Source: Branchiostoma floridae
Taxonomy: Eukaryota > Chordata > Leptocardii > Amphioxiformes > Branchiostomatidae
DNA: 64,000 bases
Assembly: GCF_000003815.2 (NCBI RefSeq)
Contig: NC_049987.1
Coordinates: 20,966,187-21,030,186, forward strand
Reading direction: 5' to 3'
In this document: one piece after another, positions 1 through 64,000 of the stretch
Numbering within the stretch: position 1 is the stretch's first letter
Layout: each line of letters begins with the position of its first letter
Program-made: the position numbers and the translations under genes
The notes under the pieces: model-generated
What the model was told of the DNA's origin: nothing
What the model saw: the letters and a program-made list of their open reading frames with translations, nothing else
Databases searched by the model: none

Positions 1-177
1 ATTCACAAGTTTTCACAGATCCGGACCTGGACCTGATGCTCTGAACCTGGAACATACCTGGCTGACCAGAATTTTCCCTACCAGTATCCACCCCTCCCAT
101 GGTGCATTTTTATTCACCAGATTATCGTTTGTTGTCCAGTTCCTGTCCCTAACAAGACATTTTTGTTTGTTGTCCAG

Positions 178-3100
178 TTCCTGTCCATGCAGGGTTTCCC
201 CCACCAGATCTCCCAGAAACTGATGTCGCCTCCCACCACAAAACTCTTCACCGCCATCGTACAGTTCCTGTACGGCCAGTTCCTCGACCCTTCCTTCCAG
301 ATCCTCAAGAAGTTTGAAGAAGAGATACCTAGGATCTTCAAGGATCTCAGGTGAGATCATGAGGTGTAAAGTTCAGTTCACTTCAGAGGTGTGAAAAAGG
401 TCATAAAGTCAACTAAGTTGCATTGATGTTTTGCTTTCTTTCATTCCTTCCTAATTCCTTCCTTCCCTCCCTCCCTCCATTCTTCCTTCCCTCCTTCCAA
501 ATTCTCTCCTTCCTTCCTTCTTTCCTTGTTTCTTTCTTTCTTTCCAGGATTTGTAAAAACTTTTAATTGAGACTTTAGACTAGCAAATTAAGTGTTTGTG
601 ATGTTGTGTGTTTGTGATGTTTGGGCTAGAGGTAGTGGCCTTCCCATTTGATGAATACTATACATAAGCATGGACCACAGTCTGGCTTGCAAATTCTCAC
701 TGATATTTCTCACAAACATTGTCCACAGACATTTGTGAGAAATATCAGCAAGCCAAGTGTAAAAACATAAACTTCCACCCTCCTTGTTCCTACTGAATGT
801 TGTTGATGATGTCCATGACACTGTTTGACTCGTGTGTGTGTGTTGTATTTGCAGATATCCCTTCCCCCTCAGTAAGAGTCAGATGTTCACCATCGGAACC
901 CCCCATACATGGCCTCATATTCTGGGAGCTCTGCACTGGCTACTGCAGCTGGTCAAGGTAATATACCCTAACCTGTACCCTAACCTATAACACTACACAA
1001 GCACACACATACATGTACATGTGTCTTGCCTCACATCTTGGAAGCTCTTGCACTGGTTACTGCAGTTATTCAAGGTAATACAAGTATATTCTCACCTATA
1101 TGCGTGCACAAACGCACACAGAAACATGCACACGCGTGCGCACAAACACACACACACACACACACACATACATACATACATACATACAAAGTTTAAACAC
1201 ATGCCCCCTCCCCCCAAAAAATGCACAAAACACATGTACACACTGTCTGACATACACTGAAGTCTTTTTGCCCAATGTTTGTGTAACAAGATTGTACTAA
1301 TTAAGTTGTTTTGTGCACTGTTTGTTCCAGTACTCCATGAGGGTTGATGGAGACAAGCTCATGTTCAACGAGGACTTCGAGTCCAACTCAGAAAACAAGG
1401 TAATAGTACTAGTACAGCAGTGAGCTTTAATTTCAATAAGTTATGGAGCAAAAGCTTGAAAAGCATATGTTGATGTAGGTTAGATATATATTGTAAAGCA
1501 TAATTTCTTGCCAAGGTACTGCTTTCTCAGTGACATAATAGGACTAGAAATTTATACTATCTTGTTATGTACATGTAAGAATAGCTGTCAGCTACCTTTA
1601 CTTTCCAAAGTTTGTATAGTCAACGATATGTTGTTAGTGCTGTTCACCACCAAACAAAAGGATAGCCTGGGCAGGGAGTGAAATCCTTTTTTTTTTGCTA
1701 CGTCATGCAAAATTGCAAGTTGGCAAAAATTTTACATGCAATTTGAAAAATTTACATGCAAAATACAACTAGTCTATTCTGCAATAGTCTAGCCAGCATC
1801 CGTCATTCCATCCTTTGGTGGAACTTTGCTGCGCAGGACAGATAAGAATTTTGCCCATTCTGTCACATTTGACGGACAGAAATCAGCGCTTGAAAGTATA
1901 GACAGAACTTGAAATTTTTTTAAAGATATCCACATAATCAGCATGTAATTTTGCAGCCAGCCAAATTTGATTATATATAACTCCTACTGACGACCGGTGA
2001 CGATCCCAGTCAGACAAACAAAGGCACCGTAGGCGTAGCTTCAGTATTTTTACTATAGGCCAGGTATTTTCAACATGCAAGATTGCAAGTTCAGAATATT
2101 TTTACATGCAAATCTCAAAAATTGTGTGCAAATTGCAAGTTAAGTATGTGTATTTCGAACCCTGCTGGGTATCATCCGATTACTACTGGGACTCATTTCA
2201 TTGCAATCTGTGATTCTTGTCAGGGTAGTGTAAGGAGCCCTGGTAGAAATCGGATGGTGCCCAGGCTACCAAAGGGAAGCAAGTGACATTGAACCGAAGC
2301 ATGATATTACTTGTCCCCCCTGCAGATCCTGTTTGAGTACAGCAGCGAGGCGTACAAGTGTTTCCTGGAGGGGAACGATGACATGATGTCCCAGTACGAC
2401 CAGAGGATGGAGGACGAACTCAGTAAGTGTCGTCTGCAGCTTCTTCTCATTTGCTTCAACTGACATTTTGGTGACTGTCACCTTCCTCAGGGCAATTCTT
2501 ACAGATGATTGGTTAGTACATGAAGATTAACCGATATAACTGTCCATAGGAGCCAATGGTGTAAAGGCTCTGAGGACCTGCTCACACTGAAAACATGTGT
2601 CTACTGCTTTTTGATAGGTTGTACATGTATCATTGACTGATATAACTGTGTCCGCAGGAGCCAGTGGTATAAAGGCTGAGGACCTGCAGACTCTGGCTAC
2701 TGAGAACATGAAGCTGCAGGAAGAACTGGAGCAGCTGGAGAAGCAGGAGGTAGGACAGTAAAAGATGGATCAGAATGCAATCATAACGGTGTCAAATAAT
2801 GCAATTAGTAACTCAAGTAGCTGGATATGATTTTAGAAATGGTCAGACGTTTCAGACAGTATCCACTCAGTCTTTCAGCAGTGACACTGAGCAAAACTAA
2901 GTTTTTCAACAGATCTTACTTATTGTCACTGACGACACACAGCGGATGGTGTTTCTGGTGGGCTGTAAATTGTAGCGAATCATGAATAAACAGACTCTTT
3001 TTACACAAACACTGGCGTTTTGGTGACTGGCTTTCACCTTTCTCAGAGCAATAGCAATATGTCACTGCTTAAAGGTGTGTGACATACCAACCTGATGAAA

Positions 3101-6100
3101 CTATTCACAGATGTATGAAATCATGTTTTTGCTCTTTTGTTGGATTTTAGTGTAAACTCTTGCTGTGTCTCCCCAGGACCCCCTGATTGCTGCCACCACC
3201 CTGCGTGACCAGCTGAAGGAAGATGCCAAACAGCTGCAGGACCACCTGGAGAAGGTGGAGCACCAGAAGAGTGGGCTGGTGCAGAACGCTGCACACCTGG
3301 AGGAGGAGCTGCAGATCAAACGTACGTCTTAGGATAGTTTCAAAGTTGTCTCCCGCATCCTCTCAGTTGTTAGTCAGACTAATGACTGTAGGTGTAAGTG
3401 AACCTGACCACCCCCATGTAGCCTCCATTTGGTAGCTCTTAAAGTTATAGGGTTCCCCGAAGAGTGGGCTGGTGCAGAACGGTGCGCACCTGGAGGAGGA
3501 ACTGCAAATCAAACGTACGTCTTAGGATAGTTTCACAGTTTTGCAATATTGGACTATCTAGTAAATGTGTTCACCACCTTTCTGAGTTAGGACATAAAAC
3601 CTGCTCTTATAACTAGGGTGAGCCCACTGGACAGAGCCGCTTGGAAGTGCAGTGTGAAGACTATCCAACTGCTGCTTACCATTGTGTCAGGGACCCCAGC
3701 AGCAGTATAATCAAATACTGGATGCTACTACAGTACTACTACTAGTACTACTTCTACTGCTGGCCCTTGACACAGTGTATGAAGATAGATTCAATCTCTT
3801 GAACCAGAGATTTTTCTACAAAAAAATTGCAAGAGGGAGCAGCACCACCAATTGGGGGAGATAGGGTTCTCCCTGCCAGGGTATGGAGTTTTTTATAATT
3901 CTAAGTTAAAATATTGCATTCTATGGATTCCTAGGGGCCTAGATTACTATCAGACAGGTCACAGTTGAAGACTGTGGCCACATGTGATCTCTGGTCAATC
4001 AGAATTTTATGCTTGCCAGAGGATCTGCTGCCCAGGGTAAGCGCATGGTCAGGGCATGAGGGCACAGCGCCCCTGTTCTCTTGTTTAAAAAGAATCCCTG
4101 TCTCTGCAGGCCAGGAGCTTGAGACAGAGCAGAAAGAGAATGTACGTCTGCAGCAGATCTTCGACACGCAGGAGTTCTCCCCGATGGACGTGGAGCTGAT
4201 GAACCGCCAGCGCCAGCAGCTCAGCGTGACCTTAGACGACCTCAACAAGGAGATCGAGCGGCTGGAGCAGCAGTGCTGGGAGCTGGAGATGAAACAGTCC
4301 AAGCAGAGGGAACAGGTTTGTTTGTTTGTTTGTTTGCTTACTTCATTCTAAAGCTGTGCAGTGAAGGAATATGTCATATTCATAATCCATGTTTTTCTCA
4401 GATGTAGCCTCACTTATGCTATCCAGTTTAGCGTTGTTCCCAGTCTTGCAAGGGTTAAACAACTTGTAGGCAAGAACTGGTGCAGGAATATTTAAGTGTA
4501 ACATGCCATGTTCTCCCCATGCTATACACTTCAAGCTTTAATTTGATTTTAATACTAGGTTTATTCCTTAGCTGTTAACCTTTCAAATGCTGTTAAGGTG
4601 TCATGCTTGTTTTTGCCCCAGATGCAATCAGTTGTGTCGAAGAATAACCATGTTCTTTTAAATCCTTTCGCAGTGTTGGAATGTTTGCACCTCTTCAGTG
4701 CTGTCTACTGTGTCTAGTTCTCAAGTTGTTTAGTGAACAAGACTTTATTTCCAACCCCCTCAGATGCAATCGGTAGTGCAGGAGTACAACATGCATTACC
4801 TGCTATGTTGTTTCAAAGCCTTTCCCATTGTTGGAATATAAATGTTTGCATCTCTTACAAGTGCTGTCTACTGGTTCTAGTTCTCATGTTGTGTAGTGAA
4901 CAAGACTTCCCCTTCCCCAGATGCAGTCAGTAGTGCAGGAGTACAACATGCTGGCACGGCAGCTGAAGCTCATCCCCCCGACCGCCGAGAACGCACACGG
5001 CATGGACTACGAGATGCGCCTTGTGTTCAACGCAGGGAGCACGGCCAACCAGGTCGCCATGGTCGACTTCGTAGGGACCATCAAGGTATTTATCTGTTTA
5101 GTCAGTATAACCACCCTCTGGCATAATAGCTTCTGTATCTTTATCTGTATACTCTCATGTCCCTAATAAACGTACCGGGACGTTTATTTTTTTCAGTCTC
5201 ACAATCCACCCGGTACGTTCTTATTTTGGACGGTACGTTTATTTTTTCTGAAAATTGGGGCTTTGCTTAGCCAGGAACCTCAAAGAATCGAATTTTGGAG
5301 GTTTTCTGCCCATATTTCCGCGGTATTTTTGCTCAAAATTCCCTATTTTTCGGGCGAAACGGCACGGATTTCCATGAGCGTGTACGCGTACGCGGTACTC
5401 TTTCGGTGATTTCGGTCGATCTCGCTATGACGCTACGAAGTAAATGTTGTTCTTGGGGGAAAATAAAACACCACACTGACGTTTTGAAATACAATTTTTA
5501 CATAAATAACTTTTAGTTTTAATTTAGTAGTAGTTTATAGTCTCTGTTTACATCGTAAACCAGCATCTTGCACGAGGAATTTCCCGCCGGTCTTGTGGTT
5601 CCATGCGCTTTCGGCAGCGAGGCGGAAGAGTGATTCGTTCACATAATAAATACTGGACGTAAAAATAACAACTATAACTTCGTTTCTCTTGTGATATGAG
5701 TTTTGACGCCGCAAATTCTCCCAAACGACAGGAATTCGTCGGTAAAAACAGCAAGTTCATAATCATTTCTAAGCATCAAACCACCACATCTTTCCTTTGT
5801 AGATGCATGTGCCATTATGCCGAGATGGTCACGTCGAAATAAAACTTTCTTAACGTAGGCTTAGCAAAAATCAACCTTAGTCTAGTTTTCACATAACTAA
5901 CTTTCATTTAATAGATTTTAATCGTTTTTATACCGTAATCACTGTATTTTATGCTACACATCAGAAATCTTGTTGCGATATTTTACCTTGGTAAAAGTGG
6001 AGTCGTCCAGTGACCCCTAGTGACCTTGTTTACAGCTGCTGCGACGCAATGTTGGAGAAAAACCGAAAGACGGAGATTTCCATTTTTGGCCCGCGGAATA

Positions 6101-9100
6101 CGAAAATTGTGACAGCGCACATGCATTTCAAGAGCCTAAAAAATCAGATACATGAACGGACGGTCTATTTGTAAAATCTACCCATATAGCCTTCCAGTCT
6201 GCACAGAAATGACGATGTAGAGAAGGGTAGAAGTGCAAAGAGTCTGAGATGAGAAAAAAACGCCACGTGAATTCAACAACACTTCGCATAAAATCACATA
6301 ATTTTGTATAATGTTTCCTTTATTCAATGTCTCCTTCATAAAGAGTCCAAGTTGAACCGACATCTTGCTGATGTAGTACAGAAAAAAAAACGTGATCCAC
6401 TCGTGGATAATTTACTATTTAGCGTAGCGTAACGCGGCCGGCCACGCGTCCGTGACGGCAGTGTTGGCATAGCGGCCGGACTGAAAATCGTCTGGCCGCG
6501 ACCGCATTCGACAGGTGACCGCTATAGACTATTTCTTAATGCTTAGGTCAACGGGAAAAATCCAAGGGACCGACGAAAACTGACCGCATGGCCAGTTACG
6601 TGGCCCCTATACTCAGGTGACCCTAAGGCAGGTTTCACTACGAATTTCAACTTATTAATTAATACCTTTTATTAAAAAATTGAGAAAACATCATGATTCG
6701 AACAAGATATCTATATAGTTCTTCAGCTCATCATTTATAGAACTAACTGATGTGGTTCTTAGGCATAAATGAATAAAAAGACCTACCTGCTTATCATCTC
6801 CTTTTCTTTGGACAGAAGTAGCATGTTCACAGTTAAATACATGTCAATTTGGTAATTTTCCGGGGAGTATGTTTATTCCTGGGGGTACGTTTATTAGATA
6901 TTGACGATTTGTCCGGGGGGTATGTTTATTCCGGAGGGTATGTTTATTAGGGACATGAGAGTAGCTGGTATACTGGTAACCATCCTTTGGTGTGATAACA
7001 CCAGCTTCTGTATCTGTATCTGTGTAGACAGTATAACCTCCTTTCAACGTAACATACCAGCTTCTGTATCTGTGTGGCCAACTCCTTTAGCATAACACCA
7101 ACTTGTGTATCAAGATCTGTATCTGTATAGCTGTATTAGCCAACATAACCACTATTCAGTGCAACAAACCAGCTTCTGTATGTGTATCTGTATATATACT
7201 GCTGACCAACAGTCAGCTGTGAAGTCAGTCATCTTCTCTATGAATCAGGGGATAAATATTTATTTGTTTGTTTGTGTTCCAGCCTGCCCTGATCCAGATG
7301 AGGAAGCAGATTGCAGACACCTGCCACAGCATCGAGGCTGCCAGGCTCACTGAGGAGGAGTCACTCGAACAGGTTTGTAGTCAGGGCAGATCACATATAT
7401 ATATACTCAGGGTTCTCCCCAGCGCAGTTGAGTGTAGGGGGCGGCTACGCTGTATCCCCTATGCTGTGAATTGGGCCCCTAAGCTGTATTTTAACCAGGG
7501 TACTAGCTTTTCTGTTGTTTTCTAAGAAAGGTAGCAAAATGTTGGCTTTATTTCATTAGATTTCACCCTCAAAATGCAGGGAATAGTGTTATGATTTAAA
7601 AGATTTTCAGGGTGAGGATACCCAAGACCCTGTACAATACCCACTCCTGCCATGTGGCTTTGCCACACTAAGATGCCCCTACACTGTGAAAAAATCCTGG
7701 TGAGTATTCATGGAGGGTCGAGCTAGGATAGAGTCAAAAGAGGTTCAGGAGCATACTAGCGCTAAAACCTACAGAAGACAGGACTACCCATGGCACAGTA
7801 GTTACAACATTGAGATGATGGCATTGGTAATGCAAAATTCTCAGACATGTTGTTTTATCTGCCCAGATCACAGACATGATAAACGATAAGAAGGAGGAGC
7901 TTGGCCTGATGGAGACCCGGCTGCGCAGGATTGAGGAGGAACTGGACCACAAGAAGGAGGTCAGACAAATGACAACTAACTGCGACTAGTGATTTTATAT
8001 CTTTTTGAGTATTAGGCAAGAGGCACATTGCTTATTTAAAGCCCTATGCTCAAAACACAATTTTAAAACAAGGAATAGACCAGATACATACATGAATACA
8101 GCATGGATAACAGAAAAGTAAATGTAAACAAGACATGTTGGTGCTGTATCAATTACGAGAATCTACCTTTGCAGTGAAGTATGGACTATATCAAAGATGT
8201 TAGTTTTGTACTGTCTTTACTTCATGTACCTCCACCAAAAAGGTTGGGCAGTGTTTCTTACTAGTAGCTGGTTGGTCTGTTAACCATGTAACTATAGAAG
8301 CTGTCAAAGGAGTTTTGTTTATTTGGGTTTGCCTGTACTACTTTGGAAAAGATTTGGATTCAGATTTCAAAAATTAACAAAGATTGAGAAGTGTGTTTTG
8401 TTTCTTTGTAATACTCAAGACTGACTGAGACAAGACTGAATATGGAGGAATTTTTGTTCATATTGAATCAATACTTTTCCTTTCCGCCCCCAGATGATGG
8501 CCAGAGAGTACAAGAAGCATGCCGACGAGGTCCAAGACGTTCAGAACCAGCTGCAGGAGATGCGCCTCACCCACCAGGAACTGGAGGCTAAGAAAGACGA
8601 GGCCTACAAGGAGCTGCAAGTGTCGCACCAAGCAGCCGTGGCCAAGGTCAAGGAGTGGGAGAGGGAGGAGACGGAGTATGTGGACTTTCTGGTACACTGT
8701 GTGGAGCTCGTCTGTGCGCATCAGGACAAGATACAGGTGAGACATGGTTTTACACCTGTGTAGGGCAGGTAAGGATAGAAATAAGGAAGGTTTTTTACAC
8801 CTGTGTAGAACTGGTAAAGCTCTAAAGATACAGGACGGAGTATGTGGACTTCCTGGTGCACTGTGTGGAACTCGTCTGTGCGCATCAGGACAAGATACAA
8901 GTGAGAAATGGTTTTACACCTGTGTAGGGCAGGTAAGGATAGAATTAAGGAAGGTTTTTTAGACCTGTGTAGAACTGGTAAAGCTCTAAAGATACAGGAC
9001 GGAGTATGTGGACTTTCTGGTGCACTGTGTGGAGCTCGTCTGTGCACATCAGGACAAGATACAGGTGAGACATGGTTTAACACCTGTGTAGGGCAGGTAA

Positions 9101-9526
9101 AGATAGAAGTGAGGAAGTTTTTTTACACCTGTGTGGAACAGGTAAAGCTCTAAAGATACAGGACTTCCTGGTACACTGTGTGGAGCTCGTCTGTGTGCAT
9201 CAGGACAAGATACAGGTGAGAATGTGGGGCAGGTAAAGCCCTAAAGATACAGATGAGGGAGTTTTTTTACACCTGTGTGATGCAGGTAAAGATTAGTCCT
9301 TCGTTCCCATGTTCGCTTCTGCTATCCGTCTCGGATTTGATGTGGCCTACGCACACTGCTTCACAAGCCAATAGTTTGTCTGCGCTTCTCACATGTACTT
9401 GTCTCCCCTTGTCTGTAGGACCACTTCTCCAAACTCCAGGCCCAGGCCATGGCTACACTCCAGGAGACGCAGCAGATAGAAGTGCCCACCTCCCAACTCC
9501 TGTCCAACACTGACCAACAAGACTAG
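178..9526 (+). CDS. NDC80: NDC80/HEC1 kinetochore protein, 5'-partial, 12 exons in window
   Basis: Microtubule-binding subunit of the outer-kinetochore NDC80 complex. Exons read: 178-350, 855-957, 1331-1399, 2326-2422, 2658-2749, 3177-3321, 4110-4315, 4921-5085, 7283-7372, 7867-7959, 8494-8736, 9419-9526 (stop TAG). Joined they give 527 codons plus stop, in frame at every junction. The first three exons are the calponin-homology domain, with the family blocks [27 protein letters not shown] and [14 protein letters not shown]. The rest is long coiled coil; the RKLKLIP-like landmark of vertebrate NDC80 appears as [20 protein letters not shown] in exon 8. About 110-120 N-terminal residues, including the basic tail, should lie upstream of the window. 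The last exon ends 15 codons into a minisatellite. At least six exons have decayed partial copies of one edge in the adjoining intron. Product identity is very secure; the 3' end rests on my reading of exon 12. Confidence 0.93.
440..545. repeat. Pyrimidine-rich CCTT/CTTT microsatellite
   Basis: Interrupted runs of CCTT, CCCT and TTTC in the intron after NDC80 exon 1 of this window. Simple slippage-type repeat; no function inferred. Confidence 0.8.
903..1080 (+). repeat. Partial duplication of NDC80 exon 855-957 3' edge
   Basis: The 3' half of exon 855-957 together with its donor (about 903-965) recurs at about 1021-1085. The copy still encodes a readable version (HWLLQLF versus HWLLQLV) and keeps a GTAATA donor, but has no acceptor that restores the exon. 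It is a decayed tandem copy lying in the intron. Confidence 0.75.
1107..1185. repeat. CA / CATA microsatellite
   Basis: A run of CA dinucleotides followed by CATA tetranucleotides in an NDC80 intron. Confidence 0.85.
1661..2270. mobile_element. MITE-like element with TAGCCTGGGCA terminal inverted repeats
   Basis: The left end TAGCCTGGGCA (1663-1673) is matched by its reverse complement TGCCCAGGCTA at 2258-2268, enclosing about 600 bp with repeated TTACATGCAAA-type motifs. It has no coding capacity. It lies wholly in the NDC80 intron 1400-2325. The size and inverted ends suggest a non-autonomous DNA transposon; I could not define a target-site duplication. Confidence 0.55.
2525..2705 (+). repeat. 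Partial duplication of NDC80 exon 2658-2749 5' edge
   Basis: The sequence around the acceptor and first ~45 bases of exon 2658-2749 (starting GATATAACTGTGTCC) also occurs about 110 bp upstream, at about 2530-2600. That copy has one extra base pair region and a decayed acceptor (CCATAGGAGCC against CCGCAGGAGCC). The upstream copy would shift frame, so the downstream acceptor is used in the model. Confidence 0.75.
2790..2920. mobile_element. Copy of a dispersed palindromic MITE (CTCAAGTAGCTGGATATG family)
   Basis: Shares CTGGATATGATTTT, GAAATGGTCAGAC and CAGTGACACTGA with copies at 16367-16490 and 17311-17509. Only part of the element is recognisable here, in an NDC80 intron. Confidence 0.55.
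3265..3540 (+). repeat. Partial duplication of NDC80 exon 3177-3321 3' edge
   Basis: The block from GAAGAGTGGGCTGGTGCAG through the CGTACGTCTTAGG donor region at about 3265-3345 recurs almost unchanged at about 3460-3540. The second copy keeps the donor but lacks an obvious acceptor. Confidence 0.85.
4615..4955 (+). repeat. Three copies (two decayed) of the NDC80 exon 4921-5085 5' edge, period about 150 bp
   Basis: The block CAGATGCARTCRGTWGTG plus about 120 bp of upstream intron is present three times, starting near 4618, 4762 and 4919. Each copy includes the GTGCTGTCTACTG and AGTGAACAAGACTT landmarks. Only the third continues into the full exon. Confidence 0.85.
5100..7200. repeat. Degenerate minisatellite (CAGCTTCTGTATCTGTAT unit), split by an inserted element
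   Basis: Units of roughly 55-70 bp containing AGTATAACC, TTTGGTGTGATAACACC and CAGCTTCTGTATCTGTAT occur at 5100-5150 and again at 6965-7200. The 5150-6962 inverted-repeat element interrupts the array, so the array is older than that insertion. Confidence 0.6.
5150..6962. mobile_element. 1.8-kb non-autonomous DNA transposon with TACTCTCATGTCCCTAATAA ends
   Basis: The left end TACTCTCATGTCCCTAATAA at 5150-5169 is matched in inverted orientation at 6943-6962. Subterminal copies of GGTACGTTTATT (or GGTATGTTTATT) cluster at both ends, four or so on the right. The interior has no long open frame. A flanking TA on each side is compatible with a TA target-site duplication. Located in the NDC80 intron 5086-7282. 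Confidence 0.75.
7410..7705. mobile_element. Possible MITE beginning GGTTCTCCCCAG
   Basis: The start GGGTTCTCCCCAG resembles the ends of the element at 17110-17280. The right end near 7700 is degenerate, so the boundary is a guess. Confidence 0.3.
8660..9220 (+). repeat. Tandem partial copies of the NDC80 exon 8494-8736 3' edge, period about 164 bp
   Basis: The last ~70 bases of exon 8494-8736 plus the following ~95 bp of intron recur at about 8831-8995 and 8996-9150, with a shorter fourth copy at about 9157-9220. The second and third copies keep the reading frame [20 protein letters not shown], and each has an in-place AG before GACGGAG and a GTGAG donor, so they could be mistaken for exons. 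Including either would add a repeated segment to the coiled coil. Confidence 0.85.
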
Positions 9527-10315
9527 TTCTGAACCTCAGAAGTGCCCACCTCCCAACTCCTGTCCAACACTGACCAACAAGACTAGTTCTGAACCTCAGA
9601 AGTGCCCACCTCCCAACTCCTGTCCAACACTGACCAGCAAGACTAGTTCTGAACCTCAGATAAGTCAGAAGTGCCCAACTCCAAACTTCTGCCCAGCACT
9701 GACCAACAAGACTAGTTCTGAACCTCAGAAGTGCCCACCTCCCAACTCCTGTCCAACACTGACCAGCAAGACTAGTTCTGAACCTCAGAAGTGCCCACCT
9801 CCCAACTCCTATCCAACACTGACCAACAAGACTAGTTCTGAACCTCAGAAGTACCCACCTCCCAACTCCTATCCAACACTGACCAACAAGACTAGTTCTG
9901 AACCTCAGAAGTGCCCACCTCCAAACTCCTGTCCAGCACTGACCAACAATACTAGTTCTGAACCTCAGAAGTGCCCAACTCCTGTCCAACACTGACCAAC
10001 AAGACTAGTTCTGAACCTCAGAAGTGCCCACCACCAAACTCCTGCCCAACACTGACCAACAAGACTAGTTCTGAACCTCAAAAGTGCCCAACTCCAAACT
10101 CCTGCCCAACACTGACCAACAAGACTAGTTCTGAACCTCAAAAGTGCCCAACTCCTGTCCAACACTGACCAACAAGACTAGTTCTGAACCTCAGAAGTGC
10201 CCAACTCCAAACTTCTGTCCAACACTGACCAACAAGACTAGTTCTGAAGCTCAGAAGTGCCCACCTCCAAACTCCTATCCAACACTGACCAACAAGACTA
10301 GTTCTGAAGCTCAGA
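9481..10315. repeat. 60-bp minisatellite, about 14 units, starting inside the NDC80 last exon
   Basis: Units run AGTGCCCACCTCCCAACTCC ... ACTAGTTCTGAACCTCAGA. Most are 60 bp, with two shortened units near 9970 and 10141 and a 10-bp insertion at 9661. The first unit contains the last 14-15 NDC80 codons and the TAG stop, so the coding end and the array overlap. The regular open frames seen here on either strand are by-products of the array. Confidence 0.9.
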
Positions 10316-11091
10316 GGAGCCATTTATTTTCACTTTGTGACTGTAAACTTAGTATTATTTCATTTTTGCACACACAGGCATTCATACATAAAGAAATATA
10401 GTACACATGCTATCCTGTCTTCTCAATTCTTTTGCCTCTAAGAAGTACCTAGCATTTTAACACAACTAACAACACAGTTATGTTGATACTGCAAGCCCTC
10501 TCTTTGATCGTAGTAGAAATGTGGAAATATTTCCAACAATACATGTTCTCGTTCTCGTTCGTCCCATAGCATGATGTACATTACATGTACATCATTACAA
10601 ATAGATTGTACAAATATTGGCTAAGCATATTAAGTCTTTAGTATCTAAGAAAGTATAGTACTTTGTAGTTGTCCTGCTAGACTGATGAATGTGACGTGTA
10701 TGTATTTTTCGAAATAAAAAAAATCTAGATTGCCATACTTGATATTCTACAGTTCAAGTCTAGTATACATAGCAAACTATCATAGTGTAGCTTAGGAATA
10801 ACTGTACAAAAGATTCATGTATATTTTTGGCTGTTCTCATTTTTTTTATAGACATGTTTTTGTTACACTTGGGGGAAAAATTAAAGTAAAGCCTTCTATG
10901 TTTTCAAAGCCTTCTTTGTTTTACATCACATTATGTGTTCCCATGCTTCAAGTATCCTGTCCGAACTGTTTATTGTCATGGAGGACTGTTCAGTTTATGG
11001 TTCGAGGGTTACTTACTCTTTTTCTAATGAGCTTTTACAAAGGCTTATGTATTCGTCCTGATCAATTGTGTAAATATCTTTCGTGTTGTTC

Positions 11092-11097
11092 AATAAA
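11092..11097 (+). terminator. Candidate poly(A) signal for NDC80
   Basis: Canonical AATAAA about 1.57 kb after the NDC80 stop; another AATAAA at 10713 is an alternative. Choice not resolvable from sequence alone. Confidence 0.35.
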
Positions 11098-11848
11098 ATC
11101 AGTCATATTCTCACTTTTGTTGATTTACCGCTGAATCATAGAATTAAAGAGCAATCTTAATAAAGTTCTTGACTTCAGTTAGATCTTATCAACTCATTAG
11201 CTCATTACTTCTGAGTATGGCAGATCGCCAGTTGAACACACAACAGTTCCACTGGACTAGCCTAATGCTGTAGTGGCCCAAGGGCTACAGGAACAGAGAT
11301 GGGCACTGCCATATACATGTAGTACTACACTAAAAGGTGTGTCAAGGATTTGAATTTTAAGTTAAAGAAAGGAGGAACACCACGATTTCATACAAACAAT
11401 AAAATCTTTACTTTCAAGTCCATTGCATGAGCAATGTACATTTTACAGTATCTTACACATTACAAGACATTGTACCTGTCGGTAACAGACCATGATTGTT
11501 AGTTACTGTGGTTACTATAACTGCCAACATAAAAAGCTTAAAACAATGAATATACATATTTTAACATTGTAGAAAAGAATTAATTTAGTCCACATGTGAG
11601 TTACAACAACTAGCCATCTTGAGAAGTCAGTACAACTTTTTCCTCTCCTAAAACCAGTAATGTACTGTGTACCATCTACTGCGCAACATGTACAAGTGTT
11701 CTTGTAATGTCTTTATACAAGTATCTACAGTCTCACATAGATTTACATGCTTTGTAACAGCTCTGGTAGGAAAACCTTCGTTAAATTAGTTCTGACACAT
11801 ATTGCTTCTGGCAGTTCGACATTATCTGGTAGTTTGACGACAAACTGT

Positions 11849-11854
11849 TTTATT
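11849..11854 (-). terminator. Candidate poly(A) signal for ARL13B
   Basis: AATAAA on the minus strand (TTTATT on plus), about 1.35 kb after the ARL13B stop. It is the only canonical hexamer I noticed in that flank. Confidence 0.3.
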
Positions 11855-13199
11855 GCAACTAAACGCCGATGGTCCCATATGTAAACTGGCCATAACATGC
11901 GTACTTTGAAACGTACTTGTACATGTATTACACAATTGCAAGGATTAATGACAAAGCATAATCTGCAATCAGAACAAGCATCCCATCATACTTCGTACAA
12001 GTTTCTTCCACTGGTTGGTGAGAAGTGCTAAACATACGAAGACAACATTTCCCAATCTCCAAGCAGATGTAAGGATCTGGCTCATTCTCAGTCTTTTTTG
12101 TAAAATTTGATACCTTTTCTACCACATATAGGAATGTGTTGCACTTTTGAAAAGTTCACTTTTTAATGAGACAAACTGTTAAAAAGTGCATTATACTAGA
12201 AAAGAGCATTAAATATTGCAAAAACTGACAAATGCTGAGAATGAATTAGATCCTTTCTACTCTGAGTAAAAGGCATATTTGAGATGTATTCAGGTTGAAG
12301 TTTTACACATTGGTAAGCATTACTTTGGCTATGCCTACTGTTAGGCATCCATACTATTCTCACAATGCGTTCAAAATAACATTATCACATGACAGTGTGC
12401 TATTCCAAGGAGGTTTAACCTCCTTGGTTATTCCGATAAGTAGCTGAAGCAATGGTGCATATGGCACATCTGCAAACTTGTATTTACCATTGCATCTGAC
12501 AGTCCAGTCATGTTCATTGCACTGTGTCTATTTCCACAGATTCTCCTATGGCAGTCACAGAACTGATATGGTCTACACAACTACAGACTGTAAAACAAAG
12601 CACATCCATGCCTGCATTGGCATAGCAAACACATAGCAAACAATATACATCTACCTTTACAGCTATATACAACATAGATTAGAATCGTAAAAGTTTTAGT
12701 AAAATGAAATCATCAATGACGTGATCTAACCTATATTCAAAATATTATCAAAATGAACATTTCTAGTGTTAACTGTGCTTAAGACGGTTGCATGCAAGCA
12801 GAAACAGTAGATGGCAGTATCAATTTTCATATAAAAGATGACGAAAGGATAGCGTTAATTTTCTAGTCAAGTTTCTGGGACCTTGAATACTGTTGTATAA
12901 AGCAGGAATCTAGCAGAAGCGCAACAACGCATTTGGGGCTTTTCACTACTGTACATCAATACTGTACAACCCCATCCCAACAATTTATACCTTTGGGGGC
13001 TCAACAAATCTCTCCCCTGCCCTCAACTTAATCCACTTCTACTGCACATCTGTCAGTCTTTGCTGTTTCTTGAGGTCTTCGAAGATACATTTGTATTGCT
13101 TCTTCCCTACCCCTTCCTAACTATGCCATACTGTAAATAATGTAACTGTTTGACGACCTGTCAGTCACTTGTAGCTGTCAATCATCCATCCCACAATCC

Positions 13200-16100
13200 T
13201 CAGGTGATGATGTCAGCATCGTCAGAGTTTGGTCTGAAGGGTCTAACCAATGTGGGTTCTTCTAAGTCCTCCGCTAGCGACCATTTTGCCACTCCTGGAA
13301 CAAAGAGAAGACAGGAGTTAGTTATCAGCAAACTTCAGAAACAAGAAATGAACTGGCTGTTTCTACTAGTTTTTGATGCTAAAAGAAGATTTGGCTAAAT
13401 TTGATCTTTGTGTTTATTTTCCTGGAGTTCTTATTTTTGGTGCTTTGAATGAATAAATTGGATCAATATGTATACCTTCACGGAAGGTAAATACATATTG
13501 TTTTATTTCTTCTTCCATTCCAAACAAATAAGCGTGACAAGACATACTGTATGTGGTGTTCGATTACACTATATGTAGCAAGTGGCAGGACAGAGCTGGA
13601 GGGGCTGGTCAATATCAATTTTAATATGTTTGAGTAAAAATATATAGAGTAATGAATTGTCAGGCAAGACCATGTGGAAGTCAAACATTATGTATCTCCC
13701 AGCAAATGTTACCTTTTTAGTAAGTTTGTGTAGATTAGCTAACGGATGTAGGTAAAACATGTAGCTAAATCAATACTTACTGCTGGATATATATACAAAA
13801 TTAATTCTTTTTAATAAATCTTGTATATATATATAAATGTATCTCCAGCAGTAAGGATTGATTTAACAACATGTTTTACCATTCTCGTATTGCATAAAAA
13901 TTAAAACGGCCAACACATAAAACAAACAGTCAAATATTCTCACCTTCATTACTGGGTTCTGTAAGCGGCTCCAGCACCGGTTTCCTGCTCGCTCGACCGG
14001 AGAGAATCCTCTCTCCGGGAGGACCGATGGGTGGCAGGATGGCGCGCGCCCCACGGGGTGATGGGAAGGGAGTGTCGTTCTGCTCTGGTTCGTCTGCATC
14101 GCCGGGGGCAACCCGGTTGTTCTTCTTCATCTTCCGCTTCTTCTTCTTTTTCTTCTCCTTTCTCTCTTCTGAAATATTGCGAGGTAGACCGTTAGACTAG
14201 CTCATATTCAAAGTCATCCTCATCATCTGTCATACTCGTCATAAAGTTGGAGCTCATATAAAGCTTGACTTTTTCATACATAATATCCATCAAGTCCTTT
14301 TCAAATTGACATTTTTTAGTTTCAATCAGTTTCTTTGAATATGAAGTATTCTAAAGGTTGAAGACTAGTCAATATAAAGTCCAGTCAAGAATAGTTGGCC
14401 ATGATAGATTAAATGTTAACAATAGCAACCACAATTCATACAGGTTATCATCCAGAAATGTGTTGGCATCCATCTGTCTTGGAAGACAATGGTAGGCAGA
14501 CAGGGTGGGTTAGGCACATGACTTGTGATCATCCAGAAAACAAGTACACATTTGAGCTCCTCTGTGTATCTATAAATCCTATTGAATCACAACCTCCTTG
14601 CTGGAGTGGCATCGTACCTCTACTCTCCTCAGTTTTCTGCTGCCCGAGGTCGGAGTTCGACGGCGTGATCTCAATTCCTTCATCCTCGTCCTCTTTCCGT
14701 GACGACTGCTGCGGCGAGGCGTCGGAGTGGGAGGTGGAGTGGTTGTTACTCGTCGACGTTGTTGTGTCTTCCTCTGATCTCTCCTTCCCTTCTAATCTCT
14801 CCAGCTGCTCATTATCTTGGTCTTGAAGAAAAGGTTTGACACTTACTTAGACATGTGAAGGCATCAACTTTGAAATCTTATATTCCTGGCTAATATTAAC
14901 TTGATTGATTGATTGATTGATTAAATATTATTACCTGCAATACTGGATATTGCAACAATTCATACCTTTGCTGAAGATTTTTTTCTCTGTCTTTTAAAAT
15001 GTCTGGAAAACAACTCAATTCATTTATCTATGAATCTTTAGCATGGTTCCCTAAGTTGCTAGTCAGTAGTTACTAGTAACTCAACAGACCAGTGTGGCCT
15101 TATGCTACTGTACAGAGGTAATCTGTATTCTCAACAAATACATTCCTAATATGAAGTCCTATTGTAACACATCCTCACCTTTTGCCTTCTTTTTCTTCTT
15201 CTTCTTTTTTTTCTTCTCTTCATTTTCTTGCCCTTCAGCAGCTTCTCTCAACTTTCTCTCCTTCTTCTCTTGGTCCCTCTTTGCGAGATCCCCCTGTAAA
15301 TAAAAGACAAATATGTTGAGCTAAATTTTGCAGATATATATATTATATATGTGACAGGTAACAGCATCATGTGCACTAGCAATGTCTAAAATGTTCTTAA
15401 AGCTGGAAAAGACCATACTTCATTTCATACCTGTTTCATACATGTCATGTCTACAGAGAAATTTTACATAAAACATCTGTAAGGAACTCTATTTGTCTTG
15501 TCTTTCCTCATCCAAAAAGACTTACATTATGAATATGATAATATCAAGAGGGACCGAAGCAAAGTAAACCAGCTCCATGTACTTACCCTTACTCTGTCCA
15601 TGGGTTTGAAGGGATTTCCTTCAAATTCTTCTTCTTCATCACTCTTCTCAATCGTTCTACCTTCTCTTCTGGCCTCCTCTTCTTCTTTTCTTCTCCTATG
15701 ACAGAAGCAAGAAAATATCCAAAAATTAGCAAAGTTGTTGATATCCCACCACTCAGCCCACATTGACATACTCTGTTGTTTCTTGGGAATAAAAGAAATA
15801 ATGCCGAACCACAAAATCTGCGTGAAAACATGGAGAAAGTCTTGACCTGGATACAGCCTGTTTCAGGGAGATTCAAGTTTTTCATATACATGTAGGTCTC
15901 TGTTAGTATCTTGACCTCTTGGTAAATTTGGAAAATCTTTACTTCAAAATGCAATGTAAAAGTCAACCAGTGGTGCAGTTGAATGTTCACAAATATGTTT
16001 GCTTCTAAGTGTCATTGGTATTTATTTGACATCTCTCATTTCATTGGACTGCAAAAGTTGAGTAGCTAGCCACAAATCAAATAAAACCTTTTACCTCTCT

Positions 16101-19100
16101 TCTCTGGCTCTTGCCACTCTTTCTTTTCTCTCTTTCCTCTCCTGCTCGTCTTTCTCCTTCTGTTCCTCCAGGTCCTTCTCTATCCTGGAGCTGAGGTGGC
16201 TGAAGTCCTTCCCGATCTGGTCCAGCAGCCAGCGGAAACCCGTGCTGATGTTGGGGTCCACTTTCTTACCGAAACCTGCAGCTGTGGAGCTTAGTTCCTG
16301 AAATCAGGAGAGGAAACATTAACTTAAGTTTCTTCCACTTCCTCCATGGATATAGTTCTGTTAATGAAGGTTAGACGTCCAGGTAATAAGATATGCCAAA
16401 TAGCAACTGGATAGGATTTTGGAAATGGTTAGACATTTCAGATAATATCGATTGTTTTTCGTCAGTGACACTGTGACTAGTTACCTTGTTGTAGCTTGAT
16501 GCTCAAGATTTTGTCTATTCAAGCAGGCATCACACAACCTGTTTTTACAGTATTTGGGTATTTTTTTCTGAATATTTTTCTTAATAAGTTGATCCTAAGT
16601 GAATCCCTTTGAAAAATAACCATTCACATCCAGTAACACACCAATGGGAACTGTAATGCACTGTATATGGAAAATAAGGATATTCATGAAGACAACTGGA
16701 TACTTACAATTTTACATGGACATCTGTACTTGTTGACCATCTGTTCCAGGTACAGAACACTGCACACATCGTTCTCATCAGCTGCACCTTCTACATCCTG
16801 TTTGTTAGCAAGGCTGTGGGAAAGAAAAAAACAAACCAAATTACATAATATATCCAGTTTGTTGTGCATATGAATCAAGAGTGTGAGTTGTCTGCAGTAT
16901 GTGTTCTAGAAGAATATAGATGTAACATGCCTAAAGTGCGCAAGTGTACAGCAGAAGATGTACATGCACATTGCGTACAACAATCAAATCAATAAACATG
17001 AAGATATACATGTACAAACACTTGACTTTCATTTAAATACCAAGAAGATTGCCAAAATAAAAGGGCTATATCAAACAAACCATTGCTTAACTGATGCTTA
17101 TAATATCCAGGCTTCTCCCCAGACCATTGAACAACGGCGGAGCGCCACTATTCTCCTAGCTCAGCGCCACTATACTGATTTTCAAACTTAAAATGTTTTT
17201 TTCTATTTTCCTCTGATCATTTTCCGACGCTCCGAGGGAGATTTCACATTCCCTCCACTAAAAATTTCTGGGGAGAACCCCGATATCTAATTTAAACCTA
17301 AAATTTTCACAGGTTAAGATTTTTTTTTAATGCCGAATACTCAAGCAATCAGATATGACTTTGGAAATGGGCAGACATGTCAGGTACCATCCACTACCTT
17401 TCCTCAGTGATACTGATTAAAATCTGTTGAACAGCATGTTGCATATCCAGATGCTTGAGTAACTGCTATTTGGCATATCTTATTACTTGTGCCTGGATAT
17501 CTAACCTTCATGCATGCTAAGAGGTACATACTACATATGAGGGTCTGCATGCTCTTTTCTGTAAGGCTGGGCAGGCCTATTTAATTACCCATAATTCGTA
17601 GGGAAGCTATTTTATTTTACGTAATTCTTAGTGGGATGAAGCGTAAAGCGTTGGTAGCCTTCGTCAATTTAACATCAGTCATGCCGAATTTGGCATACAT
17701 CGTTGTCAGGACCCCCCCCCCCCCCCATGCAGACTATCATATATATGTACACATGAGAATAGAGACAACTTACACCAGCACAGGCTTCCCTGATATCCGT
17801 GGGTCCCCCAGGAAATCCTCCAGCACTGTCCTGGCCTCCTCAAACCGCGCTCTGTCGCTGGCGTCCACCACAAAAACTGACCCGTGCGCCTCGGCGTAGT
17901 AGCGTGGCCAGATCCCACGGATACCCTTCCCACCCCCCAAGTCCATTGTGGTGATGTCATAACGTCCGAGTTTAAACTCCTGCGGGGAAAATCCTAGCGT
18001 CGCCGCCACTCCCTCTGGGTTTTCTGTAAAGCAAGAAGAAAATCAATTTGATGAGTGGACAGCAGAAATTTACTCTGCTATTACTGTACTTTAATGATTA
18101 CTGTTTGTGTAATAGATTGCAGTGTTGATTAGTTTTTGCCTGCTTTGAACCCCAAGCATTGTCCTTAAAATAAACAGGTTGACAACTGAAGTTTGTGACT
18201 GCAACAAAAGGGTACCCAGAACGAAAGACTTTACAGTAACATACTCACCTCCACTGACTACTTTGATAGTGGATGTCTTGCCAGCATTGTCCAGTCCTAC
18301 TGTCAGGAGTGTTACTGATCTGATGACAGGTGTCAAAGACAATGGTCATTTCCTTTTAAGGTATCTCGGTTGGCTAAATTGGCATTTTGACCTTCCACTG
18401 TTTTCTTATTAATAAATTAAGAAAGAATGGAGCCGTAACGAATGTTGATAAATGGGCATTAGAGAATTCTAAATCTGATTTTTTTGGGGCCGAATTGATG
18501 ACGTCATCATTTTTATTACCTCTGATATTATTTTTTTCTATGACAAAATACAGCACTTTGGTACATACCACTGTACTGAAACTTCGTTTTTCGTTGCATA
18601 ATGATAGAAGCTACAAACGTAGTGTTGCGCAAACTGATATCTACTANNNNNNNNNNNNNNNNNNNNNNNNNNNNNNNNNNNNNNNNNNNNNNNNNNNNNN
18701 NNNNNNNNNNNNNNNNNNNNNNNNNNNNNNNNNNNNNNNNNNNNNNGATCTTTAGTAATTAGAAAATGTTCGTTCTCATTTGATTACAAAATAATAATTC
18801 TTAATAACTACAGATCGTTAGTAGATATCAGTTTGCGCAACACTACGTTTGTAGCTTGCATCATTATGCAACGAAAAACGAAGTTTCATTACAGTGGTAT
18901 GTACCAAAGTGCTGTATTTTGTCATAGAAAAAATAATATCAGAGGTAATAAAAATGATGACGTCATCAATTTGGCCCCCAAAAAATCAGATTTAGAATTC
19001 TTTAATGCCTATCTATCAACATTCGTTATGGCTTCATTCTTTCTTAATTCATTAATAAGAAAACAGTGGACGGTCAAAATGCCAATTTAGCCAACCGAGA

Positions 19101-21140
19101 AACCTTAACATACATCATAAAAGCTACATTATTAATCACACAATTTCACCTTTGCATATCATTGTGTCAACATTTTGTTGTAGGTATTTTTTCTTATTCA
19201 AACCATAATCCACCCATTCATCTTGCTTTCTACTGACCAAACTACAAGCTTTATTAAGTAATCCTTGGCTTGCCGGGAGACTTCGGAGTATCAAATAGCA
19301 TCCGGCACATTAATCAAGGGTTCCGACCATGCTATAAAGTGCTTAAAATTTCATCTTCATGTTGATCACAGATTTAGAACCTACAAGTTGCTAGGAGACC
19401 TCTGCAGCCTTGAGTAGACTCGTGACAACAGAATATCTCATCAGATTCTCATTTGCCTACAATTCTTTTTGCAAGTTATTACGAATGAAGAATCAATGAT
19501 ATCAATCCTTGATTGAGTTGGTCTTGTGGCAAGAAATTCTATTACATTTACATGTACCTATCAGGCGTATGCTTCTACTGTATCTTATATATCCACGCCT
19601 AGCTTTAACAAATGTAGTTTTCTAGCCAATCTACAAGTGCTGCGAACTCAAATTGCCTCATTTCCTGACAGGTCTGACAGAGACATCAGGGACAGTTGCT
19701 GGGATACCAGCTGTTACACAGAAACACTTGTGTTCAGAGATGATAACTGAGTTCTGATCAATAGCGGAGAGGTCGATGCACCCAAGGAAGGCTTGTACAT
19801 GTTTTTCACTGATATCACATCACACTTCTGAACACCTCCAACATTGTAATACCTGTCTTACAGATTTCAATTTACCATTTCATATTAGCAAGGGGCTGAT
19901 AGGGGAAGAGTTTGGTTATGGCAGATGGCAGGGCAGTCTTTGTTCTGGAACATGGTTTCTGTTGACTTGTGCACTGTAGAAGGGATCATCTTGTAGTGAC
20001 TACTCTCCAAGCAGGAGTTTTGGTGGAAGCTATTTTGTTGTTTTTTTCTTTTCCATCTGATCACTAGAATCTGTTTTTCCCTAGAGGTAGCCATGATTTC
20101 TTTGACTTTTTAAAAAATATCCCCAACCAAGACGTCTGCTTGGAGAGAATAATGTAAATGTGGCACGTAACATCCGCATGTACTACTACATGTAGAAGGT
20201 GTAGATACACACAGTGAGTTCGCATTTTTGAGTGCAGAGACCCATGGACTTAAGTGAGCACTTACTTTACCCTTAGACTCATTACGGCCAGGACTCAAGA
20301 GCACTTAGACACTTCTGTTATCCAATACAAGTGCTGTACAAGGTTGTTTTTTTCCCACAGAATATTGGATTATTCTCCTAGGCCCCAGCTAAGCACATTA
20401 ACATCTATTAACAGTTTAGACCCACGGAAAAATTGATTTGTTTGTTCCGGCTTAACTAGGACCTTGAATGTCAACAATCAACACCATTGTGTAAGTTTGG
20501 AAACATCTTTTTTATATGCATATTTTCCTGTTCTAGAACATTTTTAGACAGAATATGATAAATAAAAACTTTGACCAAATCTAGTGCCAACTAAATAAAT
20601 AGCGAAGTCAAATTAAAAAATGCCAACTTTTCAATGCGTATGCATATTTGTCACATATTGTAGTATAGTATAGTATAGTCTCTATTAATTATCAAAGAGG
20701 TACTGAGACAGTACACCAAGGACCTGTCAGAAAAATTATCTCCACGATCATTTAATTTGTTTTTAAAGACTTATTCCTTGGGGACCTTAGGAAACATTAA
20801 GTCACGAATCACACCAACACATCAGATCGTTTGTAAGGTCACGAAACTATAGGATTACTTTAGTACCAATGCATATGGGTTGATCATTTGTTGTGATAGA
20901 AGTACACTCTGATGTTTGATCTATGACTATATTCAAGTTTTCAGAAACATGTATAAAAATGCGCGATTTCACCACAATAACTGTGAACTGAAAAATTCAG
21001 AACCATGAACATGTTCCACACTTACACTGTGTATCAAATTTGTACTAAATACTTATTTCTAAGAAATCGGCGCTGTTTTCTTACCTTCTCTGTTCCTTGT
21101 TCAATAACCCAGATAGACAGCCGCCCATCATGCTTAACAT
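13200..21140 (-). CDS. ARL13B: ARL13B ciliary small GTPase, complete, 10 exons, 477 aa
   Basis: Atypical ARF-family GTPase of the ciliary membrane. Exons: 21085-21140, 18249-18319, 17774-18023, 16708-16813, 16095-16297, 15587-15695, 15179-15293, 14618-14821, 13944-14168, 13200-13294. Their sum is 1434 nt, in frame throughout. G domain: P-loop GLDNAGKT, atypical G3 DLGGGKGIRG (Gly where other ARFs carry catalytic Gln), NKQD. A charged coiled coil and poly-Lys stretches follow, then RVAP at residues 390-393 matching the RVxP ciliary-targeting motif, and a tail RPNSDDADIIT like the vertebrate end. The start MLSMMGGCLSG was chosen because it aligns with the vertebrate N-terminus; it carries one palmitoylatable Cys (C8) rather than two adjacent ones. 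Intron 1 (2.8 kb) holds an assembly gap and a foldback element. Confidence 0.95.
13463..13500. repeat. Imperfect palindrome CAATATGTAT..ATACATATTG
   Basis: Inverted arms of about 16 bp around CCTTCACGGAAGG in ARL13B intron 9; probably the end or remnant of a small element. Confidence 0.4.
13751..13880. mobile_element. 130-bp foldback MITE in ARL13B intron 9
   Basis: GGTAAAACATGT at 13751 is matched inverted at 13869-13880. The arms continue inward through AAATCAATaCTTACTGCTGGA for about 38 bp, leaving an AT-rich loop with TATA repeats. Non-coding. Confidence 0.8.
16367..16490. mobile_element. Partial palindromic MITE copy
   Basis: Starts AAGGTTAGACGTCCAGG and continues GATATGCCAAATAGC, the inverted counterpart of the right end of the 17311-17509 copy. 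In ARL13B intron 4. Confidence 0.6.
17110..17280. mobile_element. 170-bp MITE with TTCTCCCCAGA inverted ends
   Basis: GGCTTCTCCCCAGA at the left is matched by TCTGGGGAGAACCC at the right. Non-coding; ARL13B intron 3. Confidence 0.7.
17311..17509. mobile_element. 200-bp palindromic MITE, most complete copy
   Basis: Left half GCCGAATACTCAAGCAATC and right half reversing to GCCAAATAGCAGTTACTCAAG define terminal inverted repeats. Sequence shared with 2790-2920 and 16367-16490. ARL13B intron 3. Confidence 0.7.
17710..17728. repeat. Poly-C homopolymer
   Basis: Uninterrupted C run of about 17 bases in ARL13B intron 3. Confidence 0.9.
18356..19108. mobile_element. Foldback element flanked by TTAA, with about 290-bp arms, interrupted by the assembly gap
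   Basis: Sequence 18356-18646 is repeated inverted at 18820-19108 (GGTATCTCGGTTGGC...GACGTCATCA...GCGCAAACTGATATCTAC) with scattered mismatches. TTAA borders both ends, the target-site duplication expected for piggyBac-type transposases. There is no coding capacity. The N block 18647-18746 sits in the loop, probably because the hairpin blocked sequencing or assembly. Lies in ARL13B intron 1. Confidence 0.85.
18647..18746. other. Assembly gap (100 N)
   Basis: Run of exactly 100 N, a conventional placeholder; true length unknown. Confidence 0.98.
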
Positions 21141-21389
21141 CGGCTGGGTTTGGGCGATTTTTGTTCCCCGTTCAACACTTGTGAGTTCCTTAACGAGATT
21201 TTCCTAAGTCTAGATCTTCTACAACAGCTTTGTCGACAGCCAAGTAGTGTAATACGGACTGAAAATCCTCAGAAACGGCGAAAAATTACGAAATCCAGTG
21301 GATTTCCGTGGCACAACCCCGGAACGCCGCCATGTTTCTCATTGTTATGATGGCTCATTTGCATATCGCGGGGTAACGTGACCAACACT

Positions 21390-21405
21390 GGTGCCCCAGG
21401 CAACC
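21390..21405. promoter_or_regulatory. X-box-like RFX site upstream of ARL13B
   Basis: GGTGCCCCAGGCAACC: right half GGCAAC is a perfect RFX half-site and the left GTGCC is one base short of GTTGCC, with a 3-bp spacer. It sits about 250 bp upstream of the ARL13B start codon, on a gene class known in worms and vertebrates to be RFX/DAF-19 controlled. Function inferred. Confidence 0.5.
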
Positions 21406-21414
21406 AAGTAAACA

Positions 21415-21740
21415 ACCTTTGTTTTCCTCAGATTTTTAGATAAATGGCAAGAATCATCACCAATATTAGAATATCGAACCTTTCTGACGAAAAATATACA
21501 TTTCATAGTCCTTTTGGATTGTTAAACATGAAATTTAGTCCCTTTCAATCAAGGTCAAAGGTTAAACTACCTTTGTTTTCCTCAGATTTTTAGATGAATG
21601 ACAAGAATTATCTCTAGTATTAAGCTATTATACCTTTCTGACGAAAAATATACATACTACAATATTTTAATAATCCCTTAGGATAGTTAAACATGAAATT
21701 TAACCTTATCGATTAAGGTTAAAGGTTGAATTTCCAAATA
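21415..21740. repeat. Direct tandem duplication, about 155-bp unit
   Basis: CTTTGTTTTCCTCAGATTTT ... CTTTCTGACGAAAAATATAC ... TTAAACATGAAATTTA ... AAGGTTAAA occurs twice in direct order, diverged by substitutions and small indels. Confidence 0.8.
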
Positions 21741-21790
21741 TGGTATGTCCAATTAATAAGTACGCTTTACCACCCTTCCCATGATTACAC

Positions 21791-21873
21791 AGTACGGTGG
21801 CCGAGTGGTTAAGGCGTTGGACTTAAGTTCCAATGGACGTATGTCCGCCTGGGTTCGAACCCCAGCCGTACTA
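21791..21873 (+). tRNA. tRNA-Leu(UAA)
   Basis: 83-nt class II tRNA. Acceptor AGTACGG pairs perfectly with CCGTACT; discriminator A. D arm GCCGAGTGGTTAAGGC; anticodon stem TTGGA/TCCAA around loop CTTAAGT gives anticodon TAA. Long variable arm GGAC-GTAT-GTCC; T arm CTGGG-TTCGAAC-CCCAG. No intron. A T-run about 10 bases downstream is a suitable Pol III terminator. All paired regions are intact, so this is likely a functional gene rather than a SINE head. Confidence 0.95.
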
Positions 21874-24800
21874 ACATATATTTTTTTCTTATTTTGCATG
21901 TGTTATAATAAAAGAAAACTACGAATACAAACGTTTTTCACAGCACCACATTACCTACAGGGCTCCCTACTGCCTGTTATTCAAAGTGAACATTGGAGGT
22001 GAGTGCTAGTGGTCCCACAGGGAAGTATCATAGCTCCTGTTCACTACTACAATATTCTTGTTCGTCTGTCGTACGCGAGAAGGATTAGTGACATGTTAGA
22101 TGACTAATTAGGTAAATCTTAAAAAAATTAGGTAAATATTTCAAATAAATCACAGGAAATTTGAAGTTCAACTTGTGGCATGTCTTTGTTCGTCCGATAG
22201 CCTGAGTGGGTCGCCATTTTGTAGTAACTTATAGATTAGACACAATACTAGTAAGATACGGTAACGTTACAGTTACATGATTGTAAGTACGAGTTAATCT
22301 TCTTGGCAATCTACAGAACCTGCTAGCTAACATTCTTGATTTCAACGGCCTTCCTGAATCACCCCTCTTGTACGAAACAAACAGCAGAAAAAACCATTAA
22401 GAAGACCCAGTAACGTCAATAACACAAAGTTTACTGAATGTATTTTTAGGTAACGTTTAATACCATTATGAAACGTACCAAACGTTTTGTAATAGAAATA
22501 ATTACCTACTAAACGCTTCAATTAATAACTTGTTGTACCAGAGTCGATTCCAAGTCACCGCGAGGGTTGCCATTGTTATTATTTACAAATGTTTTCAATT
22601 GTTTTCAATAAACTTATATGTCTAGGAGCTTTTATACTTAGGAAATATTTTGAATGCTATTTGAACTTTCTAAATATTTTCCCAGTGTGTGAAACCTTTG
22701 AAATATTCACGATGTGGAACAGAATACTTCTAACAGTTTGTAGATAATGGTAACAGCATTTTGCAATTATTTACCATTTTCTACCATTTTTTAAAAAGTA
22801 TTGGGTCAGTGGGCTAGGAAGAAAGCAATTTACATATCCTTGCAAAGTATGACTGGGTGTCATGTCAATGGCCTACCACAAAGGAGCCACCAGTGCCCTG
22901 CAGTGAAATCTTAAAAAAATATATACCAGGCAGACAAAAGGGGTTAACTTTTATGGGGCAATAAATCAATTCTACCATTCGGCAAGGTTTACCGTTATTT
23001 GTAAATATTTCTAAAAGTGAAAGAATCCTGTAGATGTTTGAAAATTATTGTAAATAAAGAGATTTTTGTGTGATCTCTTTCAATATGTTTACAAAGTAGT
23101 CAAAGGAATTCAATCAAATAGATTCAAAATTCCATATTATTTTTTTGGAAAAAATTATAACTGTTGGGGCTTAGATATTCTTTTACTCAAAATAATTGCA
23201 ACTTATTACAATTATTGTCCAAAAACCCTCGTGGTATCTCGGAATGGACTCTATCTTGGACTACCACTTGCAATTGCTTGTTGTTATGGTATTTGTCTTT
23301 ATCAGTTGTACTTTTTTCTTTTGAGTGTTGATATTAACGTTAGCTGTTTGCTTCAGTGCATCGCCTCGGCGTCCTGTACTTTCCTTTGTTGATCAATGCA
23401 AAAAAGTTACATGATAGTGATATGCTAAGTTACATTGTTAGGTGCTTAGTCAGTTCGGCCAGGGTAAAGTTTGACCGGATATGACGACACGGCTAAAGTA
23501 CCTGTTGCAACTACTAGGAACGTAACGTCACGTACAAATACTAAAGGCAGCAGCATTATAAACGTTCTAATTATAACAATAAAACTCCTCAGTTGATAGA
23601 ATTTTCAGTCATAACTTACATCTGACCTGCTTGTCACTTGTCCAGCTGTTCAACAGTTGGCTACATTTCCACCACGAAATGACATCAGATATTTTCTCAC
23701 TGTTCATCTGAATGTCAAAAGGTGTTTATGCGTAACAAAACTACGTCCTCACGGATTTGTCAAATGATGTTTATATGCATTTTGAGTTGCTTGTTATCAA
23801 TGTTGCTCATTGATTATACAAGTAAGGTCCTCATTTGCTGCATTACATCAGTTGGCCATGTTCATTATCAAAATAATTTGTTACATTAGTCGTTATATCA
23901 GCATAGAACGGTATTGTAAAATCTTCTCGTAACGGTGAATTATTCAAATGAGGACCTACACGTAGCTTGTTTTGCTTGATCTAGTAAGGTTCACCTGTGC
24001 TTAACTTACTAATGCCGCTAATAAAGCATTCCCGTCATATACCACTGTGGAATTATAGTATTCTATCACAAATCATGCAAATCACGTCTCCATCTGTATG
24101 CATAAGTAATATGCATCGATATTACTATATTTCTCAGTTACATATTTTCTCGTGCAAATTAGCGCCTGGTTTGCATGGTTAACATTTGATTATATCAATC
24201 ATTACTTAAGCCATCTACATACCAAAAATGGTGACGGTCATCCAACTTTATCATATAGATCTTGCCAGTTCCACCAGAGCCTGTCTGAAATGTTGCGCCG
24301 AATTATTTTGAGGTTCCTTTTCATAACTATCCAAGCAAAGGTCAGGCCCCAGCTGTTTTTTGACGTTTGCATGGATCGTGGCAAAGGGGCACGTGACACA
24401 GAGCTCACGCAACTTTTTCTATACATGTATACAAACTGTTACACATAGACATACAAACTGAGAGAATCATGAAATTAAAAAAAATTATTAAATGATTAGG
24501 CACAAATAACATTGACTCGATAAATGAAATCAACCAATTACACAAAAGTTACCTAACATACAAACAAAACAATATAAAGGCAGAACAAAAAACTATCAGT
24601 AATGTATAATTCATCCACATGAACAATGTGAAATCATTAAACCAGAACATGGACATGAACATATACAGCAATTATTACAAATAATAAACAAATCGGATAA
24701 ATGAATTTGAGTATGCGACAGCATGACGACAAAACATTTGCATATATGCTGAACCTCGCACGCAAAGCATACAATTTCAAGACTACATAAAGGACAAGCA

Positions 24801-24879
24801 AACGGGTCAACTATATCTCATCAGTCATTCAAGTAAACCGGCCTAAATAATATAAACTCGTGGCTTCGGGACTGAAATA

Positions 24880-25130
24880 AGTATTGGCATCAACGATGGT
24901 ATCCGACGGCGCAATGCGGTACGGTTGTGGAAATCAAGGCAAATCAAGGTGGGACCAATGTCATCCTCGTTAAGTTTGACAACGATCAAGTTAGCAAGAA
25001 AGCTATTGTATCCATTCAATACAGGTCGACACATTTTAAAAATAATGTAGCAATCTACATGCTCGAAGTGACCTACACCGTCGCGGCATCAATTCCCATT
25101 AATACTATGCTTGGCACGTACCATCCACAA
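24880..25130 (+). pseudogene. Probable PIF1/Helitron helicase C-terminal remnant
   Basis: A short open stretch reads ANQGGTNVILVKFDNDQVSKK, then YRSTHFKNN, resembling the VKFD...YR region after the helicase core of PIF1-like proteins in Helitrons. The next segment is already scrambled and no helicase motifs are present. Family call is tentative. Confidence 0.4.
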
Positions 25131-25480
25131 GTGTCAAGGCAAAACACTTGATCATTTAGATTAATTTATCATGATCGTAGGTGAACTTTTCTTCAATTTC
25201 AAAATCTATACTTCATTTTCCCGTACAAAAAATATTTTTTGTTGATGACATTCCTTTGACTAATTTCTATCAAGAAATTTACCGTGAAACGTCAACGTCC
25301 AATACTTTTGTTTGCACTGCTTACCCTGATTAAATTATCGTTCTGACCTGTACGAAGTAATCATTAATATTCATAGGATAAATATAACTGAGGGCATTGA
25401 GAAATATTTTTTTTGCAAAATTTCTGATGAGCATTGCAAACATTGCAAAGTGAACTAAATATCAAAAAGTGTGATAATAA

Positions 25481-25910
25481 AAATGCATTGCCATGGCGAC
25501 GAAGTTATGGTTTATATACATATTGAATTATACATTTGCTGTTGTTGGTGTGTTTTAGCCTTTCCTCTGGCTCTGTTTACAGCGCGCGTCAAGTGCTAAC
25601 AAGGTCTACTAGATGGATAGGCTGTCGACCTCTGCCCTGCTATCCAGCAACTTTGACCTCTTCCAGACATCTTGGAATGTATGTCCTGATTCATGGGACA
25701 CTTAAACAATAGGACTGCGTCCTACCTCTCTCCACCAAACACGTCATTCTTTTTTAACATTGTGGGTTGCATCCCGCTCTTGAGCACCATTTCTCGGTTT
25801 TACGCGACGATAAGACGATAATTGCTGCGAGTACTTACGCCATCGATGAAAATGCATTGCTATGGCAACGGAGTTATGGTTTATATTTACTAAATTATAC
25901 AAACTGCCAA
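25481..25910. repeat. Two direct copies of a 60-bp unit each bearing an X-box-like palindrome
   Basis: Copies at about 25481-25541 and 25849-25908 share GCATTGCYATGGCRACGRAG then TTATGGTTTATAT. ATTGCCATGGCGAC and ATTGCTATGGCAAC fit the RFX-type inverted half-site pattern. Confidence 0.6.
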
Positions 25911-26331
25911 GGGTTGATAGATTAATCTGTCACCGCTAACTTCCAGATGTTCTCTACTAATCTTCCCCTGGCTGACGGTATCACTTTTACTCTACTAGAC
26001 GAACCCCCTTTAGGGAACGGAAGAATGCAGACTAGCACGATGCAACTACGCACTCGCGGACTCACATGCCTGTCCAATTCTGGGAATTCCTGGCAAACTG
26101 TCGCACACTATACTACTAGGCGTCGCCGCTGAGGCCTAGCCAAAATGAAGTAAATATTGTAATAATCTATTTAGACTATTACAGTAAATATGTCTTGGCC
26201 TGCTTGCAACACAAAGGTAGCATAGTCTGGTTACCAAATACAACGTGGAAATTGTGAATAACAGAGCTGTCATTATCATCGTTCATCTTAATAAGTGAAG
26301 CTGTCACCGAGTTCAACCGCTAAAATAATTA

Positions 26332-26714
26332 TTAAACTGAAATATTCGTCAGCCGAGGCGATGTTTTCCCTTGTGCTGAGGGCCGCGCTCTGTCGGCAGC
26401 TGCAGCCTGATATTTATCTATCTCTGCCTTCAGCGCTAGATTTGGAACAAGTGTGAAGTCTGTCAGTTTCTGATTGGTTGAGGGAGAGGTCTGATTTCGG
26501 ATCAGCCAACCCTCAATCTCAGTCCTGTCATACGTGTATCCGTCGGATGCTGTGACGGGTTCCACCATGATGGATTTTGTGAAGGGGCAGATGAACCTAT
26601 GCGGGGGCTGGAACTGGAGGGCCTGATACTCGTGTGTCGTCTCGGTGAGAGTGGCGTAGCCCTGGTCGTCCATGTTCGGGGCACCAATGTCGGTAAGGTT
26701 GATTTGACTCGAAC
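26332..26714 (-). other. Last exon of the receptor: ITAM consensus plus U-box
   Basis: This exon carries 127 residues: a short tail with [14 protein letters not shown] (26617-26658), then a U-box of normal length, then a 20-residue tail rich in Ala, Arg and Ser. U-boxes bind E2 enzymes with a RING-like fold held by salt bridges rather than zinc; the hydrophobic positions of that fold are kept. Having the whole module in one exon behind a phase-1 intron makes acquisition by exon shuffling plausible. Confidence 0.85.
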
Positions 26715-29700
26715 CTGGAAACACATCGAGAATATCAACAACAAATTTAGAGTTTTAACATTCATTTATATTGTAATGTGTGAGATAAAGCCACACCCTA
26801 TGCCTTTATATGGTTAATTTTTAGTGCATACGTACCAGTGGTGTACTGTACATTCTGGTCATAGTCATTGCTATCTGGCTCGTCCCTTTGGGTGTTTCTA
26901 AGAGTAGAAAAATGAAAGCATCCTATAAATAGTGTCAAGGAATATGTTTTCTTGATCATATTTGATTTGTTCGCCTAGGATGCACATTATACTGATATAA
27001 ATGAAGGGATTTGAAGACATGCCATGCTACAGACTTCACACACACACATGTTCTTCAGCTGTGTAATTTTCGGGGTGCCATATTGTCAAGATACACAATC
27101 TAAGTTTTATTTTTAATTACCTCTGTGACAGTGCAGATGGATGCTTGCCAGATCGTGCAAAATATACGACGCATGCGACCATAATCACCAGGAACACCAG
27201 ACTGCCAACAACAATTCCCACCAATGGACCAGTTGCTAAACCACCTGAATCTATCAAACAAAGGTAGGAAAGACCTCAGTATTGTACCTCTACATTTTTC
27301 ATGACAGGTGTCGGTAATAGATGTAATGTATGTTGTTACTAGAAAAGTAAAAACCTAACTAAAACTGGCTCCAAGTACATATCTTACCAGGTGGCTTTGT
27401 CATCAAATCAAACGTGGTGGTTGTGACAAGGGAGGACGCGTCCTCCTTAGTCGTCGCTTCGTTCCTGTCCGTAGTGGTAGTGCGCACGTGTGTTAGATTT
27501 CCTTCAAGAAAATGTCAGAGTTAAATGCGTCACTTCCCTACAGGTAATGATTTTCAAAGGTTTAGAGGTTTCAAAGAAATGGATTATTCATGCAATGTAC
27601 ATGTATTGGAATCGCTGATACATGTATAAGTGATCATTGCTTCTGAACATCTGTCTTATCAATAACCAGTAACAGATCATGAATTAAATTACCTTGTATA
27701 CAGCTTGGTGAAAACGAAATATCGTCAACAGCCACTGCACCCTCAAGACTAAGATCAAGGGAAACTGACAGCGAAACCTGGAGGTGAAAATGTGTAAATG
27801 TAAAGACAAACTGTAAAGTATGTTGCCACTATGACGCCACTGTTTCATTCTCATAGGAGGTTTCCGACATGCAGCAAATCCGCCTTGTCAAAACCGTGAA
27901 TACTTGCTTACCGTGAATACTAAGAAAGGTCCTCTCAACATCACATTGGCAAACGTCCAGGCGGGTGTCTCCTCCCTTGGCTTTACCCAAACCTGCTGCA
28001 TCAGTCCTGTGTTTGCTTCCATCATGACGACTGAGATGTTGCTGGCACTTCTTCCCGAGAAATGGTAATAGAAGCGCAGCTGAAATTAGAGGAAAACAGA
28101 ACACACTTGTCAAACATATTTCTGGTCAAGACTATATGACAAAACATGTCTCATGATGGGGACAGGGTGGATATGGAAATTACCAAGGGCACATCATATT
28201 TCGTAATCTATTGACTACCTCCTAGAAAGATGTTCTCGGATGCTGTAATATCAGACATGATGCTGCGAATCCAGTTCAAATGTAACATTACGTACACTGC
28301 AATCAACACTTTGTCCCAGCTGAATAGTGCTCTTCAGTTTGGCTCTCCGTGTGTTCGTGGGTCCAGGCGAGGCGTTAATGACAAAGACGTAGTAACCTGG
28401 AAAGTGGAATGTGCAGATGAACATTAGAAAAGGATCATTAATCTTTCGATCGGCAATTACTTGACATTCTTCTACACAGAGTCTCGTCTGTGATCTATAC
28501 AATATAAATTCTATCATAGGGCGGATTTGGCTTAACTACTTTAAAGATTCCACGATCATGGGCGTGTCATCTAACTGGTACTCAGCCAATAAGAGATTCG
28601 CTTAAACATTTTCTTAAGGTAAGATGATTCTCTGATTGGCTAACACTTGTTACGATGCCAAGCCTACAGTTGAGGAAACCTTAGCCGGTTAAGCAGAGCC
28701 TATATTGTGTTTTTTTGTATGACAGTTGGCGAGGCTCCGTGTATACATATACGTATATAAGACAATGTTATTTGGCCTAGGCTTACAAATTTGGCTGAGT
28801 ACGTTTACAGTCGTTTGTATCTGGTGGAATCTTGTATGGTGATGTGTTGTATTTTCTTTTTCTGTCGTTCTATATTCAAAATTGACAAAGCATTGGCAAT
28901 CAATTACACTTCTGAATTGTATTGATCATTACAATAGCCCAATACAGTGAAAACATGAAAACAACGACTGGACAAGGACACTTAACATTATGACACAGCC
29001 TGCACATGTCTGTTTTTGCGAGATAGTGAAGCTTATCGGTGTCATTACCGATAAAGCTGTCAAAGGTGTGGTCTGTCACAGGCAGCTGTTGTCCCTGTAC
29101 ATCTGCACCTCTTGCTCGAGTAAAGTCTGCGCTATCCTCCCGGTTTTGTTGCCAGGAACACAAATCCGTCTCGAAGTCGCACCTACCCAAAACTGTGAGT
29201 TGAAATGGAGTGACAGACATATCACATAAGTATCTCATCTCCAATAGATCTGATATGCTACGAGGAGGTACCATGCTCTCCGCATCTAAACCCAAGAAAA
29301 TTTTCAACTTCATTGGGATAGGACGTGTTCATACGGTAACAGGCTGTTTCGCAACAATGACAGTTCGCAACAGCCAGTTCGCAACAAGGCAAGTCTTTTC
29401 GCAACAAGGCATAGGTCTTTTCGCAACAAGGCATAGGTCTTTTCGCAACAAAGTACAAGTCGTTTCGCAACATTTGGATGTTAACAATCTTGATAGCCTA
29501 ATAGTGTTAGAAATCGTATTATTAACGTACCACCCGACGTATGAAACTGTACCACCCGGTCATCGGGCTCTCATCGGGTAAATGGTCGAGTACCACAATC
29601 ATGGCATACGCTTAGCAGATCCGCGCATTGAAATAAATATATTTTTAATCCCCTTCCCCTACGGTTTCAGGCGAACTTGCGAACTAATATTCGCAGCGAA

Positions 29701-32700
29701 ATTCCCCGCCAGACGAAGTTGACTCAGGCCGGCGGCGGACTAACACCCGCGCGCCGCCGTAACTCGGGCGCCGCCCGGCGTATGAAAATATCATCGGGCT
29801 CTCATCGGGTAAATGGTCGGGTACCACAATCCATACGCTTAGCAGATCCGCGCATTGAAATAAATATATATATTTTTAATCTCAGGCCCTACGGTCCCTG
29901 TGCACGCCGCGTATACAACTGTACCGCCCGGCGTATGAAAATCATCGGGCTGTCAGGTCCATGCGGTCCAATGGTCCATGCGGCACCATGTTCCCATGCC
30001 GCCGGGGTCGTCTTTCGCACCCAGTAAGATTTTTACGTTAATAATACGATTTCTAACACTATTAGGCTATCAAGATTGATAACATTCAAATGTTGCGAAA
30101 CGACTTGTACTTTGTTGCGAAAAGACCTAAACCTTGTTGCGAAAAGACTTGCCTTGTTGCGAACTGGCTGTTGCGAACGAACTGGCATTGTTGCGAAACA
30201 ACCTGTAACCGTTTATACGCTACACAACTGCAACAAAGGAAATTAAGTAGAAACTATTTTGCTAAGAAAGGAACATTAGTGGAGGAAGTAGGTCTACGGT
30301 ACATTTGGGAAGTTATGCCAAAAATCTGCAAGATATCAAAGAATATAATGTAACGTTACTGTCGTCACAGTTTGTCTCGTCTGATCCATCCGCACAGTTC
30401 CAGGTGAAGTCACACCTGGACTCCCCCGGTACACAGCCGCCGATGCCACAGGTGAAAACTGGGCCTCCGTTAGTCTCACAACTGTCATTGGCTGGGGAAT
30501 TTACAATAGTAACGATAGAGCATGTGATATGTAACTGAGAAAGAGAATGATATTGACAGATAAAAACCATGCAGATAAAGATTTATTTTGCAATAATTAA
30601 TGAGGAACAACTAATACAATAAGTCCTTACAGAGCCATAACAAATCAGGATACAAACGAGGAGTACATAAACTGATAAAATAAAAATGCATATCATATAA
30701 GATGTCATAAAGTAGTAACATTACTAATAGGTATATTTATAGTCATAGTTATCAACTTACCCAGTACACAGTCATCAGACAGGGAGACGTCATCGAGGCC
30801 GATGTCGCCAATATGTGACGAGCCTACCTCTCCCTCTATGTAGATCTGAGGGACCGGAAAGAAGGAATCCATGTCACAGATAACTTCTATTTTGAAATTA
30901 TTACAATCTTGGCAAATAATATAAAGGCACCGTGACTTGCCTGGAAGTTTTTGTCTGACGACAGCGGTACCACGCCCCTGTGCCAGTTGTTTCCCTGTTC
31001 CCCACGGAGCTCCCAAACTTTCCGACTTCCATGTGACGTGGTGAGGAAGACTCGCAGGTATCCGGCATCTCGCCCGTAAATGTGGTAGTAGAAACGTACC
31101 TGTCAAAACAGCAGTCATCACTCGGTGGTAAAATGCTGGTAGCAAGAATAACATCTTCGTGCTTATTGGGTGGGCCGACTACTCTCTCTTGGCAGCCAGG
31201 GGCTGAATTGGGAGGAGCGAGCTGCCATTCGGCGCCACTCAGGTGACCTCAGTAATTGCCCCAGGTGCGGCCAAGGGTTTGAACCACTTACATCGGTAAG
31301 GTCCCATACTCTTTTCGATAAGTGTGGTGGGTTCTTTAACGTGCGTAGGGTGTGGCTCTCCCAAACACGGGACCTCCATTTAACGTCCTATCCTAAGGAC
31401 AGCCCTAGCCGAAGCTAGATACTCCTTTTCACCTGAGCAAAGTTAGGAGAAATTCGTGTAAAGTGCCTTTCCCAAGGGCACAAGATCTGTGACATGGCAG
31501 GATTCTAACTCGAGACCTCTCGATCGCGAGCCAAACACGCTGCCACTGCGCCACGTGACCTCGTGCTGTGTTAACACTGAGTAAATGAGAGTTTTTATTC
31601 ACTACAGCACAGGCATGTCAGAGCCCGTAAATTTATCATTCAACCAACAAAACATGTTGTGACATGAAGCTCACCTTGCAGCTCGAACTTGGACGAAAAG
31701 TGTGCGGGTACGCCAGGAGAGCTTTATCTCTGTGACCGCTGTCAGAAGCCTCCAGATACAGGTAGTAGCTACCTGTAAAAGATCCACACCAATTGCTGTT
31801 ATGACGATTAGGATAATCGTTTTCATGAAATGGGTAATAGTACGAATGTAGTCAAAAACATCACGAAAGTTGTGTTGAATATAAGGATTTTGTTTGATTT
31901 TGTTGTAATGATACATGGCTTAAACAAGCTTCAACCTGCGTTTGGACGATGAGCGAACAGCCAACATTATGTGGTGCGTTTTGATTGAATACAAATAGAA
32001 AAAGAAGTAGAATGATGAAGACTTACTTGTGCTTCCAAGATGGTCCGCTGTAGGGCCAGTGTTGGAGGTTGGAGTTGAACCGGAGTGACGAATCCAGTCT
32101 GCGTCATCCTGGTCTGGCTGGATCCAGTCACACAGGCCGTGCTGAAAGTCACACCGACCTGGGTAGGAGGCTGTGATACGAAAAAGATAGCAACCACTGT
32201 TAGGTATCCGACCTTGAACGACGTTGCTTTGCCTTCAATATGTCACTCCATTTCGGGTTTTCGGGAAAAAAACGGGATACAAAGTATGATTTTAGATAGA
32301 ATCTGTTACAAACAAGGAACAGAAACAAGGCAAGGACATTACAAGCCCATTATTAGATACAGTCAATATCTTTGATATGGCGGTTTGCTTTGGGAATGAT
32401 AGAGATGTTGGGTACAGATATTTTCCATGATGAAGACATCTATTGTTGTTTACGTCTGCTATTCATAGCTCACCACATTGCTGCTCATCAGTCTGGTCCC
32501 CGCAGTCATCAGTGAAGTCACACCACCTGTCCCTGGGAACACACTGGCCATTCAGACACTCATTGTGTACTGTCGGGCAGAATGGTCGAAATCCTGTATA
32601 CATGTATGATATGGCACAATGTAGTTAAATAGTTTCAATTCCTAGTTACATACAACAAATCAGATCATGCAGTACTGGATACCTTACGAAGACGTTACCT

Positions 32701-35700
32701 ATGAGGCGAAAGCTTTTGCAGGTCACAGATGGGACAGAACTACTGTGCATCACAGACGAATATAATGTCAAATAGAACAGAAATATTCCCAAAGATGTAA
32801 TTTCTATTAATCAATCAATCAATCAATCAATCAATCAGATGGTTTATTGGTAAAACAAGGGTCTAGCAGCCAGAGGCTGAATTGTGTCTTGTTGTACATA
32901 ACGTTGTTTTTTTCATCGATTTGAGAATTACTCTCACCTGAACATTCCACAGACACATCCATGCTGTGTGTGCAGGTCCCAGTCTGCCCCCACACCGATC
33001 TGTCACAGTCTGCAAGTTCTTCCTCCTCCCCGGTACACACAACGTCGCTCAGCCATATCGGTGTAGCGGGCTGTCCGGGGAATCTGGTCCCGGACGACAC
33101 GGCTTGTTTGTAGCCGCCTTGTCGGCAGGTTATTGACGCGCTCTGTTCCGTCCAGCCGCTGTTACAGACCGTGCCCCACGCACCATTGTGGAAAATCTCT
33201 ACCCGACCCTCGTTAGGAGTTGTGCCGTCTTCAAGGCGCACACTGCCTTCCTCTGATATAGAAAATAGAGATATTAGTACCCAGGATATGTATGTTCTGG
33301 CCTTTGTTGAGATTTCAATTGGGCAGAATAGGCGAGTCTGCAGGTAGACGTCGCGATTGGAGTCTATGTCGTGAGGACAACAGGACCCCTGATCGGGATC
33401 TCTACCGGCGCGGCAGCGATGCCAATGGTACTGGCAGAGATCGACTCCAATGTCGGACTCTACAGCGGGCGATCAGGCAGAATTGGCGATAGAACGGCTA
33501 ATTCTGCCAGATCACGATCTCTGCCCTAACAAATACGTCGCTAATATGTATCTACAAGCTTGCGTGCGTTATGAGAAGGCCGAATGTCTCACCTATACGT
33601 TCACAGCCTGGTGAGAAGGAGATGTCGTCGATGGCGATGTCGCCTTGGTAGCTGCCAATCTCTCCCTCTATGACAACCTGCGGGATAAAGTGGACTGCAT
33701 GTTATGGCTCAAATGAGATGCAGCTGACTTTGGTGACGGTTTACATTTGCATTGAATGAATGGATTATTTACATCGAGTGACACACAACAACATACAGTG
33801 GCAGCCTATTTCGGCTGAATTGCAGTGTACTTTACAACTAAAATGAATAGCAATCAAAATGTATAAATGAAAACATTACAAAACTTACAGTAACTACTTT
33901 TAAAATAATCTGCATATACATCCAAAGCTTATTGACGCCTCTAGTACTTTGAGTTGTTGAGCATGTCGACAAGGTAAGGTAGTGTGGTCTTCCTGTACCT
34001 AGCAGTTCTACATTCATCGGTATTGTACATGTGTTATCTGGTGTTTGGACATGAGGTACGTTTCTGTCCTGTAGTCTTACAGGGTTTGGCGGCAGCCATT
34101 TTGAGGAGGACGAATAGCTTAGCAAAAAATTACCAAACTTTGCACAGAGTTCAGGCCCTCTGTTGCACAGAGACGGAAGAGACAATTGGTCTAAAGCCAT
34201 GTCGTAACTAACAAAGGTAGGACCAAGAATTATGCTGCAATCTCTTTTTTGTACGTTCTGTATGACCATAGATTGGGCACTAGTGATACTTGATACTTGC
34301 AAACTAAATTTGTAACACTTAACATAGTCAAGACGTAACACGAAATCAACAAATCTTCCGTAGTAAGTTACATACAGTTACTGTTCATGATATTTCAAAT
34401 TGTATGAATGTTTAAGGAAAACGTCACACAGAATACGCCATTAATGTACCTGGAAGACGGCTGTCCTGAAACTGGTGAGGTTCACTTCAACCTCCACCCA
34501 TCTGTCCCCGACCTGGCCTTGCTGTTCCCATACTACCTGCGGTGTGTCGTTTCCTAATGTCTGGAGGAGAACTCGCAGTGCGCCGATGTGATATCCGAAC
34601 ATGTGGTAGAAGAATGTTACCTGTTGCAAAGAAGGCCGAAAACTTAGAGAGCAATCTACGACTAGTCTGTATAGACATATGTAATATGGCCCTCGTCAGT
34701 CAACGCTGACTATGACTAGTGTACAAAATTCAGTGATATTCAGAACATTAAATTCAGTAATATCTATTCCTAGGGGGGGGGGGAGGTATTGATATCTCAA
34801 TAACTTGTTGTGTGGTGTGTGGTCATTTCTTAACAGTCTCTATGGTTTCTTCTTAACGCATTCATTGTTTACTGACTAAAAACGATGACTTTATTTCAAA
34901 ACCTAATTATACTATATCTCATTTAGTGTTTGAGGTGAAATTACGTTACACAATGAATAATAATGAATCTTCTTACCGTGCAGCTGTCTGTGAGTGAGGG
35001 TAGGATGTACGGGCTAATGATGTGTGCCACATCTCCGCGCTGTTGTGGGTCGGAAGCTTCAGTATAGAGGTAGTGACCGTTATCTGAAACTGACAAGATT
35101 TACATCCCAAGAAAATGAATATCTCTCCCCTTGGAAAATCTAGACCTTACCGGGCAGCCTGTGTAAAGTCTCCAATTCATCATGTGTAAATGTGATATAT
35201 TTCGTAAGGATACGATTTATGTTGACATAACTAGTGTTATGTCAGAATACAGCTTGTCGAAGTCTCCAGTTGCCAGTTGTATATGACCGCTAGTCTCTAC
35301 CAGACCTGGCCGAATAGTAATAGGGGACTTTGACCAAGTTAGGAATGAAAGCCTAGTAGGAGATAAATTGCCTAAGAGTATGAGTGAATTGTCCGGCTGA
35401 TAGCTGAATAGACTTCAACAGACTGACTGAAATCCCATGGCAAAGTATTTGGCCAAATTCTTCTCTTTTGTCATCCAGTTGACACGTCTGCTTAGAGACT
35501 ATGTAACAGCGACGTGATAATTTATTGAGTCTAGACCTACCATAGATGCTTTGCTCTTTTTAAAAACCATTGGTAACGTGATTAGTCTAGATCGGCTTGT
35601 GTAATGTCACAGAACGACACTTACCGTTGCCTTTAGTGTGATCATAAGGTGGACCTGTGAAGCCAGACGGCGTTTCCCCACTGTGAAGCGTCCAGTCAAA

Positions 35701-36493
35701 GTCATCCCCCACCCCCTGTAGCCACTGACACGTCGTGCCTTCCTCAAAATCACACGGAAGAATGGCGAACACACCTAAGGCGGAACGAAAGAAAAACCGC
35801 ATCATTCATATTACTCAGAATGATGTTTATTGAAAACACATACACGAAGCTCAAGGCTAATTGCCAATCGACAATGAGCAATCACTATATACATGTACGT
35901 ATATGGTAACACAGGATGAAGATATGGTAAATCACACTGTACATATCGAAGAGGCCTGCAAAATCCGCAGAAAGTTCCGTGTGTTTACTGACGTAAAGAA
36001 AACTAAACCCTGTCAACGCCCGAAAACCCACTCATCCAAGGAAAATTAAGACAATTCGTCTCACACAGACAGCTTTAAAAAAAGAGAGGTCAAAAAGTTA
36101 GATTGTAGTTCTCAGTAGTCCATATTAGAACAGTCACTTGTTCCCACTTGTCACCATTGTTATCTATCAAGTCTTTTATTTTCCATATACTGTATGTTTC
36201 ATGTTGCAATTAATGAACTCTCAGTCAGTATGGGAAGAGCATTAACGTCCTCTATTCACTAAGCAACGACCTGTTTTCAAGTTAACGATTTAAGAACTAT
36301 TAATGGTATGGACATTAAGATGTCTTTCATGATATCTCTACCAAACATGGCGATTGCTATTGCAGAGAGATATGCCCTCTCGCAGCGTCGTTAAAAAACA
36401 GTAGAAACACTTACTGATATTGGTCGACACAGACTGGCTCAAGCCTTGACCCCGCTCTCCTACGATGATAAGAGCCACCATTAAGCCTAACAT
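26332..36493 (-). CDS. Single-pass receptor: MAM-SRCR-LDLa-MAM-LDLa-MAM-TM-ITAM-U-box, complete, 20 exons, 943 aa
   Basis: Predicted cell-surface receptor with a cytoplasmic E3-ligase domain. Exons: 36415-36493, 35625-35774, 34977-35083, 34450-34620, 33593-33677, 32938-33252, 32474-32593, 32027-32170, 31675-31772, 30941-31099, 30761-30845, 30360-30491, 29049-29192, 28296-28396, 27912-28079, 27693-27777, 27388-27501, 27121-27250, 26836-26897, 26332-26714; total 2832 nt, in frame. Signal peptide 1-20; MAM ~27-197; six-Cys SRCR 198-302; LDLa 303-342; MAM 343-504; LDLa 505-548; MAM 549-714; Thr-rich stalk 715-752; helix ~763-784; YATL-x6-YQAL at 836-849; U-box ~853-925 with [21 protein letters not shown] and PNLALK landmarks. 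Extracellular domain borders are all phase-1 introns. Intron 10 has a GC donor. I know no described animal protein with this layout; ligand and substrate are unknown. Confidence 0.9.
27121..27250 (-). other. Transmembrane exon of the receptor
   Basis: Encodes a 22-residue hydrophobic run ([20 protein letters not shown] core) followed by RSGK, a typical type I stop-transfer. Places the U-box in the cytoplasm given the N-terminal signal peptide. Confidence 0.9.
29334..30211. mobile_element. 0.9-kb inverted-repeat element with TTGCGAAAAGAC subterminal repeats
   Basis: Ends CGGTaACAGG and its inverse border about 190-bp inverted arms. Each arm holds several copies of TTGCGAAAAGACYT. The GC-rich centre contains a direct repeat (CATCGGGCTCTCATCGGG ... 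CGCATTGAAATAAATAT at about 29550-29650 and 29790-29880). No transposase. Sits in receptor intron 12. Confidence 0.8.
31166..31560 (-). mobile_element. tRNA-derived SINE
   Basis: Read on the minus strand, the 5' head GTGGCGCAGTGGCAGCG is a Pol III A box and GAGTTAGAATCC a slightly decayed B box. Between them lies an anticodon-arm-like CTCGCGATCGAG. A conserved body with GTGTGGCTCTCCC and CACTTATCG-like segments follows. Lies in receptor intron 9. Family name not determined. Confidence 0.7.
32807..32838. repeat. AATC tetranucleotide microsatellite
   Basis: Seven to eight tandem AATC units in receptor intron 6. Similar short GATT runs occur near 14905 and 36970. Confidence 0.9.
33315..33530. 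mobile_element. Possible GC-rich inserted element with GGGCAGA ends
   Basis: A GC-rich block within AT-rich receptor intron 5 begins GGGCAGAATAGG and ends GATCTCTGCCC. Inverted ends are short and imperfect, so the call is weak. Confidence 0.35.
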
Positions 36494-37611
36494 AGCTGCA
36501 AGTGGCTGAGAAGGCCCGTATATACAAGTTCTGACATCAATCGCTCAGGCGATAGTCTGTGAACCCTGCCCTCTCGTAGCCGCGTCGAATTTGCCGATTT
36601 TATGTCACGCTCAGTTGCATGGCCATGGTAGGAGGACCGCATTGACGTAATGCAAAGTTCTTGATATGTGCACAAGAAAGCGGTATGTTATTGAAGAACC
36701 ACCTGAAAGGAGAACCATCTGCCTTATGTTGCGCAAATTTGCACATTGGTTTCAAATATCGTGTTCAGCTGGAGGTCAATATACAATTCCTCTACTAGGC
36801 AACCATTACAAACATTAGGTAGAATGTCGCTGATGTGAACTTTTTTTGGTATTTTTAGTGTTTGACATCATCGCAGAAAGGTGAGAGTGGAGATACATCA
36901 ATGCAGAACAAAGACCCAATATTTGCAGTCCGCTTATATTTGCTATGCATCTCCCCTGATGCCCGCGGCTGATTGATTGATTGATTGATTTATATTTGCT
37001 CGTTTTTTAGCATATTCTTGCAATATGTATTCCGCTGTCGCACTTTGAGCAGCTAATTTTCTCGCATTGATATCCCTGTCACCTCACCCAGATGAAAACA
37101 TTGACTGAAGATGGAAAACAGGGACCTTCAGTAATTGGTAGATGAAAACAACCTTGACGGTTGGTAAATGTTTTTGCCACGGTCGACTGACGATGTCATC
37201 TAAAGCTATTGACGCCATCACGTATCCACCAATTTCAAATGCACTTTTTGACGCTACGACGGGCCTTAATAAAAGCAAAAGGCTATGAGGAAGTAAAAAC
37301 AGCAAAAAATACACACACGCTGTATTGAACAACTGCCAATTACCTATCATGCGATACAGCTTGAATAGACAAAATTACATGCCGTGGTTCCAAGCTTGCA
37401 TGCCTTAACTTTATCTTTGTCAAGGATAAAACATTAACGCTGTTTATCTTACCAAGGCAGTACTGAAGAGATGCATTTAAGCAGGTGTTAATTACGTGTG
37501 CATGGAAACCGTCAACTATACAATACAAAGTCAGGTGAACAGAAAAACAGATTACATCATCAACGAAAGAGAAGGCATTCTGTAGTTATTTTGACTGAGT
37601 TTAGGACCAAG
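36494..37611. promoter_or_regulatory. Shared 1.1-kb upstream region of two divergent genes
   Basis: Lies between the start codons of the receptor (minus) and the CILP-like gene (plus). A TATATA on the minus strand at 36518-36524 is only about 25 bp from the receptor start codon, so it would give almost no leader. A bZIP-type TGACGTAA is at 36653-36660. A GATT microsatellite lies near 36970. No coding exon seen. Confidence 0.45.
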
Positions 37612-40600
37612 ATGGAAATGTACAGTACGGACGACATCAGGCTCTCATTTGAGAGCAAGAGGCCGTCGAACCGACGTTACAAGCCGTCAAATCGACGTTA
37701 CAAGACGTCTGCCCGTCGCCCCGTAAGAAAACCCTGGACGAAAAGTCCTGCCTTCATTTCTGCCGTGATTTTCGCGTCTCTTGCTGTGGGAGGGATGGTG
37801 GTCGGGGTGCTGGTGGTGACGGGCGTGATCAACACAGCAGGTACGTAACATGTGCTGAAACTAGTAAACTTTTAAGGGTTTGATAAATCTTTAGATTATA
37901 GCCTTGCCTTGGCGAGACACTCTCCGTATTGTTGTAATAGACTTGAAAGAACAGTGTGCCAAGGTGTGCTATAGATACAGACAAAAATCACTCTGATACC
38001 CAGCTCTTATCACCATACAATGTTAGGAAATTAGTAAAAATCTAAGATAGATTGTAGTACTACATTGTTTGCCTAATTGTTAAGCAACGAGGCATCGTAT
38101 ATTCTTGTATTCTTATATCGACAAAGGCTTCATCCGATTTAGACCTCATCGTAATTCTTTTAGTGACATTACAATGATAAAACTCATGAATTAGGCACGC
38201 TACATAAAACACATATTTTCCACGATGTTATCTAGGGTTCCTGCCTTCTACGAATGATGACTTACACGGCATCGAATCAACACCAAAGCAGCCGACCACG
38301 CCAGGGACAAGTCGCCAGCGGCCGACCACGCCAGGGACAAGTCGCCAGCGGCCGACCACGCCAGGGACAAGTCGCCAGCCGACCACCCCAGAGACAAGTC
38401 GCCAGCCGACCACGCCAGAGACAAGTCGCCAGCCGACCACGCCAGAGACAAGTCGCCAGCTGACAACGCCAGAGACAAGTCGCCAGCCGACCACGCCAGA
38501 GACAAGTCGCCAGCCGACAACGCCAGAGACAAGTCGCCAGCCGACCCCGCCAGAGACAAGTCAGCATATAACAACCCCGGGTACAAGTCAGCGTCCCACC
38601 ACTCCAGAGACAAGTCACCAGCCGACCCCGCCAGAGACAAGTCACCAGCCGACCCCGCCAGAGACAAGTCACCAGCCGACCACGCCAGAGAAAAGTCAGC
38701 GTCCGACGACCCCAGTGACAGATCAGCACACCACAACCCCAGGTACAAGTCAGCGTCCCACCACTCCAGAGAGAACTCAGCCTCCGACAACCCCGCTGAG
38801 AACTCAGCCTCCGACAACCTCACTGAGAACTCAGCCTCCGACAACCCCAGAAACAGGACAGCAACCGACCAGCCCAGCAGCAACACTCACAACTCTGCAC
38901 GTCCAAGTGACAACTAGAAGCATTAGTACGGTCGGCTCTGACAGTACGACTATTACAGCACAACCCACAACCTCTCGCCCTAGAACCACAACGCAAGTGG
39001 GAACAACAGCACCACTGTCAACGGAAGGTAACAGCATAATAGGTGAGTGATATACAGAAATCTCAACTATTCCATTCTGCAACGTAATAACACTGAAGAC
39101 ACAAAACGGCTGGAACTCGTCTGAAGCGCGTCTGATGCACGTCTATCAAGCAGATGTAGAAGCGCACAATGTCCTTTGTGACACTGCTAAAATAATTTAC
39201 TACCATCTTCAGTACAGCGCCATGTTGTTATTGGCTTAAAGCAAATAAAGGATATGAAATATTAGGATCGTTCAGATATATTTTCCTTCAGACTGGAAAA
39301 TGCTGCCTACAATCGATTGTTTCATAAATGCCATATGCGTTGGCATTGGTGTTCTGAAAGATTTATCCTAGGTGACATGCTAAAAAGAGCTATTATTGAT
39401 TGCAGTCATTTCGGTATGTGTATGATAACCAAAGTACATCTAATGAGAATTACTATTGCTCCATTAGTATATTTCCATTTTGTCTCTAACAGTACGCAAT
39501 TGTTGATTTACCCAATTAACGGGCTACAGTGTCGGCCGTTCATTTTTGGCGAAGTAATAATGCTCTTATCATACAAGACCCTTTTCTGATAAATTTGGCA
39601 TCATAAAAACATAGATGGAGGTTGGACAACTTGGGCGTCATGGCAAGCTTGTGACGTCACCTGTGGCGGCGGCGTACAGCGCAGGACTCGGGCGTGCACC
39701 AACCCTCCTCCGGCGAACGGGGGGCTTCACTGTGCCGGCCGAGACGTGCAGAGCAAGACCTGTAGCGACTGGGAGTGCCCTGGTTAGTATAGGACCTTGT
39801 TCCATAAGATATTTATCAATTATTTGTTGCTGAAGTCTTGGCTGAAGTACGGTAAAAGATCTCAATGCTTTAAAGTAATGTTGTTATACTGTTTCAGACT
39901 GTCTCCGCGTGTGCACAGTCGGTACATTAAACCCCGCCTGCGATGCCTGCACCTGTGACAACCACGTGCTAGACGGCCACGTAACGGACACCAGAAACGC
40001 TCCACTCGATGCTGCTGATATCTACCTCGCCGAAAAGCCGTGGGAAGTTGCATCTACGACCAACTCAACAGGCCGCTTCAGTCTGGCCGGGGCTTGCTCC
40101 CAGGGCGTCCTCCTACTGGTCAAGAGAAGTGGCTACTTCGAGGAATACGCCAACTCAACTCAACTGGACAGCGAGACGTCTTCAGTTGCGATAAAGATGA
40201 GGGTCATGGGTGAGTTTATTTCCTTCTCTGACGGTAACCCTGTCATTATAGATACCTTCCTCTCTAAGAGGAAACAAGAAGAAAGGGATGGAACAAATAT
40301 CAGTTTGATAAATTTAACAGTAGGTTCTGGGGTTGTGTTTGGTCGAACAAGCGTGTCGAAAAACATTGCCAGACGCACTACCTGCCGCGGTCTCCACTAA
40401 GTCTTTCCCCGCACTATTCATATCTGGAACGCCCTACCAGAAGACACGGGGTCCAGTTCCCGTCTCTAGCCACCTTCGTCTCGAGGATATCCAGTCCAGC
40501 TTAAACCCAACCTAATGCTTAGCGACCTTTGACCGATACAGGTCAGTTATTGTCGGTTCTTCGGAAGATGGACATGAAACATGTAAGCTTTTCTATTCCC

Positions 40601-43600
40601 TCTAATTCAGAGCCTCCGATCATAGACGAAAATCCGGTAGGAAAAGTTCGGCTTGTCGGACAAGACGTGACGTTCTGTTGCAGGGCCCATGGAACACCGA
40701 TGCCTTCTTCCTATGAATGGTGAGTCCTTCCCTCACGACATCACTATGTACAAAAGACCCTTACTTTATTAAGTAGTTATTGTGAGAACACGAACGTTAT
40801 GACATGTATCACTTTAATTTCACTGATATGGTACATCTATCTACAATGAACAACCGAATTAGAATTTCAAGGCAGTTACGTATACAGCGTATTTTACAAC
40901 AATACAGAAGTCAACATCAATAGGTTCCATACCCGAAAGAGTGTCGACTGTGCACATGTACTTTTTGTCTTTGGTGGTTGAGCGATGCACGTAATCTTCA
41001 AAGGCGTCTTTTCAATTTAGTGTTTAACCGGTTAGACACTCTGGCAGTTGGCAAATTGTCCTCGTCAGACTCGTCTGGCATTGAAGGAAAATATTGTATG
41101 AAGGACCCGAAGGTGATTAAGCCTGACCTGTTAAGATCTCAAAGGGACTCCGCCTACTTGTGGCAGCCGTGGGACTATGCAAATTGACAATCCGTCAGAA
41201 AGCAACCCCTATGGGAGTAATCTATGACCCTACAATACAACTGTTGTCTCCAAACCCTTTTCAATTACATGCATATCGTCGTCGGCCACATGATGTTTTC
41301 CTTTAAATGTGTTGCTACATGTGGAATCTACAATTTCTGCACAGGTTCAAAGATGACAGGCTACTGGACGATGACGTGTACCAGTACAACGAGACCCTGA
41401 CTCTGTACGACCTACGGGTCAATGACACAGGAACTTACAAGTGCCGGGCCAACAGTGAGGCGGGCGCAAAGTACTCAACAGGGGCCTTGCTTACCGTATA
41501 TGGTAAGTTACTTCATTCTATCATGCAATTTACTAGATACTCACAGCATTGGTTTAATGGTTGGGTGGTTCATAAAATATATGCTGGATGGTAAAATAGC
41601 TAGGCAGCAAACATTGTAAAGTAAGTGACATCGCCAAACTCTCTTTAAAGTAAGACACACGTGGACAGGAAAGACACAGTGTTGATCGTGCACACCCTCA
41701 TTTTCAACTGTATTGTTTTGGTAATACCCTGCGGACCAGCCGGGATCGGGCGGCTAGGACAGTTCGTTCGCTGGCCCAAGGCAGCCAGGCCCGCCGATCT
41801 GCTATTAGCGCCCCGGGGAGTTTAAGCCCGATAAGGTCCACCTGCAGCGAAAACACCTTCGGGCTTAAACTCCTCCGGAGCGCTAATGTGAGGTCAGGGG
41901 CTGACTGCCTTCGCTCCCCGAACAAAACTGGCTAGTTACCCGGTCCTGTCTGGCTCCCAGTGCATTTTGGTAACTGTTACCTTGCGTATGTTATTGCTTG
42001 GCAGCCTAACCTTCATCAATGCGTTTCGCCAATTAGTTAACGGGACAGCAATGTGCAACTCAACGCCCACCAGCAAGCTCATCGACCTTCCCGACGACTG
42101 TGTCCAGCACGACACCAACACGACCAAGTACGACATCGGGGCGTGCAGCAGGCAGAAGTGTGCGGGGGACCTGGGGGAGGACGACAAAAGTTGCCTGGAC
42201 ACCAGGAAGTTCTGCTGCATGTCTGTAGCAAGAGAAACTCGTACAGTACAGTGTAGTGATTATAGTTTGGATATTACGGTAACGACAAGTTGTGGGTGTG
42301 GGGAATGTGTAGAGCTAACGCAGAAAGTAAGTGGTCGAGCTTTTGGCATGAAGAATGGTACAGAGATACCGCTAGAGTATGGTGACATTATAATGGACGG
42401 TCAAATTCAGGGGCTTACTAGTCAGGCAGGTGAATTCGAGCTAAACGTACCACTTACAGTTGATCACGTCACTATCACATTTAAGGATTTTTATAAGAAG
42501 TTAGTCACGACTACGAAAGTGCTGCCCGTTCAGGAAGGCATTGAGCCGTACTACACAGTTAGGGTACAGGTCCGGCCACCAGCCTCCCCTCTTAACGCCT
42601 CAGAAACAAGCACCATAAGCCTTGGTACCCTAGCGGGCCAGCCAGCTTTAGCAGAAGTAGACATCCCCCCTAACTCTTTCTTCACCGAGAACGGTGATCC
42701 TTACACAGGCACAGTTCAGGCTAGTGTGGGTTTTATAGACCCCAGAAACCCTGACGACTTTGACGACATCCAGAGCGATCTGACCACAATAGATGAAGAG
42801 GGTACCCAACAAGCTTTGCGCACATTCGGCATGTTCTCCATGGACTTTGAAGATGACTCGGGAAACCCTGTAGTTATGGGAGGGAAGATGACAATGCACA
42901 TAGATCCTGAACAGATAAACATTAACCCCTTTGATGTTGACGAAAACGGAAACCTGAACACCAAGCTGTGGTCCATGAACCCCAGTTCTGGGGAGTGGGA
43001 GTTGGTGGGTAATTTGAGGGTGGGCACGGCGAGGAGGAGGAAACGGTCCCGGACGTTTTTTATCGGCGAATTTGAATATCGTGGGTACTCAATCAACTGT
43101 GACAAACGGGAGACAACGGATAGGAGATGTTGGGTGAAAGTCAGGGTTTACGATGATGAAAATGCCGCTAAGAATCCAACTGCTAGTGGGCAGAGGACAG
43201 GGGCACAGGTAACCGTTCTCACCATAGATACACCGGCTTCTACCACCAACTGGTGGGGTCGGAGGAGCGGTTTAAGTCGGTACCAGACTGTTACAGCAGG
43301 CGCTAACGGTGTGTGTATCGAGACCTTTTGTGAGCCTACCGGGACGGAGTTTAATGCATCTGTACATGTCAGTTATGGAAGCAACAACTACAAGGTCTTG
43401 CACATCGATGATCACCCGAATGTGATTAACTGGCCGACCAACCTTAAAAATAGTATTGAGCACACAAACAACCAAAGAACTGTCGTCTTTGACGCGTTCA
43501 AACCTATTACGAGCAATGGTCCCTTATACAAGTACGAAGACCAGTCTCTTTGTAATAATGCACCTATCGGAGATAACCACATTGCCGTCTATGACACAGA

Positions 43601-44261
43601 GTACCAACCTTATAGTTTCCCTCCTTACGAATTTAATGAGGATCAGTACAACGAAGACATCACCGCATTATCTTGGTACAACAGGGAAGATGGTCAGAAA
43701 AAGGTGTGCTTCATCAAAGTGAGGGTTCTCTTCTCGAACCCAAATAGCAAAGTAGAAATCCGTACAAAAAGTGAGGGAGGGGGAAACTACTCTCCAAACA
43801 GTGGGAAGTTGTATGGGATTCGGGAAGACCGAACACAGACAGACAGTGGGGACACCAGGTACGGGTTCACATGTGTTGAGTTTAAATGTCCTGGTCCGAT
43901 TATGACAAGCGGCCGTGGTTGTCCGTGTCCAGTAGAAGAAGCTGGGGTCCCACAGTCGGACAACATAAAGCTGACAGTGGTTGCTAAAAACCAAAACTGT
44001 CGGTACACGGGAATAGACACTGAGCTTTCTCCCTTTGTATCACCTCTAAGTACTTGGTTATGGTCATGGACGGATAGGAACAAAGTGGGATTTACAGTTC
44101 CCCTGGGAAACGACTTTGGCCGAAACTTCGGAATTTATACTTCAAATGGAATATATAAAACTGGATATGATTCCGCGTACAATCATTGTAAGACGGGTCA
44201 TGAATCTGGCACCCAAGGCACCATGGAAGATTGGGCTCTTGAATTTAGATGTTATATGTAA
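37612..44261 (+). CDS. Membrane-anchored CILP-like protein with mucin stalk, complete, 7 exons, 1335 aa
   Basis: Relative of cartilage intermediate layer proteins. Exons: 37612-37840, 38236-39042, 39615-39782, 39898-40209, 40611-40719, 41345-41502, 42037-44261; total 4008 nt, in frame. Residues 1-45 are Arg/Lys-rich (a PSNRRYK unit is repeated), then a hydrophobic helix ~46-72 with no cleavage-site look: a type II signal anchor. Exon 2 is a Pro/Thr/Ser mucin-like stalk. Exon 3 is a TSP1 repeat with CDVTCG. Exon 4 is the Cys-rich plus carboxypeptidase-regulatory-like segment typical of CILP. Exons 5-6 form an Ig domain. Exon 7 is the CILP C-terminal region, with a furin-type RRRKR at ~927-931. 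Vertebrate CILPs are secreted, so the anchor and mucin stalk are unusual. The exon 7 acceptor could instead be at 42049, also in frame. Confidence 0.88.
38285..38865 (+). repeat. In-frame Pro/Thr mucin repeat array, 24-27-bp units
   Basis: About twenty units reading QPTTPETS(R) or variants (HQPTPPETS, QPPTTPLRT), in the CILP-like exon 2. Dense Thr/Ser beside Pro predicts heavy O-glycosylation. Unit length is a multiple of three, so copy-number change keeps frame. Confidence 0.9.
40330..40510 (+). pseudogene. LINE reverse-transcriptase C-terminal fragment
   Basis: One frame reads FPRTIHIWNALPEDTGSSS, the conserved C-terminal FPRTIxxWNxLP motif of CR1/Jockey-type LINE proteins, then a stop. 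5'-truncated remnant in CILP-like intron 4. Confidence 0.7.
41804..41887. repeat. Strong hairpin, 28-bp stem, in CILP-like intron 6
   Basis: ATTAGCGCcCCGGgGGAGTTTAAGCCCG faces its inverse with two mismatches across a loop of about 28 nt. It lies in a GC-rich block (about 41725-41940) unlike the surrounding intron. Probably a small foldback element. Confidence 0.75.
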
Positions 44262-47200
44262 TACCCTCTTTCCACTAGAACGGCGCTCTCGCCGCTCTCT
44301 TTCTGCGACCTAAAATTTGACATATCGCTAAACGAATTGTATAGAAAAGAAACGAATCTTTTTACACACTGTGTGTTTTGTTGTCTTCTCAGTCACACTT
44401 TTACTTTTTGTATGATATACCCAATGTGAAAGCGAAGGTTGCACATATTTTACTTGGGTCGCAATGAGAGCACACGAAGTTCTTGTTGCTTGCCTGCAGC
44501 AAGATATTCGGATCTTGGTAAGATAAGATGGCGCGCTTTGTTAAAGTGGGTTCTTAATTCAGTAGTTTTATACCCCGGGCACGTAAACCCGCCCGTGAAC
44601 CCGCCACATGTGCGATGGTGCGATGTGGCGGATCATACCATTCCGACGAAAATGGGGTAGGGAATTTCCCGAGCAGCCTGGTAACCCCTGCTTCGCCTAT
44701 TGAGTCAGTGACCTTAGCTGGATGTTTCAGACTTAGGGAGAAGCGCTGCTACAGTTATCGCTATGGGCCGCTCTTCATCTTCATGATGGTAACTTCAGGC
44801 CTACGAACCTGATTCAAAAAAAGAAAAAGAATGAATAGAAAGGCAATTAGAATTACTTGGTAAACGAATAGTGTGTGTGTGAGGGGGGGGGGGGTGCCTA
44901 GCATCCAAGCATAAGTGGAATTCCTTTTGTATGTAGGAACCAGCTCTTACGATTTTACCCCCAAAGATCTGTTTACAGATAACGGAATTTGAGTTGGAAA
45001 AGGGGAATGAAATTGTATTGGATAACTCCTGGCAATCTCCACTTATTATGGTTATAGTAGGAATGTGTCCATACTTTGTTTCTCCCATGATGACTTTTGT
45101 ATTGAGAATCTGAATATACTCTGTCATGTATGTGGGATAAACATGTAGTCCCTACAGGCACACAAATATTCCGAGACTGAATCTTCCCTAATGTGTGCAT
45201 ATATACAGTTTATGTAAATGAAGAGAATTCGAACCAATGCATCCATATGCATCCACTAATTTCAAATCTGGGGTTAAATACATGTATGCAGAAAAAAGTA
45301 TATTCGTTGTTGTCTTAAATGTTCATGCGATGTTGTGACATTTTCGGATACCACGAAATTAGTTTGCAGGTTATTGTTAACGCTATAATCACTGAACATA
45401 GTTACGCAAGCAAATATGTAAGAATCAAATACTAAGCACTCATGTACAACTATTAATATACAATGTCACATATTGGTCTATCACACTACTGATGATTATG
45501 GGTGTTTTTTTAATTTTCTTAGTATAGAGTAAAATAGCAGTAAAAATTGGCCTCGAGTCACAAGCGTACTTCTTTTGTATTGCAGTTTGTGCTATGTTTG
45601 AGGATGAAATGATAACGTGTATGGCAACCATAGTGGCACAGTGTGCAACTAAATAACGATGTAAGAATGCCTTGATCACGATGGAATAAATCGACTTTTT
45701 GATTTACCTGAGCAATTATTCTTGAGGTATCTTATTTAGAATAGTCATAGTCCAGCATAGTCATATTCATATTCATTTTAATGACATTAATGTTATGATA
45801 AGCATATCAATGTTATATATCAAAGTAGAAATAATATCATATTCAATTCTGCTAATGTCGCTTTTGCCTATTAAAACCACAATTCAGACTTGTACTGTGA
45901 GAGTTATCAAAGAATACACAATTACTCTCTATCGTGAAACGTATAAACTAATTAAAGAACAAACTTCAAAGCAAATCTGATCTGATCAGAGATAAGACCA
46001 CATTAATAGAATTTTGTCGGCATCTTCTGTAAACGGTTTAGAGGCACTGACCAAAAAGCCTGGCATGCATAAGAATTCACCCATTGAAAGGCTTTAAGGG
46101 TTGAAATAACAGATGATTAGACTTTCGTTTCAATACAAGAAAAACAATGTAATTAAAAGGATGATCACGACACATCATTGTACGTTTCAGCCAGGGTAAC
46201 CACGGATCACACATCACCAGTGCCCGTGATACCTTGTACCCGCCGTGGTATCTCACTGAAGCTGTGGTACGTTGCCGGCGTCACTGCGGCCGAGCGATTT
46301 GACAATGGATTTCATCGATAGAAATAATCATTTTACGCTTTTTGGGTTTTGTTGTCTTTTAAGTCATATTTGTAGGTTTTGCATGGTATTCCCATGTATA
46401 AAGTCAGGGACGCCCACAAAGTAACACAGTCCAACTCCTACCCATATGCATGTACTAAATATCACCACAGTCCATCACAGTCATGCCGCGCCGACCAAAA
46501 ATATCCGGACAAATACACAGGCACACAGACAAAAAAGCAGACAAACCCAAAATAATACCCTCCTTTTCACGGAGGTAATAATGAGTATGTTGTTTGCTGA
46601 GGATATATTCGCGTGACAATGACGCCTCCTTGTGGTGGATGTGATTACTGCATGATTCTGAGATTATTGCAAACATACGCTGAGGTTGACCGATACCCAC
46701 AAATTACCATGTAAACGCGTAAACTTAAGAAGCACATAGCTGGCGTGTTTAGTATAACGTTATACCATTCAGATTCACAAACTTACAACTTTTTTTGGAA
46801 ACCCGCACTTTATTCCAAAGAAGCAGAAGAATTCAACGACACCAATAATATACTAATTTTTTTCTGAATGTACACAAACGAATGATTGCAAACAACTACA
46901 CAATAGATTGATGTCTAACGTTACCTCGAGGTTAAACCGAGGACATGATTGGCTAAATTTTACACCAGTTATTTACAGGAGTCTAATAAAGCAAGATATT
47001 ATACAGTAATTCATTTTGGGGTTGGGGGATATTCTCAGACAAAAAAAATGTATAATTTGATTTTCTGATATCAATACAAGATAATCTGAAATTTGGTGTG
47101 GGTCTGTCTTCTAGATATGACCCCATACCTTTTATTGAACTTTCGGCATACACCTCTATAAAATGATTTATTTCTGGATTTTGGTTAGTCTTAGACACAA

Positions 47201-48154
47201 TATGAATATTTTGGCATCATGTGCTCATGTATTAAAGGCAAATAACCTGGTATTAATGGTGTTTTTTGGTCAAATGTGGAACTTTTTGCGACGCGTCTGT
47301 TTGAAATTATCTATTTTGGGATTTGGTGAAAATGATCGATCATTCGATGAAAAAGTGAGCCCGTTATAAAACCACTTTCATTACTTTTTGATCCACCCTC
47401 GTATATTTAGCTAGCTAGTTAGATATTTGTGTGTCTTATTTAGCTATCCATCTCTCCACATGAATTGGGACGTGGCCCAACCCTACTACATTCATTAGAA
47501 TTATTTGCTTTTATGTAATTACAAATCCTGACCATCTGGAATAAATTGCGTTATTATGTAATAAGAATAAATGGCGCTATTATGTAATAAGAATAATACT
47601 GACAGGTAAATAAATCCTTGGAAACTGTCTCAGGGGTGACTGTCATTGCTGTTACTACAATACATAAAACTAGTTTAGTACATGGCACATACTATAGCTA
47701 GTTTAGTACATTAGAGTTCGTTGCTAAGTCGATAACTACTACATTAGATACAATGGCAGATAATTGGAACTATTGTAACGTTCGTTATACGGAAGAATTT
47801 CATGATAGCAATCATTCTATATCTAGTTATGTCGGGTTTTTATATAGCACATGTAGACCTGTGGTTTGAGTACGGCATGTATGTACCACTATTGTGACCT
47901 CTACCCAATTGAGTCAATTCAATCAGTCCCTTTTTAGGATGTTTGGCATTCCATGCGTCAGTTGTTCTGTACATGTAGATACCCAAGGGACTGATGTATG
48001 CACGTATGAATTGATTAGACAGTTGTTAGTTCCGGTGGAGTTGTTGCAGACCCGATTTGGAACAATCCGATTAATGTTAAAAGAACGGCAGCCCAGCTTG
48101 CTACCAAGGATGTTACTACGTAGGCAACTATTGTTCCTTGATCCAATACTAACC
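44262..48154. other. Intergenic region, CILP-like 3' flank to the VWA gene
   Basis: AT-rich, with no convincing exon. Contains the CILP-like 3' UTR (AATAAA near 45685 is a distant candidate), a poly-G run at about 44883-44894, a CCTCCTTTTCACGGAGG hairpin near 46560 like those at LINE/TE tails, and a 26-bp direct duplication (TTATTATGTAATAAGAATAA) at about 47550-47605. Confidence 0.5.
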
Positions 48155-51100
48155 CTAACCCATGCAGACAGCCAGGGCAATGTCGTTGATCTTATCCCGT
48201 ATGGCGTCGAAGTCTGCAAGCTCGAACACTCGGCCTGGGTTGTTGTTGGTAATCTGTAGAAGTTCTGGCCGGTCAAAGTTGCCCACACCGATGGCGAACA
48301 CGTTAACTTGGTCCGCGGCAAGAGCTTGGGAGGGCGCGACGACGCTGTCATGAGCCATACCGTCGGTGAGAACTATCATAATCTGGAAAAGACATTTCTT
48401 TACATAAGAAAGTATTTCAAATGGCGACGCTGTTTAGATCAGCCCCTGAAACATCAATTACGCTGTATTTATACCATCTCATTTACGTAATAATAATTTG
48501 ACTACAAGAACAGGCAGAGGAGCCATGGGGGACCACGAAGGAGCTGGGGCGATGACATCCGAGATTGGATGGATTACATCACATATATATATATATATAT
48601 AGAGTGCGGAGTGCGCCCGGCCCAAACAGCCAGAAACCGGAGAGAGTGGAAAAAGCTGTGGAAAACAGATATGCAGTGGACATCACTTGAAGACAGAAGG
48701 AAAATGTCAAGACTTTGCATGATGTTCAAAATGACCAATAAACTGGTGGACGTGCCGACTGATAAGTATCTAATACCAGCTCAAAAAGAACAAGAAACAG
48801 CCATGACTTCAAGTACCAGAGTTACCAACCTAGGATTGATATGTTTAAAAATTCGTATTTTCCCAGAACTATCGTAGAGTGAAATTTGTTATCACCAAGC
48901 ACAGTAGGGGCATCTTTACTGGACAGCTTTAAAGAACGCTTGCAGCTAGATGTGCAAAAGTTAGGTGTGACAGGTTGTTCAGTGTAATATAACCAGCTGC
49001 TGCCGCGCCGCGTGCCTGCGACGCTGGTGTGTTACGCCGAATGGCGGTTATACCGGCTATGCAGATACAGAAGCTGATACTGGATGCCTCCATAGTCCCC
49101 GACCCTCAGATATGAGGATGAGACTCGGTAAGGTAATTTGAGGAGGATGTTGGCCTACAAGACAGAGACAGTCTGCCATGCGGATGAAGGGATTTCATGC
49201 TGTTACTAAATGGATGAAGTGAACTGAACAGAGCTGACAATTTCAAATGCCATCGTGCTTTTTATGGCAAGCATCTTTAAAATTAATCATCATTTTACGC
49301 TTACCCTTGGAATAGGTGCAGGCCGCCAGGCGGCGCTTTGACTTGCGAACTGCAGAGCTGCTCCGGTCTTTGTGGAGTACCCATCTTGGTACGTCATGGT
49401 GTTTATGGCGGTGACGAAGGAGGACTCATCAGGATGATCTCCCAGGTTACACTCCAGTCTGGATTATCAATTTGAAACACAACAGTGTCCGTCAGTAATT
49501 TTCAATCCCACACTTCGAGAATAAGTATGGTCATCTAATCTCCAGGCCAGGCGACTCTTACTGTTGTTCTAAAAATTATAACGTTACATCTATACAGTAT
49601 CTTTGCTCACTTATGGTAATCTGTGGGCATTTGATATGTTTTTGTTTGCCTGCTGGTCTTCTGAACAGTCACAATAAGCGTAAATGTGTCTTCCAAAGGG
49701 CAAATAAGACATGAAAAAGAACTTACGCGTTGCCACTTGAGTATTGGATCACACCAACTCTAGTGTCCGTTACGTCATTCAAACCGATGGTGAAGGCGCT
49801 GACCAAAGTCACGACAAACTGTTTCACTGTGTTGAAGTTTGAATGGCCCACGCTGCCAGATCCGTCCAGAACAAAGAACAGGTCTGACGAGACGTCACAC
49901 GGCTCGACTGTTGGGAACACTGTTGGATTTGGGAATACCAAAAACGTCTTTGAATATGTACAAGTGTTGTCGGAGAAAATCTAGGTTGTGATTTTCATTC
50001 ACACAGTCATTTTCATAGTATCGTATACCTGCATTCATGTATTCTACTACGCAACGTACTATATCTATTTAAATACATAGTCAAATTCTTATCGAGTTGT
50101 AGCGTTAACAAAGTTCCGCTTCCAGTTTGATCTATCATTACAGTTAGGTCCCTATTACTTAGTCCAGTCTGTGATTTTATAAATTTCTTGATTACAAAGT
50201 TATATGAGGTATACGAGCCCTTTCTTGTTGGACAACAAAACAAAATGACCCACAGAAAAATAAGTGATTCACAGAAGAGAATGAACTGGCTACCCACCAA
50301 TGTATTAGTCATTGCAACTCATGCAATGTGCCCATCCTATAACAATAGCACCTTTCATGCCGTTCCAAAATTAACTGCTAGGGTTCTCAATCCGACATCA
50401 ATTCTTTCTGACGTCAAAAGCTATTGCCACCCAAAATATATCAAGACTTTAGCATGTAAAAGACAACAGAAACAAAATTGCTCTCTGTAGTGGCGCAAAA
50501 TAATAGTTTTATAAACATGAACCTACGAATTGCTGCTGTTGTCGTCTGCATTGTTGTCGTTTCTTGTGTTGTTGCTGAGTCTGCTGACACACAAACACAA
50601 TAAATCATCAGCAAATACTAAATACAAATGAAAGAAGACTTGTTCATGTACAAGCAGACACAATAAAATCTGTATTATCTTGGGAAAATTAACTTCAAAG
50701 AATCAGATATTGAAGATTGTCTTCACCCGTATCTATACGGGATTGGAAAAATGAAATATGGCATATTTTAGTATTGCACCCCTTCTCCCTCCTCATGCAA
50801 ACATGAATTGTTAAATCCGTGAATATTGAACATAGTACAGTGTCTTATTTACACAACCGTTTTCTGCTACCGGTCTAAAAACGTATGTCTTCATCATTAC
50901 ACTGATGAAGACAAGACAGACTATTGAAACCTTTATGTAGCAAAACAAATAAGGTTGTGAACATAGACAACTATGTTCAGTGAATCGTTCAGTGTCAAAA
51001 TTTTGCAGACATGGGCCATCAAAGGTTACTACTACAAATACATGGACTACTAGTACTCGTATCTCAACATGTCTACTGTCCTGTGGCCATATACCAAACT

Positions 51101-54100
51101 AAAGGAATCTTCATACCGAAATTCAAGTCGTTGGGCATTCGTCATTAACGTGGAAAAATGGAGGTAGAAATTAAAATTGCAAAAGAAAAAATTCCGTTAT
51201 TAAACACTTACCAATATTCATGCAGGCAGCCTGGATAATCCGGTTGGTGATCTGAGCTATGGCGTTGAAGTCGGTCAGCTCAAACACCCGATCTTGGTTG
51301 TAGTTGGTAATCTGTAGTAGTTCTGAGGAGTCAAAGCTGCCCACACCAATGGCAAACACGGTTACTTGGTCCGCGTCCAGAGCCATCGAGGGCGCGACGA
51401 CACCATCCGATGACTTTCCGTCAGTCAGAACGATCATAATCTGGAAAATGTTGAATTTCTGTCCATAAAGCTAAGGGCACAACCCGCCTTATGCATGCAA
51501 CAAAAAACGTGGGCAATCTTTTGGGATCCGTAAGTGGTAACTACCGCCTCCGTACGAACTCGTAGGGAATCCGACGGATTTTGGAGCACGAAGACACGCC
51601 GTAGAACTTTACGTGCAGGGAAAACTTTGTGTGCAATCGGGCTGCGCCTGCCCTGTACAGCTTGAATGTTTTCAGAAATACGTGGCGGACGTGGCCACTA
51701 AAAAAAAAACGTACGGACAAATTGCACGTACGGCGGGTTGTGCCCTTAGCTTAAGAGAGATTGAGTATATTTCGATAGTCTCTTTGCTAGTATTTTAAAT
51801 GCCAACAATGTTTTGGTCTTCCAACCACTCCAGGGTGATATTCAATGCATTTGTAACGTTATACTCATACTTACCCTTGGTACAGGTGCAGCCCTCCAGG
51901 CGGCGCGTTGACGTGCGAACTCCAGAGCTGCTCCGGTATTTGTGCCTCCGTCTTGGCGTGTCATGGTGTTCATGGAGTTGACGAAAGATGACCAATCAGG
52001 GTGATCTCCCAAGTTACACCCAAGTCTGGATTATCAACATGACATACGACAGAAACTGTTATGAATTTTCAATCCCACACTTTCAGCGTATATAATCGTG
52101 TACAGAGAATTACCTGTCACTATTACTGTTGGCATTTGAAAATGATGCAACTATATCAGTATCTCTGCCCAGTTTTGGTCTTTTGTGAGTACTTAAAATA
52201 TTTAGATTTGCCTATATTCAGACGGTGATCTGATAGACAAGATGTGCGTAAAGCTGGCTTCAAAAAGGCGTAGGCTTTATAAGTTGTGCAAAGGAAAAGC
52301 ACTTACGTGTTGAAATGTGAGTATTGGAGCACACCAACTCTAGTTTCAGTCAAACTGATGGTGAATCCACTGACCACTGCCACGACAAACTCTTTGACTA
52401 TATCGAAGTCTGCAATGCTCACGCTGCCAGATCCGTCCAGAACAAAAAACAGGTCTACACTTTCGTCACATGGCTCAACTGTAGGGAGCGCTGTTGGATT
52501 GGAGAATATCATAAACGTTAAAAAATGTTAAAATTGAAATGTCCACATTGTGTTGTTTATTAAGGTCATCTAAGCTGTGCGTTTGAAGTTTTTACTTTTA
52601 AGATCTTTAAAATTGCTTCTAATATTGATGTTGTCATCTGCCGTCAAAATCTGCCACCCCTCAATCAAACCTGCAACATGTAAAGAAAGATACATAGAAA
52701 ACACTGCTATAATGGAATGCCCTCTTGAATTATGCGAATTCAGCACGTTGAAGAGCCAATTTGCATTTAGTGTCTCACGGATTCTGACAAAAGCGACCTG
52801 TGCTTTCAAACCAGATGAAAATTGTTGGTGCATAAGCAGAACATAACTAAATCATAATAAGGAAGGATTGTGTATTTCAGGTAGTTGCTTTGAAATACTA
52901 GTAAAAATAAGTAGTGGAAACATATACCTACCAGTTGGCGCTACTGTTGTCACTGCTTGTGTTGGTTCTGAAAAAAGAAATAATGATCATCGGTTATAAT
53001 GAATGACATTTGGATTTTTTCCACCCAAATTTATATCGGCTGGAGAAAAGCCGTTTCCAACGCATGTAGGGACATTCTCAAGCCTAAAGCAAATTTCAGA
53101 TACTCTATGTACTTTTATTTCACTCCAGACCAGAGTGGGAATGGAAGCGAAATGTATTTTGTCCCAGCGTCTTTTGTTCGTCTTCTCCTTTTGTCATTTT
53201 GTGAAGTGCACTCTTTCGAGCTAGGCGAAATCCCCCTACCCCCCCCCCCCCATTTTTAATGGGGGCACAGTGAGTGAATCTCCCATATTTATTCTTGTTA
53301 AAGGCATTTGATCATGAAAGTATCTTATTGAGGTCATTTGATACCGTTGACTTTTTGTGACATCTCAGAGACAACGACATAAACAATGCAAAAATATGAT
53401 ATATACAACAGTTGCTGACATCTACCAAGAATAGCGATATGGAATCATCTAATTAAGGCTGAAAGAACGGCAACCCAGCCTGCAATGAAAACTACTATAT
53501 TTTCGCGATTCCACACTAACCAATGCAGACAGCCCGGGCAATCCGGTTGATGTTCTGAGCTATGGCGCTAAAGTCGGCAAGCTCGAACACCCGGCCTTGG
53601 TTGTTGTTGGTAATCTGTAGCAATTCTGGGCGGTAGAAGCTGCCTACACCGATGGCGAACACGGCTACTTGGTCCGCGGCAAGGGCTTGCGCAGGCGCGA
53701 CGACGCTGTCCCCTGACTTTCCGTCGGTCAGAACGATCATGATCTGGAAAAATGCAAATTCCTGTCTTAGAAAGAGGCACACCCAGTCTATTTTGGATCT
53801 CGATTCGGGGCTCCAACCCCAAGTGTAGCAACCTTTTTTTTTCGGAAATCCTTTGAAAACAACAACAAAATCTGTGTACGGGAATGAAGGATATCCCTCT
53901 AGCTATGAGAACTGTTATTCTCTCCGCCGTCTCAGATTCCAGTAAAATGTAGGGAAAAGTGTTTTCTTATCAAGACTAATGCGCAAAATTTTCAGACGAA
54001 ATTGAACGGCAACACCATTTAGCTCAACCGTTATAAATTCTTTGCTGTACTTAAACCCTTTCATTTACTTATACTTTTGAATGAAGTTTACCATAGTCAT

Positions 54101-57100
54101 TTAACTCGCAAGATCTTGTACTTACCCTTGGAACAGGCGCCGGCCTCCAGGCGGCCATTTGACGTGCGAACTCCAGAGCTGCCCCTGTGCTTGTGCCTCC
54201 GTTTTGGTATGTCATGGTGCTGACGGCGCTGGCGAAGGAGGACTCATCAGGATGATCTCCCAAGTTGCACTCCAGTCTGGATTATCGATTTAAGATACGA
54301 CACGATTTTCAATACCACCACGCATTCATATATGGTCGTGTGCTGAAAAATGGACTAGTTTGACACCGGAGTAAGTAGAACAGCCTTTGTTATTCTGAAA
54401 ATTATGCTTTTATTCAGTATCTTTGCTCACTTTCATTCATATGTGCCACTTTCAGTGCTTGAACTTGGCTACGTGTTCTACTAGACAGACATGAGCGTGA
54501 AGATCACTAAGCGTTAGGATTTCTGAATGCAAATAAAGCATGTTGAGACAAAAAAAAACGCTCACGTGTTGAAATGCGAGTATTGGAGCACACCAACTCG
54601 CGTGTCAGTTAAACTGATGGTGAAAGTGCTGACCACAGCCACAACAAAGTCTTTGACCATGTCGAAATCTGCAACGCTCACGCTGCCAGATCCGTCCAAA
54701 ACAAAGAACAGGTCCAAACTCAAGTCACACGGCTCGAGTGTTGGGAGGGCTGTTGGATGTGAGAATATCATTAAGGTCAGAAATTCTTGATTGTCTATAG
54801 AAAGTGTTTTGATTGCGTAAATTTAGGTTTGCGCCACCAATGAGGCCCAAATCATCCTGAAATACCCTGAAATGATATTACTGTAAAGCATAAACCTACC
54901 AGTTGGAGCTACTGTTGTCACTGCTTGTGTTGGTTCTGACGAAATAAAAAATACCATCGGTAAATACAAATTTTAGTAGGCGGAGGAATATCAAAATGGC
55001 ATTTGGATTTTCTCCACCCAAATTCATACAGGCTCGGAAAAGAGCTTGCCTTCGCATGCAGGGGGGCATCCTTTATTGAAATTACCTGAACTTTGGTACG
55101 GAGGGCCTTGGGCACACAGCTATAGCACTGAGAACTTTGTTGATATAGTTGACATAAAATAGTAACGTTGTAACATTACAAAGAGAACAACATCAAGACT
55201 ACAAAAATGTAACGTATGTAGCATTTGCTGATATCTACCAAGAATAACGATTTCGAATCATCTAATTAAGGCTGAAAGAACGGCAGGGCAGCCCGTTTAA
55301 TGCCAAACACTATCTTTCCGTAATTCCACACTAACCAATGCAGACGGCCCCGGCAATCCTGTTGATGTTCTGAGCTATGGCGCTAAAGTCGGCCAGCTCA
55401 AACACCCGGCCTTGGTTGTTGTTGGTGATCTGTAGTAATTCTGAGTGGTCAAAGCTGCCCACACCGATGGCGAACACGGTTACTTGGTCCGCGGCAAGAG
55501 CTTGCGCGGACGCAACAACACTGTCGAATGATTGTCCGTCGGTCAGAACGATCATGATCTGGAAAAATACGAATTTGTGTCTAGAAAGAGGCACACCCAG
55601 TTTATTTGGGTCTCGGCTCGAGGCTGAACAGCCTCAAGTCTTTTTCCAGATAAATTGAACGGCAACGCTATTTGACTCAGCTGTTAAAAATTGTTGCCTG
55701 CACTTAGACCTTGCATGTACTTTTGACTCCACAGGCCTAGGTTTCTTTCGAATGCAGTTTACCTTTATTATGAACTCGTAAGATCTTGTACTTACTCTTG
55801 GAACAGGTGCCGGCCTCCAGGCGGCCATCAGACGTGCAAACTCCAGAGCTCTTCCAGTTCTTGTGCCTCCGCCTTGGCGTGCCATGCCACTGACGGCGCT
55901 GACGAAGGATGACTCATCAGGATGATCTCCCAAGTTACACTCCAGTCTGGATTTTCGATTCAAAATGCGACACAATTTTCAACACAACAATCCCTCATAT
56001 ATGGTACAGAGAATTGGACTAGTTTGAGACAGGAGCAACTAAAATAGGCATTCGTATTCTGAAAATTATGCTTCTATTCAGTATCTTTGCTCACTTTAGT
56101 TCAGTTGTGGCCACAATGTTCAACATCACAACCCCATCATATATGGTCGTGTACAGCAAATTGACCTAGTTTGAAGTCGGAGCAACTCAAACAGTCCATA
56201 ATAATTAATTTCTGAAAGCCATGCTCCTCTTCAGTGTCTTTGCTCTCTTTTATTCATTTGTGGCCGCTTGAAATATTCATATCTAAAAATTCTTAGGATT
56301 TCTGCTTGAAAATAAAGCATGTTGAGAAAAGAAAAACACTCACGTGCTTCCATCTGAGTATTGGAGCACACCAACTCTCGTGTCAGTTAAACTGATGGTG
56401 AAAGTGCTGACCACTGCCACAACAAACTGTTTGACCATGTCGAAGTCTGCAACGCTCACGCTGCCAGATCCGTCCAGAACAAAGAACAGGTCTAAACTCA
56501 AGTCACACGGCTCGAGTGTTGGGAGGGCTGTTGATTGGAGAATATCATAAAGGTCAGAAATTCTTTGTCTACAGAAAGTGTTTCGATGGTGTAAATTTCG
56601 GTTGCGGCCACCAGGAGGCCCCAAATAAACCCTGAAATACCCTGAAATGATATTACTGTAAAGCATAAACCTACCAGTTGGAGCTACAGTTGTCACTGCT
56701 TGTGTTGGTTCTGAAGAAATGAAAAATACCATCGGTAAATACAAATTCAAGTAGGCGGAGAAATATCAAAATGACAATTGAATTTTCCCCACCCAAATTC
56801 ATACAGGCTCGGAAAAGAGCTTGCCTTCGCATGCAGGGGGCTTCCTTTATAAGAATTACCTGAACTTTGGTACGGAGGTACCTTGGGCACACACCTATAG
56901 GACTGACAACTTTATTGATATAGTTGACATAAGAATAGTAACGCTAAGACATTACAAAGAGAACAACATCAAGACTACAAAAATATGACGTATGTAGCAT
57001 TTGCTGATATCTACCAAGAATAACGATTTCGAATCATCTAATTAAGGCTGAAAGAACGGCAGGGCAGCCCGTTTAATGCCAAACACTATCTTTCCGTAAT

Positions 57101-60100
57101 TCCACACTAACCAATGCAGACGGCCCCGGCAATCCTGTTGATGTTCTGAGCTATGGCGCTAAAGTCGGCCAGCTCAAACACCCGGCCTTGGTTGTTGTTG
57201 GTGATCTGTAGTAATTCTGAGTGGTCAAAGCTGCCCACACCGATGGCGAACACGGTTACTTGGTCCGCGGCAAGAGCTTGCGCGGACGCAACAACACTGT
57301 CGAATGATTGTCCGTCGGTCAGAACGATCATGATCTGGAAAAATACGAATTTGTGTCTAGAAAGAGGCACACCCAGTTTATTTGGGTCTCGGCTCGAGGC
57401 TGAACAGCCTCAAGTCTTTTTCCAGATAAATTGAACGGCAACGCTATTTGACTCAGCTGTTAAAAATTGTTGCCTGCACTTAGACCTTGCATGTACTTTT
57501 GACTCCACAGGCCTAGGTTTCTTTCGAATGCAGTTTACCTTTATTATGAACTCGTAAGATCTTGTACTTACTCTTGGAACAGGTGCCGGCCTCCAGGCGG
57601 CCATCAGACGTGCAAACTCCAGAGCTCTTCCAGTTCTTGTGCCTCCGCCTTGGCGTGCCATGCCACTGACGGCGCTGACGAAGGATGACTCATCAGGATG
57701 ATCTCCCAAGTTACACTCCAGTCTGGATTTTCGATTCAAAATGCGACACAATTTTCAACACAACAATCCCTCATATATGGTACAGAGAATTGGACTAGTT
57801 TGAGACAGGAGCAACTAAAATAGGCATTCGTATTCTGAAAATTATGCTTCTATTCAGTATCTTTGCTCACTTTAGTTCAGTTGTGGCCACAATGTTCAAC
57901 ATCACAACCCCATCATATATGGTCGTGTACAGCAAATTGACCTAGTTTGAAGTCGGAGCAACTCAAACAGTCCATAATAATTAATTTCTGAAAGCCATGC
58001 TCCTCTTCAGTGTCTTTGCTCTCTTTTATTCATTTGTGGCCGCTTGAAATATTCATATCTAAAAATTCTTAGGATTTCTGCTTGAAAATAAAGCATGTTG
58101 AGAAAAGAAAAACACTCACGTGCTTCCATCTGAGTATTGGAGCACACCAACTCTCGTGTCAGTTAAACTGATGGTGAAAGTGCTGACCACTGCCACAACA
58201 AACTGTTTGACCATGTCGAAGTCTGCAAAGCCCACGCTGCCAGATCCGTCCAGAACAAAGAACAGGTCTAAACTCAAGTCACACGGCTCGAGTGTTGGGA
58301 GGGCTGTTGATTGGAGAATATCATAAAGGTCAGAAATTCTTTGTCTACAGAAAGTGTTTCGATGGTGTAAATTTCGGTTGCGGCCACCAGGAGGCCCCAA
58401 ATCAACCCTGAAATACCCTGAAGTGATATTACTGTAAAGCATAAACCTACCAGTTGGAGCTACTGTTGTCACTGCTTGTGTTGGTTCTGAAGAAATGAAA
58501 AATACCATCGGTAAGCACAAATTCAAGTAGGCGGAGGAATATCAAAAGGTTAATTGGATTTTCTCCACCCAAATTCATACAGGCTCGGAAAAGAGCTTGC
58601 CTTCGCATGCAGGGGGCATCCTTTATAAGAATTACCTGAACTTTGGTACGGAGGTACCTTGGGCACACACCTATAGGACTGACAACTTTATTGATATAGT
58701 TGACATAAGAATAGTAACGCTGTGACATTACAAAGAAAACAACATCAAGACTACAAAAATATGACGTATATAGCATTTGCTGACATCTACCAAGAATAGC
58801 GATTTCGAATCATCTAATTAAGGCTGAAAGCACGGCAGCCCGTTTAATGCAAAACACTATCTTTCCACACTAACCTATGCAGACGGCCCCGGCAATCCTG
58901 TTGATGTTCTGAGCTATGGCGCTGAAGTCGGCGAGCTCAAACACCCGGCCTTGGTTGTTGTTGGTAATCTGTAGTAATTCTGAGTGGTCAAAGCTGCCCA
59001 CACCGATGGCGAACACGGTGACTTGGTCCGCGGCAAGAGCTTGCGCGGACGCAACAACACTGTCCCCTGATTGTCCGTCCGTCAGAACGATCATGATCTG
59101 GAAAAATACGAATTTGTGTCTAGAAAGAGGCACACCCAGTTTATTTGGGGTCTCGGCTCGAGGCTGAACAGCCTCAAGTCTTTTTCCAGATAAATTGAAC
59201 GGCAACGCCATTTGACACAACTGTTAAAAATTGTTGCCTGCACTTAGACCTTTCATTTACTTTTGACTCCACAGGCCTAGGGTTCTTTCGAATGCAGTTT
59301 ACCTTTATTATGAACTCATAAAATCTTATACTTACTCTTGGGATAGGCGCCGGCCTCCAAGCGGCCATCAGACGTGCGAACTCCAGAGCTCTTCCAGTTC
59401 TTGTGAATCCGCCTTGGCGTGCCATGCCGCTGACGGCGCTGACGAAGGAGGACTCATCAGGATGATCTCCCAAGTTACACTCCAGTCTGGATTTTCGATT
59501 CAAAATGCGACAAAATTTTCAATACCACAATCCCTCATATATGGTACAGAGAATTGGACTAGTTTGAGACAGGAGCAACTAAAATAGGCATTCTTATTCT
59601 GAAAATTATGCTTTTATTCAGTATCTTTGCTCACTCAAGTTAGTTCAGTTGTGACCACAATGTTCAATATCACAACCCCATCATATATGGTCGTGTACAG
59701 AAAATTGACCTAGTTTGAGGTCGGAGCAACTGAAGCAGTCTATATTAATTAATTTCTGAAAATTATGGTCCTGTTCAGTGTCTTTGCTCTCTTTTATTCA
59801 GTTGTGGCCGCTTGAAATATTCATATCTAAAAATCCTTAGAATTTCTGCTTGCAAATAAAGCATGTTGAGAAAAGAAAAACACTCACGTGCTGCCATCTG
59901 AGTATTGGAGCACACCAACTCGCGTATCAGTTAAACTAATGGTGAAAGTGCTGACCACTGCCACGACAAAGTCTTTGACCATGTCGAAGTCTGCAACGCT
60001 CACGCTGCCAGATCCGTCCAGAACAAAGAACAGGTCTAAACTCAAGTCACATGGCTCGAGTGTTGGGATTGCTGTTGATTGGAGAATATCATAAAGGTCA

Positions 60101-63100
60101 GAAATTCATAGGAAATGTAGGTTTAATGGTGGAAATGTAGGTTGTGCTTTTGAAGTATGTACGATCCAGGCGAATGTTGAAAAGATATGTTATCAATGAA
60201 AAGTGTATAAGAGTAAGGAAATCTATCTAAATAAAGATTGGTTCTTCATTGGAAAACTTAACCTATAGCTAATCATTAATGTAAGCTGGTAGTTTTGTTG
60301 AAATAATAGTTGAACATAAACCTACCAGTGGCCTCTTCTGTCGTCGCTTTTGTTGTCGCTTCTTGTGTTGGTGCTGAAGAAAAACAATTATTTATTAAAT
60401 CCTAGTATACCTGTGCCCAAGATAGCTACAGCCAAATATACCAAAACCATAGTATATACAGGTGAAAGGAAACAAAACCGGACTTTTTAATGCCATAATT
60501 GGCGTTTCTTTTTTTTCAACACGACAGTTTGACGAAATGATGCAATATGTTCCCAACATATTCCCGTAGCAAATATAAGGGCTCTTCGTAACATCATAGA
60601 CAAATACGTGAAAAAGTTCCTGTGTACATTTGTTACCAAGGTGTACAAATAAATAAATCTGTTGACGTGTACAATTGTGCCGTTTTCTACCTAGAAGGGA
60701 CCTTTTCTCCCACGTATTTAGGGCTGAGTTTGATACCGAACATGTAGGATATATTCCCTTTTTACTTTTGGAAGGGATATGCAGAAACTATCATAAATAT
60801 AACCTTACAATCACACCATTATGGCAATCATTAACATGTAATCATGACACTTACATGTAGTTAGCTGACAGATGAATCCCCTTCTCAGGCTGCAAGATAT
60901 GTCAATCCAGCCGTGCCCGGAACCATCCACTACGGTGCAGTCTTCGCCACCGTGAGCATCGTTTGGCTCACTGCCGATCCAGTTGCTGTATCCGGATGAC
61001 GCCAGGGTTTGACCGTCTTCATATACGAACTGACCTTCGTTGATGAGATCATTCAACCCAATCCAACGGATTTCTTTGCCTCCCAGATTGTGGATATAAG
61101 CGTTGGTCACACTGTCTCTCGGCATGGCCAACAGTCCCCCGTCTACGGCACACGTCTGTCTGGCCTCTTCGTACGTCTTAAGCTCAACAAAGTCCTTGTA
61201 GCAAATTCCGTTGAAAATTACGTAGTCTGGTGCTATTGGGCACACTGTAGAAAAATGTAGTTATGCTGCTGACAATCAATTTTTATGATGAAAAGTTTGT
61301 GACATCTGTTCATGTAACGTTACCGTGTAATGCGGTTGGCTGTATCGTAAAATTTCAAAAAAGCACCCTGAACAGTGACAAACGGCTAGAAGGAAAATCG
61401 AGACAAAATCGAGACAAAAGGACAATAACATGTTGCAAAGTCAGCATATTACGGTGCTCATGGGAGCAGGAGCTACTTCAAGATCGAGTGTAGCTATGTG
61501 CACAAGGGTAAAGAGATAAACATTATAGAAAATTACTAAATTAGAGGTATTTAGATCAGGAAATGTCTGTGCACTTGAAGTAGTGGTGACGAAATAATGA
61601 AGAACATAAACTCACCAGTCTGCGTTGTTGTCGCTACTCTAGTCGGCATTGTTGTTGCTACCGTCGACGGCATTGTTGTCGCAGCTTTGGCCGGAATAGT
61701 CGTCGTTGCTCTGGTTGGCATTGTTGTTGCTGTTGTCGTCAGCAGTGTCGTCATTGCTTCTGTTGTCGGTGCTGACGAAATAAAAACATTCATGTGTTAG
61801 CTTCAAGAGTAAAAGTTGTATCAAACAATAGATCTGCAACCTAGAAAACGTCAATAGAATAATAAATGATTTAGGCGATTCCAATTATTTGATACCATCT
61901 CAATGAAACGTTACAAATGCAGATGTAACAACAATTAAAAAAAGCGTCGCCATTAACTACAGAAGGCTCCACAAATAAAGTGCATCAATATAATTTAGGC
62001 TTACCTGGACAGGGCACCCCCGTGTCACAATCTTGTGCCTCCTGATCTGGCCCAACACAGTCTGCCCCGCCGTGAGCTGGTGCAGGATTGGTGCAGCTTC
62101 GGTCCCGAGTCTCTGTCCCGTTTCCACACGTCACGCTACAGCTGGACCATGGACTCCAGTCGGACCAACCGCCATCAACTACAGAAAACAGATACCAGGT
62201 ATGTTTTAGCAAATTTCGGACGTACATTTTAAGAAGTATATTAAGGAAACATCTTAAGGGATATATTTGTTACATTTAATACAACGATGTGTCGTCGTGT
62301 GTGTAGTAACTGGTAGATTGTTTGTTGGGCGGAATCATTATGTCCCAGGTCAGATACTCACCATACCAATGTCTAAATTTACGTGTCAACATTAGCGACT
62401 TAGAACCGTAATTTATTCCATACAGCTATAATGTGATAATGTTCTGACTCTAAACTTAAGCATTGGATGTGTTATTTTTTCAAGCGAAGACGTTGCAGAA
62501 TTTACTACAGGAAAGGAATAGAATTGACTTACCTGGACAGGGCACCCCCGTGTCACAATCTTGTACCTCCTCATCTGGTCCAACACAGTCTGCCCCGCCG
62601 TGAGCTGGTGCAGGATTGGTGCAGCTTCGGTTCCGAGTCTCCGTCCCGCTTCCACACGTCACGCTACAGTCGGACCATGGGCCCCAGTCGGACCATTCGC
62701 CGTCAACTGTATACAAAACAGATTCTAATTAGTCTAGACTCTAGATCAAAATTTGAATAAATATTGTAATGGGGGGAGGGGGCACTATCAAGGCCGTTTC
62801 ACACTTGTTTCCTTGAGGACGAAAAGGACCCCAACGAGAGAAACTTTTAAAGTTTTGAGTAGCTAGATTGTTCCCTTTTGTGAAAAGAGTGTTTTAGAAT
62901 CACAGGTGTGATTTAAGTACTGATACTTACCTGGACAGGGCACCGCCGTGTCACAATCTTGTGCCTCCTGATCTGGTCCAACACAGTCTGCCCCGCCGTG
63001 AGCTGGTGCAGGATTGGTGCAGCTTCGGTCCCGAGTCTCCGTCCCGTTTCCACACGTCACGCTACAGCCGGACCATGGACTCCAGTCGGACCATTCGCCG

Positions 63101-63491
63101 TCAACTACAGAAAACAGATTCCAGGTATGTTTTAGCAAATTTCGGACGTACATTTTAAGAAGACTACTGAAGAAACATGTAATACAACTACAAAGGGAAA
63201 CATTTGCCACCTCATACAACAATTATGTTCTCTCAACTAAAGGACTGGAGGTCTTATTTTTACAGGCAAAGACTTTGCAAAATTTAATACAGGTATAGCA
63301 ATTGAATTTAGAGTTACCTGGACAGGGCACCCCCGTGTCACAATCTTGTATCTCCTCATCTGGCCCAACACAGTCTGCCCCGCCGTGAGCTGGTGCAGGA
63401 TTAGTGCAGCTTCGGTCCCGAGTCTGCGTCCCGCTTCCACACGTCACGCTACAGCCGGACCATGGACTCCAGTCGGACCATTCACCGTCAA
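48155..63491 (-). CDS. Modular TSP1 / C-type lectin / six-VWA extracellular protein, 5'-partial, 30 exons
   Basis: Minus-strand gene assembled from symmetric phase-1 modules, so its parts splice in any number without frame loss. From the N-terminal side: four TSP1 exons, a Thr-rich linker, one C-type lectin exon, then six VWA domains of three exons each, every one preceded by a short linker exon (typically [13 protein letters not shown]). No start codon or signal peptide is in the window; more TSP1 repeats may lie beyond 63491. Grouping everything into one gene is inference from strand, phase and lack of any intervening promoter or stop. The last exon reads CMG then TAG at 48155-48157, but a splice donor matching the other modules (G|GTTAG) overlaps that stop, so the C-terminal end is uncertain. 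Likely secreted adhesion or recognition protein; ligand unknown. Confidence 0.75.
48510..49110 (+). pseudogene. Two LINE C-terminal remnants in VWA module 6 intron
   Basis: A short piece reading [13 protein letters not shown] followed by a TA microsatellite is an RT-tail signature. From about 48600 a second piece reads [30 protein letters not shown] and, after a frameshift, LLDSFKERL, the C-terminus of a CR1/Jockey-like LINE. Both are defective and opposite to the host gene. Confidence 0.7.
51471..51749. mobile_element. 280-bp MITE with perfect 18-bp inverted ends
   Basis: CTAAGGGCACAACCCGCC at 51471-51488 is matched exactly in inverted orientation at 51732-51749. The flanking AGCT on both sides is either a target-site duplication or part of the ends. 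In an intron of VWA module 5. Confidence 0.9.
53521..60373 (-). other. VWA modules 1-4 of the TSP1/lectin/VWA gene
   Basis: Module 1: linker 60326-60373; exons 59888-60071, 59336-59486, 58875-59097. Module 2: linker 58451-58486; 58120-58303, 57572-57722, 57112-57334. Module 3: linker 56675-56710; 56344-56527, 55796-55946, 55336-55558. Module 4: linker 54900-54935; 54566-54749, 54126-54276, 53521-53743. Exon sizes are identical (184, 151, 223 nt). Each domain begins [20 protein letters not shown] and ends with a Cys (AVCIG), so N- and C-terminal cysteines may pair. All have a complete metal-ion-dependent adhesion site. Confidence 0.85.
55220..58376. repeat. Recent tandem duplication of a whole VWA module, period 1776 bp
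   Basis: The block from about 55220 to 56600 reappears at about 56996-58376 at a constant offset of 1776, introns included, with only a handful of differences by eye (for example GCAACGCTCACG at about 56450 against GCAAAGCCCACG at 58226). Module 1 is a more diverged copy of the same unit, and module 4 more so. Confidence 0.9.
60855..61244 (-). other. C-type lectin exon
   Basis: A single 130-codon phase-1 exon. Contains the EPN sugar-specificity motif ([12 protein letters not shown]) that in known C-type lectins favours mannose-type ligands with calcium, then a WID motif and the terminal Cys pair. Flanked by Thr-rich linkers, so probably exposed on a glycosylated stalk. Confidence 0.9.
61616..61771 (-). 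other. Thr-rich linker exon
   Basis: 52 codons, repeating (V/A)ATTMPTR-like units with almost no large hydrophobics; predicted O-glycosylated spacer between the TSP1 repeats and the lectin domain. Confidence 0.8.
62005..63491 (-). other. Four TSP1 repeat exons
   Basis: Exons 63318-63491, 62931-63104, 62533-62706 and 62005-62178, each 174 nt and phase 1 at both ends. Each encodes WSDW..W (C-mannosylation pattern) and CSVTCG (O-fucosylation pattern) with six Cys. The four are nearly identical, and introns of repeats 1, 2 and 4 also match, indicating recent duplication. Confidence 0.9.
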
Positions 63492-63544
63492 CTACAGAAA
63501 ACAGATTCCCAGGTATGTTTCACCAAATTTCGGACGTAAATTTT

Positions 63545-63995
63545 AAGACTACTATAACTACTACTACTACTACCACTGCTATGCGGTTTAGCGTCCGTTG
63601 TTGCCTGTCTTCCAGGGGTTGGACGTTTCGTCAACGCATTTCGGTCTGATTGCAGCTCTCCTTTCGTCTCTGTCAAGGGCGTTGGCTTTTTGCAAGTGCG
63701 GTTTTCTAATATACTCATTGACACTGTCTACCCATCTTCTCTAGGGGCGCCCACGCGAGTTCTGGCCCACTACAGACAAGTTCATGACATTTCTTGGCCA
63801 GTTGTCGTGGGTCATTCTTTGCACGTGGTCATACAAGTGGAGTCGATTGTAGCGCAGGATGTTGTGAAGGCTGTGAGTACCTAGCCTACACCTAAGCTGT
63901 TCAGATTGCACTCTTTCTGCTAGTCTTCTAATGCATACCCATCTGATCATGGCATTGTCGCACATATCTAGCTTCATCAAGTCTTCGGCAGACAT
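63545..63995 (-). pseudogene. LINE reverse-transcriptase C-terminal remnant with microsatellite tail
   Basis: Minus strand reads MIRWVCIRRLAERVQSEQLR, LHLYDHVQRMTHDNWPRNVM and GRP-stop-RRWVDSV, the LRW.GHV.RM...GRPRKRW pattern of LINE C-termini, with one in-frame TAG. It ends at a TAG/TAC trinucleotide run (63550-63580), as RTE-like elements often do. Its 5' part is beyond the window. Confidence 0.75.
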
Positions 63996-64000
63996 TGCCC

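Follow-up and report, generated by a model that had tools for sequence, protein, structure and literature searches.

A gene of 20 exons on the minus strand of Branchiostoma floridae DNA (36493–26332, in coordinates of the 64,000-nucleotide stretch analyzed here, hereafter the window) probably encodes a genuine receptor–ligase and not an annotation error: a MAM-SRCR-LDLa-MAM-LDLa-MAM ectodomain is followed by a stalk, one membrane helix, a cytoplasmic tail and a C-terminal U-box, and the finding of the same helix-tail-U-box arrangement in three lancelet species makes a real protein of this kind probable. On balance, we favor the view that it is a type I, scavenger-like receptor made by a single lancelet gene, in which ligand clustering would lead, through an ITAM-like tail and ubiquitination by the U-box, to uptake; the open frame, the domains, the exon shared by tail and U-box and their conservation are read directly from sequence, and from them we infer the signaling steps.

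In agreement with a preliminary description of the locus, which had claimed 20 in-frame minus-strand exons of 2832 nt in all, splicing recovered 20 of the 20 predicted exons, whose joining gives 2832 nt including the stop codon, that is, an open frame of 943 aa. GT-AG borders are found at 18 of the 19 introns; the intron that follows exon 10 is GC-AG. The B. floridae protein P0001, listed at NCBI as 'MAM and LDL-receptor class A domain-containing protein 1-like', is the product of the same gene and the same model apart from the start codon, the NCBI start lying four codons downstream of the ATG used here; a stop codon stands in frame 54 nt upstream of this ATG. The features of the locus are as follows.

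36415..36493, minus strand: exon 1, start codon (ATG) and putative signal peptide, the weakest part of the model (splicing, hydropathy)
33593..35774, minus strand: exons 2–5, MAM domain 1, aa 34–194 (splicing and Pfam)
32938..33252, minus strand: exon 6, SRCR domain, aa 206–302 (splicing and Pfam)
32474..32593, minus strand: exon 7, LDLa 1 (placed by exon reading; Pfam counts two LDLa)
30761..32170, minus strand: exons 8–11, MAM domain 2, exon 10 having a GC donor (Pfam; placed by exon reading)
30360..30491, minus strand: exon 12, LDLa 2, aa 517–546 (splicing and Pfam)
27693..29192, minus strand: exons 13–16, MAM domain 3 (Pfam; placed by exon reading)
27388..27501, minus strand: exon 17, Thr-rich stalk, poorly conserved (splicing, alignments)
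27121..27250, minus strand: exon 18, the one transmembrane helix, with a basic stop-transfer (splicing, hydropathy)
27106..27117, minus strand: ATTAAA/AATAAA hexamers in intron 18, just past the donor of the transmembrane exon (sequence scan)
26836..26897, minus strand: exon 19, a 62-nt juxtamembrane exon (splicing)
26332..26714, minus strand: exon 20, cytoplasmic tail, U-box and C-terminus, ending in the stop codon (splicing and Pfam)
26617..26667, minus strand: ITAM-like motif DQGYATL-x6-YQAL, aa 833–849, in all three species (pattern match)
26404..26604, minus strand: U-box domain, aa 854–920 (Pfam PF04564)
26335..26346, minus strand: C-terminal NISV, identical in the three species (alignment)

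By the curated Pfam cutoffs (26.4 bits for MAM, 26.1 for SRCR, 24.1 for LDLa and 21.4 for the U-box), the 943-aa model contains MAM sequence in three stretches (341.2 bits), an SRCR domain (94 bits against 26.1) that places the protein in the SRCR superfamily, and LDLa sequence in two stretches (44.5 bits). All 30 ectodomain cysteines are retained in B. belcheri. On the Kyte-Doolittle scale, one hydrophobic segment alone passes 1.6 in 19-residue windows (those starting at aa 754–770, with a peak of 3.03 at aa 763–781), and P0001, its B. belcheri counterpart P0002 and the B. lanceolatum protein P0003 have one such segment each. Pfam and hydropathy thus bear out the three MAM, one SRCR, two LDLa, one helix and the U-box of the originally claimed domain set, of which the signal peptide is the weakest member: the best 19-residue window of the N-terminus reaches only 1.28 (Kyte-Doolittle), the N-terminus of P0002 is dissimilar (8 of 17 aligned residues, best window −0.08), and the P0003 record is without its N-terminal end.

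The U-box had been claimed from the sequence alone, and the Pfam check places it far above the cutoff of 21.4, with 63.7 bits in the full model, 68.1 in exon 20 alone, and 66.7 and 66.3 in P0002 and P0003, respectively. It resembles solved E3 domains, namely those of plant PUB12, CHIP and LubX. Only one Cys and one His occur in aa 854–920, the His being replaced by Pro in the other two species, and the domain is therefore without the zinc-binding Cys/His set, unlike a RING. Defined U-box positions act as E2 contacts and as a 'linchpin', and in CHIP the contact residues are hydrophobic, hydrophobic and Pro. In the three lancelets, the first contact position is Phe or Ile and the Pro (of TSPS/TSPT) is retained, while the second, where plant U-boxes carry Leu and which corresponds to CHIP Phe237, is Lys throughout; the linchpin position is Asn in all three. 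Together, the Lys and the Asn may alter the choice of E2 or the ligase activity. An AlphaFold prediction of exon 20 with the three-sequence alignment (mean pLDDT 40.5) gave no usable model.

Upstream of the U-box, the strict consensus of the ITAM, [DE]xxYxx[LI]x6-8Yxx[LI], has exactly one match per protein in the three species. Among 100,000 shuffled versions of the 157-residue tail, 128 matched the same pattern, although the motif had already been noticed by eye before this test was made. The tail contains two YxxL motifs. The C-terminal NISV resembles a class II PDZ ligand; this tetrapeptide and the ITAM-like motif, the latter in the same exon as the U-box, had no place in the preliminary description.

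Sought in other lancelets, the architecture was recovered in both B. belcheri P0002 and B. lanceolatum P0003, which run unbroken from MAM3 through the helix and the tail to the U-box; the protein sequence of exon 19 is also found in frame in the three Branchiostoma species. P0001–P0003 appear to be predicted models: that of P0002 has a 35-residue insertion, misses nine residues of exon 3 and begins with an unrelated N-terminus, and that of P0003 misses one MAM exon as well as its N-terminal half. The U-box is identical at 61/69 positions in B. floridae and B. belcheri, roughly on a level with the best ectodomain modules (141/157 in MAM2, 34/39 in LDLa2), whereas the stalk reaches 17/45 and the transmembrane helix 16/28. 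Positions invariant in the three species amount to 52/69 in the U-box and to 12/16 and 15/20 in the exon-20 tail, both above the helix (15/26), the juxtamembrane stretch (12/29) and the stalk (11/44); the U-box core (aa 880–909) is the best-conserved stretch behind the membrane, with 14/15 and 13/15 positions invariant. Homologue searches were word-based and insensitive, so that the lack of matches beyond Branchiostoma does not amount to absence: 2 of 100 candidates passed with the tail (P0001, i.e., this gene, and P0002), and with the U-box 2 of 112 among proteins of about 520–1640 aa (P0001 and P0002) and 1 of 4 among those of 275–875 aa (P0003). The idea that the tail exon is common to other amphioxus receptors was dropped, as the tail search, within this sensitivity, returned no such protein. 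NCBIfam profiles yielded nothing useful.

In the mechanism that we favor, the MAM-SRCR-LDLa-MAM-LDLa-MAM ectodomain would bind a ligand or cargo and, upon clustering of the ligand, Src/Syk-type kinases would phosphorylate the tail tyrosines; alternatively, AP-2 might bind these tyrosines as YxxPhi signals. The U-box would recruit an E2 and direct ubiquitin to the receptor itself, its cargo, partners or clustered receptors, and ubiquitination would lead to internalization and lysosomal delivery of receptor and cargo, limiting or shaping the signal. The receptor chain would in this way include an E3 of the sort that in vertebrates is recruited in trans, as Cbl is to ITAM receptors. We suggest more tentatively, as a possibility and not an expectation, a one-chain immune receptor that unites a ubiquitin ligase with an activating ITAM, so that ligand recognition, kinase signaling and ubiquitin-driven uptake of cargo or shut-off would be combined; this would be the first membrane receptor whose cytosolic U-box is shown to act as an E3.

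One alternative is a chimera, in which the receptor would end around exon 18/19 and the U-box exon would come from another gene or from read-through, misjoined alike in each species. Convergent prediction errors do exist in lancelets, as in a Lectin_C/fn2 chimera that was predicted for the two species alike and that EST data speak against (available part of PMC4967905). Moreover, P0002 is labeled ARL13B yet is without an Arf domain, and the next gene identified downstream on the same strand (17773–18345) is ARL13B-like, which together suggest gene merging or read-through at the locus. Two poly(A) hexamers also lie in intron 18, while the sequence scan found no canonical one from the stop codon to 24500; read-through into this intron terminates in ...LSQR-stop, and a short isoform devoid of tail and U-box is possible. 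Against a misjoining, the tyrosine-rich tail and the U-box occupy one exon and one frame, sequence and frame are kept over the junction of exon 19 with the start of exon 20 in the three species, and tail and U-box are better conserved than the transmembrane helix. P0003 contains the fusion too, despite its different truncation and name, and neither the model nor P0002 or P0003 contains, in Pfam scans, WD40, SAM or any other partner domain of animal U-box families. The location of the U-box in the same exon as the tail and the continuity in P0002 and P0003 appear to largely answer the risk of a two-gene fusion, and we regard a chimera as highly improbable.

Two other scenarios accept a real receptor and differ in the role of its U-box. 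The domain might lack E3 activity and serve only for docking or structure, the tail working mainly in endocytosis or ITAM-type signaling. The two YxxL motifs would suit such a tail, and so would the Lys replacing a hydrophobic residue at the E2 contact and the linchpin Asn, found in all three species; however, the core of the U-box is what is most conserved behind the membrane, and the first contact position and the TSPS/TSPT Pro are kept, and we find this scenario unlikely. On the other hand, the protein might be a constitutive housekeeping clearance receptor, with the U-box as a built-in degron governing only receptor turnover, independently of ligand. This would be in line with the YxxL signals of the tail and with the MAM protein MAMDC4 (endotubin), endosomal and tied to endocytosis in the accessible portions of PMC11125477 and PMC5112496. 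Plain turnover would not require the strict ITAM spacing, which is nevertheless retained in the three species, and we consider this explanation quite unlikely. A receptor with a signaling tail and an active U-box is the reading that we favor.

MAMDC4 and MALRD1 resemble the lancelet protein in their ectodomains, which consist of MAM and LDLa, and to our knowledge have no U-box or SRCR. Act1/TRAF3IP2 acts at the IL-17 receptor as a protein distinct from the receptor chain, an adaptor that has to be recruited, whereas the lancelet E3 domain belongs to the receptor chain itself. WDSUB1, the name given to P0003 by its source, designates a WD40-SAM-U-box protein, whereas the lancelet protein is a membrane receptor with a U-box and neither WD40 nor SAM in the Pfam scans of the model, P0002 and P0003; P0003 probably owes this name to its U-box and to nothing else. 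A derivation of the U-box from WDSUB1 was not adopted, P0003's name being its sole hint. The PA-TM-RING proteins ZNRF3/RNF43 and GRAIL (RNF128) are membrane-spanning E3s with an extracellular domain; in the part of PMC3905715 available, ZNRF3/RNF43 act on Wnt receptors and are inhibited by bound R-spondin, and GRAIL is single-span. The lancelet layout (single span, ectodomain, predicted cytosolic E3) fits theirs by sequence but combines MAM/SRCR/LDLa with a U-box and an ITAM-like motif instead of a protease-associated ectodomain with a zinc RING, neither of which appeared in the Pfam scan of the lancelet model. Amphioxus 'direct connection' shortcut receptors likewise fuse an ectodomain straight to an intracellular effector, as in a TNFR-caspase validated by cDNA (PMC2575513, in part), but this effector is a caspase and not a ubiquitin ligase; the words 'ubiquitin' and 'U-box' do not occur in the shortcut-receptor text PMC2575513. 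Predicted cnidarian DMBT-like proteins have SRCR/CUB with MAM, fibronectin and UBOX among their domains, although CUB is present and SRCRs are multiple, and the likeness is one of description, the available portion of PMC5119243 stating neither that MAM and UBOX share one protein nor that the U-box comes behind a transmembrane helix.

The initial view that the layout is without known animal counterpart must accordingly be qualified. Novelty is narrowed by ZNRF3/RNF43, GRAIL, TNFR–caspase and the predicted cnidarian SRCR/CUB proteins with MAM and UBOX, as far as the accessible text of PMC3905715, PMC2575513 and PMC5119243 goes. It stands in that a transmembrane U-box receptor, or a U-box domain together with a MAM domain, was not found in the literature searched by phrase, and that none of the Branchiostoma and U-box literature, among the matches listed and as far as their text was available, concerns such a receptor. 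The available part of a survey of animal U-box genes (PMC3087547) gives seven main human genes, WDSUB1 included, with TPR, WD40, cyclophilin, Ufd2-core, RING or SAM as partners, and describes no membrane receptor among them. Neither 'U-box' nor 'ubiquitin' occurs in the lancelet genome paper (PMC4284660) or the invertebrate SRCR survey (PMC10855680), nor do 'ITAM' and 'ubiquitin' in the amphioxus LRR receptor paper (PMC10199209).

A conserved receptor with a U-box of its own would mean that receptor and ubiquitin ligase have been fused more than once in animals, with a RING in ZNRF3/RNF43 and a U-box here. One molecule would then suffice to test in which order the ligand is bound, tyrosines are phosphorylated and ubiquitin is attached, and it would also offer a natural template for degradation under ligand control. 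Moreover, the gene provides a clean test case in the debate on whether the odd domain combinations of lancelets are real or gene-prediction errors.

Rebuilding the receptor gene from the raw window joined 20 minus-strand exons, from 36493 to 26332, into a frame of 2832 nt with its sole stop at the end and a product of 943 residues, which agrees exactly with the coordinates, exon count and length of the preliminary description. Of the 19 introns, 18 are GT-AG and one is GC-AG. Phase 1 was found at all eight module-separating junctions up to the membrane exon (1/2, 5/6, 6/7, 7/8, 11/12, 12/13, 16/17, and 17/18), as expected for shuffled extracellular exons. The three MAM, one SRCR, two LDLa, and one U-box domains initially proposed were all recovered by Pfam, each above its own curated cutoff, and the single helix corresponds to exon 18, the only segment above the membrane-helix hydropathy threshold. 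The proposed signal peptide is weak (best 19-residue hydropathy window, 1.28). P0001, a B. floridae database protein that carries the annotation "MAM and LDL-receptor class A domain-containing protein 1-like," lacks the first four residues of our model and is otherwise identical to it, which is why we assign the window to this species. The receptor observation itself is confirmed, and the initial interpretation, that extracellular binding could control ubiquitination at the membrane, may be considered plausible.

False fusions, at times the same one in two species, are a documented fault of lancelet gene models (PMC4967905), and the reality of the fusion was therefore the main test on this receptor. 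Exon 20 is one open exon, which encodes the cytoplasmic tail at its start and then the U-box. The same layout, sought in other lancelets, was found in both species compared. The B. belcheri protein P0002 (982 aa) has the same domain set; past the signal peptide, 691 of 903 aligned residues are identical to the B. floridae receptor, and all ectodomain cysteines are kept (30/30). The B. lanceolatum counterpart P0003 (418 aa) is incomplete at its N-terminus and covers, in unbroken order, the end of MAM2, LDLa, MAM, transmembrane (TM) helix, tail, and U-box; it lacks the exon-13 stretch, a loss that keeps the frame because exon 13 lies between two phase 1 junctions in B. floridae. Positions invariant in the three species amount to 11/44 in the stalk, 15/26 in the TM helix, and 12/29 in the juxtamembrane stretch, against 12/16 just ahead of the tyrosine motif described below, 15/20 across the motif region, 52/69 for the U-box, and 7/20 for the residues that follow the U-box, an unevenness that fits a working tail. 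Between B. floridae and B. belcheri, conservation of the U-box (61/69 identical) is on a par with, not above, that of the best ectodomain modules (MAM2, 141/157; LDLa2, 34/39). The case for a real fusion drawn from three species is strong but indirect, because the compared proteins are database entries resembling predictions, not transcripts, and both P0002 and P0003 show signs of model error.

The best single-domain matches of the U-box among solved structures were plant U-boxes (7c96, PUB12, ~43 bits), and further matches were 1t1h (37 bits), CHIP (32–27), E4A (28), and E4B (24–23); LubX scored 43.6 bits, but this figure adds up two U-boxes of ~20 and 22 bits. Compared with plant U-boxes, the receptor domain has Phe or Ile at the first E2-facing position and Lys instead of Leu at the second, keeps the Pro, and carries Asn at the linchpin position; the roles given to these positions come from work on CHIP. 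It is thus a good U-box by sequence, whose E3 activity cannot be assumed. Structure prediction of exon 20 gave no usable model, probably because related sequences are too few. Directly ahead of the U-box, the preliminary description overlooked an ITAM-like motif, DQGYATL-x6-YQ[A/S]L, which matches the strict ITAM pattern, [DE]xxYxx[LI]x(6-8)Yxx[LI], in all three Branchiostoma proteins. Shuffling the B. floridae tail 100,000 times gave the strict pattern in 128 cases and a more relaxed pattern in 2,084, figures to be taken as a guide because the pattern was picked after the motif was seen. The two YxxL units of the motif would also double as AP-2 sorting signals. The last four residues, NISV, which we take to resemble a class II PDZ ligand, are identical in the three species, whereas most of the stretch before them is not.

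The next gene identified downstream of the receptor lies on the same strand:
17773-18345, minus strand, ARL13B-like GTPase exons
Against the Arf profile, the longer exon scored 57.9 bits and the other 17.8, below cutoff; the two best solved matches were an ARF-like GTPase and ARL13B. P0002 is named ARL13B in its source, yet has no Arf domain. From this misnaming we infer that the two neighbors were merged into one B. belcheri gene record, which suggests both that the ARL13B neighbor is common to the two species and that read-through or merging occurs at this locus. Neither AATAAA nor ATTAAA is found from the receptor stop to 24500, and weaker hexamer variants are present less than 1 kb from the stop. 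Intron 18 contains one AATAAA and one ATTAAA right behind the TM exon, and read-through into it would finish the protein at ...LSQR; this distribution of signals makes a tail-less isoform possible. The locus also contains a tRNA-Leu (TAA) predicted by ARAGORN between receptor and ARL13B (21791-21873, plus strand), which may be a true tRNA or a tRNA-derived SINE, and, in intron 12 (29333-30212), a palindromic element of ~880 bp built of TTCGCAACA-like repeats, whose long inverted arms are 97% (115 nt) and 92% (88 nt) complementary and which looks like a non-autonomous transposon.

Elsewhere in the window, we observed:
3935-9221, plus strand, NDC80 kinetochore-like exons (NDC80_loop, 42.8 bits at 4900-5163; neighbors by eye only)
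8670-9221, 164-bp tandem repeat array overlapping a coding-looking ORF in the NDC80-like region
38289-38877, 27-bp tandem repeat inside a Thr/Pro-rich plus-strand ORF upstream of the next feature
41892-44258, plus strand, 789-codon open stretch with CILP (cartilage intermediate layer protein) domains
55334-55978 and 57110-57754, minus strand, two ORF pairs 1776 bp apart, identical in DNA (0 differences in both pairs)
The first ORF of the pair (55334-55633, minus strand) encodes a VWA domain, and the region also holds TSP1 and, by eye, C-type-lectin-like ORFs. The identical pairs (55334-57754) either arose by tandem duplication not long ago or are duplicated only in the assembly.

The layout had been presented as unfamiliar among animal receptors. 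A receptor with its own E3 is nevertheless a known kind, since the literature describes membrane E3 ligases that likewise combine an extracellular domain with an E3, theirs being of the RING type and the lancelet's a U-box (PMC3905715), as well as other amphioxus receptors similarly joined to effectors, one of them backed by cDNA (PMC2575513). The main text of a 2010 survey of animal U-box genes mentions neither Branchiostoma, amphioxus, nor transmembrane (PMC3087547), and we found no description of a U-box receptor with an ITAM in the literature searched (for the broader searches, among the matches listed). The novelty is thus real, yet narrower than claimed.

The anatomy of the receptor and its conservation are what is observed, and from them we infer every step of the most likely mechanism. 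A ligand or particle bound by the MAM/SRCR/LDLa ectodomain would cluster the receptor, the tail tyrosines would then undergo phosphorylation or engage the endocytic machinery, and the membrane-held U-box may ubiquitinate the receptor or its neighbors, so that the complex would be sent inward.
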